Shown: positions 1 to 41,033 of the stretch, piece after piece
Numbering within the stretch: the first letter of the stretch is position 1
How the letters are laid out: each line of letters begins with the position of its first letter
Source: Clostridiales bacterium
Lineage (GTDB): Bacteria > Bacillota > Clostridia > Lachnospirales > Lachnospiraceae
DNA length: 41,033 nucleotides
Assembly: GCA_012519695.1 (NCBI GenBank)
Contig: JAAYPT010000065.1
Coordinates: forward strand, 1-41,033
Direction of reading: 5' to 3'
The notes under the pieces: generated by a model
The model's database searches: none
The model's input: the letters and a program-made list of their open reading frames with translations, nothing else
What the model was told of the DNA's origin: nothing
Position numbers and translations under genes: made by a program

Positions 1-117
1 CTTGTTATCTTCCGTTGCCACTTTATTTTGTTTTTGTTCTTTTCCTTTAGAATCTTTGCATCCGGAAAGACATGCAAGACCTAATACCAAAATTCCTACT
101 ATAATTTTCGCTTTCAT
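1..117 (-). CDS. Lipoprotein, N-terminal part only (runs off the window)
   Basis: Thirty-nine codons from ATG at 117 to the window edge. The N-terminus is a lipoprotein signal: two Lys near the start, a hydrophobic stretch (residues 5-15) and the lipobox LSGC with Cys20 as the predicted lipidated residue. It continues as a Lys/Glu/Gln-rich hydrophilic linker, as is common before the folded domain of a surface lipoprotein. The C-terminal domain lies outside the window, so the function is unknown. It is the last visible member of the T7SS gene string, 50 bp after the small helical protein, and may be co-transcribed with it. Confidence 0.7.
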   Translation of the reverse strand, partial: MKAKIIVGILVLGLACLSGCKDSKGKEQKQNKVATEDNK

Positions 118-167
118 TTTTTTCTACTACCCTAATATAAATTCCTTAAAGAAGTAATGCTTCATTT

Positions 168-461
168 CTAATATAAGTAAGCATCTGTTGCGTCTGCTTC
201 ACTTATAAATGATTTTAATGAATCCGGTACATCTTTTGCCGCTTCTTCCAGCTTCAGCATAGCTGTATATATTTTAAAAGACTTATTAATAATTTCATTA
301 TCAACCAACACATCACGCAATCCATTTTCCGTTAAAGATAATAATTCCTTTGAAAAGCTCTGCCCTAATTCGATTACTTCCGCAATCACAGAACCCACTG
401 TTGCTGCGCAACTTTCATATTCACTATCCACAATAATAACGTTTCCACCTGCTTTTGCCAT
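168..461 (-). CDS. Small helical protein of the T7SS locus (unknown function)
   Basis: A 97-residue acidic protein with no signal peptide and no membrane segment. Most of it should form amphipathic helices (about residues 17-50 and 58-90). Size and helical content resemble the small WXG100/Esx and partner proteins of T7SS loci, but there is no W-x-G turn, so membership is not shown. The start ATG at 461 has a GGAGAG Shine-Dalgarno about 9 nt upstream. It lies 33 bp downstream of the TTVL-repeat membrane protein on the same strand. It could be a secreted substrate, a chaperone or a regulator; I do not recognise a named family. Confidence 0.65.
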   Translation of the reverse strand: MAKAGGNVIIVDSEYESCAATVGSVIAEVIELGQSFSKELLSLTENGLRDVLVDNEIINKSFKIYTAMLKLEEAAKDVPDSLKSFISEADATDAYLY

Positions 462-494
462 TCTTGCTCACTCTCCTCTTCTATATCTTAATAG

Positions 495-1016
495 TTATAT
501 ACGCTCTTCTGTATGAGTCACAACCACATCTTCCTCCATCTCAAAACGAATTTGTGGCTGATTTAATACCGTGGTCTGGTCTTCCATTTCTTGCTCCGGT
601 AATGTGTTTTGCTCCAACACAGTCGTTTGCTCTAATACCGTGGTCTGGTCTGACACGGTTGTCTGATTCAATACAGTTGTCTGGTCTTCTGTCTGCTGAT
701 TTAATACCGTGGTCTGGTCTTCCATTCCTTGTTCCAGTAATGTAGTTTGTTCATCGATATTTTCTTTTGGTTGTAATCTTCCTGTGGTACGACCTCTTTT
801 CGGCACAATTTTATCTGTATTTTCTCGAATTGCACGAATTTTACTTTTTCCTTCATATCCTTCTTTTTGAATTTTCTTAATACTTCTCTTAGCAGTAATT
901 CCCGTTAATTCTCCAATGACTGCATAGATACGAAAAACAAAAAATAAAATGACAGCCCCGATTCCAAACAAAACCGCACCTACGATTCCTCCATAGAACA
1001 TAATCTGATTTACCAC
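495..1016 (-). CDS. One-pass membrane protein with repeated TTVL motifs
   Basis: The start is taken as GTG at 1016 because a GGGAGG Shine-Dalgarno lies 8 nt upstream; an upstream ATG at 1076 would overlap the kinase gene by 55 bp. The 173-residue product has one hydrophobic helix (residues 8-28), a basic stretch (43-80) and a C-terminal tail dominated by short repeats of the form D/E-Q-T-T-V-L-N/E-Q. Five exact TTVL copies begin at residues 102, 113, 125, 131 and 148, with degenerate variants (TTLL, TTVS, NTLP) between or before them. The positive-inside rule puts the tail in the cytosol. The same TTVL occurs in the neighbouring FHA and zinc-ribbon proteins, so the tail is plausibly a multi-site substrate of the adjacent kinase and a dock for FHA domains. 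That role is inference; no named family recognised. Confidence 0.8.
   Translation of the reverse strand: MVNQIMFYGGIVGAVLFGIGAVILFFVFRIYAVIGELTGITAKRSIKKIQKEGYEGKSKIRAIRENTDKIVPKRGRTTGRLQPKENIDEQTTLLEQGMEDQTTVLNQQTEDQTTVLNQTTVSDQTTVLEQTTVLEQNTLPEQEMEDQTTVLNQPQIRFEMEEDVVVTHTEERI
558..746 (-). repeat. In-gene short tandem repeats encoding TTVL units
   Basis: The DNA encoding residues 91-153 of the membrane protein contains repeated GACCAGACNACN-type units that give Q-T-T-V-L-N/E-Q. Copies are imperfect and irregularly spaced, as expected for a repeat tract that expands and contracts. The opposite strand gives a long spurious open frame over the same tract. Confidence 0.75.
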
Positions 1017-1021
1017 CTGTT

Positions 1022-3022
1022 TTACCTCCCATACTTCTGAAATAATGGCGTTAACTTTTGCACAAGTTTTTTCCACTTAATATCGTTTGAAATATCCGCC
1101 ACCTGCGTTCCCTGATCATAAACTGCAAAAATAGTATCTGCGTTCCAATTTTCTATATTACTATCTTTTGCTGCTTCTTCATTACAAAGTAATGATAAGT
1201 ATCCGATATAGATATCTTTATACTTTGTTCCAAACTCCTGTACACCGGCTTCATACTTTTCTTTTGCTGCCTCTAAGTTTCCGGTTTTTTCGTACATTTC
1301 TGCAACATCACATACATATTTGCAACGATCCTTTTCCTGAGTATCATCGGATATTATGGATAATATTTCTTCACAGTAAGTAATTGCCATATTATAATCT
1401 TGCATTTTTTCTGTATTATCATCTGATTCTTCAGCACGTTCCCGATACGCCTTATAGAGTACATCACTAAAGTCAATGGTATACTCTGTCAACAATTCAT
1501 CACTATCTAAATCTTCTACTTCATCCAATCCTTTGTCTGCCACTCGGATTGCTGAATCTACTGCCCCCTCAATAGATGTAGGATATATCATATAAATATC
1601 TCCCAGTATCTTATAGTTAAGCATTTTAGCAGCCGACACATTCTGACTATCATTGTATTCTTCAAATGTTTTCATCGTTTCTGCCAGATCAGTCTTGTCG
1701 CCTCCTGTGGTATCTAACTCTGACAAAGATGACAATATTTTTTTGTAATATACCGCTTCCGGCACTTCTTCTTCATCCAACATTTGAAAATAGTATAAAC
1801 TATTAGAATAATCTTTTTCTTCATTTAAATATGTTAATGCAACCTGACGCACTACCTCGCTGTTATTCTGTATGTTCTGATATCCGGAATTGATATATGC
1901 TCCGATTCTTTGCAAACCTTCCTCCGGATCCATGTAGTTCACATACAGACTTAACATATCCAAATATGCTTCCGGATTCTTTCCGTCCACATCTGTGATT
2001 GCCTCTACATATACTTCCGATGCCTTTGAGTAATCACCATTTATTTTGTATGTATTTGCTTTCTCAATTAAACTTCGATAATCTTGTTTTCTGGTATTTT
2101 GAACTCCCTGATATCCTAATACAGACACAACAATACTAGCCACCATCGCAGCTACTGTTGTGCCCCAGAGCAATAATTTTCTTGTTTGTTTTTTTCGATG
2201 TCCACTGTCCAATTCATCATAGTGTTCTAATGCATAGATTAACTCTGAACAATTTTGATAGCGGTCTTCCGGATTAGGCTGTGTACACTTTGCAATAATC
2301 TTTTCCAAACCACTGGACAACGCCGGGTTCCATTCACGAATTGGACGTATCTCATAAGGTGGTTCACATGGGTTCTTTCCTGTTACAATATGATAAATCG
2401 TTGCTCCCAAACAATAAATATCCGTTCTGGCATCCGTTTTATATATTCCGTGTCCCTGCTCATCACCAAACTGTTCCGGTGCTGCATATCCTCTGGTCCC
2501 CAACGCTGTGGTGTCTGCTATATTTTCTACTTTATATTCCTTGGCGGTTCCAAAGTCAATCAATTTTACTCTACCATCCGGCTGTAACATGATATTAGAC
2601 GGTTTCATGTCTCGGTAAATAATCGGTGGATTCATGGAATGAAGATAATCCAGGGCACTTGCTAATTGTTTTGCCCATTCAATTACATTTTCCTGTGGCT
2701 GTGCCCCTTCTTCTTTCAAAATACGATCTAACGCCAGTCCCTGAATATAATCCATAACAACGTATACCGTTCCGTCTTTATCAATAATATCCACAATTCT
2801 AGGCAATACAGGATGGTCTACTTTTTTCAAAATATTTGCTTCTCGCTCGATTCCTTTTAACTGCATTTCCACGCTTTGTGAACCATCATTTTTCAATTCT
2901 TTTACTGCCCACTGCTTATTCAGGCGGTTATCCATTGCAACATATACAATGCTCATTCCACCTTGACCGATTTCTTTTAATATTTCGTATTTTCCATCCA
3001 GTACCAGACCTACTTTTGACAT
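1022..3022 (-). CDS. Membrane Ser/Thr protein kinase with TPR-like extracytoplasmic part
   Basis: This 666-residue Hanks-type kinase has its N-terminal catalytic domain in about residues 10-265. Visible are the glycine loop GQGGMS (19-24), the ATP Lys41 in AVKEL, the catalytic loop YRDMKPSN with Asp138, the metal-binding DFG (Asp156), an activation loop with Thr171/Thr172, and APE (181-183). All catalytic residues are present, so it should be active. One transmembrane helix follows near residues 283-305. The C-terminal half is helical with TPR-like repeats, not the PASTA repeats of PrkC/Stk1. It lies 10 bp downstream of the PP2C gene and next to FHA proteins, which marks a phosphorylation circuit for the T7SS. 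It could also functionally replace EssB/YukC, which has a kinase-like fold but is absent here; this is speculative. Confidence 0.93.
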   Translation of the reverse strand: MSKVGLVLDGKYEILKEIGQGGMSIVYVAMDNRLNKQWAVKELKNDGSQSVEMQLKGIEREANILKKVDHPVLPRIVDIIDKDGTVYVVMDYIQGLALDRILKEEGAQPQENVIEWAKQLASALDYLHSMNPPIIYRDMKPSNIMLQPDGRVKLIDFGTAKEYKVENIADTTALGTRGYAAPEQFGDEQGHGIYKTDARTDIYCLGATIYHIVTGKNPCEPPYEIRPIREWNPALSSGLEKIIAKCTQPNPEDRYQNCSELIYALEHYDELDSGHRKKQTRKLLLWGTTVAAMVASIVVSVLGYQGVQNTRKQDYRSLIEKANTYKINGDYSKASEVYVEAITDVDGKNPEAYLDMLSLYVNYMDPEEGLQRIGAYINSGYQNIQNNSEVVRQVALTYLNEEKDYSNSLYYFQMLDEEEVPEAVYYKKILSSLSELDTTGGDKTDLAETMKTFEEYNDSQNVSAAKMLNYKILGDIYMIYPTSIEGAVDSAIRVADKGLDEVEDLDSDELLTEYTIDFSDVLYKAYRERAEESDDNTEKMQDYNMAITYCEEILSIISDDTQEKDRCKYVCDVAEMYEKTGNLEAAKEKYEAGVQEFGTKYKDIYIGYLSLLCNEEAAKDSNIENWNADTIFAVYDQGTQVADISNDIKWKKLVQKLTPLFQKYGR

Positions 3023-3032
3023 TCCTATCCCT

Positions 3033-3803
3033 CTATCTTATCGTTTTTATCAGTATGCAACTGATATTGTCCTTTTCTTTTCGCTGCTTTAACATTTCTA
3101 TAAACGTTAAAATATTCTGTTTCATAGTCTTTTCATCGGAATTTGCTTCAAAACAAAAACTTTTCCACATCTCAGATGGTGTACACACATGGCGCAAGCC
3201 ATCTGAACACAACATATAAGTAGCATTTTCCTTCACTTTTCCTTTGTAAAACACAGGCTCCACTATTTTAGATGCCCCAATGCATTGCAACAGCACACTT
3301 TTCCTAGGGTCTGTTTCTGCCTGTTCTTCTTTCAAACGTCCTGCTGCAATTTCTCTCGCCACCAGAGTTTGGTCTTCTGTTATCTGATATAGTGTATCTG
3401 ATAACTCATAGATACGGCTGTCCCCCACATGTACAACATAGTACTGTTCTTCCACTACCAAAAATGCTGTCAGGGTTGTTCCAAGATTTACGCTGTTTTT
3501 TCTTCCATAAGCTCCAATTCTTTCATTTTCTTCCAGAACTAATTCTTTCCATCTTTTCCATAGTGTCTGTTCTTCAAATCTTTCGTATAACATCTGTGGA
3601 AGTTCTTCATGAAACCATTTTCCAAATCGTTCTATCACTTCTCGACTGGCTACTTCTCCTTTTTCTAATCCGCCCATTCCATCGCAAATCACAGTAAAGA
3701 GTACTTCTCCTTGATCTGTTTTTGCTTTTTTTATCAAGATGGCATCCTGATTGGTTTCCTTTTTAATTCCCACATCACTTGCATACGCTGTTATATATCT
3801 CAT
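3033..3803 (-). CDS. PP2C-family Ser/Thr protein phosphatase
   Basis: A 256-residue protein covering a complete bacterial PP2C (PPM) domain: Asp10 and NQDA (18-21) near the N-terminus, metal-binding Asp41 in CDGMGG, GTTLTAF, HVGDSRIY, a late LCSDGL and the C-terminal DNIS. These residues coordinate the two metal ions and the phosphate in this family. There is no membrane segment, so it is cytosolic. A GGGAG Shine-Dalgarno precedes ATG 3803. It sits between the FHA gene (9 bp gap) and the kinase gene (10 bp gap), so it presumably dephosphorylates the kinase and its targets, as PrpC/Stp does with PrkC. Confidence 0.95.
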   Translation of the reverse strand: MRYITAYASDVGIKKETNQDAILIKKAKTDQGEVLFTVICDGMGGLEKGEVASREVIERFGKWFHEELPQMLYERFEEQTLWKRWKELVLEENERIGAYGRKNSVNLGTTLTAFLVVEEQYYVVHVGDSRIYELSDTLYQITEDQTLVAREIAAGRLKEEQAETDPRKSVLLQCIGASKIVEPVFYKGKVKENATYMLCSDGLRHVCTPSEMWKSFCFEANSDEKTMKQNILTFIEMLKQRKEKDNISCILIKTIR

Positions 3804-3812
3804 ATTTCTCCC

Positions 3813-4991
3813 TTATACTAAATCAAATATAAATTCTTCGTCTGCCAAAGAAACTTTTGTTCCCTTTATTAATAATTGCTCATTATCACCTTTCAATATG
3901 TTTCCGTTTACATAGGTATTATTGGTAGAATCATTATCCCTGATATAACATGCTCCATCTCTTTTGTGGATAATTGCATGTACTCTGCTGATAGCTACAT
4001 TATCTTCTACCGTATAGTCCGCATCCGTTTTAGACTTTCCGATTCGGAATACATTTTTATTAATAATAATTTTCTCCTGATTTTTCATTCGTATCAACAC
4101 CGGTGTCGGTTTCTTTTCCGAACTTCTCTGAAACAGCCCTCTTTTTGCCTTTAACGGTTCTTTCAACGTGCCAGACGGACTCATCAGTACAGTAGTTTCA
4201 TCATGTTCTCCGATTTGAGAATTGGCTATTAGACTTCCGGAAGGCGCAGGTTTTGCCGCCTCTAACTTAATTGGCTTTGGCTGACTTCCCTGTATCGTTT
4301 CCTCTCGCATAGAATGCGGCATTGGTGGTGCTGCAAAAGCCGGCTTCATCATTCCCGATGACACCGGTGACGCAACAGGAATTGGTGACGCCCCTGTTGC
4401 CACTGTTACCTGTGGCTGGCTCTGTCTGATTTTCGCTTCTTTCAAAGTTAAAACCAATTCTTCAAAATTTTCCACTTCAATGCTGCGGTTATTAGATATG
4501 TATACTACTAACTTTGCGATATAGTAAATATCTTCTTCCTCTTTATACGCAATACTCATAAGCAAGTCTTTTAAAAACTCACGCAAGCTCTTATTTCCAT
4601 CTAATTTTCTATCTTCCGGAATGCATAAAAAAGAAATATCTCTTGTCACAAAATCAACAAAAATATAATCCAGATTTAAATATAAATATCTCTCATCTAT
4701 CCCCTTACTTTTCAAAAGTTTATATGCTTCTATGATGGTTCCCAGAAGTTTTAGTACTTCTTCTTTTCCCATTGTTTGCATTAAATATTTTCGTAAAGTT
4801 GCCTTATAGGCAATATTATACTGAAAACCGTATTTTCCATCTTCTTGGACTTCTTCCAGCGTTTCAACAATGGTAGATGGATTGTCTTTTAAAATTTCAA
4901 CTGCCTTATGTTCTACCTTCTGTTCTTCCTGCACCCAATACAGTAAGAAATTTTCTAATCCATGATTTTTTATTTCAAAGATAGTATCCAT
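3813..4991 (-). CDS. FHA-domain protein with N-terminal DUF6382-like region and TTVL site
   Basis: A 392-residue cytosolic protein. Residues 1-175 form an alpha/beta domain of the kind seen at the N-terminus of clostridial FHA proteins (DUF6382-like, by memory). Residues 185-295 are a Pro/Ala/Ser-rich linker, and residues 297-392 are a forkhead-associated domain with the expected RIGKS, SRVH (335-338) and TNNTYVNG, which bind phosphothreonine. The linker carries DETTVLM (TTVL at 266-269), the motif repeated in the neighbouring membrane protein. This looks like a phospho-switch in which the kinase phosphorylates the linker Thr and an FHA domain, its own or another, binds it, as in GarA/OdhI. 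The start has a GAGG Shine-Dalgarno; the PP2C gene follows after 9 bp. Confidence 0.9.
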   Translation of the reverse strand: MDTIFEIKNHGLENFLLYWVQEEQKVEHKAVEILKDNPSTIVETLEEVQEDGKYGFQYNIAYKATLRKYLMQTMGKEEVLKLLGTIIEAYKLLKSKGIDERYLYLNLDYIFVDFVTRDISFLCIPEDRKLDGNKSLREFLKDLLMSIAYKEEEDIYYIAKLVVYISNNRSIEVENFEELVLTLKEAKIRQSQPQVTVATGASPIPVASPVSSGMMKPAFAAPPMPHSMREETIQGSQPKPIKLEAAKPAPSGSLIANSQIGEHDETTVLMSPSGTLKEPLKAKRGLFQRSSEKKPTPVLIRMKNQEKIIINKNVFRIGKSKTDADYTVEDNVAISRVHAIIHKRDGACYIRDNDSTNNTYVNGNILKGDNEQLLIKGTKVSLADEEFIFDLV

Positions 4992-5006
4992 TTTTTCCTC
5001 CGTTTT

Positions 5007-6773
5007 CTATTTCCAAATGTACTTTATTTTTTCTATTTCTTTTGCAACTTCTTTTGTCTCCTGGGTTTCATTTTCCAGACAATATAAGGTGTTTTTTGTA
5101 TCTGTATAATACACATCTTTTCCTATTACAAATACCTGCCCTTGAGACTTTATTGCATATTCTTCTTCATCTTTTTTGCGTACTATTACGCTTGTATCTG
5201 TATTGTACGCTAATGTTTTTTCTTCTGCATTTAAGTCAAAACTTTTCACACCGCCAGAAATTTTTTCTTCTTTTCCATCCGCATATGAATATAGTGTTCC
5301 ATCCGCCAGATAATAAACGCAATTTTTTCCCGGCGCATATTGATATGCTGTACACTTTTTCGCTAACAATTTCGGTTCTTGCCAGTCTTTTTCTATTTTC
5401 TCACAGCTATAAAGATTTTCTCCTGCCAGATAAAATAACAGGTTTTGATTCCATAATTGGATTTTTTGTGCTCTTCCAAAATTTGCCGCTACCTTGCAGG
5501 ATTCTTTTCCTTCCAATATATTATAACTATACAAACTGTTTTCCTTTAAATAATAATAACAGGGCGATGTATTCTCGTATGTTTTTACCATATTACTACC
5601 AAGAATCACCTCTCTGTCACATGACTGCTCATATTTCGTAGGTTCCGATGCATCTGTAAACCAATCCACATTTGTCGCTACTAACTGTTCTTTTCCTTCT
5701 TCTGTTGTATCCACAAAATAAACTGCTTTATCTTCTGTTTGTACAACAAATGCATCTAAATTTTTATAATACCCAAAATATGTAATCGCCGCATACTCTG
5801 TGCCATAGCTCTTTTTATCCTGAACACAATAAATGTTATAAGTAAGTTTTACTTCTTCGCCGTCTTCACTGCTTTGATTTTTCTGATTCTGTTGCTGACA
5901 GAATACTTTTCCCTTATCTGTTACCCCTATAACTCTTACCGGATTCTCTGTGGTTGCAATCTGATTCACTTCACCCGAAGGCATCACTTCACATATTACA
6001 TAATTCTCTTCGTCTGCCTGATAAGAATATGCCAAATAATCTCCTTCACTGCTAATCACGGTTCCATTGACACCTGTCACATATCTTTTCACCACATCAT
6101 CTGCACCCAAGCAGTGCAATGAATAGGAATTTTCTTCTTCCTGTGTCCAATAGTAAACTTTGTTCAAAGACTCGTCTGCCACCACACTTACAATCCGCTT
6201 ATCTTCTGAAGCCTTTTTACTTTTCTTCTTCCCTGTCAGTTCCAGCGTTCTTCCATCCGTTCCCATATACAAAAATTTACTATTTTCATATTCACTTTGT
6301 AATAAAGCGTAGGAACCATCCGATGTATCCGGCACTTTTTCTTCTACATCGTCACTATTTCCAAGCATTCCCGCTCCCGCATAGTAAAGTGTCTTTTCCT
6401 TATAAGTAATTTTATTTGGATATATATAACGAAAATAACAAAAAACAACAATGCCTGTCACCATCAAAACTGCCGCTATTATGCTTAATATAATAATAAG
6501 TTTTTTATGGCTCTTTTTGGGAATCTCAACTTCTCCTGTAACCACACATTTCTCTTCTTTGCTATTTTCCTTGTTTTCATCTTTTTTATTTTCTATTTTA
6601 TTTACACTCAAAACAGTTGTGGCATCTGTATCCACGCCCTGATATTGATATGAATATTCTTCTTGCGTTTGTTCCTGTATTTCTTCTTTTTCCTTTTTCG
6701 GGTCTGCTGCTGCGCCACACATCGGACAATATATTTCTTTTCCTATTTCGTTTCCACATACTCTGCACTTCAT
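5007..6773 (-). CDS. Zinc-ribbon, single-pass membrane protein with large extracytoplasmic domain
   Basis: The start is taken as ATG 6773, three codons inside a possible GTG at 6782, because GGTGA is correctly spaced from it. The 588-residue product begins with a zinc ribbon (CxxC at Cys3/Cys6 and Cys16/Cys19), an acidic linker containing ATTVLS (TTVL at 52-55), and one transmembrane helix (about 91-114). The remaining roughly 470 residues should lie outside the membrane. They show repeated short beta-type units (variants of 'YYLADGTLYSY'), which suggests a propeller-like fold related to DUF5050/WD-like proteins. The cytosolic TTVL site makes it a probable target of the kinase/FHA circuit. 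It follows esxA after a terminator and lies 15 bp before the FHA gene. Exact function unknown. Confidence 0.8.
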   Translation of the reverse strand: MKCRVCGNEIGKEIYCPMCGAAADPKKEKEEIQEQTQEEYSYQYQGVDTDATTVLSVNKIENKKDENKENSKEEKCVVTGEVEIPKKSHKKLIIILSIIAAVLMVTGIVVFCYFRYIYPNKITYKEKTLYYAGAGMLGNSDDVEEKVPDTSDGSYALLQSEYENSKFLYMGTDGRTLELTGKKKSKKASEDKRIVSVVADESLNKVYYWTQEEENSYSLHCLGADDVVKRYVTGVNGTVISSEGDYLAYSYQADEENYVICEVMPSGEVNQIATTENPVRVIGVTDKGKVFCQQQNQKNQSSEDGEEVKLTYNIYCVQDKKSYGTEYAAITYFGYYKNLDAFVVQTEDKAVYFVDTTEEGKEQLVATNVDWFTDASEPTKYEQSCDREVILGSNMVKTYENTSPCYYYLKENSLYSYNILEGKESCKVAANFGRAQKIQLWNQNLLFYLAGENLYSCEKIEKDWQEPKLLAKKCTAYQYAPGKNCVYYLADGTLYSYADGKEEKISGGVKSFDLNAEEKTLAYNTDTSVIVRKKDEEEYAIKSQGQVFVIGKDVYYTDTKNTLYCLENETQETKEVAKEIEKIKYIWK

Positions 6774-6799
6774 GTTCTTCACCTACTCATAATTTTAGA

Positions 6800-6831
6800 A
6801 AAAGCCTCTTAATTTTCATTAAGAGGCTTTT
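6800..6831 (-). terminator. Intrinsic terminator after the WXG100 gene
   Basis: A 14-bp perfect stem (6800-6813 with 6818-6831) closes a 4-nt loop, with a T-rich 3' arm on the minus strand. It starts 9 nt past the WXG100 stop codon and before the next gene of the same direction. It should make the WXG100 transcript mostly monocistronic, with some read-through into the signalling genes. The stem is symmetric, so it could also work in the other direction. Confidence 0.85.
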
Positions 6832-6840
6832 GGTCACCTA

Positions 6841-7137
6841 TTAGCCTTTGAACTGACTAGCGATATCAGAATCTGTTGTTTCGATTGTCTGTGCAGTAGC
6901 TCTTAAGGCATCTGCAATTTCACTAATAAGATCTCTTGCTTTCACAAAATTAGGTCTTAACTCTGTAAATCTTGCTGCATAGGACTGGCTAGCTGCACCT
7001 TCCCATTCATCCTGCAATGTTTTTAACAGAGAATCCATCTTGCTAATTACCTCATCAACATTACCTGCTTCGTCGTCATACTGTTTGGCACGCTGTCTCA
7101 TTGTGTCAGGTGTCATTCTAATCTGACCATTACTCAT
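6841..7137 (-). CDS. esxA: WXG100 family T7SS secreted protein (EsxA-like)
   Basis: A 98-residue protein with the hallmark of WXG100 proteins: two helices separated by a W-E-G turn (LQDEWEGAASQSY, Trp near residue 54). There is no signal peptide. The family forms helical-hairpin dimers that are exported by FtsK/SpoIIIE-type EssC ATPases. A very strong AAGGAGGG Shine-Dalgarno precedes ATG 7137, and the gene has its own promoter, long structured leader and terminator, so high expression is expected. It lies directly downstream of essC. The C-terminus (SDIASQFKG) lacks a clear YxxxD/E signal, as in many EsxA-like proteins. Confidence 0.95.
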   Translation of the reverse strand: MSNGQIRMTPDTMRQRAKQYDDEAGNVDEVISKMDSLLKTLQDEWEGAASQSYAARFTELRPNFVKARDLISEIADALRATAQTIETTDSDIASQFKG

Positions 7138-7380
7138 TGCTCTTCCCTCCTTGAAAAATTAAAAAATTGAAAATATATATTAAACCCCTAGCATAAGCCT
7201 AATTAATAAATGGTCATACCTATACCAGGTAATTTAATCAATAAATAAATTAATCTAGTAATGTAATATTTAATATTCAATTACTTAATTGGATTTTCAC
7301 TGAAATAGTTGCTTACCGATTGATAAACACTTGATGTTTACCCCAGTTCCTTATTCGGCAACTCGTCCCTCTCAACTCCA
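7138..7380 (-). ncRNA. Structured 5' leader of the WXG100 mRNA
   Basis: About 240 nt lie between the predicted transcription start (near 7380) and the WXG100 ATG. On the minus strand the upstream half folds well by eye. One hairpin has an 8-bp stem (7322-7329 with 7335-7342, 5-nt loop). An enclosing stem (7307-7312 with 7358-7363) extends by three pairs (7317-7319 with 7355-7357), and a small hairpin lies near 7366-7385. The downstream half is very A/T-rich with no obvious hairpin. No riboswitch class I know fits. It may control mRNA stability or translation. This accounts for the gene-free stretch between essC and esxA. Confidence 0.55.
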
Positions 7381-7386
7381 GGACTT

Positions 7387-7415
7387 ATTATACTTCTTTA
7401 CCGCAATAAAGTCAA
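7387..7415 (-). promoter_or_regulatory. Sigma-A promoter for the WXG100 gene
   Basis: On the minus strand, TTGACT (7410-7415) and a consensus TATAAT (7387-7392) are separated by 17 bp. It lies 41 bp past the essC stop. It is one of the best promoters in the window and drives the long leader and esxA. Confidence 0.88.
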
Positions 7416-7455
7416 CTACTTTTTTCCAATTTTTGGAATTTTTTTATTTTATTTG

Positions 7456-10400
7456 TTATTCCGCATTTACATCCAGTACACTCTTGATTTTTACCACCTC
7501 ATTTTCTTTGCAATAGAATCCCTCACCTACTTCCAGTTTTTTCTTATATTCTCTTATAATAGCCATTGGGATATCCAGTATCTTTTGGTTAGACAATTCA
7601 TCAAAAATTAATAAGTGTCTGCTCTCTTTTATATCTTTTAAAGGTTCCGGTGAAGAATAGGAAATATTTGCATTTGGTACATTTGAAATCAAAATTGCCA
7701 CTTTCATAGCTTTTAATTTTCCTGTTATATTTTTGTATAAATCCATCCATGTTGGATTATTCTGCAATACTTCTAACGCATCCATATTCTGTATTATCAT
7801 CAGAAGCAACGGTGCCTCTTCTAACACTGTATCATCTCCTGCCACCATTGCGTCATAACGCATGCGCAATTCTTCTTCCCACACGGTAAGCAATTCGCCA
7901 ATATAATTTGCATCCATGGTATACTTTTCTACAATTTCAAGCTGCGCCATGTTTGCATATTTTTTAGAAACATCATCAATAATTGCTACTTTAACCGGTG
8001 CCTTCTCATCGTTCTGCTGCAAGGTATGTAATAAATAACGCACAAAATTTCCTCGTCCTGAATTTTCTTTTCCGACGATTCCAAGAACTCCAAGATTGTT
8101 CATTTGCAGCATCACCGGCATAATAGTACTGTAATTTAAACCAATCATAACCTGATATGCCTTTTGAAGCACTTCCGGATATTGCTGTGCAACATAATTG
8201 GAATCCAATACTGCCGGTATCTCCGGTATTCTTTTAGCTCTTGCTGTACTTTTGGCATTTACTTCTGCCATAAATGACTTCATTTCTTCTACACGTTCGA
8301 TTTCTTTTCTTCCTGCAAACGCCAGATATGTCTGGTATTCATATAATGCTTTGTCAATATCGATAATTCCTCGTCCCGGTACATTTCGCGGCTGCATACG
8401 ACAATGATCAAATACACTGTTATATTCACTGGAATCATTACAATATAATGCAATTCTTTTTGAAAAATTGGATAAGTATTTATAACCGATTCCCGATGTC
8501 TGAGAGTTTACTACCACCACTGAAATTCCAACCGCAAGACCTTCACGACAAAGTAATAAGAGATTGTCGTTATCCTGAAGATATAACTCTTTCAGGGCTG
8601 TAAGATTATCTACCATAATTACAATCTGAGGCAGTTCGCGATATCCTGCATCACGATAAGAACTAAAGGAACTGATTCCCATCTGGGACAGCATATCCTT
8701 TCTACGGTAAATTTCTTCATTCATCATCTTAAAGAAATTCTTTAACTTTTCATCTTCTGAAGAAGTAACTACTCCACCCACATGACTTAATCCTTCAAAG
8801 GTTTTTAAAATCATGGATGCAAAGTCTAAAATATAAATATTTACTTCTTCCGGAGTATAGTTCATTGCCAATCCCTTAATGAGTACCTGTAATAAGTTTG
8901 TTTTTCCATACTGAGATGCACCCACTGCAAAAATATTTTCCTGTGAGAAATTGACAAATGTCTCCTTCTGTAACTGCTGCTCCGGTGCATCATAGATACC
9001 GATTACCGCACCAATATCCGATTCAATTTCAAAAGCAGGCTTACATAACTGATAATCGATTACTTCTCCTAAGGACGGCAAACAAATTCCCGGCAAATGT
9101 TCAATTCCATTATCTTTACAGTATTTTGCTACATACTCTACAATTGCTTCTAACTGTGTTGCAGATTTTTCTGATTTCGGATTCTTCTGTTGAAAGATAA
9201 CCTGACTCTTACCCAAAAGATTCACATCACTTACAGAAAATTCCTTTACAATATCTACTTGGCTTTGGTCTGCTGCTGCACCACTATATGCAGATTGGAA
9301 TAATTCAAAAATTTCGTTATTTCCTACCTGCAAATATGCACGTCCCGGTTCTTTGATTTCTGCCGCTAACGGAGACTTTAATACTTCGTTACTATCTTCT
9401 TTGTTCTGCACTTTCAAACAAAGCTTAAACTTGGAGTTACTCCAAATCTGATCATCTACTACACCGGATGGTTTCTGTGTTGCAAGAATTAAGTGTACAC
9501 CAAGGCTTCGTCCGATACGAGCCGCACTGATTAATTCCTTCATAAATTCCGGCTGGTCGCTTTTCAACTCTGCAAATTCGTCCACAATCAAAATCAAATG
9601 GGGTAATGCAATCTTAGCTTCTCCCGCTTTAAACTTCTTAATATACGCATCAATATGATTTACATTATAATCTGCAAATAACTCCTGTCTTTTTCTAAGT
9701 TCTGCCTTAATAGAAAGCAGGGAACGGTCAATCTCTCTTCCGTCAATATTGGTAATTGCTCCAATCAAATGTGGCAGGTTTTTAAACTGGTTTACCATAC
9801 CACCACCTTTAAAGTCGATAATTACAAATCCCACTTCATATGGGTGGAATAAGGTTGCCATGGATAAGATATAACTCTGCAAAATCTCACTCTTACCGGA
9901 ACCTGTTGTACCTGCTACCAATCCATGAGGACCATGGTGTTTTTCATTTAAGTCCAGACTTACCACTTCGTCACCGCTTTTTACTCCAAGTGGTGCTGCC
10001 ATGCTTTCATATACTTTAGATTCTCTCCAACGAGATGCGATATCCAGGTTATCAATATTGATAATTCCCAATAATTCATAGAGTGAAATGCTTTTTGTCA
10101 AGCTACTTTCCAGACTCACTTCATCTACATACACACATCCCAACCGTAAAGAAAGACTTTCTGCTACACGATTTGGAATTGTGTGATAAGTAAACGGCTG
10201 TTTTTCTTCTCCATTCTCAGAACTTACAATGACACCTGTTGCAAAATCATCTGCCATTTTTAAAACTTTGTCACAGCCCTTTGGCAATAATTCTTCATAT
10301 TCTTCAAAAAATAAAAAGTTAAATCCATACTTTCCACATTCTTCTACATACTTTGATACCGGATGCTGTGCAAGTCCCTCTGCATCGGTAACAAATACCA

Positions 10401-12018
10401 CATAATGCGGAAGGTGTTTTAAGTCTTCTTCCTTCAATCCCTCTCTGGAAGATAATTCTTCATAGAGCACCTCTAAAATAATTTTTCGGCTTTCTTCATC
10501 GTACATGAAGTTTCGAATATTTCCTACACCGCTTTTTACATTATGGAGCCAACGAAGCCATGTATATTTTTCCTGTTCATTTTCGTTAAATAAATAGTAA
10601 AACTTCACATCGTGGTAAAAATGACGCACAGATAAATCAATGGTAATATTTTTTAACATTTCATACTGCACTTCTTTGCTTCCCACAATTCCAATACAAT
10701 TATTTTCCTTTAGATTAATACAAACCGGTGCATCTTCCACATAACGATAAGCGTCCGCTAACTTTTCCGGATACTCGCTCAAGTCATCTTCCGTATCTTT
10801 AAACTCCTGTTTCTTATAAGCTACCTGACTCAAAGACTCTACCGTTCCGGTTCCCACTCGGACAGTCAGATAATCATCATCTTCCACATCCTTTTCAAAC
10901 AATCTGCTGTCGAACCGCTCTACTTCTTCAATTTCTCTATCGATAGAAATATATTTTTCTTCCAGAATTCTAAGTTCTTTTTTTCGGAGTTCTTTTATCT
11001 CATTTTCCTTATCTTTCGCATACTGAAGATACTCTTTTCGTCGTTCTTTTATCTCCGCCCGATATTCTTTTCCATCCATAAAATAAGTAATAATAGAAGT
11101 GGCTATTCCCATTCCCATCATGGCAGCACTATAAATAACAAACATTCCGCCGCCACCCATGGCACCACGCAAAAATACCATCATTACCATAGATATTAAT
11201 GCCGGAATAATTGTCATCACAACATTTCTCTTTGGTGCTTCTTTTTTTGCCTTTGGTGCTAAAACTTCAATTTCTTCTTCCGGTACAATATACTTTATTC
11301 TGGTATTTCTTTGAAACTTGGGATACATAAGCTGATTCCCTGTTTGCATAGTATCCATTTCCTTCAAACCATTTACCTGAATTGTATTGGCATTGGTTGT
11401 AAACAATCTGGAATTGCGAATATAAAAGGAATATCCATCTAACATGAAAAAGTCCATATCATAAATCGTTTTTTCTTTTTCTTCCATCCGAAATCCATTT
11501 ACATAGACACCATATCTGGTTCCGGTATCTTTCAGCATATAATTACCGTTATTTTTTACTAAAGCAATGGTATCTTCCTCTACCAAATCATCCTGAATAT
11601 GTAAATTACAAAAAGCCTTTCCGCCAATGGCAATACTTTGCTGCTCCGGTATTTCTATTACACGTTCAAAATCGCTATACATGTTATCAAAGTCAATGTA
11701 AAAAGAAACTTTCATCAATTCTGCATTACTGCTTTGATATTTTAAAACAATCTCTGTTCCGTGTTTCAAAGTCATTGCCGTCTGTTTCATCAAGCCATCG
11801 GATATGAAGTATACGGTGTCACTGCAAATCAGTTTCCACTCTTCGCCTTGTGGTACAACTAAAATTTCAAAATCGTCAAAAAAACTGTCACGACTAAATC
11901 GCACGTTACAGTTTTTCGTAGTTCCTATGCATACACCATCTTTATTTTTTCCATACAATACAATTTCCTGGTATATTTTCGTTCCAAATAAAATGATTTT
12001 ATAATTCTGTTCCTTCAT
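7456..12018 (-). CDS. essC: T7SS FtsK/SpoIIIE-type translocase EssC
   Basis: This 1520-residue protein has the full EssC architecture of Firmicutes T7SS: N-terminal FHA-like domains (about 1-95 and 115-210), two close transmembrane helices (about 265-312) with a basic/acidic coiled stretch behind them, and three FtsK/SpoIIIE ATPase modules. The first has a canonical Walker A (GTTGSGKSE, near 702) and Walker B (LILIVDEFAEL, near 810). The second (GASQYGKTN, near 1030) keeps the P-loop Lys, while the third (KENSGRGN, near 1311) lacks it and is probably inactive, as commonly seen. It is the motor that exports WXG100 and LXG-type substrates through the membrane. It follows yukD by 9 bp and precedes the esxA promoter. 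Its FHA domains, often considered degenerate in EssC, may be tied to the phospho-signalling proteins of this locus. Confidence 0.97.
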   Translation of the reverse strand: MKEQNYKIILFGTKIYQEIVLYGKNKDGVCIGTTKNCNVRFSRDSFFDDFEILVVPQGEEWKLICSDTVYFISDGLMKQTAMTLKHGTEIVLKYQSSNAELMKVSFYIDFDNMYSDFERVIEIPEQQSIAIGGKAFCNLHIQDDLVEEDTIALVKNNGNYMLKDTGTRYGVYVNGFRMEEKEKTIYDMDFFMLDGYSFYIRNSRLFTTNANTIQVNGLKEMDTMQTGNQLMYPKFQRNTRIKYIVPEEEIEVLAPKAKKEAPKRNVVMTIIPALISMVMMVFLRGAMGGGGMFVIYSAAMMGMGIATSIITYFMDGKEYRAEIKERRKEYLQYAKDKENEIKELRKKELRILEEKYISIDREIEEVERFDSRLFEKDVEDDDYLTVRVGTGTVESLSQVAYKKQEFKDTEDDLSEYPEKLADAYRYVEDAPVCINLKENNCIGIVGSKEVQYEMLKNITIDLSVRHFYHDVKFYYLFNENEQEKYTWLRWLHNVKSGVGNIRNFMYDEESRKIILEVLYEELSSREGLKEEDLKHLPHYVVFVTDAEGLAQHPVSKYVEECGKYGFNFLFFEEYEELLPKGCDKVLKMADDFATGVIVSSENGEEKQPFTYHTIPNRVAESLSLRLGCVYVDEVSLESSLTKSISLYELLGIINIDNLDIASRWRESKVYESMAAPLGVKSGDEVVSLDLNEKHHGPHGLVAGTTGSGKSEILQSYILSMATLFHPYEVGFVIIDFKGGGMVNQFKNLPHLIGAITNIDGREIDRSLLSIKAELRKRQELFADYNVNHIDAYIKKFKAGEAKIALPHLILIVDEFAELKSDQPEFMKELISAARIGRSLGVHLILATQKPSGVVDDQIWSNSKFKLCLKVQNKEDSNEVLKSPLAAEIKEPGRAYLQVGNNEIFELFQSAYSGAAADQSQVDIVKEFSVSDVNLLGKSQVIFQQKNPKSEKSATQLEAIVEYVAKYCKDNGIEHLPGICLPSLGEVIDYQLCKPAFEIESDIGAVIGIYDAPEQQLQKETFVNFSQENIFAVGASQYGKTNLLQVLIKGLAMNYTPEEVNIYILDFASMILKTFEGLSHVGGVVTSSEDEKLKNFFKMMNEEIYRRKDMLSQMGISSFSSYRDAGYRELPQIVIMVDNLTALKELYLQDNDNLLLLCREGLAVGISVVVVNSQTSGIGYKYLSNFSKRIALYCNDSSEYNSVFDHCRMQPRNVPGRGIIDIDKALYEYQTYLAFAGRKEIERVEEMKSFMAEVNAKSTARAKRIPEIPAVLDSNYVAQQYPEVLQKAYQVMIGLNYSTIMPVMLQMNNLGVLGIVGKENSGRGNFVRYLLHTLQQNDEKAPVKVAIIDDVSKKYANMAQLEIVEKYTMDANYIGELLTVWEEELRMRYDAMVAGDDTVLEEAPLLLMIIQNMDALEVLQNNPTWMDLYKNITGKLKAMKVAILISNVPNANISYSSPEPLKDIKESRHLLIFDELSNQKILDIPMAIIREYKKKLEVGEGFYCKENEVVKIKSVLDVNAE

Positions 12019-12027
12019 GCGCTTCCC

Positions 12028-12279
12028 CTATCTCGTAAAATTTATTATAGTGCCATTTCTAAGTTGGTATTCTTCTATGGTTTTATTCCCCTTTAGTAAT
12101 GCAATGGGATTTTCTGTCTTTAAATAACATTGTCTGATATCCTCTACATCTATCCCCAGATGATATCCCTGATTTAATGCCGTCAACAATTCATTTGCAG
12201 TAATATTTAACGGCACTTCTATGTCGTGTATTTCTTGTCGTTTATGTAAATAAAGTGACATGATAATTGTATTTTCCAT
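12028..12279 (-). CDS. yukD: YukD/EsaB-like ubiquitin-fold protein of the T7SS
   Basis: About 83 residues. The short beta-rich sequence with a central helix (residues about 25-37) and a C-terminal 'GNKTIEEYQLRNGTIINF' pattern matches the beta-grasp YukD/EsaB family that accompanies EssC. Two ATGs lie in tandem (12282 and 12279); the second is chosen because AGGAG is only 2 nt from the first. It begins 8 nt after the stop of the ATPase gene and ends 9 bp before essC, so translation is probably coupled. EsaB is a cytosolic accessory protein needed for secretion in characterised systems. Confidence 0.85.
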   Translation of the reverse strand: MENTIIMSLYLHKRQEIHDIEVPLNITANELLTALNQGYHLGIDVEDIRQCYLKTENPIALLKGNKTIEEYQLRNGTIINFTR

Positions 12280-12287
12280 CATTTCTC

Positions 12288-13349
12288 CTAACCCAGCAAA
12301 TACGCTGTTGCCTGAAATAAGTTACTTCTGCGAATATTTTCCAATGTAATGGCTCTTCCGTTCATTTCTTCTTTTGCTACATATTCTGCAATACTGCAAT
12401 TTTGCAATATTTCGCTATATAGGATACGATTTTCGCAGGTTTCCCGATAGTTATTGCAAACCCACAGCATTTTTTCATCATCGGAATAATCAATATTTTT
12501 CAAAAATTCTTCTATCTTATACACGGACAAAGCATCCTGCTGCAATACATTTACTACACGATAACACCTTGCCATCAGCTTGGTTTTAAAAAGTGTTAAT
12601 TCAGAAGATACATCAAAAATAATATAGTCATATATATTCGCATCCAGAATCTGATTAATAAAGAACAGATAATTTTCTTCGGTAATTCCATATGCTAATA
12701 TTGATTGACGCATTGGTTTTACATAATCAAACTCTTCATGCCCTACTGCATTTTTTAAATAAGACAATGCATGCTCATCCTCATTTACGATACAAGTTGC
12801 CAATTCCTCATATGCATAGCCTTTATCCTGCATATACCATCGAAAACTCTGTATGCTTTCGGCATTAAAATACAGTACCTTTTTCCCTTGTTTTGCCAAT
12901 GCTACCGATAATCCAAGCGCTGTGGTTGTCTTTCCCACACCGCCAATAGGAGAATATACCATAATTCCCTTGGTAACACGATTTGTATCCGTATTGGTTC
13001 GTATATTTAACCTTTGACTGATTTTTTCGGTAATACAACGCGCCATTTCCCCCGGATTCATGTATTTATGTAACAGGCAGATGCGACTATCTGTTTCCTC
13101 TTGCACTTCATTCTCCTGAAGTACAAATGTCAGATTCACGTTCTGCTTTTGCAAACATTCCCGATACCAGTTTTCCTGTGCCACTAACACATCAATGCTT
13201 TTCGGTTTTTCAAAGTAAGTATCAAAATACTCCTGTTCTGTAATGGATTCTATTTCCGCCCGCTCACCTAATTCTTCTAAAAGCTTCCATTCCAGTCCTT
13301 CTAAAAATTTATCGTCACCGTCAATTAATACGATTGATATACTTTGCAT
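12288..13349 (-). CDS. MinD/ParA/CpaE-like ATPase of the T7SS locus
   Basis: A 353-residue protein. Residues 1-115 look like a degenerate receiver-type domain as in CpaE, followed by a P-loop ATPase of the SIMIBI/MinD type with Walker A SPIGGVGKTTT (133-143, Lys140). The signature Lys of the deviant Walker A (KGGVGKT) is replaced by Ile135, so ATP-driven dimer behaviour may differ. A later hydrophobic 'YDYIIFDVSSEL' fits the switch II/Walker B strand. Cytosolic or membrane-peripheral. It is placed between the FHA gene (12 bp) and yukD (5 bp) in an obvious operon. Members of this family position secretion or pilus machines at specific cell sites; a positioning role for this T7SS is inference. 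Confidence 0.85.
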   Translation of the reverse strand: MQSISIVLIDGDDKFLEGLEWKLLEELGERAEIESITEQEYFDTYFEKPKSIDVLVAQENWYRECLQKQNVNLTFVLQENEVQEETDSRICLLHKYMNPGEMARCITEKISQRLNIRTNTDTNRVTKGIMVYSPIGGVGKTTTALGLSVALAKQGKKVLYFNAESIQSFRWYMQDKGYAYEELATCIVNEDEHALSYLKNAVGHEEFDYVKPMRQSILAYGITEENYLFFINQILDANIYDYIIFDVSSELTLFKTKLMARCYRVVNVLQQDALSVYKIEEFLKNIDYSDDEKMLWVCNNYRETCENRILYSEILQNCSIAEYVAKEEMNGRAITLENIRRSNLFQATAYLLG

Positions 13350-13361
13350 TTCTCACACTCC

Positions 13362-14245
13362 TTACTGTACTTCATATTGCAAATCTGCAATCTGTATCAC
13401 ATCACCTGCCTGCAATGGAATATATTCACCGTTTTTTACAATACTTCCATTTACATAAGTGTGATTCAAACTTCCCATATCTTCAATATAGAATTGACCG
13501 TTCATCCAAAAAATTCTGCAATGCTTTCTGCTGACAGAACTTGACCCTTCAATCACTTTATGGGCATATTCCGGGCTTTTTCCTAAAATGCACTCTGCCA
13601 TATCAATTATGAGATTTTGTCCATTGGTAATTCCAACAAGTCGAATTTTCCGGGCATTTCCTCTATTTACTCCTGTACTATATTTTTTCATTTTTAAATT
13701 CAGGAAAATATCGTCTGAGCTATTCATGCCTTCCCTGCAATCCTGATATAATGAGATTATTCCTTCGTCTTGCTGGCATTGTGCCTTTTCGATAATTTCA
13801 CATATCAGACTCTTCATTGCCAGTTCAAAGGACATCTGCGTCTCAGGTGTGGAAGAAATCGCTAATGGAACGCAAATCATATGTACTCCCAAATTATCAT
13901 CTAAAAATATAGAATCATAGGACAAATCAATGGTTTCTGTTTGTATCAAACCATTCATTTTGAAAGAATCTACATTTTTATATATTTCTGTTATTATCTG
14001 TATAATATGTTCCGGCAATAACTGTCCCTTATAGCTATATAAAGTATGATAGGCACTTAGGGGATAACTCAGTCTTACCTTGCCGTTCCATGCAGATTTG
14101 TAGCATGGAATAAATGCATCTCCTGCCTGATTCTGTAATATTTTATATGCCGTCTGATAAAAAAACTATTATCTTCTAATGTATAATACAACCGTTCTGA
14201 AGTCCTTCCAGACTGTACAATACTTTCACACACAAAACTGCTCAT
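13362..14245 (-). CDS. FHA-domain protein, first gene of the T7SS operon, frameshifted in this sequence
   Basis: A gene of about 294 residues is read in two frames. It starts at ATG 14245 with a good AAGGAG 7 nt upstream and runs to codon 29. There, a run of seven T (14159-14165, coding strand) breaks the frame, and the zero frame stops at 14075. The -1 frame continues without interruption through the N-terminal domain to the stop at 13362. Residues about 1-195 resemble the N-terminal region of the other FHA protein in this locus (shared aromatic 'Y..AYK.L' pattern). The C-terminal about 95 residues are a FHA domain (SVSRKHCRIFW, LNHTYVNGSIV). The heptamer T TTT TTT is in frame for a -1 slip, so programmed frameshifting is possible, but a missing T from homopolymer error is simpler. 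Confidence 0.85.
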
Positions 14246-14368
14246 TTTGGTACTCCTTTTTGATTAAAATTTATGATTTCAGGGAAATACATCGAATAAA
14301 AGATTTTTGATTTTTCAGAAATGACTCCCCTTATTAATCATACTCTCAAACCCGTTTTTTCTAAAGAA

Positions 14369-14397
14369 ACTATATCACACTGGTAACCCATATGCAA
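14369..14397 (-). promoter_or_regulatory. Putative promoter of the T7SS operon
   Basis: On the minus strand TTGCAT (14392-14397) and TATAGT (14369-14374) are 17 bp apart, 5 bp after the smpB stop and about 117 nt before the FHA gene start. The -10 matches 5 of 6 and the -35 only 3 of 6. No terminator is visible after smpB, so read-through from smpB is also possible. Confidence 0.5.
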
Positions 14398-14401
14398 TCT
14401 T

Positions 14402-14869
14402 TTAGTATAAATTTTTTACTTTAAACTCCCTTTCAGACTCTCTTCTTTGATCCTTTTTTGCAATATCCTGGCGTTTGTCATATAATTTCTTTCCTCTTGC
14501 AAGTGCTATCTCAACCTTCACAAGACTTCCTTTGAAATATACCTGTATCGGCACCACAGTATAACCTTTTTCCGCCATTTTTCCTGCTATTTTATTAATC
14601 TCATGCTTATGCAATAAGAGTTTTCTAGGACGAAGTGGGTCCTTGTTAAAAATATTTCCCTTTTCATAAGGGCTGATATGCATTCCATAAATAATTACTT
14701 CACCTTTTTCAATTCTGATAAATGCCTCTTTCACGGAACATTTTCCCATACGCAGGGACTTTACTTCCGTACCTGCAAGACTGATTCCTGCTTCATATTT
14801 ATCTTCAATAAAGTAATCATGAAATGCCTTTTTATTATTTGCAATTAGTTTGATACTTTCTTTCCCCAT
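14402..14869 (-). CDS. smpB: SsrA-binding protein SmpB
   Basis: The 155-residue product has the family's usual length and sequence: N-terminal [37 protein letters not shown], a C-terminal basic tail rich in Lys/Arg ([17 protein letters not shown]). SmpB binds tmRNA and brings it to stalled ribosomes for trans-translation. AGAGGAAG precedes the ATG, and the gene lies 9 bp after rnr, a common pair in Firmicutes because RNase R degrades the faulty mRNAs released by trans-translation. No ssrA gene is seen next to it. Confidence 0.97.
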
Positions 14870-14878
14870 ATGCTTCCT

Positions 14879-17017
14879 CTATTCTTCCTTTTCCGGCAGT
14901 ACAAAATCTATGGTACGCATAAACTTATCTGCATTATCCACAACTACCTTTAATTTCTGTCCCAGTTTGTAACGCTTTCCAGTGGCTTCTCCCACCATCT
15001 CGTAGGTTTCTTCTTCATAATAGTAATAATCATCTGTTAGATTCGTCACATGAATCATACCTTCTATGGTATTTGGAAGTTCCACATATATGCCCCAGGC
15101 AGTAATACTGGATATCACACCTTCGTAAGTCTCTCCAATGTGTTTTTCCATATATTCTACTTTTTTCAACTTTTCTGTTTCTCGTTCTGCTTCGTCTGCC
15201 CTGCGTTCCATTTCACTGGAATGTGATGCCACGTCCGGCAATATTTTATCATAATGTTCTATTCTCTTCTGATTCAGCTTACCTCGAAGATTCTCCTTGA
15301 TAATACGATGAATCTGCAAATCCGGATAACGACGAATCGGTGACGTGAAATGACAATAATACTGGGTAGCCAAACCGAAATGTCCGGTACTTGTCACCGT
15401 ATATTTTGCCTGTTTCATAGAGCGCAATGTCAAACGGCTAATCAATGCTTCTTCCGGGGTATCTTCTATCTTACACAATAACTTTTGCAATTCTTTTGGA
15501 TGTATCTCATCTTGTCCGTTTTTTATGGTATATCCAAAATTATTTATAAACATACTAAGCTTTTGAATTTTTTCCGGGTCAGGTGTATCGTGGGTACGAT
15601 ATACAAAAGGTAATTCCTGCCAGAAATAATCCTGGGCTACTGTTTCATTTGCTATCAGCATAAAATCTTCAATGATTTTAGTGGCTACGTTTCGTTCATA
15701 CGGCTTAATTTCTATTGGTTTTCCCTGTTTATCCAAAATAATCTTAGTCTCCGGGAAATCAAAATCAATCGAACCTCTTTTTTTACGCTTTTCTCTTAAA
15801 ATTGCAGCTAATTCCTGCATGAGTTCAAACATCGGTACCAATTCTTTGTACTCTGCAATTTCTGCTTCATCATGATCTACCAATATTTTTTTCACACTGG
15901 TATAGCTCATACGGCGGTCTACTCTTACTACCGTTTCCGCAATTTTGTGATCCACTACATTTCCTTTTTTATCAATGAGCATAATACAGCTTAATGCCAA
16001 ACGGTCTTCTCCTGCATTCAGAGAACAAATACCATTGGAAAGTGTATGTGGCAACATTGGAATTACACGATCTACTAAATAAACACTGGTACCACGTTCT
16101 AATGCTTCTACATCCAATGCACTCTTTTCCTGTACATAATTTGTCACATCTGCGATATGAACTCCAAGACGATACTTATCTCCCTCTCTGGTAATGGTGA
16201 TAGCATCATCCAAATCCTTGGCATCTTCTCCATCAATGGTTACCATCTGCCAGTCTCTTACATCCATTCGTCCTGCCATATCAGCAGTACTTACCGGTTT
16301 TGCCACGTTATCTGCCTGTTTCAAAACTTTCTCCGGAAATTCTACCAGTAAATCATAACCCTTTACAATGGACATGATATCTGTTCCGGGGTCATTGATG
16401 TGACCGATAATTTCAACCACTTTTCCTTCCGGTTTTCGATTCTTTTTGCCATAATCGGTTAATTCTACTACTACCTTATGTCCATCTACTGCTCCCTTAG
16501 AACGTTCTAAGGGGACAAAAATATCCTGTCCAAACTTGGCATTGTCCGGCACCACAAACCCAAAATTTTTACTCTTTTGAAAGGTTCCCACTACCTGTAC
16601 GGTTCCCCTTGCCAAAATCTTAACAATCGTTCCTTCTTTGCGTTTTCCTTCTGCCACTTTTCCGGTAGACAGCACTACTTGCACCGTATCACCATGCAAT
16701 GCTCCATTTACCTGTGTCTCCGGAATAAAAATATCTTCCGTTTCTCCTTCAACTGTAACAAATCCAAAACCTCGAATATTTCCAGTGAAAGTCCCTACTA
16801 AAAATGTTCCTTCCGCCTTAGAATATTTTCCGCGCTTAGAAAGTTCAATCTTTCCTTCTGCCATTAAAGCATTCAACACTTCTTCTAAGTCAGGTCTATC
16901 CTCTCTTGGTACATTCATAAGAATTGCCAGTTCCTTTATTTTCATAGGAACATACATATCATTACACATCAGTTCATAAACTGCCTGTTTTCTTTTCTCC
17001 AGTAATTCTTTCTCCAT
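14879..17017 (-). CDS. rnr: Ribonuclease R
   Basis: A 712-residue 3'-5' exoribonuclease. Visible are an N-terminal winged-helix segment (about 1-65), two cold-shock OB folds (about 70-220), the RNB catalytic domain with the acidic site GEDAKDLDDAITI (about 262-275) and HFTSPIRRYPDLQIHR, and a C-terminal S1 domain (about 625-705, GVISSITAWGIYVEL). The short C-terminus lacks the long Lys-rich tail of some homologues. It degrades structured RNA. An AGGAGAG Shine-Dalgarno precedes ATG 17017; it follows the secG terminator and reads into smpB. Confidence 0.97.
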   Translation of the reverse strand: MEKELLEKRKQAVYELMCNDMYVPMKIKELAILMNVPREDRPDLEEVLNALMAEGKIELSKRGKYSKAEGTFLVGTFTGNIRGFGFVTVEGETEDIFIPETQVNGALHGDTVQVVLSTGKVAEGKRKEGTIVKILARGTVQVVGTFQKSKNFGFVVPDNAKFGQDIFVPLERSKGAVDGHKVVVELTDYGKKNRKPEGKVVEIIGHINDPGTDIMSIVKGYDLLVEFPEKVLKQADNVAKPVSTADMAGRMDVRDWQMVTIDGEDAKDLDDAITITREGDKYRLGVHIADVTNYVQEKSALDVEALERGTSVYLVDRVIPMLPHTLSNGICSLNAGEDRLALSCIMLIDKKGNVVDHKIAETVVRVDRRMSYTSVKKILVDHDEAEIAEYKELVPMFELMQELAAILREKRKKRGSIDFDFPETKIILDKQGKPIEIKPYERNVATKIIEDFMLIANETVAQDYFWQELPFVYRTHDTPDPEKIQKLSMFINNFGYTIKNGQDEIHPKELQKLLCKIEDTPEEALISRLTLRSMKQAKYTVTSTGHFGLATQYYCHFTSPIRRYPDLQIHRIIKENLRGKLNQKRIEHYDKILPDVASHSSEMERRADEAERETEKLKKVEYMEKHIGETYEGVISSITAWGIYVELPNTIEGMIHVTNLTDDYYYYEEETYEMVGEATGKRYKLGQKLKVVVDNADKFMRTIDFVLPEKEE

Positions 17018-17033
17018 ACTCTCTCCTATTGCA

Positions 17034-17072
17034 TAAAAAACAGACTGCCGGAAATTAACATCCCGACAGTCT
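17034..17072 (-). terminator. Terminator between secG and rnr
   Basis: On the minus strand a 12-bp GC-rich stem (17061-17072 with 17042-17053, one or two wobble pairs) closes a 7-nt loop and is followed by GTTTTTT. It begins 8 nt after the secG stop. Read-through, or an unseen promoter, must supply rnr. Confidence 0.88.
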
Positions 17073-17079
17073 TTCGTAC

Positions 17080-17319
17080 TTAAAAACTTCCAATATTCAA
17101 TACTGCTGCAATTACTAAAAACAGAATTACCAATACTCTGGTAATCTTCACCAGCATTCCTTCTACGGAACGTCCTTTATTCTTGCTCCAATATGTCTCA
17201 GAACTTCCTGCGATTGCGCCAAGTCCTGTCTGCTTGCCTTCCTGCATTAAAACAACAACTACCATCACAATACTGATTATGATAAATGCAATCTGCAAAA
17301 CCATCTTTAATACTGCCAC
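17080..17319 (-). CDS. secG: Preprotein translocase subunit SecG
   Basis: GTG at 17319 is chosen as start because AGGAGG lies 9 nt upstream, giving 79 residues, the usual SecG length; an upstream GTG at 17352 would place the Shine-Dalgarno inside the gene. Two hydrophobic helices (about 2-24 and 56-76) flank the loop MQEGKQTGLGAIAGSSETYW, which is typical for SecG. It is the small subunit of SecYEG in the cytoplasmic membrane. It sits between eno and rnr and has its own promoter in the tail of eno. Confidence 0.95.
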   Translation of the reverse strand: MAVLKMVLQIAFIIISIVMVVVVLMQEGKQTGLGAIAGSSETYWSKNKGRSVEGMLVKITRVLVILFLVIAAVLNIGSF

Positions 17320-17362
17320 TGTCCTACACCTCCTGAGGCTGTCTTCGTTCACAACTCAGAAT

Positions 17363-17377
17363 ATTGTACCATAGCAG

Positions 17378-17391
<14 letters not shown>
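17363..17391 (-). promoter_or_regulatory. Sigma-A promoter for secG
   Basis: On the minus strand a perfect TTGACA (17386-17391) and TACAAT (17363-17368) are 17 bp apart. The -35 lies inside the last codons of eno. The start point would be near 17356, giving a short leader before the secG GTG. Confidence 0.85.
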
Positions 17392-18710
<1,319 letters not shown>

Positions 18711-18783
18711 TCACATATACCCATACATTTACTCTAATATTGCTTTTCTTGTATCAGTATTTGCCAAATTCGAAAAAATATAC

Positions 18784-18829
18784 AAAAAAGAGACTTTTCC
18801 ACAGTCACTACTGCTTCAAAAGTCTCTTT
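18784..18829 (-). terminator. Terminator after purB
   Basis: A 12-bp stem (18787-18798 with 18818-18829) closes a 19-nt loop and ends in a T run on the minus strand, about 25 nt past the purB stop. It separates the purine genes from eno. A T-rich flank on the other side makes some activity in both directions possible. Confidence 0.82.
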
Positions 18830-18852
18830 CCACACTTTTATTCTAAAAATTC

Positions 18853-20304
18853 TTATACGTTAATCTCTGCTGTCATACCTAAGACTGCTTTATTTTTTTC
18901 TAATACCGGATTTACTACATTCTGTAAGAACTTCTCTACCTGTAATGGTGCACGTCCTACATATTTAGATGGATCCATGGATTTTTCAAGTTCTTCTAAG
19001 CTCAGGTTAAATGCTGGGTCTGCTGCGATTAACTCTAACAGATTGTTATCTTTTCCTTCTACTTTAACGTTCTTTCCTGCTTCCATAGAAAGCTGACGAA
19101 TCTTTTCATGCATTTCCTGACGGTTTCCACCATTCTTTACCGCATCCATCATAATATTTTCTGTTGCCATAAATGGAAGTTCTGCCATCATGTGCTTACG
19201 GATTACTTTGTCATATACTACCAATCCGTCTACTACATTGAGACAAAGGTCTAAGATTCCGTCAATTGCTAAAAATCCTTCTGGAATAGAAAGACGTTTG
19301 TTTGCAGAATCATCTAAAGTTCTTTCAAACCACTGTGTAGCGGAAGTAATTGCCGGGTTCAATGCATCTACCATGACATAACGAGCTAATGATGCAATAC
19401 GTTCGGAACGCATTGGATTTCTCTTATATGCCATAGCTGAGGAACCGATCTGGTTCTTTTCAAATGGTTCTTCTACTTCTTTTAAGTGCTGTAACAAACG
19501 AATGTCATTTGACATCTTATGTGCACTTGCTGCAATTCCTGCTAAAATATTTGCAACTCTTGTATCTACTTTTCTGGAATAGGTCTGTCCGGAAACTGCA
19601 TAGCAATCCTTGAATCCCATTTTTTCTGCGATCATCGGATCAATCTTATCGATAGTTTCCTGATCTCCTGCAAATAATTCCTGGAAACTTGCCTGTGTTC
19701 CTGTTGTTCCTTTTGAACCTAACAGTTTCAAACTATTCTGTACATACTCTAAGTCTTCTAAGTCCATGATAAATTCCTGTGCCCAAAGAGTTGCTCTTTT
19801 TCCTACAGTTGTAGGCTGTGCCGGCTGGAAGTGGGTAAATGCTAAGGTAGGTAAATCCTTGTATGTATCTGCAAATTTACCAAGCTCTGCAATTACATTT
19901 ACTAATTTTTTATGAACTAATTTTAATGCTTCGTTCATTACGATAATGTCAGTATTATCACCTACATAACAGGATGTTGCTCCTAAATGGATAATTCCTG
20001 CTGCCTTTGGACACTGCTGTCCATATGCATATACATGACTCATAACATCATGACGTACTAATTTTTCTCTTTCTTTTGCCACATCATAATTGATATCATC
20101 AATGTGACTCTTCATTTCATCGATCTGTTCCTGTGTAATAACAGGCTTTCCATTCTCGCTTAATCCAAGTTCCATTTCTGTTTCTGCAAGAGCAATCCAT
20201 AATTTTCTCCATGTACGAAACTTCATATCTGGTGAAAAAATGTACTGCATTTCTTTGCTTGCATAACGCTCAGATAATGGACTGTTATATCTATCTGTTG
20301 CCAT
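18853..20304 (-). CDS. purB: Adenylosuccinate lyase
   Basis: The start is set at ATG 20304 (MATDRYNSPLSERYASKEM) with AAAGGAG 8 nt upstream; the open frame extends further upstream only through the repeat region. The roughly 483-residue product carries the fumarase/aspartase signature GSSAMAYKRNPMRSE, with TSCYVGDNTDI and THFQPAQPTT supplying active-site residues. PurB cleaves SAICAR and adenylosuccinate with release of fumarate, the step after PurC in IMP synthesis and the last step to AMP. It lies downstream of purC and purF, with a 344-bp repeat-filled gap after purF. Confidence 0.96.
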   Translation of the reverse strand: MATDRYNSPLSERYASKEMQYIFSPDMKFRTWRKLWIALAETEMELGLSENGKPVITQEQIDEMKSHIDDINYDVAKEREKLVRHDVMSHVYAYGQQCPKAAGIIHLGATSCYVGDNTDIIVMNEALKLVHKKLVNVIAELGKFADTYKDLPTLAFTHFQPAQPTTVGKRATLWAQEFIMDLEDLEYVQNSLKLLGSKGTTGTQASFQELFAGDQETIDKIDPMIAEKMGFKDCYAVSGQTYSRKVDTRVANILAGIAASAHKMSNDIRLLQHLKEVEEPFEKNQIGSSAMAYKRNPMRSERIASLARYVMVDALNPAITSATQWFERTLDDSANKRLSIPEGFLAIDGILDLCLNVVDGLVVYDKVIRKHMMAELPFMATENIMMDAVKNGGNRQEMHEKIRQLSMEAGKNVKVEGKDNNLLELIAADPAFNLSLEELEKSMDPSKYVGRAPLQVEKFLQNVVNPVLEKNKAVLGMTAEINV

Positions 20305-20327
20305 TTGTATTCTCCTTTTCTTTCCTA

Positions 20328-20592
20328 TAATCGCAGCGACGCTCACTGCGAATCCGCTTCGCTTCTTCACAGGGTCCGTTGCACTCCCATGGACTTTCGC
20401 CCTGCTTCGCAGACTGCCTGCACCTTTAAATATCTTGTAATCGTAGCGACGCTCACTGTGAATCCGCTTTGCTCCTTCACAGTGTCCGTTGCACTCCCAT
20501 GGACTTTCGCCCTGCTTCGCAGACTGCCCGCACCGCTCATCTCGAATTCGCCCTGCTCATTCTCGTTGTACGTTGCACCTTTAAATATCTTC
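20328..20592. repeat. Tandem direct repeat (about 110-bp period) in the purF-purB gap
   Basis: Two near-identical units start at 20328 and 20438, period 110 bp, each with TAATCG(C/T)AGCGACGCTCACT at one end and GCAGACTGCC(T/C)GCACC at the other. The sub-sequence CACCTTTAAATATCTT recurs at 20421 and 20577. The units are clearly more GC-rich than the flanking genes. A stem-forming segment (about 20593-20628) lies on the purF side. Open frames through it exist but have no credible start context. It looks like a dispersed intergenic element that duplicated locally. It accounts for the gap 20305-20648. Confidence 0.8.
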
Positions 20593-20648
20593 ACAGAAAC
20601 TTTTCCATGCCAGCATGAAAGTTTCTGCTTCAGCTATTTGCAGTCTGC

Positions 20649-22094
20649 TTATCGCTCATAATCTCCTCGAATATCATCTTCTGGTGGAGCCATTGGATAT
20701 TTTCCATTAAAGCATCCGGTACAGATTGGAAGTCCTTCGGATAATTCTGTCAAACGTTCCAGTCCAAGATATCCTAAGCTGTCTGCTCCGATAATATCAC
20801 GAATTTCTTCAATTGTACGGTTATATGCGATTAACTGATTTCTCTCCGGAATATCTGTTCCAAAGTAGCATGGCCATAAAAATGGCGGGGAAGAAATTCT
20901 TACATGCACTTCTGTTGCTCCTGCTTCACGAAGCATCTTTACGATACGGTCTGAAGTGGTTCCACGCACGATGGAATCGTCTATCATAATGACACGTTTT
21001 CCTTTTACAGATTCAGCTAATACGTTTAACTTTATTTTTACACTTGATTCACGATTGCTCTGCTTTGGCTTAATAAATGTACGACCTACATATCCATTTT
21101 TTACAAAAGCAGTTCCATATGGGATTCCAGATTCCATTGCATATCCCAATGCTGCTGCATTACCGGATTCCGGTACACCAACTACTAAATCTGCCTCTAC
21201 CGGTGAATCCATTGCAAGGAAACGACCTGCTTTAATTCTGGAACCATACACACTGACTCCATCAATATGGCTGTCCGGTCTTGCAAAGTAAATGTATTCG
21301 AAAATACATCTTGCTTCCTTCTCTTTTGGTAAACACAAACTTGTATCTGACTGGATTCCTTCCGGTGTAATCGTTACAATTTCTCCCGGAAGTACATCTC
21401 TTACATACTCTGCACCAACAGTGTCAAGCGCACATGTCTCAGATGCCAAAATATAAGCATTATCACGCTTTCCAATGCAAAGAGGTTTGAATCCAAATGG
21501 GTCTCTTGCGCCGACTAATTTTCTCGGGCTCATTACTACTAATGAGAATGCTCCCTTGATTTTCTTAATTGCTCGTCCCACTGCTTCTTCGACTGTTTTA
21601 CTATTCAAACGTTCTCTTGCAATGTGATACGCAATTACTTCTGAATCAATCGTTGTCTGGAAAATAGCTCCTGTATATTCCAAATCATGGCGTAATTCCT
21701 TTGCATTAATCAAGTTACCATTATGCGCTAATGCCAAAGTTCCTTTTACATAATTCAATACTAATGGCTGCGCATTCTCTCTAGTAGATGCTCCAGCAGT
21801 AGAATAACGTACATGTCCTACTCCGATATCGCCCTTCATAGGTTCCAGATTTTCCTGAGTAAATACTTCATTTACCAGTCCCATTCCCTTATGAGAGGTT
21901 ACTTTTCCTTTTGGACCATTTGTTTCACTTACTGCAATACCACAGCTTTCCTGTCCTCTGTGCTGTAATGCAAACAACCCATAATAAATGGTGGAAGCCA
22001 CGTCATTTCCATCAAAATCATACATTCCGAAAACGCCACACTCTTCGTGCAATTCGTCTCCTGAAATATTCTTTTCTATCTTATCGTTGTTCAT
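20649..22094 (-). CDS. purF: Amidophosphoribosyltransferase
   Basis: A 481-residue first enzyme of purine synthesis, making phosphoribosylamine from PRPP and glutamine. It has the short propeptide before the catalytic Cys (EECGVFGMYDF, Cys19) typical of Bacillus-type PurF, an N-terminal glutaminase domain (GHVRYSTAG, ALAHNGNL), and the PRPP-binding loop VIMIDDSIVRGTT in the C-terminal PRTase domain. Cys residues near the C-terminus (ICTGCFNG) fit the iron-sulfur form. It follows purC by 17 bp; CTGGAG precedes its ATG. Confidence 0.97.
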   Translation of the reverse strand: MNNDKIEKNISGDELHEECGVFGMYDFDGNDVASTIYYGLFALQHRGQESCGIAVSETNGPKGKVTSHKGMGLVNEVFTQENLEPMKGDIGVGHVRYSTAGASTRENAQPLVLNYVKGTLALAHNGNLINAKELRHDLEYTGAIFQTTIDSEVIAYHIARERLNSKTVEEAVGRAIKKIKGAFSLVVMSPRKLVGARDPFGFKPLCIGKRDNAYILASETCALDTVGAEYVRDVLPGEIVTITPEGIQSDTSLCLPKEKEARCIFEYIYFARPDSHIDGVSVYGSRIKAGRFLAMDSPVEADLVVGVPESGNAAALGYAMESGIPYGTAFVKNGYVGRTFIKPKQSNRESSVKIKLNVLAESVKGKRVIMIDDSIVRGTTSDRIVKMLREAGATEVHVRISSPPFLWPCYFGTDIPERNQLIAYNRTIEEIRDIIGADSLGYLGLERLTELSEGLPICTGCFNGKYPMAPPEDDIRGDYER

Positions 22095-22111
22095 AGATTT
22101 CTCCAGTTCTA

Positions 22112-22990
22112 CTATGCAAATTTTTTACCGGTTAACAATTCGTATGCTTCTTTATATTTATCAACAGTCTTATCTACTACTTCCTGTGGCAGTAAGTAAT
22201 CACTATCCGGATTCTGTTTTAACCAATCTCTTACAAACTGTTTATCAAAAGATGGTTGTGATTTTCCTGCTTCGTATCCTTCTAATGGCCAGAAACGAGA
22301 ACTATCTGGTGTAAGCATTTCATCACCTAAAACAACTTTTCCGTTTTCATCTAAACCAAACTCAAACTTTGTATCAGCAATAATGATTCCCTTGCTTAAA
22401 GCATATTCTGCACATTTCTTATATAATGCAATTGTACAATCCTTAATCTGCTGTGCATAATCAGCACCTTTTCCCGGATAAATCTTTTCTAATACTTCTA
22501 CACTTTTTTCAAAAGAAATATTCTCATCATGATCTCCAAGTTCTGCCTTAGTACTTGGTGTGTAAATTGGTTCTGGTAACTTGTCTGATTCCTTTAATCC
22601 TTCCGGTAATTTAATTCCACAGACTGTTCCGTTCTCCTGATAGCTTGCCCAGCCGCTTCCTGTAATATATCCACGCACGATACATTCAATTGGAAGCATC
22701 TCTAATTTCTTACACATCATACTGTTACCATCAAATCTCTCATTTCTGAAAAATTCCGGCATATCATTCACATCCACGGAAAGCATATGGTTCGGTACAA
22801 TGTCTTTTGTAAAATCAAACCAAAACTTAGACATTTGTGTAAGGATTGCACCTTTCTTTGTAACTTTATTTTTCAAAATAACATCAAACGCAGAAATTCT
22901 ATCTGTTGCTACAATAATCAGATTATCTCCATTATCATAAACTTCGCGTACCTTTCCTTCTTTTACTGGTTTAAATTCCTGAATACTCAT
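22112..22990 (-). CDS. purC: SAICAR synthetase
   Basis: A 292-residue phosphoribosylaminoimidazole-succinocarboxamide synthase, slightly longer than the usual 235-240 of Bacillus and closer to the long form. Signatures DRISAFDVIL, ECIVRGYITGSGW and DTKFEFG are visible. It joins aspartate to CAIR using ATP. GGAGG is 6 nt before ATG 22990. It is the first gene of the purC-purF-(repeat)-purB series, behind a strong promoter. Confidence 0.96.
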   Translation of the reverse strand: MSIQEFKPVKEGKVREVYDNGDNLIIVATDRISAFDVILKNKVTKKGAILTQMSKFWFDFTKDIVPNHMLSVDVNDMPEFFRNERFDGNSMMCKKLEMLPIECIVRGYITGSGWASYQENGTVCGIKLPEGLKESDKLPEPIYTPSTKAELGDHDENISFEKSVEVLEKIYPGKGADYAQQIKDCTIALYKKCAEYALSKGIIIADTKFEFGLDENGKVVLGDEMLTPDSSRFWPLEGYEAGKSQPSFDKQFVRDWLKQNPDSDYLLPQEVVDKTVDKYKEAYELLTGKKFA

Positions 22991-23057
22991 TGTTATCCTC
23001 CATTCTCACTTTCCTGATATTGGCACCCATTCGGTGCATATTTTAACATACGATTTG

Positions 23058-23087
23058 ATTATAATACAGTCACTTTCCCTAAGTCAA
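23058..23087 (-). promoter_or_regulatory. Sigma-A promoter of the purC-purF genes
   Basis: On the minus strand TTGACT (23082-23087) and a consensus TATAAT (23058-23063) are 18 bp apart. The leader of about 60 nt contains a small hairpin with GCACC/GGTGC arms (about 23024-23038). No guanine/purine riboswitch core is visible in it. Confidence 0.82.
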
Positions 23088-23267
23088 TGAAATTCCTGCC
23101 AGTTCCCCGCTTTCTGATTGTAGAAAATTTTCGTCGTTTCTTTAGATATTTTGTATAATTTAGTTGTTTCATTAGCTGTACTTATAAACGTTCTTATCAT
23201 CTCTTATCTTGACGAAGTGAAAATATTCTGTTAAGGTATGCTTATAAAAATGTAGGAGATGATAGTT

Positions 23268-23615
23268 ATGATTGAAAAAAGAAGAAGTACCAGGGTTCCC
23301 ATACACCTTACATTAAGTATTTGTGACTTATACAAACAGGATGTTTCCGGAATTCACCAGTTAGATGCACCAATAGAAGTAACTGATATTTCAGAACATG
23401 GCGTAGGATTTACTTCTGAGTGTATTTTACCTTTGGATTACTATTTCAATGCTTCTGTCAACTTTCAAAATGATATCAGCTATACTGCAACACTTCAAAT
23501 CGTTCGTTGCAATATTATTGATGGCTCTCATTATTCTTACGGTGGAGCATTTATCAATCTTTCACCTGAATTACTTGAAAACATTCGTGACCATGTATCT
23601 CTCTACTCAGAATAA
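23268..23615 (+). CDS. Single-domain PilZ protein (c-di-GMP binding)
   Basis: ATG 23268 is used because GGAG lies 9 nt upstream; the ATG at 23259 directly abuts GGAG. The 115-residue protein is essentially a PilZ domain, with the RRSTR motif near the N-terminus (RxxxR) and DISEHGVGF (D-x-S-x-x-G), the two elements that bind cyclic di-GMP. There is no other domain or membrane segment. It is the only plus-strand gene in the first 39 kb, divergent from purC. It is likely an adaptor that reports c-di-GMP to motility, surface or enzyme partners that cannot be named from here. Confidence 0.88.
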   Translation: MIEKRRSTRVPIHLTLSICDLYKQDVSGIHQLDAPIEVTDISEHGVGFTSECILPLDYYFNASVNFQNDISYTATLQIVRCNIIDGSHYSYGGAFINLSPELLENIRDHVSLYSE

Positions 23616-23640
23616 AATGTGATATTTTCTATGATAACGA

Positions 23641-23680
23641 TAGGAAAAGACAGTACCTATACCGGCACTGTCTTTTCCTA
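23641..23680. terminator. Bidirectional terminator between the PilZ gene and gpmI
   Basis: A perfect 14-bp stem (23641-23654 with 23667-23680) with a 12-nt loop sits between two convergent genes. The T-rich 3' arm (TCTTTTCCTATTTCT) is on the plus strand; the other orientation is similar. Confidence 0.8.
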
Positions 23681-23703
23681 TTTCTAAGGTTTTACTTTTC
23701 TTT

Positions 23704-25245
23704 TTACTTTCTTACTAATAAGGATTTTCCAGTCATTTCTTCCGGCTGTTTCATTCCCATAATCTCAAGTAAAGTTGGAGCTATATCTGCTAAACATCCA
23801 CCTTCTCTTAAAGTATATGCCGGGTCATAATTTACTAAGATAAATGGAACCGGATTGGTAGTATGTGCTGTATAGCTTTCTCCAGTTGTATAGTCAATCA
23901 ACTGTTCTGCATTTCCGTGGTCCGCACAAACAAACATTGTTCCGTCCACTTCTTTTAATGCTGCTACAGCCTTTCCTACACAAGTATCAACTGCTTCTAC
24001 TGCTGCAATTGCTGCTGCTTCTACTCCGGTATGTCCTACCATATCCGGGTTTGCAAAGTTAATGATAATCACATCATACTTATCGGACTTAATTGCTCCT
24101 ACTAACTTATCGCAAACTTCATATGCGCTCATTTCCGGTTTTAAGTCATAAGTAGCTACTTTTGGAGATTTTACTAAGATTCTGTCTTCGCCTTTATTTG
24201 GTTCTTCTACACCACCATTAAAGAAGAATGTAACGTGTGCATATTTCTCTGTTTCTGCAATTCTTGCCTGAGTTTTTCCATTGTCTGCAAGAATCTGTCC
24301 AAATGTATTCTTTAACTCTACTTTATGGAATGCTACTAATTTATTTGGAATTGTTACATCATACTCAGTAAAGCATACATAAGTAACGTTCTTTCTTGCT
24401 CCTCTTTCAAATCCGTCAAAATCATCTGCACAGAAAGCTCTGGTAATTTCTCTTGCACGGTCAGGACGGAAATTGAAGAAGATAACACTATCTTTATCAT
24501 TTACAGTAGCAACTGGCTGTCCATCTTTTTCGATTACAGTAGGTACTACGAATTCATCTGTAACTTCTTCTGCATAAGAAGCTTCAATTGCTGCTACGGC
24601 ACTGGCTGCTTTTTTACCTTCGCCGTTTGCAACTGCCTTGTAAGCAGCTTCTACTCTATCCCAACGATTATCACGATCCATCGCATAGTAACGTCCGATA
24701 ATGGATGCAATTTCACCTACACCGATTTCTTTCATTTTCTGTTCTAACTCTTCGATAAATCCTTTACCGGAAGTTGGTGCAGTATCACGTCCGTCTAAGA
24801 AGCAATGTACATATACTTTTTCAATTCCTTCTTTTTTTGCCATTTCCAATAATCCATATAAATGTGTGTTATGGCTGTGTACACCACCGTCAGATAAAAG
24901 ACCGAATAAATGAAGTGCGGAATTGTTTTCCTTAACATTCTTCATTCCTGCAAGTAATGCTTCGTTTTTAAAGAAATCTCCATCTTCAATCTCTTTTGTA
25001 ATTCTGGTTAATTCCTGATAAACAATTCTTCCGGCACCCATATTCAGATGTCCTACTTCAGAGTTACCCATCTGTCCATCTGGAAGTCCTACTGCAAGTC
25101 CACTTGCATATCCTTTTACAAATGGATATTCTTTCATCAATGCATCAATATTTGGTGTATTTGCCTCATATACAGCATTTGCCTTATGATTGTCATTTAA
25201 TCCAAATCCATCCAAAATCATTAATACGGTAGGTTTCTTACTCAT
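23704..25245 (-). CDS. gpmI: Phosphoglycerate mutase, cofactor-independent
   Basis: A 513-residue iPGM that interconverts 3- and 2-phosphoglycerate. It carries the alkaline-phosphatase-fold metal residues (Asp12 in LDGFG; Ser62 in [11 protein letters not shown], the phosphorylated residue; [12 protein letters not shown] near the C-terminus). Length and sequence match Firmicutes enzymes, and Mn2+ dependence is known for the family. GAGGAG precedes ATG 25245. It follows the CapA-like gene after 75 bp, where I see no clear terminator. Confidence 0.97.
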
Positions 25246-25320
25246 AATAGTCTCCTCTTTCTTAAAAAAATTTGTTTATATTTAACCGTTGGGATTACAT
25301 AATTCCATACGGTACGTTGT

Positions 25321-26742
25321 CTATTCTTCACTTACATAGCCTTCACTATTCACTTGAACTCCCGGTGCGGAAATCTCTTGCATAAAATCCAAAATGCGCT
25401 GTTTTTCTCCCGTTTCTTCCACCAAAGACGTTACACAATCTTGTTGAATACATGGCAAAAACCGAAAGTCTATTGTATTAGAATCTGTATGAATAATCAC
25501 TTGAGATAATCCGGTATCTAACTTCTTGTCGCTAAACCAAAAGTTACCAAGACTATAAATAATCGGCTTTCCTTCATAATAATCAAACCCTTGAAGGCAA
25601 TGGGTATGTCCACCAATAATCACATCTGCTCCTGCATCTATAAATTGCTGTCCTAAGCTCACCTGGTCACTGCCATATTGGTTCGTTCCCTCGGTTCCCC
25701 AATGTACAAATGCTATCACATAATCACTGTTCTTGCGTGCCTTTTCGATAACAGAAAGAAACTTATCCGGATTCAAAGTCTTTAACACTCCCGGACTATC
25801 CACGGTTGCTTCCTTCGTGTAATTGGTAGAACGTTCAATCTGTGTGGCTGCTACAATGGTAATCTTACGCCCATTCGCAATAAAGGAAACCGGCTGCATT
25901 GCCTCTTCTAAATTGCGTCCTGCTCCCACATAAGGCATTCCTGCCTGTTCTAATGTCTCCAAAGTATCTACCAATGCCGTTGGACCATAATCATACACAT
26001 GATTATTGGCAACAGATACAATGTCTGTCCCTAAAGTTCCTAAAACACTTACCCTTCTGGGATTTGCCCGGAATGTATACGTCTTTCCCGCTAATGGTTC
26101 TCCACCGGTACTGTAAGTATACTCATTATTAATCATTAGAATATCGGCACTTCGCATTTCTGTCAACAAAGCCTGGGACATACAATCTTCTATTCCATTG
26201 GGCTGTTCATCCATATGCTCTGTGGTAGGCCAATCTTCACATAAATTAATATCACCTGTAAAATCCAAAACCACCTGATTTGGTTCTGCGCATTCTTTCT
26301 GATATACCTTTTCCAGCATATAACTTTGAAATCCTGTACATTCACAATATTCAAGCCATAACACATGAATAGACTTTCCTGTAATGGCATACCATTGCTC
26401 ACAATCCTGTGTCTCTTCCTCTACTGCATCCGCTAACTTATAAACACATTCTTCACCATATGTTCCAGATAACCACAGAAAAAATGATTCGTCTAATAGA
26501 TATCCACCTATAAATTCCCGATTTGCATCATCTAGAATCTGTTCTATTGCATCACCTAAATTATCCGGTTGATTCTCTGCTGTTTCTTCTACTTCACTCT
26601 GTTGTACTGTCTCTGAAACCGGCTGTTCTGCCGCTTCTTTTCTCGTTTCATTTGCAACAGTTTCCTTGGTAACCTTCGTACAACTACACAGTATACAACA
26701 GAACATGACCAATAAAATCCAGATTTTTCGTCTTTTATTCAT
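25321..26742 (-). CDS. CapA/PgsA-type metallophosphatase lipoprotein
   Basis: A 473-residue exported protein. The N-terminus (MNKRRK, hydrophobic core, lipobox LCSC with Cys21) predicts a lipoprotein. After a Glu/Thr-rich linker and an about 100-residue region, a PGA_cap (CapA) metallophosphatase-like domain runs from about residue 156 to 440: DFTGDINL, ANNHVYDYG, FVHWGTE, GADVIIGGHTHCLQG, YSLGNFWF. CapA proteins take part in poly-gamma-glutamate synthesis, but no capB or capC lies nearby, so this stand-alone form more likely has another envelope role. It has its own promoter overlapping the end of mgtE. Confidence 0.88.
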   Translation of the reverse strand: MNKRRKIWILLVMFCCILCSCTKVTKETVANETRKEAAEQPVSETVQQSEVEETAENQPDNLGDAIEQILDDANREFIGGYLLDESFFLWLSGTYGEECVYKLADAVEEETQDCEQWYAITGKSIHVLWLEYCECTGFQSYMLEKVYQKECAEPNQVVLDFTGDINLCEDWPTTEHMDEQPNGIEDCMSQALLTEMRSADILMINNEYTYSTGGEPLAGKTYTFRANPRRVSVLGTLGTDIVSVANNHVYDYGPTALVDTLETLEQAGMPYVGAGRNLEEAMQPVSFIANGRKITIVAATQIERSTNYTKEATVDSPGVLKTLNPDKFLSVIEKARKNSDYVIAFVHWGTEGTNQYGSDQVSLGQQFIDAGADVIIGGHTHCLQGFDYYEGKPIIYSLGNFWFSDKKLDTGLSQVIIHTDSNTIDFRFLPCIQQDCVTSLVEETGEKQRILDFMQEISAPGVQVNSEGYVSEE

Positions 26743-26808
26743 GGATGTACCTCATCTTTTGTTGAATGTAACCATTTTCTGAAAATGATTGCTTCATCAC
26801 GCGGACTA

Positions 26809-26837
26809 AGTATAGCATATTTTTAACTTATTTACAA
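26809..26837 (-). promoter_or_regulatory. Promoter of the CapA-like gene
   Basis: On the minus strand TTGTAA (26832-26837) and an extended -10, TGC-TATACT (26809-26814), are 17 bp apart. The -35 overlaps the mgtE stop codon. Confidence 0.65.
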
Positions 26838-28265
26838 CAAATTCAAATGCAGTATATTAATTAGAAATATCCATGCTAATCCATAATATACTACCACACC
26901 TACCAGGTCATTTATGGTACTGATTAAGGGACCTGATGCAATGGCTGGGTCCATTTTCATTTTTTTAAACACGATTGGTATCATTGCTCCATTAAATCCG
27001 GAAATCATCATAGCTGCTACCAACGCTAAACCAATACATCCTGAAACCGCAAATGCAAATAGTATTGGCTTTCCCTTAACTAACCAAATATATACACCGA
27101 TAATTCCAAATCCTAAGATTCCAAGTAATACACCGTTTGAAAATCCAATACGCGTTTCCTTCCATACTAGATGTAATTTTTCCTTCATAGAAAGATTTTC
27201 ATCCATCAACACACGAATCGTTACCGCCAAAGACTGGGTTCCTACATTTCCGGACATTCCAAGAATCAGGGATTGAAATGCCATTACTAATGTTAATTCT
27301 GCTACTACTTTTTCAAATATACCTACTACTGCCGAAACACCAAGTCCTAAAAACATTAGTATAATCAGCCATGGGATACGCTTACGAATACTTTGGAATA
27401 TTGGTTCTTGTATATCTTCTTCCGCGGTAAGACCTCCCAACATGGCATAGTCTTCTCCCATTTCTTCATCTACCACTTCAATCAAATCCTGAGCGGTAAT
27501 GACACCTAAAATTCGATTGTCATTATCCAACACCAGAATCGAGTCCTCAGAGTAATCTTTCAAATCTTCAATACACTGTTCTACTGTTTCCTTCGCATAT
27601 ACATACGGATAGGACGTACTGATTAAATCTTCTAATTGTGTATAATCTCGGGCAATAATTAAATCTTTTAAATCTATTGCGCCGTAAAATGTGCCATCAC
27701 TTTCTTCTACATAAACAGTTCCGATATTATCATTTTCGGCTGCCTGATCCACCAAGGCTTTCATTGCCTGACGAACTGCTACGCCTCGCTTTATCACGAT
27801 AAAATTCGTAGTCATATAACTACCAATCTCATCTTCATCATAGGAATGAATCAAGTCAATGTCATGTCTGGATTCCTCATCCAACAATTCAATTAATTCC
27901 TGACTTTTTTCTTCCTCCAGTTCATCCAATACATCTACCGCATCATCCGCGTCCATGGATTCAATAATATCCGCTGCTACTTCCGAATCCAATTCATTGA
28001 TATATGTCTCAACATCTTCTAAATAGGTAAAAATCTCTGATACTGTTTCTTTTCCTAAAATCCGATAGAGTTTTTTACGTTCTTCTGATGTAAGTTCTTC
28101 TAATACATCTGCAATATCATTTTCATGATAATCTTCTAACTGTTCCCGTATTTGTGCATCAGATGCATCACTTTTGATGATAGCTTCCAGCTCTTTTGCA
28201 TAATCTGGCTTTTCCGGCATAATTTCGGATTCATGCCGTATTTCTTTTTCATCTTTGAATTCCAT
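26832..28265 (-). CDS. mgtE: Magnesium transporter MgtE
   Basis: A 477-residue protein with the three parts of MgtE: a soluble, acidic, helical N domain (about 30-140, repeats such as EELTSEERKKLYRILGKE), a CBS pair (about 140-265), and a C-terminal channel domain of five helices (about 290-477) with the conserved SGNVGTQSLA. MgtE is a dimeric Mg2+ channel whose cytosolic domains close it at high Mg2+. AGGAGG lies 7 nt before ATG 28265. A long leader precedes the gene. Confidence 0.96.
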   Translation of the reverse strand: MEFKDEKEIRHESEIMPEKPDYAKELEAIIKSDASDAQIREQLEDYHENDIADVLEELTSEERKKLYRILGKETVSEIFTYLEDVETYINELDSEVAADIIESMDADDAVDVLDELEEEKSQELIELLDEESRHDIDLIHSYDEDEIGSYMTTNFIVIKRGVAVRQAMKALVDQAAENDNIGTVYVEESDGTFYGAIDLKDLIIARDYTQLEDLISTSYPYVYAKETVEQCIEDLKDYSEDSILVLDNDNRILGVITAQDLIEVVDEEMGEDYAMLGGLTAEEDIQEPIFQSIRKRIPWLIILMFLGLGVSAVVGIFEKVVAELTLVMAFQSLILGMSGNVGTQSLAVTIRVLMDENLSMKEKLHLVWKETRIGFSNGVLLGILGFGIIGVYIWLVKGKPILFAFAVSGCIGLALVAAMMISGFNGAMIPIVFKKMKMDPAIASGPLISTINDLVGVVVYYGLAWIFLINILHLNLL

Positions 28266-28520
28266 CTTTTTTCCTCCTATATTTTTTCAACCTAGTTGTT
28301 CTATAAGGAGCTGCATGATGGACATAACCGCGCTTATACTAAAAATGCAAAAAGAAAAGACAACCGGATATTGCTGCTTTTCTCTACTCGGTGCCTATGC
28401 CCATCGCTTCTACTTCGCCCACAACTATCACAACTGTCCATTCTTTTCACCTCTCTTTTCTTCTCGCAAAATGAGAGACCTATGGTACGTCCATAAGTCT
28501 CTATGTATATTTTTAGTATA
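28266..28520 (-). promoter_or_regulatory. mgtE leader region with extended -10 promoter and stems
   Basis: On the minus strand an extended -10 (TGA-TATACT, 28515-28520) has only a weak -35. The transcript would start just before a 12-bp hairpin (28474-28485 with 28491-28502, 5-nt loop). Next come a short Cys-rich ORF (28334-28441) and a weak A/T stem with a U-rich tail (28353-28359 with 28377-28383) overlapping the end of that ORF. The layout resembles transcription attenuation governed by leader translation. The M-box (ykoK) consensus is not recognisable. Confidence 0.5.
28334..28441 (-). CDS. Short upstream ORF in the mgtE leader
   Basis: Thirty-five codons from ATG 28441 with GAGAGGTG 6-7 nt upstream. 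The peptide begins MDSCDSCGRSRS, has His15 and His17, several Arg, and a hydrophobic end (LSFLFAFLV). Cys4, Cys7, His15 and His17 could bind a metal ion. Its stop lies 68 nt before the mgtE start. It is likely a regulatory leader peptide; coding status needs confirmation, as the evidence is the ribosome site and position only. Confidence 0.4.
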   Translation of the reverse strand: MDSCDSCGRSRSDGHRHRVEKSSNIRLSFLFAFLV

Positions 28521-28666
28521 TCACACTTTATTTTAAATAGAAACCGGAAATTTTGTGTTTTTTATATGAATTTATCTTGTGCACTTTACTTCTATCTAAT
28601 ACTTATTTTTTCATAGTTACCACGGTGTGTCACAAATATCTGTACATCACGGCATTCTCAGCCCTA

Positions 28667-28729
28667 CGAGGTGTGCTTTCCTTAGTGGAGCGTTTTTTAT
28701 GCAATAGGACGCAATTTCCTATTGCATAA
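28667..28729. repeat. Dispersed palindromic element, copy 1
   Basis: A block with CGAG-GTGTGCTTTCCTTAG, GGAGCGTTTTTTATG, then an inverted repeat of 13-bp arms (28697-28709 with 28717-28729) around a 7-nt loop. It matches copy 2 at 35824-35885 with paired base changes in the stem. The region 28530-28666 upstream of it shows no gene that I can support. Confidence 0.75.
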
Positions 28730-28766
28730 AAACAGCCGTCTGTTGCATATCTGCGACAAACGGCTG
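28728..28766 (-). terminator. Terminator of the butyryl-CoA operon after etfA
   Basis: On the minus strand CAGCCGT (28760-28766) pairs with ACGGCTG (28733-28739), with an interrupted inner stem, followed by TTTTTATG. It lies about 70 nt past the etfA stop. Confidence 0.8.
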
Positions 28767-28834
28767 CCCTTTTCACTTACTTATTGATTTTTACTGCTTC
28801 GTGTTTTTCACTCACAGTCATCTGCTATTGCTTA

Positions 28835-29869
28835 TTATTCTGCCATTTCAGCCTTTAAAGCCTTTGTTAAAGCAGGAACGATCTTGTTCAAATCTCCAAC
28901 TAAGCCATAATCTGCTACATCAAAGATTGGTGCAGATTCGTCTTTGTTGATTGCAATGATAAGATCAGAATCTTCCATACCGGAAACGTGCTGGATTGCT
29001 CCAGAAATACCGATTGCGAAGTAAATCTGAGGACGAACTGTTTTACCAGTCTGTCCAACCTGAAGATCTACTGGTAACCAGCCATTTTCAACAGCTGCAC
29101 GAGAACAACTTACTGTTCCGCCTAATACATCTGCAAGTTCCTCTAACATCTTGAAGTTTTCTTTAGATCCAACTCCACGACCACCGGATACTAATACTTT
29201 TGCATCCATGATGTTTGCAGTATTCTTTACAGCCTTTACAACATTTAAGATTTCAACATATCTGTTGTTTGGTGTAAATCCTGGATTGTATTCGATTACT
29301 TCTGCTTTTGCACCTTTTACTGGAGCAATCTTCTGCATAACGCCTGGACGAACAGTTGCCATCTGAGGACGATTGTCTGGGCAAGCGATTGTAGCGATAG
29401 TATTTCCACCGAATGCAGGACGAGTCATCAGTAACTGATTTGGTTTCTGATTTGGACCTGGATTGATTGGGAAGTTACCAATTTCAAGTACTGTACAGTC
29501 AGCTGTAAGACCTGTTGCTACTCTTGCAGAAACAGTAGGACCAAGGTCACGACCAATTGCAGTTGCACCAACTAACATGATTTCTGGTTTATATTCATTG
29601 ATAACAGATGCAAGTGCATGTGCGTATGGCTCTGTTCTGTAATCTTTTAATTCTGGGTCATCAACAACGATAACCTTATCTGCTCCGTACTCAGCTAATT
29701 CATCAACAAGACCTTTTACTCCAGATCCGATTAATACTGCTGTTACGTCTGTATTTAAATCTTTTGCTAAGTCTTTACCTTTTCCAAGCAATTCAAATGC
29801 AACGCCATCTAAAACGTTGTCTACCTGCTGTGCAAAGACAAATACTCCTTTATATGCTTCTAAACCCAT
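28835..29869 (-). CDS. etfA: Electron transfer flavoprotein alpha subunit
   Basis: The start is set at ATG 29869 (MGLEAYKGVFVF), four codons inside a possible GTG at 29881; GGTGA is well placed before it and the ATG matches the family. The roughly 344-residue product has the FAD-binding C-terminal domain: SGGRGVGSKENF, CSRAAVENGWLP, QVGQTGKTVRP, IGISGAIQHVSGM and the ESAPIF loop. With EtfB it forms the heterodimer that works with butyryl-CoA dehydrogenase in electron-bifurcating reduction of crotonyl-CoA and ferredoxin in clostridia. Confidence 0.96.
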   Translation of the reverse strand: MGLEAYKGVFVFAQQVDNVLDGVAFELLGKGKDLAKDLNTDVTAVLIGSGVKGLVDELAEYGADKVIVVDDPELKDYRTEPYAHALASVINEYKPEIMLVGATAIGRDLGPTVSARVATGLTADCTVLEIGNFPINPGPNQKPNQLLMTRPAFGGNTIATIACPDNRPQMATVRPGVMQKIAPVKGAKAEVIEYNPGFTPNNRYVEILNVVKAVKNTANIMDAKVLVSGGRGVGSKENFKMLEELADVLGGTVSCSRAAVENGWLPVDLQVGQTGKTVRPQIYFAIGISGAIQHVSGMEDSDLIIAINKDESAPIFDVADYGLVGDLNKIVPALTKALKAEMAE

Positions 29870-29894
29870 CTTGTTCACCACTCTTCCTTATATA

Positions 29895-30680
29895 CTAGAT
29901 AATATGTTTCTCTTTGAATTTTCCAACTAAAGCGTTAACTAATTCTTCTGGAGAATCACCTGCTAACATCTCTCCAGCTCCCTTTGGAACTTTATCAGAT
30001 GCTTTTGCAATCTTTGTTGGAGATCCTTTCAGACCAAGGTTTGCATCATCAACATCCTTTAAATCTGCTCTTCCCCATACGGTTACTTCTTTATCATATG
30101 CATCGAAGATTCCGCCTGGAGTCATGTAACGTGGCTCATTTAATTCAGATAATGCTGTAATTAAGCAAGGCATTTTTGCCTTTAACTCATGATATCTGTC
30201 TTCGTACTGACGCTGTACAATAACAGAATCTCCTTCTACTTTAATATCCTGTGCATAAGAAATTACTGGAAGTCCAAGATGTTCTGCAATCTGAGGTCCT
30301 ACCTGAGCAGTATCTCCATCGATTGCCTGACGTCCTGTGATAACTAAATCATATTCAAGATTTCTGATTGCTCCAGCGATTGTAGTAGATGTAGCCCATG
30401 TATCTGCTCCACCTAATACTCTATCTGTTACAAGAATTCCTTTATCTGCACCCATTGCTAATGCTTCACGAAGAACTTCATCAGCCTTTGGAAGACCCAT
30501 AGTAAGTACAGTTACTTCTGCACCGTACTGGTCTTTTAATCTAAGTGCTGCTTCCAAACCAGCTTTATCATCTGGGTTCATAATAGTAAGCATTGCAGCT
30601 CTATTCAAAGTACCGTCTGGATTAAATTTAACTCCGCCTTTTGTATCTGGTACCTGTTTTACACATACAACTATTTTCAC
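29895..30680 (-). CDS. etfB: Electron transfer flavoprotein beta subunit
   Basis: A 261-residue ETF beta starting at GTG 30680 with AAGGAG 9 nt upstream. Family motifs MKIVVCVKQVPDT, MNPDDKAGLEAAL and GRQAIDGDTAQVGPQIAEHLG are clear. It binds nucleotide (the bifurcating FAD in clostridial Bcd-Etf) and pairs with EtfA, whose gene follows after 25 bp. A 168-bp repeat-like spacer separates it from bcd. Confidence 0.96.
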   Translation of the reverse strand: MKIVVCVKQVPDTKGGVKFNPDGTLNRAAMLTIMNPDDKAGLEAALRLKDQYGAEVTVLTMGLPKADEVLREALAMGADKGILVTDRVLGGADTWATSTTIAGAIRNLEYDLVITGRQAIDGDTAQVGPQIAEHLGLPVISYAQDIKVEGDSVIVQRQYEDRYHELKAKMPCLITALSELNEPRYMTPGGIFDAYDKEVTVWGRADLKDVDDANLGLKGSPTKIAKASDKVPKGAGEMLAGDSPEELVNALVGKFKEKHII

Positions 30681-30719
30681 GGTATTTCACTCCTTATATT
30701 TTCTTTTTTATCAAACTTT

Positions 30720-30848
30720 TCACGCGGATTTACTCGAGATACCTTGTATCTCTCGTGCGCGTTGCGCTCTCAAATGCCGCACTAAAATGCTCACTCATGC
30801 AAGCATGGCTCCCATTTTATTACGTCATTCTCAATCCGCTTATCGCGA
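30720..30848. repeat. GC-rich intergenic element between bcd and etfB
   Basis: This spacer contains a hairpin with perfect GAGATAC/GTATCTC arms around 3 nt (30737-30753) and a CATGC-AA-GCATG palindrome, in sequence much richer in CG than the surrounding genes. Short frames exist on both strands without ribosome sites. It looks like a dispersed element inserted inside the operon. No second copy is seen in this window. Confidence 0.5.
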
Positions 30849-32003
30849 CTATTTTAATAATGCACCAGAGATAACCATACGCTGAACTTCAGAAGTTCCT
30901 TCGTAGATTTCAGTAATCTTAGCATCACGCATCATACGTTCTACATCATATTCTCTGATATATCCGTATCCACCGAATAACTGAACAACCTCTGTTGTTA
31001 CTGCCATTGCAGTTTCTGCTGCAAATAATTTAGCTTTTGCAGCTTCTACAGAATATACTTTCTGAGTAGCTTTTGCCATAGCAGCTTTGTATACTAATAA
31101 CTGTGCAGCTTCAATTCTTGCAGCCATATCAGCTAATTTAAACTGTGTATTCTGCTGCTGAGCGATAGAACGTCCAAACTGTTTTCTTTCTTTTGTATAT
31201 TCGATTGCTCTTTCTAATGCACCTTCTGCGATACCAAGTGCCTGAGATGCAATACCGATACGTCCACCATCCAAAGTATGCATAGCGATTGGGAATCCTT
31301 TTCCTTCAGGTCCTAATAATGCATCTTTTGGAATTCTGCAATCTTCGAAAATTAATTCGTATGTAGAAGAACCACGGATACCCATCTTCTTTTCTTTTGT
31401 TCCGAAGGAGAATCCTGGAGCTCCCTTTTCTACGATAAATGCAGAGAAGTTCTTTTTCTTTCTTCCTCTCTTATCTTCTGTAACACTTGTAATTGCGATT
31501 ACGATATAAACGTCTGCAACTTTACCATTTGTGATAAAGCACTTAGATCCGTTTAATACCCATTCATCACCATCTAATACAGCCTTAGTCTGGCAACCCT
31601 GAGCATCTGTACCAGCACCTGGCTCTGTTAAACCGAATGCACCAAGTTTTTCACCTTTTGCAAGAGGTACTACATATTTCTGTTTCTGCTCTTCTGTACC
31701 ATAAGTCATAATTGGGTCGATGCAAAGAGATGTATGTGCAGATACGATAACACCTGTTGTAGCACACACTTTAGATAACTCTTCTACACACATAGCGTAT
31801 GTTAAAGGATCACATCCCTGTCCGCCATATTCCTTTGGCACCGGAATTCCCATAAAGCCGTATTTTGCCATTTTATCAACGGTTCCCTGTGGGAAAACTT
31901 CTGTTTCATCAACTTCCTGTGCGAGAGGCTTTACTTCTGTTTCAGCGAAGTCTCTGAACAGAGTTCTCGCCATTTCATGTTTTTTATCTAAAGAAAAATC
32001 CAT
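30849..32003 (-). CDS. bcd: Butyryl-CoA dehydrogenase (acyl-CoA dehydrogenase family)
   Basis: A 384-residue short-chain acyl-CoA dehydrogenase. Visible are GAFGLTEPGAGTDAQG (FAD/substrate region), FITNG, the C-terminal QLFGGYGYI and RDAKITEIYEGTSEVQR, where Glu of 'YEGTSE' is the usual catalytic base. In this operon it should reduce crotonyl-CoA to butyryl-CoA with EtfAB. AAAGGAG precedes ATG 32003. Specificity for C4 is inferred from context. Confidence 0.95.
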   Translation of the reverse strand: MDFSLDKKHEMARTLFRDFAETEVKPLAQEVDETEVFPQGTVDKMAKYGFMGIPVPKEYGGQGCDPLTYAMCVEELSKVCATTGVIVSAHTSLCIDPIMTYGTEEQKQKYVVPLAKGEKLGAFGLTEPGAGTDAQGCQTKAVLDGDEWVLNGSKCFITNGKVADVYIVIAITSVTEDKRGRKKKNFSAFIVEKGAPGFSFGTKEKKMGIRGSSTYELIFEDCRIPKDALLGPEGKGFPIAMHTLDGGRIGIASQALGIAEGALERAIEYTKERKQFGRSIAQQQNTQFKLADMAARIEAAQLLVYKAAMAKATQKVYSVEAAKAKLFAAETAMAVTTEVVQLFGGYGYIREYDVERMMRDAKITEIYEGTSEVQRMVISGALLK

Positions 32004-32055
32004 GATTTTAACACTCCTTTATTTTAATTTATTATTTTAACCTAAGTTTTGCAGA

Positions 32056-32895
32056 TTACTTAGAGTAATCGTAGAATCCGATTCCAGTCTTCTGTCCTAA
32101 TTTACCTGCACGAACCATTTTCTTAAGAAGTGGATGTGGACGGTATTTTGGATCACCTGTTTCATCATATAATACGTTCATGATTGCAAGACAAATATCA
32201 AGTCCTACTAAATCACCTAATGCTAAAGGTCCCATTGGATGGTTAGCACCTAATTTCATAGCTGTGTCGATACCTTCAACAGAAGCTACTCCGTCAGCGT
32301 AAATACCAACTGCTTCGTTAATCATTGGGATTAAGATTCTGTTTACTACGAATCCTGCTGCTTCGTTTACTTCTACTGGAGTTTTTCCAATTTCTTCAGC
32401 AATCTTAACGATTTTATCTTTCATATCGTCCGGTGTGTTTTCACCTTTGATAACTTCTACTAATTTCATAACTGGAGCCGGGTTGAAGAAATGCATACCG
32501 ATAACTGGTCTGTCAAGTCCTGCACCAATTTCTGTAATAGAAAGAGAAGATGTGTTTGTTGCAAACATACAATCTTTCTTTACGATATCCTGTAATTCTT
32601 TGAATGTCTGTTTTTTAACATCCATTACTTCCAAAGCTGCTTCTACTACTAAATCACAGTCAGTACAGATTTCTTTTGTTCCTGTTGTAATCTTAGCTAA
32701 GATTGCATCTGCTGCTGCCTGATCCATTTTTCCTTTTGCAATTCTCTTTTCGAATCCTTTTGCAATTTTCTTTTTACCATTTGCTGCAAATTCATCATTA
32801 ATATCACACAAGAATACTTCATATCCTTCTGTCTGTGCGAATGCCTGTGCAATTCCGGAACCCATGGTTCCTGCTCCAATAATACCAACTTTCAT
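32056..32895 (-). CDS. hbd: 3-hydroxybutyryl-CoA dehydrogenase
   Basis: A 279-residue enzyme of the usual length with the NAD(P) site [24 protein letters not shown], the catalytic His in [16 protein letters not shown], and [15 protein letters not shown]. It reduces acetoacetyl-CoA to 3-hydroxybutyryl-CoA after thiolase. GGAGG precedes ATG 32895. It lies 82 bp after thl and 52 bp before bcd, and the crotonase gene often found here is absent. Confidence 0.96.
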
Positions 32896-32929
32896 CTTGT
32901 TGATTCCTCCTTATTGTTTTATAACTTGA

Positions 32930-32953
32930 GCAGGTGTCCAAAAGGGCACCTGC
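32930..32953 (-). other. Strong hairpin in the thl-hbd gap
   Basis: A 10-bp stem (GCAGGTG plus CC/GG) with a 4-nt loop. No U tract follows on the minus strand, so it is not a normal terminator. It more likely stabilises or marks processing of the polycistronic mRNA. Confidence 0.55.
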
Positions 32954-32977
32954 GTTATTACTTTCTTTAATTTTGAA

Positions 32978-34162
32978 TTAGTCTCTTTCTACGATTGTAG
33001 AGCAGCCCATTCCACCACCGATACACAGTGTTGCAAGACCTTTCTTAGCGTCTCTCTTCTGCATCTCGTGTAATAATGTAACAAGGATACGACATCCGGA
33101 AGCTCCTACTGGATGTCCTAATGCGATTGCTCCACCGTTTACGTTTACTTTAGACATATCGAATTTCAAATCTCTTGCAACTGCGATAGACTGAGCAGCG
33201 AATGCTTCGTTTGCTTCGATTAAGTCCATATCGTCGATAGAAAGACCTGTTCTTTCTAATACTTTCTTTGTAGATGCAACTGGTCCAACACCCATGATTT
33301 CTGGCTCAACTCCGCCAAGTGCTCCAGCTACCCATGTAGCCATTGGTGTAACACCAAGTTCTTTTGCTTTTTCTTCGCTCATAACAACGATTGCTGCTGC
33401 ACCGTCATTGATACCGGAAGCGTTACCAGCTGTAACTAATCCGCCTTCTTTTCCAGAACAGCATCTTAATTTGCTTAAGGATTCTGCTGTTGTACCAGCA
33501 CGAGGTCCTTCGTCTTTTGCGAACATAACAGTTTCTTTCTTAACTTTTACAGGAACTGGTACGATTTCGTCATCGAATTTTCCTTCTGCAATAGCTTTTT
33601 CACATTTCTGCTGGCTGTTTGCAGAGAACTCATCTAATTCTTCTCTTGTAATTCCGTATTTATCACATACGTTTTCTGCTGTAATCATCATGTGGTAGTG
33701 ATTAAATGCGTCTGTTAATGCATCGTTTACCATGGTATCGATGATTGTTGCATTATTCATACGATATCCGAAACGGGCTTTTGTCATAGCATATGGAGCC
33801 ATAGACATATTTTCCATACCACCTGCAACCACGATATCTGCCTGTCCTGCCATAATCATGTTTGCTGCCTCATTTACACATTTCAAACCGGAACCACATA
33901 CTACGTTCAATGTAAATGCTGGTACTTCGATTGGTAATCCAGCCTTGATAGAAGCCTGACGTGCAACGTTCTGTCCCTGTGCTGCCTGGATAACACATCC
34001 CATCATTACTTCATCAACCTGTTCTGGCTTAACACCAGCTCTGTTTAATGCTTCTTTAATTACAATTGCACCTAAATCAACTGCTGGAGTATTGCTTAAT
34101 GCTCCGCCCATTTTACCGATTGCGGTACGACATGCGCCTGCTAAAACTACTTTCTTTGCCAT
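32978..34162 (-). CDS. thlA: Acetyl-CoA C-acetyltransferase (thiolase)
   Basis: Start at ATG 34162 ([17 protein letters not shown]) with AAGGAG 9 nt upstream; a longer frame from a TTG at 34216 runs through the promoter region and is rejected. The 394-residue product has the nucleophilic Cys in [22 protein letters not shown] and the second Cys in CIGGGMG. It condenses two acetyl-CoA into acetoacetyl-CoA, the first step of the butyryl-CoA pathway encoded downstream. Confidence 0.97.
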
Positions 34163-34217
34163 TTCTTCGTCTCCTTTTTCTAAATAATATGTATCTAACT
34201 CTTCCGCTGAAGCCAAT

Positions 34218-34267
34218 GTGTGATTCCTCTCACAATGTATGTTATTTTTTTAACAATCTTTTGTTAA
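34218..34267 (-). promoter_or_regulatory. thl promoter overlapped by two Rex-like operators
   Basis: On the minus strand TTAACA (34262-34267) and TAACAT (34239-34244) are 17 bp apart. The 18-bp site at 34239-34256 (TTGTTAA-N4-ATAACAT) matches the Rex consensus TTGTTAA-N4-TTAACAA at 12 of 14 positions and covers the -10. A second site at 34218-34235 (TTGTGAG-N4-ATCACAC) matches the TTGTGAA-type consensus at 11 of 14 and covers the start point. The two begin 21 bp apart. Rex is the NADH/NAD+ sensor that represses clostridial butyrate genes; binding here is inference. Confidence 0.6.
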
Positions 34268-34309
34268 AAAAAAGGAAACAGGCATCGTCTTCATTCCTGG
34301 GATAACTTT

Positions 34310-34338
34310 ATCCTAGCACAACTAGTTACAAATTGCAA
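34310..34338 (-). promoter_or_regulatory. Alternative upstream promoter of thl
   Basis: On the minus strand TTGCAA (34333-34338) and TAGGAT (34310-34315) are 17 bp apart, both 4 of 6. The transcript would cross the Rex-like sites. Together with the nearer promoter and the hydrolase terminator it accounts for the gap 34163-34503. Confidence 0.4.
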
Positions 34339-34441
34339 GGAAAATCTTACTCTTTTGCCCCTTTCCTACACCCCTGCTTTTCCCTTCCTTTTTTGTGAGA
34401 CTTTGTTATATTTTTATCATTCTCCCTGGGGTTTTCCGTAG

Positions 34442-34486
34442 AAAAAAGGTCGATTTTTGTCTATTATGCACAACAACCGACCTTTT
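34442..34486 (-). terminator. Terminator after the cell-wall hydrolase gene
   Basis: On the minus strand AAAAGGTCG (34478-34486) pairs with CGACCTTTT and runs into a T tract (34442-34447), 18 nt past the stop codon; the loop is long (about 25 nt). Confidence 0.82.
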
Positions 34487-34503
34487 CAACCTTTTATATT
34501 GTA

Positions 34504-35670
34504 TTAATAAAAAACATGATTTCCGATAACAATCCCCGGTATGTCTCCTGTATTTCTTCGGAAATAAAGACAATCCACTGTAATTCTTCCCCCCAGCACT
34601 TCTGCTGCCGCCTGCACACAGGATTCATCTGCTCCTTCTGCTAAAACCGTTGCAAAACGTCCACTGGCAACGGGTGAAAATTGACCACTCTGATAAATTA
34701 CTCCTGCAATACTGTTTGGAAAATGAGAACTTCTCAAGCGGTTAATCACCACACTTCCCACAGCTAACTTTCCCTCATAGCTTTCTCCCCCTGCTTCACA
34801 TTGAATCAAAGCTGCCAACAGAGCCTGTTCTGAAGTATCTGCCTCTACCGGTGTAGTATCCGGTGTATTTTCCTTCATTTCTTCTTCCTGGCGTTGAATT
34901 TCAGCTAACCTTGCTGCATCTTCCGCCGCCTTTTGCGCCTCTAATTGTTCTTCGTATGCTTTCTGTCTTTCAATTTCTGCTTCATAGTTTGCTGCATCTG
35001 TTTTCGCTACCTCTAACTGTTGTTTTGCTGCTACCAATTGTTGTGAGGTACTGTCTACCAACGCTGCTAATTGTTGTTTCTTTTCTGTTTCCTGCTGTTG
35101 TAATGCACTAAGCTGTGCTTCTTGCGTTTCTAACTGTTGTTCTTTGGTGGCAATCTCTTCCTTCGTTGCCTGATAAACATCCAGCATTTTTCGATCATAA
35201 TCATGGATACTTATAATGTATTCTCCTCTGTTCAGAAAATCTACAATACTCTCCGACTCCATGAGTATTTCCATCATACTTTCTGTATCCATTTCATACA
35301 TAAACTGAATACGCTTTTTCATTGCCTGATACTGCTGTTGTTCTTGCTCCTGCGCCGCTGCCAAATCAACTTTGGTTTGTTCTAATTCTGTTTGTGTATT
35401 TGCTAACTGTTCTTCTGTTTCGTTTAATGCCTGGGTTGCCTGTGCCAGACTATCATTTAATGTTTTTAAATCTCCGGTTAAACTATCCGCAGAATCCGCA
35501 TAGCTTTCCGCCTGTTTTTGTGCTTCTTTTTGCTTTTCTTCTAAATCATCTATATTTTCTTTGACACCATCTATCTGTTCTTGTGTTGCTTGAATTGTCT
35601 GCCCCCACAATCCACACATTAAAAGTATCACTAAAGCACTTGCCGTAATTTTCTTTATTACTTTACGCAT
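34504..35670 (-). CDS. Secreted coiled-coil cell-wall hydrolase (SleB/CwlJ type)
   Basis: Start at ATG 35670 (MRKVIKKITASAL) with AAGGAG 7 nt upstream; upstream codons lie in the promoter. The 388-residue protein has a Sec signal peptide (about 1-28, ending near QATQEQ), a long Gln/Glu/Ala-rich coiled coil (about 30-250) like the N-terminus of PcsB/CwlO, and a C-terminal Hydrolase_2 domain (about 265-388; ALIQCEAGGESYEGKLAVG with the catalytic Glu, SVVINRLRS). The domain belongs to the lytic transglycosylase/amidase group of spore cortex hydrolases, but the coiled coil suggests recruitment to a cell-division partner such as FtsEX, as in PcsB. Confidence 0.9.
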   Translation of the reverse strand: MRKVIKKITASALVILLMCGLWGQTIQATQEQIDGVKENIDDLEEKQKEAQKQAESYADSADSLTGDLKTLNDSLAQATQALNETEEQLANTQTELEQTKVDLAAAQEQEQQQYQAMKKRIQFMYEMDTESMMEILMESESIVDFLNRGEYIISIHDYDRKMLDVYQATKEEIATKEQQLETQEAQLSALQQQETEKKQQLAALVDSTSQQLVAAKQQLEVAKTDAANYEAEIERQKAYEEQLEAQKAAEDAARLAEIQRQEEEMKENTPDTTPVEADTSEQALLAALIQCEAGGESYEGKLAVGSVVINRLRSSHFPNSIAGVIYQSGQFSPVASGRFATVLAEGADESCVQAAAEVLGGRITVDCLYFRRNTGDIPGIVIGNHVFY

Positions 35671-35695
35671 AATATGCTCCTTTTCGTTTTTCTTT

Positions 35696-35724
35696 ATCAT
35701 ATCTTGCATGTTTCTTTTTTGCAA
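35696..35724 (-). promoter_or_regulatory. Promoter of the cell-wall hydrolase gene
   Basis: On the minus strand TTGCAA (35719-35724) and TATGAT (35696-35701) are 17 bp apart, about 26 bp before the ATG. Confidence 0.65.
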
Positions 35725-35758
35725 GAGTCTTTTCACTTTTACCAACTATTGATAGAAC

Positions 35759-35783
35759 AAAGAGTCCGCTTGTCGGACTCTTT
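35759..35783. terminator. Perfect hairpin between galE and the hydrolase gene
   Basis: A 10-bp perfect stem AAAGAGTCCG/CGGACTCTTT with a 5-nt loop, next to repeat copy 2. Its T-rich 3' arm in both directions suggests a weak terminator. With the repeat and the galE terminator it fills the gap 35671-35970. Confidence 0.5.
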
Positions 35784-35823
35784 CGCGCCCGAGCGGTGTC
35801 GTTTACGACTAATTTCTTCTCCG

Positions 35824-35885
35824 CGAGATGCGCTTCCTTAGCGGAGCGTTTTTTATGTAATAGGACGTAATTTCCTATTACATAA
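35824..35885. repeat. Dispersed palindromic element, copy 2
   Basis: CGAGATGCGCTTCCTTAG, GCGGAGCGTTTTTTATG and an inverted repeat with 13-bp arms (35853-35865 with 35873-35885). Against copy 1 the arms differ at one position on each side (C to T and the paired G to A), which keeps the stem. On the plus strand the short GC hairpin followed by T6 resembles a terminator. Confidence 0.78.
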
Positions 35886-35887
35886 AT

Positions 35888-35941
35888 AAAAGACCCGAAA
35901 AAATATGGGAATATAACTTATCTTCCATATTCTATCAGGTC
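35888..35941 (-). terminator. Terminator after galE
   Basis: On the minus strand GACCTGA pairs with TCGGGTC (35935-35941 with 35892-35898), with an inner AATATGG/CCATATT stem, followed by TTTTATTT, about 30 nt past the galE stop. Confidence 0.75.
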
Positions 35942-35970
35942 CACTATCATACTCTACATGTTTTCTTTTT

Positions 35971-36987
35971 TTATTTTCTGTATCCGTCTGGATTCATGCT
36001 CTGCCATCTCCAGGAATCCTCGCACATACGCTCAATTCCGTATTCTGCTTCCCAACCCAGTTCACGTTTTGCCTTAGAAGCATCACAATAACAGGTTGCA
36101 ATATCTCCTGCTCTTCTTGGCTTAATTTCATATGGAATCTCTTTACCGCATGCCTTTTCATATGCCTTTACCACATCCAATACACTGTAACCGATTCCTG
36201 TTCCAAGATTATAAATACTTACTCCGGAATTTTCTTCGATTTTCTTCAATGCCTTTACATGTCCCTTGGCAAGGTCTACTACATGAATATAATCTCTCAC
36301 TCCGGTTCCATCTGGTGTATTGTAGTCATTTCCGAAGACACCAAGGCATTTTAGCTTTCCAACTGCCACCTGCGCAATATAAGGTACCAAGTTGTTCGGG
36401 ATTCCCTTTGGATCTTCTCCAATCAATCCGCTCTCATGTGCTCCGATTGGATTAAAGTAACGCAGTAACATCACATTCCATTCAGGGTCTGCTACATGTA
36501 AATCTGTCAAAATCTGCTCTAACATTCCCTTGGTTCTTCCATAAGGATTGGTAATCTCTCCTTTTGGGCATTCCTCAGTAATCGGAATGATTGCCGGATC
36601 TCCGTAAACAGTTGCAGAAGAGGGAAAAATAATATTTTTCACACCATGATTGCGCATTACATCACACAATACCAATGTTCCTGTGATGTTGTTATAATAA
36701 TATTCCAATGGTTTTACCACAGATTCTCCTACTGCCTTTAATCCTGCAAAATGGATAACACTGTCAATTTTTTCTTTATCAAAAATCTTATTCAATGCGT
36801 CTTTGTCCAGAATATCTGCTTCATAAAACGGAATTGCTGCGCCTGTAATCTGCTCTACTCTTTTTACTGCTTCTTCACTGGAGTTTACCAGATTATCCAC
36901 TACTACCACATCATATCCTGCATTTACTAACTCAATACAAGTATGACTTCCGATATATCCTGCTCCACCTGTTACTAAAATTGCCAT
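35971..36987 (-). CDS. galE: UDP-glucose 4-epimerase
   Basis: A 338-residue SDR-family epimerase of standard length, with the NAD site [10 protein letters not shown], the catalytic FPSSATVYG and YGRTK (Tyr/Lys pair), and RYFNPIGAH. It interconverts UDP-Glc/UDP-Gal and, in many homologues, UDP-GlcNAc/UDP-GalNAc. GGAGG precedes ATG 36987. It is placed downstream of an N-acetylhexosamine-kinase-like gene and a sugar nucleotidyltransferase, which suggests a joint route for hexose or hexosamine use. It has its own promoter with a cre site. Confidence 0.96.
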
Positions 36988-37042
36988 AAGATTCCCTCCT
37001 CAAAATTATGATATGTTTAGCAAAACTTTTGTCTTTATGCAC

Positions 37043-37079
37043 ATTATAGCACACCTAAAAATCTATGAAAACGCTTGCA
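37043..37079 (-). promoter_or_regulatory. galE promoter with overlapping cre (CcpA) site
   Basis: On the minus strand an extended -10, TGC-TATAAT (37043-37048), and TTTTCA (37066-37071) are 17 bp apart. TGCAAGCGTTTTCA (37066-37079) matches the catabolite-responsive element TGWAANCGNTNWCA at 13 of 14 positions and covers the -35, which predicts carbon catabolite repression. The rest of the 205-bp gap before the kinase gene is A/T-rich, with one A/T stem that lacks a U tract. Confidence 0.7.
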
Positions 37080-37192
37080 AAACAGATTTTCCATTTTCTA
37101 CGTTTTACCTATATTTTCCGTTTTTTCTTCCCACTTTTTCATTTATTTTTTAGTAAAACCGTATAATTTTTACTCGTCTTTTCAGTAAACTT

Positions 37193-38306
37193 TTACTTGC
37201 TATTTTTATACCGCTGTACAATCTGTTCCATTTGACTCCATTTTTGTTCCATATCTCGTACTAACTGTATCTGTGTTCTGGCTCGATCTAAATTTTGTTT
37301 TTCACGATAAATCTTAAAATAGACATCTCCTTGCAGGTAATCCGTAAAAAAACGCATCCCACATTCATAAGTCATGACTTTTGCTCCCATCGGAAGCATT
37401 GCAATTTCATTTTCCGTTAATTTTCCTGCACATCCTTCTAAAAAACCTTGTACATACCGTTCAAACAGTTGCAAATCACACCTTACTTTTGACAAATCTC
37501 TTTCGTCTTCTGCTGCCGTACTTGCACCAAACCGAATTGCATCACCAAAGTCATTTACTGCTAGTCCCGGCATTACCGTATCTAAATCTATAATACAAAT
37601 ACCTTTTCCGGTCTTTTTATCTATCATAATATTATTCAACTTGGTATCATTGTGCGTTACACGAAGGGGTAACTCTCCCTTCTTTTGCATTTCTCCTAGT
37701 ACTTTAGATAATTCTTTTCTCTTTTTAAAAAATGCAATTTCTGCTGCCACTTCTTTTGCTCTGTCGCAACTATCTTCTTCTAACGCTTTTTCAAACACTT
37801 GATAACGCGCTTTTGTATCGTGGAAACCGGAAATTGTCTCATGCAACGTCTCTGCCGGATAATCTGACAACATTTGTTGAAACTTTCCAAATGCCACTGC
37901 ACTTTCATAAAAAATCTGCTGATTTTCTGCCTTGTCATAGCTTATGGCATCTTCTATCATATGATACATCCGCCAATACTCTCCATCCCGGTCTAAGTAA
38001 AATCCCTTTCCATTTTTGGTTTGTATTACCGTTAATGTTTCTCTTTTTGTGTCACCCCCCGGCCTTTTGAATCTTCTTTTTCAAAAAACCGGTAACTCCC
38101 ATAATATTTTCCATCACTTCTTCTGGATTTGGAAATATATTGTGGTTCATTCGTTGAAGAATATAACGTTTTTCTCCTTCTATTAAAAAGGTATCATTAA
38201 TGTGTCCGCTGCCGTATATCGTTGCCGTTTTCGCAGTTTCCCCTATTTGAAATTCTTTCGTGATTTCCAATGCCCTTTTTTCTAATTTTTCTTGTTGTAC
38301 ATCCAT
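37193..38306 (-). CDS. N-acetylhexosamine 1-kinase-like phosphotransferase, frameshifted in this sequence
   Basis: About 370 residues once the frame is restored, the size of NahK/LnpB. The first segment (ATG 38306) has GSGHINDTFLI and ILQRMNHNIFPNP. The second has GGDTKRETLTVIQTK before it and VTHNDTKLNNIMID, IIDLDTVMPGLAVNDFGD, the APH-type catalytic and metal-binding loops. The frame breaks in a run of six G on the coding strand (38055-38060): five G give a continuous reading through GGDTKRE. A one-base homopolymer error is likely. The enzyme should phosphorylate a hexosamine (GlcNAc/GalNAc) or a related sugar at C1. It lies between the nucleotidyltransferase gene and galE. Confidence 0.82.
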
Positions 38307-38352
38307 TGTTAATCCTTCTCCTTCTGATCCGGATTATGCCCTTCGATGTTGT

Positions 38353-39267
38353 TTAAAATTCTTCCGGATATCGTCCTTGTTTTTTCAACCCGGCAATTGC
38401 CTCTACTACCATAGCTTTATCTTCTTTATAGGTAACTCCATACCATTTGTCCGCCGAAGTTAATACCTTTACACTTGCTTTTTTCTGTTGTAACAACTCA
38501 TCTACCGCAAACGGCAGGAAATACTCTGCTTTTAATGGATTATTTGGCAATTCTTCTCTTAAGAACTTTTCAAATCCACTTTCTAATTCTTTTAAAATAC
38601 TTTTGGAAAATCCCCACATATTCATAGAAACGGTACTTTCCATTGGAAGTTCATGCCATGTTGCGCCATCATCTTCTGTATATGCAGCTCCTCCATCTCT
38701 TTTTTCAATATGAGTACGTTCGTGAATATCTGTTAAAAATCCTGCCTTATCCATTTCACACACACCTCTTGCTACATACCCATTATCAGTCAATGTATTT
38801 TTTAATGCATATCCTACCATAGCATATCGATATTTTTCCTCATCCTGATGATTTACCAGATAATCATAAATCATTTTGTATGCATTCTTTCCGTAATAAT
38901 CATCTGCATTGATTACTACAAACGGCCCATCAATTATATCTTTACAACATAAAATGGCATGGCCTGTTCCGTATGGTTTTTCTCTGCCTTCCGGAATGTG
39001 ATATCCCTTTGGAAGTTTCTCTAACTCCTGATAAATATACTCTACCTGAATTTTCTTCTCTACACGTTTTCCAATCACTTCTTTAAATGCTTTTTCATTT
39101 GCCTTCTTGATAACAAAAATAATCTTTTCAAATCCTGCCTCAATTGCGTCATATATGGAAAAGTCAATGATAATATGGCCTTGTGCATCTACCGGATCTA
39201 TCTGCTTTAATCCTCCGTATCTGCTTCCCATTCCTGCTGCCATAATCACTAATACTGGTTTGTTCAT
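38353..39267 (-). CDS. Sugar-phosphate nucleotidyltransferase
   Basis: Start at ATG 39267 (MNKPVLVIMAAGMGSRYGG) with AAGGAGGG 7 nt upstream; the upstream extension is promoter DNA. The 304-residue protein has the NTP-transferase signature AAGMGSRYGGLKQ and the metal-binding FVVINADDYYGK. It probably makes an UDP- or other NDP-sugar from a sugar-1-phosphate. With a 1-kinase and GalE after it, this resembles the kinase/uridylyltransferase/epimerase part of the lacto-N-biose (lnp) pathway, without the phosphorylase. The exact sugar is not shown. Confidence 0.85.
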   Translation of the reverse strand: MNKPVLVIMAAGMGSRYGGLKQIDPVDAQGHIIIDFSIYDAIEAGFEKIIFVIKKANEKAFKEVIGKRVEKKIQVEYIYQELEKLPKGYHIPEGREKPYGTGHAILCCKDIIDGPFVVINADDYYGKNAYKMIYDYLVNHQDEEKYRYAMVGYALKNTLTDNGYVARGVCEMDKAGFLTDIHERTHIEKRDGGAAYTEDDGATWHELPMESTVSMNMWGFSKSILKELESGFEKFLREELPNNPLKAEYFLPFAVDELLQQKKASVKVLTSADKWYGVTYKEDKAMVVEAIAGLKKQGRYPEEF

Positions 39268-39337
39268 TGAAATACCCTCCTTAAGGTAATTATCCTTTTG
39301 TTCTATAACATGATAATATAAAAAAAAGGTTCTGTAT

Positions 39338-39368
39338 TTGCACAATTTTTTTGCTTTTTTGCACAATT
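39338..39368. promoter_or_regulatory. Direct-repeat operator in the divergent AraC/nucleotidyltransferase region
   Basis: TTGCACAATT occurs at 39338-39347 and again at 39359-39368, 21 bp apart start to start, i.e. two helical turns on the same face. Paired direct repeats at this spacing are typical AraC-family sites. They lie between the two divergent genes (39267 and 39415) and probably bind the AraC-type protein encoded next door. Confidence 0.6.
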
Positions 39369-39414
39369 GTATGTTACTATATATTTATAAAGTAACGTCT
39401 GGAAAGGAGCTTTT

Positions 39415-40305
39415 ATGGATTTTTATAAACATTCGTTTTCTAAGCTGTTTGATGTTTCGCAAATTGTTACAATCCATTATTTTGAATATGATACAGACTT
39501 TGTTTTTCCCGGTGAATCTCACGACTTTTGGGAATTTCTTTGCGTGGACAAGGGAGAAGTAACGGTTACTGCCGACAGCAACACTTATCTATTAAAAAAA
39601 GGGGATATTATTTTCCACCAGCCGAACCAATTTCACGCAGTTACAACTAACGGTATCGTTGCGCCTAATTTAGTGATAATTTCCTTTGTTTGTCATTCAC
39701 TCGCTATGCGTTTTTTTGAAAATCGCATTTTTTCACTAAAGGAACGAGAACGGAATCTGTTAGCTACTATTATTGCAGAAGCTCCAGGTGCTTTTTCTAC
39801 CCCTTTAAATAATCCTTATACTAAGGGGTTGGACCCAGCTTTTCAACAGATTCCCGGAGCAGAGCAAATGATACAATTATCCTTAGAACAATTTTTAATT
39901 TCTTTATATCGTAGTGCTTTCTCTGATAATACCGGCAATTTTCTCACGAAGTCCGTAAAATTAAAACAGGATGAGGAAACCTTTTCCCACATCCTTGCTT
40001 ATATGAACACTCATATTTGTGATTCTTTAACTATTGACCAAATTTGTCACGACAATCTTCTTAGCCGCTCTCAATTACAAAAACTTTTCCATGACAAATG
40101 CAACTCCGGCATTATTGATTATTTTTCACGCCTGAAAATCAATTATGCAAAAGAACTGATTCGAGAAAAAAATATGAATTTTACACAGATTGCAGATGTT
40201 TTGGGTTATACTTCCATCCACTATTTTTCCAGACATTTTAAAAAGATTTCCGGGATGAGTCCGTCAGAATATGCCCTTTCCATAAAAGCTATTTTGGAAA
40301 AATAA
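39415..40305 (+). CDS. AraC-family regulator with cupin sensor domain
   Basis: A 296-residue regulator. The N-terminal cupin (about 15-100; FPGESHDFWEF, GDIIFHQPNQFHAV) is the sugar-sensing part, and the C-terminal double helix-turn-helix (about 190-290) ends with the AraC signature FTQIADVLGYTSIHYFSRHFKKISGMSPSEY. AAAGGAG precedes ATG 39415. It is divergent from the nucleotidyltransferase/kinase genes and is the likely activator of that set. The effector is unknown but may be a hexosamine or a host-glycan sugar. Confidence 0.94.
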   Translation: MDFYKHSFSKLFDVSQIVTIHYFEYDTDFVFPGESHDFWEFLCVDKGEVTVTADSNTYLLKKGDIIFHQPNQFHAVTTNGIVAPNLVIISFVCHSLAMRFFENRIFSLKERERNLLATIIAEAPGAFSTPLNNPYTKGLDPAFQQIPGAEQMIQLSLEQFLISLYRSAFSDNTGNFLTKSVKLKQDEETFSHILAYMNTHICDSLTIDQICHDNLLSRSQLQKLFHDKCNSGIIDYFSRLKINYAKELIREKNMNFTQIADVLGYTSIHYFSRHFKKISGMSPSEYALSIKAILEK

Positions 40306-40320
40306 CAAATAACTTTGCTA

Positions 40321-40333
40321 TTTCCTATTACAT
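40321..40333. repeat. Half copy of the dispersed palindromic element
   Basis: TTTCCTATTACAT matches one arm of the stem in copies 1 and 2; the other arm is not seen. It lies between araC and its terminator. This short match could be chance or a decayed copy. Confidence 0.35.
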
Positions 40334-40335
40334 TA

Positions 40336-40365
40336 AAAAGGTCCCAGAACCAACAGTTCTGGGAC
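40336..40365. terminator. Bidirectional terminator between the AraC gene and efp
   Basis: A perfect 10-bp stem GTCCCAGAAC/GTTCTGGGAC (40341-40350 with 40356-40365), 5-nt loop. T-rich on the minus side (TTTTT after it) and CTCTTAAAA on the plus side. Confidence 0.88.
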
Positions 40366-40381
40366 TCTTAAAATTCGTCTA

Positions 40382-40939
40382 TTATACTCTAGACAGATAT
40401 TCACCTGTTCTGGTATCAATCTTAATAACGTCATCCTGCTCTACGAACAATGGTACATATACAGTTGCTCCTGTTTCTACAACTGCTGGCTTTGTTGCTC
40501 CGGTAGCTGTATCACCCTTGAATCCTGGCTCTGTATCTGTAATCTGTAATTCTACGAACAGAGGTGGCTCTACTGCAAATACGTTTCCATTATGGGAACA
40601 CATTTTAACCATTTCATTTTCTTTTACGAACTTCAATGCATCACCGATAGTCTCTGCATCTAAAGCAATCTGCTCATAAGTCTCTACATCCATGAAGTGA
40701 TATAAATCACCATCGGAATATAAATACTGCATGTCCGCTCTGTCAATACGAGCCTGAGGACATTTTTCTGTAGGACGGAAAGTTTTTTCTACTACACCGC
40801 CACTCTTAATATTCTTTAACTTAGTTCTAACAAAGGCTGCGCCTTTACCTGGTTTTACATGCTGGAATTCAATAATCTGGTAAATGTTATTATCTAATTC
40901 TATCGTAATACCATTTCTAAAATCTCCTGCTGAAATCAT
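40382..40939 (-). CDS. efp: Translation elongation factor P
   Basis: A 185-residue EF-P of standard length: N-terminal KOW-like domain with the loop [17 protein letters not shown], where the Lys in PGKGA is the position modified in many bacteria, then two OB folds ending in [12 protein letters not shown] and [12 protein letters not shown]. It relieves ribosome stalling at polyproline. GGAGG precedes ATG 40939. No modification gene is nearby. Confidence 0.97.
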
Positions 40940-40992
40940 TCGAATTTCCTCCTTAACCTACTTATGGGCGCATCCCGCCCAACGCTTCTTCC

Positions 40993-41021
40993 ATTTTATA
41001 CTAAATGTATATATATTTCAA
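40993..41021 (-). promoter_or_regulatory. Promoter and short leader hairpin of efp
   Basis: On the minus strand TTGAAA (41016-41021) and TAAAAT (40993-40998) are 17 bp apart. The leader contains a GC-rich hairpin (TGGGCG/CGCCCA, 40965-40970 with 40976-40981) close to the Shine-Dalgarno. Confidence 0.72.
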
Positions 41022-41033
41022 CCTTTTTTTATC

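Follow-up and report, generated by a model that had tools for sequence, protein, structure and literature searches.

GarA and OdhI carry a TT pair before their FHA domain and have no other domain, and in eukaryotic FHA scaffolds of the MDC1 type repeated pThr sites serve as docks. FHA domains strictly require pThr; ELM lists pTxx[I/L/V], and T-x-x-L, its Thr strict, belongs to the published ligand motifs of FHA domains, as set out in the passages of PMC8786283 on FHA recognition. At the membrane protein Rv1747 of M. tuberculosis, the kinase PknF and the phosphatase PstP control how FHA domains connected through a disordered linker condense (PMC9312465, sections on Rv1747), and PpkA-Fha is described as a phase-separated hub recruiting type VI parts (PMC12607579, sections on that axis). 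The component sets of T7SSe, T7SSj and T7SSf were laid out by Garrett et al. 2024 (PMC11217815), where phospho-control was already suggested. In the sections of that paper on these sets, kinases, PP2C phosphatases and FHA proteins are listed at several T7SS loci with no linking phosphorylation site given, K of T7SSe is described with a short unstructured cytosolic stretch, and no mention of a T-x-[VIL]-L motif was found. The authors of a C. difficile phosphoproteome report no specific kinase signature, and T-x-x-L is not mentioned in the relevant sections of that paper (PMC9674922).

We analysed a 41,033-nucleotide stretch of DNA (the window) from a Clostridiales bacterium with a genome of 3.16 Mb. 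A run of minus-strand genes leading from 14018 down to 495 was assigned from ORFs, Pfam and NCBIfam; the component letters are those of Garrett et al. 2024 (PMC11217815). It begins with an FHA protein (13362..14018), referred to as the second FHA protein, which is of the short DUF6382-FHA type by its place, has its N-terminal part in another frame and contains no T-x-[VIL]-L site. There follow a TadZ-like ATPase (12288..13349; Pfam AAA_31, 5.6e-14), which appears to resemble TsfV as that protein is presented in the sections on T7SSf (PMC11217815), a YukD/EsaB-like protein (12028..12282; Pfam YukD, 2e-05, just under its cut-off), the EssC ATPase with two degenerate N-terminal FHA-like domains (7456..12018; NCBIfam TIGR03928, 1218.8 bits, over cut-off) and a WXG100 protein (6841..7137; Pfam WXG100, 3.1e-21). 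The run continues with a zinc-ribbon one-pass membrane protein with CxxC pairs (5007..6782; no Pfam model over cut-off), the DUF6382-FHA protein J (3813..4991) with a disordered linker at about residues 191-296, the PP2C/PPM phosphatase F (3033..3803; Pfam PP2C_2, 6.5e-14; NCBIfam Stp1, 3.7e-50, below its cut-off) and the Ser/Thr kinase D (1022..3022; Pfam Pkinase, 1.4e-48), in which YRDMKPSN and DFG are intact and one membrane helix separates off an outer part with TPR hits. Pfam thus bears out the kinase, PP2C and FHA annotations of the preliminary description. The last gene, which overlaps the 3' end of the kinase gene and starts there with GTG, encodes the tail protein K (495..1076); at the thresholds applied, K fell into no family of Pfam, NCBIfam or PADLOC. 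Its name (TsxK-like) is based on place, single helix and disordered tail, independently of the accessions in PMC11217815.

The tail protein consists of an N-terminal membrane helix region, a juxtamembrane IGELTGITAKRSI, an array of six T-x-[VIL]-L sites (564..746) and a C-terminal cap, VVVTHTEERI. TTVL had been reported five times, with variants, in this tail and once each in the FHA protein linker and the zinc-ribbon protein, and every one of these sites was recovered. In the tail, exact TTVL stands at residues 122 (702-713), 133 (669-680), 145 (633-644), 151 (615-626) and 168 (564-575), and TTLL at 111 (735-746). The TTVL of J occupies residues 266-269 (4185..4196), about 30 residues N-terminal to the FHA domain, and that of the zinc-ribbon protein lies between ribbon and membrane helix (6609..6620), at residues 55-58 counted from the GTG at 6782 or 52-55 from the ATG at 6773. 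When the tail protein was shuffled 10,000 times, no shuffle reached five copies. One copy arose in 64 of 10,000 shuffles of J and 145 of 10,000 of the zinc-ribbon protein, so that these single words are modest evidence alone; with the looser T.[VIL]L (226/3000 and 1061/3000, respectively) the single-site proteins are not unusual. Their sites could have arisen by chance and would gain weight only from homologues. Across the whole genome, the back-translated TTVL pattern gave 172 matches vs 362 for a reversed control, and TTVL is therefore not favoured genome-wide; eight of the 172 fall in the 41 kb contig, seven of them in frame within the tail, J and zinc-ribbon proteins.

Conservation of TTVL in orthologues had been set beforehand as the test able to refute its role. 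Orthologues from two congeneric genomes (L038, L039) retain TTVL in all three proteins; in a genome from another family (L043) it is present in K and J, with TILL in the zinc-ribbon protein. Within the genus the word thus held, and across genera its exact letters gave way to a conserved T-x-[VIL]-L. Tails for this comparison were collected with a profile, A1, built from eight tails with the array included, which favours array-bearing proteins. At E 0.001 or better, A1 detected K in 76/396 genomes of the family and 17/393 of the class, and an array-free profile, A7, again found it in 76/396 genomes of the family, mostly the same ones. Sixty loci fetched from the A1 matches listed, together with seven earlier ones, make up 67 tail loci, which yielded 62 tails, there being no tail in the ORF sets of L210, L224, L238, L240 and L243; two long FHA proteins were taken out of the tail set, and one retained row (L253) is probably no tail protein.

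These 62 tails contain 213 copies of T-x-[VIL]-L, in 58 proteins, against a shuffle mean of 13.2 and a maximum of 24; members within each of our sequence sets are related, so that shuffles overstate significance. Counts for control forms (shuffle means in brackets) were 7 (10.6) with Ser, 1 (8.4) with Ala, 3 (6.8) with Asn and 9 (15.0) with Glu in place of Thr, 11 (12.6) for the reversed form, and 6 (13.2) and 7 (11.9) for Ile and Val at +3; T[VIL].L, at 18 (13.2, maximum 22), was slightly over its mean. In the tail middles, Thr is first in 199 of 222 occurrences of '..[VIL]L', and Leu occupies +3 in 199 of 315 occurrences of T.[VIL]. Glu leads at position -1 (47%), and +1 is Thr in 34%, Glu in 20% and Asp in 15% of sites, as in ETVVL, GTAVL, ETELL, NTEVL and similar words. 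With Thr at +1 in only about a third of sites, the second Thr is optional, and what is conserved in these tails is T-x-[V/I/L]-L, a unit whose first Thr and +3 Leu are fixed. A tail holds up to 15 copies, for which spacings of 8 to 12 residues, above all 11 and 8, are the most common. Nineteen low-scoring remote homologues were fetched with A7; of the 18 that were readable, 12 have T.[VIL]L and six lack it, and they contain 31 copies vs 1.4 by shuffling (reversed 5, S-form 2). Since 4/62 tails and 6/18 remote homologues, five of the latter six with tails of 26-52 residues, have no T-x-[VIL]-L, the array is dispensable for some family members.

A matrix trained on the tails alone was scanned over the other proteins encoded at these 67 loci, 648 in number with the tails excluded. 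Its 90 matches (15 for shuffled and 13 for reversed controls) fall in 57 proteins, of which 35 belong to the 57 FHA proteins and 22 to the 591 others. At tail loci, 38/55 FHA proteins have T.[VIL]L no more than 70 residues ahead of the FHA domain (3.4 expected, maximum 8). So do 40/58 DUF6382-FHA proteins whose loci show no kinase in the stretch (2.0 expected, maximum 7), and in these 40/43 linker sites sit 20-29 residues before the FHA start. Two or more linker sites are found in 29/55 FHA proteins of tail loci vs 4/58 of kinase-less loci, the remainder of the latter having one site (36/58) or none (18/58). Among unbiased linker 4-mers, TVLL, TTVL and NTVL are among the most enriched words. 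Exact TTVL is ruled out as the conserved unit here as well: TT[VIL][LVIM] lies between DUF6382 and FHA in just 11/67 DUF6382-FHA proteins, and in 4/9 of those with a kinase in the stretch, with T.[VIL]L present in most tested.

A second sample came from an EssC-anchored scan of titled genome records, from which the best 80 of 403 confirmed stretches (L254-L333) were taken; L254 and L038 are the same genome. Among these best 80, the site was found in 32/45 FHA proteins other than the short type (3.0 expected), and the short DUF6382-FHA type was at chance (4/46, 4.3 expected). The same 80 stretches encode 129 small non-FHA proteins whose N-terminal region contains one or two helices; 13 of these have at least three copies and none has three reversed copies. 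The 13 proteins belong to 13 of the 80 loci, ten with a kinase or PP2C. A nine-copy tail in Clostridium sp. KNHs214 (L310) had escaped the tail profile. Membrane proteins with an N-terminal double C..C number 18 in the two sets together. In six of them the site lies between the ribbon and the first helix, and a kinase or FHA protein is present at the locus as well; this is a small number, in which L038 and L254 contribute the same gene and L267 contributes two. In addition to these six, a site in L289 looks like a helix match, and the L043 site lies after the helices.

The FHA domain of J has the pocket residues S335, R336, H338 and N357, with Lys at 319, the G-R site, which in FHA domains is usually Arg; the second FHA protein likewise has the pocket Ser, Arg, His and Asn. 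Among 151 FHA domains, with some duplicates between sets, Ser was present in 142, Arg in 142, His in 150 and Asn in 147, and the G-R site was Lys in 114 and Arg in 25. The FHA part of EssC, put forward earlier as a further docking partner, is ruled out as a reader at this locus: at the columns corresponding to 319/335/336/338/357, its two domains have T/D/D/E/A and G/E/E/T/Y, residues read from degenerate domains with uncertain alignment, and the pocket residues are missing from both. In an AlphaFold model of J the linker is disordered and undocked, which speaks neither for nor against pThr docking. Fold searches with the full J model listed FHA chains as matches. For DUF6382, the idea of an EssB-like pseudokinase is a lead only. 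The strand and helix order of a confident model appears kinase-like, and weak PDB matches include kinases (best E 0.026), but a profile comparison with the STPK gave a probability of 0.2%; the domain alone, modelled by AlphaFold without an alignment, reached a pLDDT of just 41.

The window kinase has the activation loop DTTALGT, itself T-x-x-L. Activation loops could be parsed in 63 of 69 kinase rows, and 60 of these read T..LGT and 43 TT.LGT, a likeness that may be general to this kinase group, the comparison having covered kinases with a tail neighbour. Because TT.L precedes the FHA domain in 31/55 proteins of tail loci vs 8/58 of kinase-less loci, and because TT.LGT is so frequent in the activation loops, we infer that Thr at +1 bears the mark of the local kinase and the T-x-x-L core that of the FHA reader.

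The 62 tail loci contain a kinase in 59 cases, PP2C in 60 and an FHA protein in 45, the other 17 having no FHA protein within the stretch fetched; a kinase is also present at 19 of 19 further loci with remote tail homologues. EssC or WXG100 occurs at eight of the 62 loci and Tad-type genes at nine, six of which were assigned by a prepilin peptidase alone. The remaining 45 have neither within the stretch, an upper bound because single sequences were used to look for Tad and WXG100 and the stretches reach no further than 7-8 kb from the tail. Of the tail-bearing genomes, 24/56 gave no match to EssC at E 1e-40. The device is thus not confined to T7SS, the setting in which the preliminary description had placed it. 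A large protein is often encoded downstream of the tail gene; the example scanned, from L041, has Ig-like domains (Big_2).

We consider a multivalent pThr-FHA scaffold, controlled by the kinase and PP2C, to be the best reading and a probable one, because the Thr is strict with no Ser in its place, Leu stands at +3, membrane tails carry many copies, further copies precede FHA domains, and a kinase and PP2C adjoin. The tails agree with pTxx[ILV], having Thr and not Ser at position 0 (213 vs 7) and an aliphatic residue at +3. The tail protein would then offer FHA domains a multivalent ligand anchored in the membrane. The kinase encoded next to it, with its own T-x-x-L activation loop, would phosphorylate the first Thr of each T-x-[VIL]-L, and J, and probably the second FHA protein, would bind pThr with Leu at +3, whereby several FHA copies would gather at the membrane under the secretion system. 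Sites in the J linker, one or two in a row, might hold the FHA domain in cis, as in GarA and OdhI, or connect one J with another. With its one site, the zinc-ribbon membrane protein would be drawn into the same cluster, and PP2C would remove the phospho-marks. What can be read directly from the sequences is the motif with its strict Thr and Leu, where it lies and that it recurs, that kinase and FHA pocket are intact, and that the genes co-occur; phosphorylation, binding, clustering and an effect on secretion are what we infer from them. A phospho-scaffold of this kind had been proposed from the window alone. Sequence comparison favours its FHA-ligand fit, the multivalency of its tail, the recurrence of the site in FHA linkers and the co-occurrence of kinase and PP2C; docking by EssC, a general Thr-Thr switch and specificity for T7SS have fallen away.

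The main rival turns on J itself: the phosphorylated linker Thr would fold back, as in GarA, and shut its own FHA domain, and the tail array, rather than a scaffold, would be a competitor opening or titrating J. At kinase-less loci DUF6382-FHA proteins are indeed usually single-site, and the tight placing of their sites resembles that in GarA and OdhI, in which Thr lies upstream of FHA cores that start at residues 52 and 44; the FHA domains of GarA, OdhI, EmbR and DgcB are also among the best structural matches of the J model. However, a cis switch has no need of up to 15 sites on a membrane tail, nor of the tandem arrangement that FHA proteins show at tail loci, and we regard this explanation as unlikely, although a cis switch in J and the scaffold may both act.

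It is also possible, if improbable, that the array belongs to the kinase, with sites that copy the activation loop and act as a substrate sink, a delay or counting device or a kinase dock, FHA binding being secondary. The prevalence of T..LGT and TT.LGT and the higher frequency of TT.L before FHA domains at tail loci would fit, but the same site precedes FHA domains where the stretch has no kinase, and kinases as a class often accept both Ser and Thr, so that a strict Thr suits an FHA reader better. Finally, the hydrophobic +2/+3 pair and the common spacings of 8 to 12 residues could mark a strand-forming repeat or plain low-complexity expansion that acts independently of phosphorylation. The constancy of the first Thr despite varying flanks and copy number, the differing synonymous codons of the window's tail repeats and the recurrence of the site before FHA domains make this very improbable.

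Beyond the window, the scaffold reading may extend to a portable cassette of Clostridia, made up of PP2C, a membrane kinase, a tail with 0 to 15 docks, an FHA protein often with one or two sites and often a giant secreted protein, which would be plugged into T7SS, Tad-type systems or neither and would cluster FHA parts at the membrane on a kinase signal. The case for and against this proposal seems to us evenly balanced. If it is true, the T7SS parts D, F, J and K are a separate signalling device borrowed by some T7SS. The cassette, with its tail protein in nearly a fifth of the family's genomes, extends beyond these systems.

Repeated docks of this sort recall the MDC1-type scaffolds, and MDC1 FHA structures are among the fold matches of the J model; those scaffolds act in nuclear DNA damage signalling, and their proteins are unrelated to this locus. 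J matches GarA and OdhI, from Actinomycetota, in geometry, in that a Thr precedes the FHA core by about 30 residues, and both are among its best fold matches. J differs from them in a second Thr that is not fixed among relatives, an extra DUF6382 domain and a partner tail array, so that of the GarA/OdhI-like Thr-Thr switch suggested earlier the geometry stood and the Thr-Thr rule did not. We know of no repeated T-x-V-L array in Rv1747. Linker and FHA domains lie within one ABC transporter in that protein, unlike the arrangement at this locus (PMC9312465, sections on Rv1747). The PpkA-Fha axis likewise places a membrane kinase and an FHA protein beside a secretion system, but a separate array protein is not mentioned in the sections describing it (PMC12607579).

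Searches of the open PMC literature on this motif, on DUF6382-FHA proteins and on phosphorylation in T7SSe found no mention of the array, the T-x-[VIL]-L rule or the spread outside T7SS. That the list of parts and the logic of FHA domains are both known limits the novelty, the parts being already filed under T7SSe and T7SSj in the sections on those sets (PMC11217815). As listed there, the locus shares with T7SSe and T7SSj the TPR kinase (TsjD), PPM phosphatase, DUF6382-FHA protein J, one-helix K, WXG100, YukD-like protein and EssC, and has a TadZ-like V as in T7SSf (PMC11217815). With respect to T7SSj, A, B, C, D with TPR, F, J and K are present, and the conserved pThr recognition of EssC is absent; its Ig-like envelope protein I was not found among the window ORFs, the contig stopping 494 bases beyond the tail gene. 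T7SSf combines V with the absence of a kinase at the locus, whereas here a V-like ATPase and a kinase occur together. The locus combines j parts with f parts, has a zinc-ribbon protein besides, and has lost an EssC FHA pocket that is given as conserved in TsjC in the sections concerned (PMC11217815). In a protein so far described as a helix with a short unstructured part, the array offers candidate sites residue by residue, and the statement that such systems may be regulated by phosphorylation becomes one of concrete peptides and point mutants.

The membrane Ser/Thr kinase with TPRs (window 1022–3022, minus strand) and the one-pass membrane tail protein that carries the putative T-x-[VIL]-L docks (window 495–1076, minus strand) are encoded by overlapping genes. 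The GTG start of the tail gene lies about 54 bases within the kinase gene (window 1022–1076, minus strand), and the same overlap is present in the orthologous loci L038 and L039 of the same genus. The pattern T..LGT was found in 60 of the 63 activation loops parsed, those of the window kinase and 62 other kinases, and its T-x-x-L core is common to these loops and the docks of the tail proteins.

Outside the array, two further parts of the tail protein are conserved. An LTG-type juxtamembrane motif occurs in 57 of the 62 collected tail proteins; the C-terminal cap (window 498–560) is found as HT[DEN]E within the last 25 residues in 24/62 and in a looser form in 45/62. Either element could perhaps serve in kinase docking. 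Five homologues adjoining kinases (L366, L373, L374, L375, and L380) have tails of just 26–52 residues in which the motif is absent, representing either loss of the array or the ancestral state. At the EssC locus L267, two small zinc-ribbon one-helix proteins, with two (16683–17471, plus strand) and three (19173–19631, plus strand) T-x-[VIL]-L sites, may provide an alternative dock.

Two minus-strand genes of the contig are divided between reading frames. In the second FHA gene (window 13362–14246), comparison with an orthologue matched about 46 N-terminal codons in a frame differing from the rest; either a genuine frameshift or a mistake in the assembly may account for this. A gene named enolase-like by eye (window 17378–18698) consists of two overlapping open frames (17378–18415 and 18405–18698), which suggests an assembly frameshift.

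In the DUF6382 domain of the DUF6382-FHA protein (window 4497–4991, minus strand), the order of strands and helices appears kinase-like, and kinases are among its weak PDB matches; its assignment as a kinase-like domain was not supported by profile comparison. At L040 and L041, the DUF6382-FHA, PP2C phosphatase, kinase, and tail genes adjoin genes of the Tad-pilus type (TadE, T2SSF, and prepilin peptidase).
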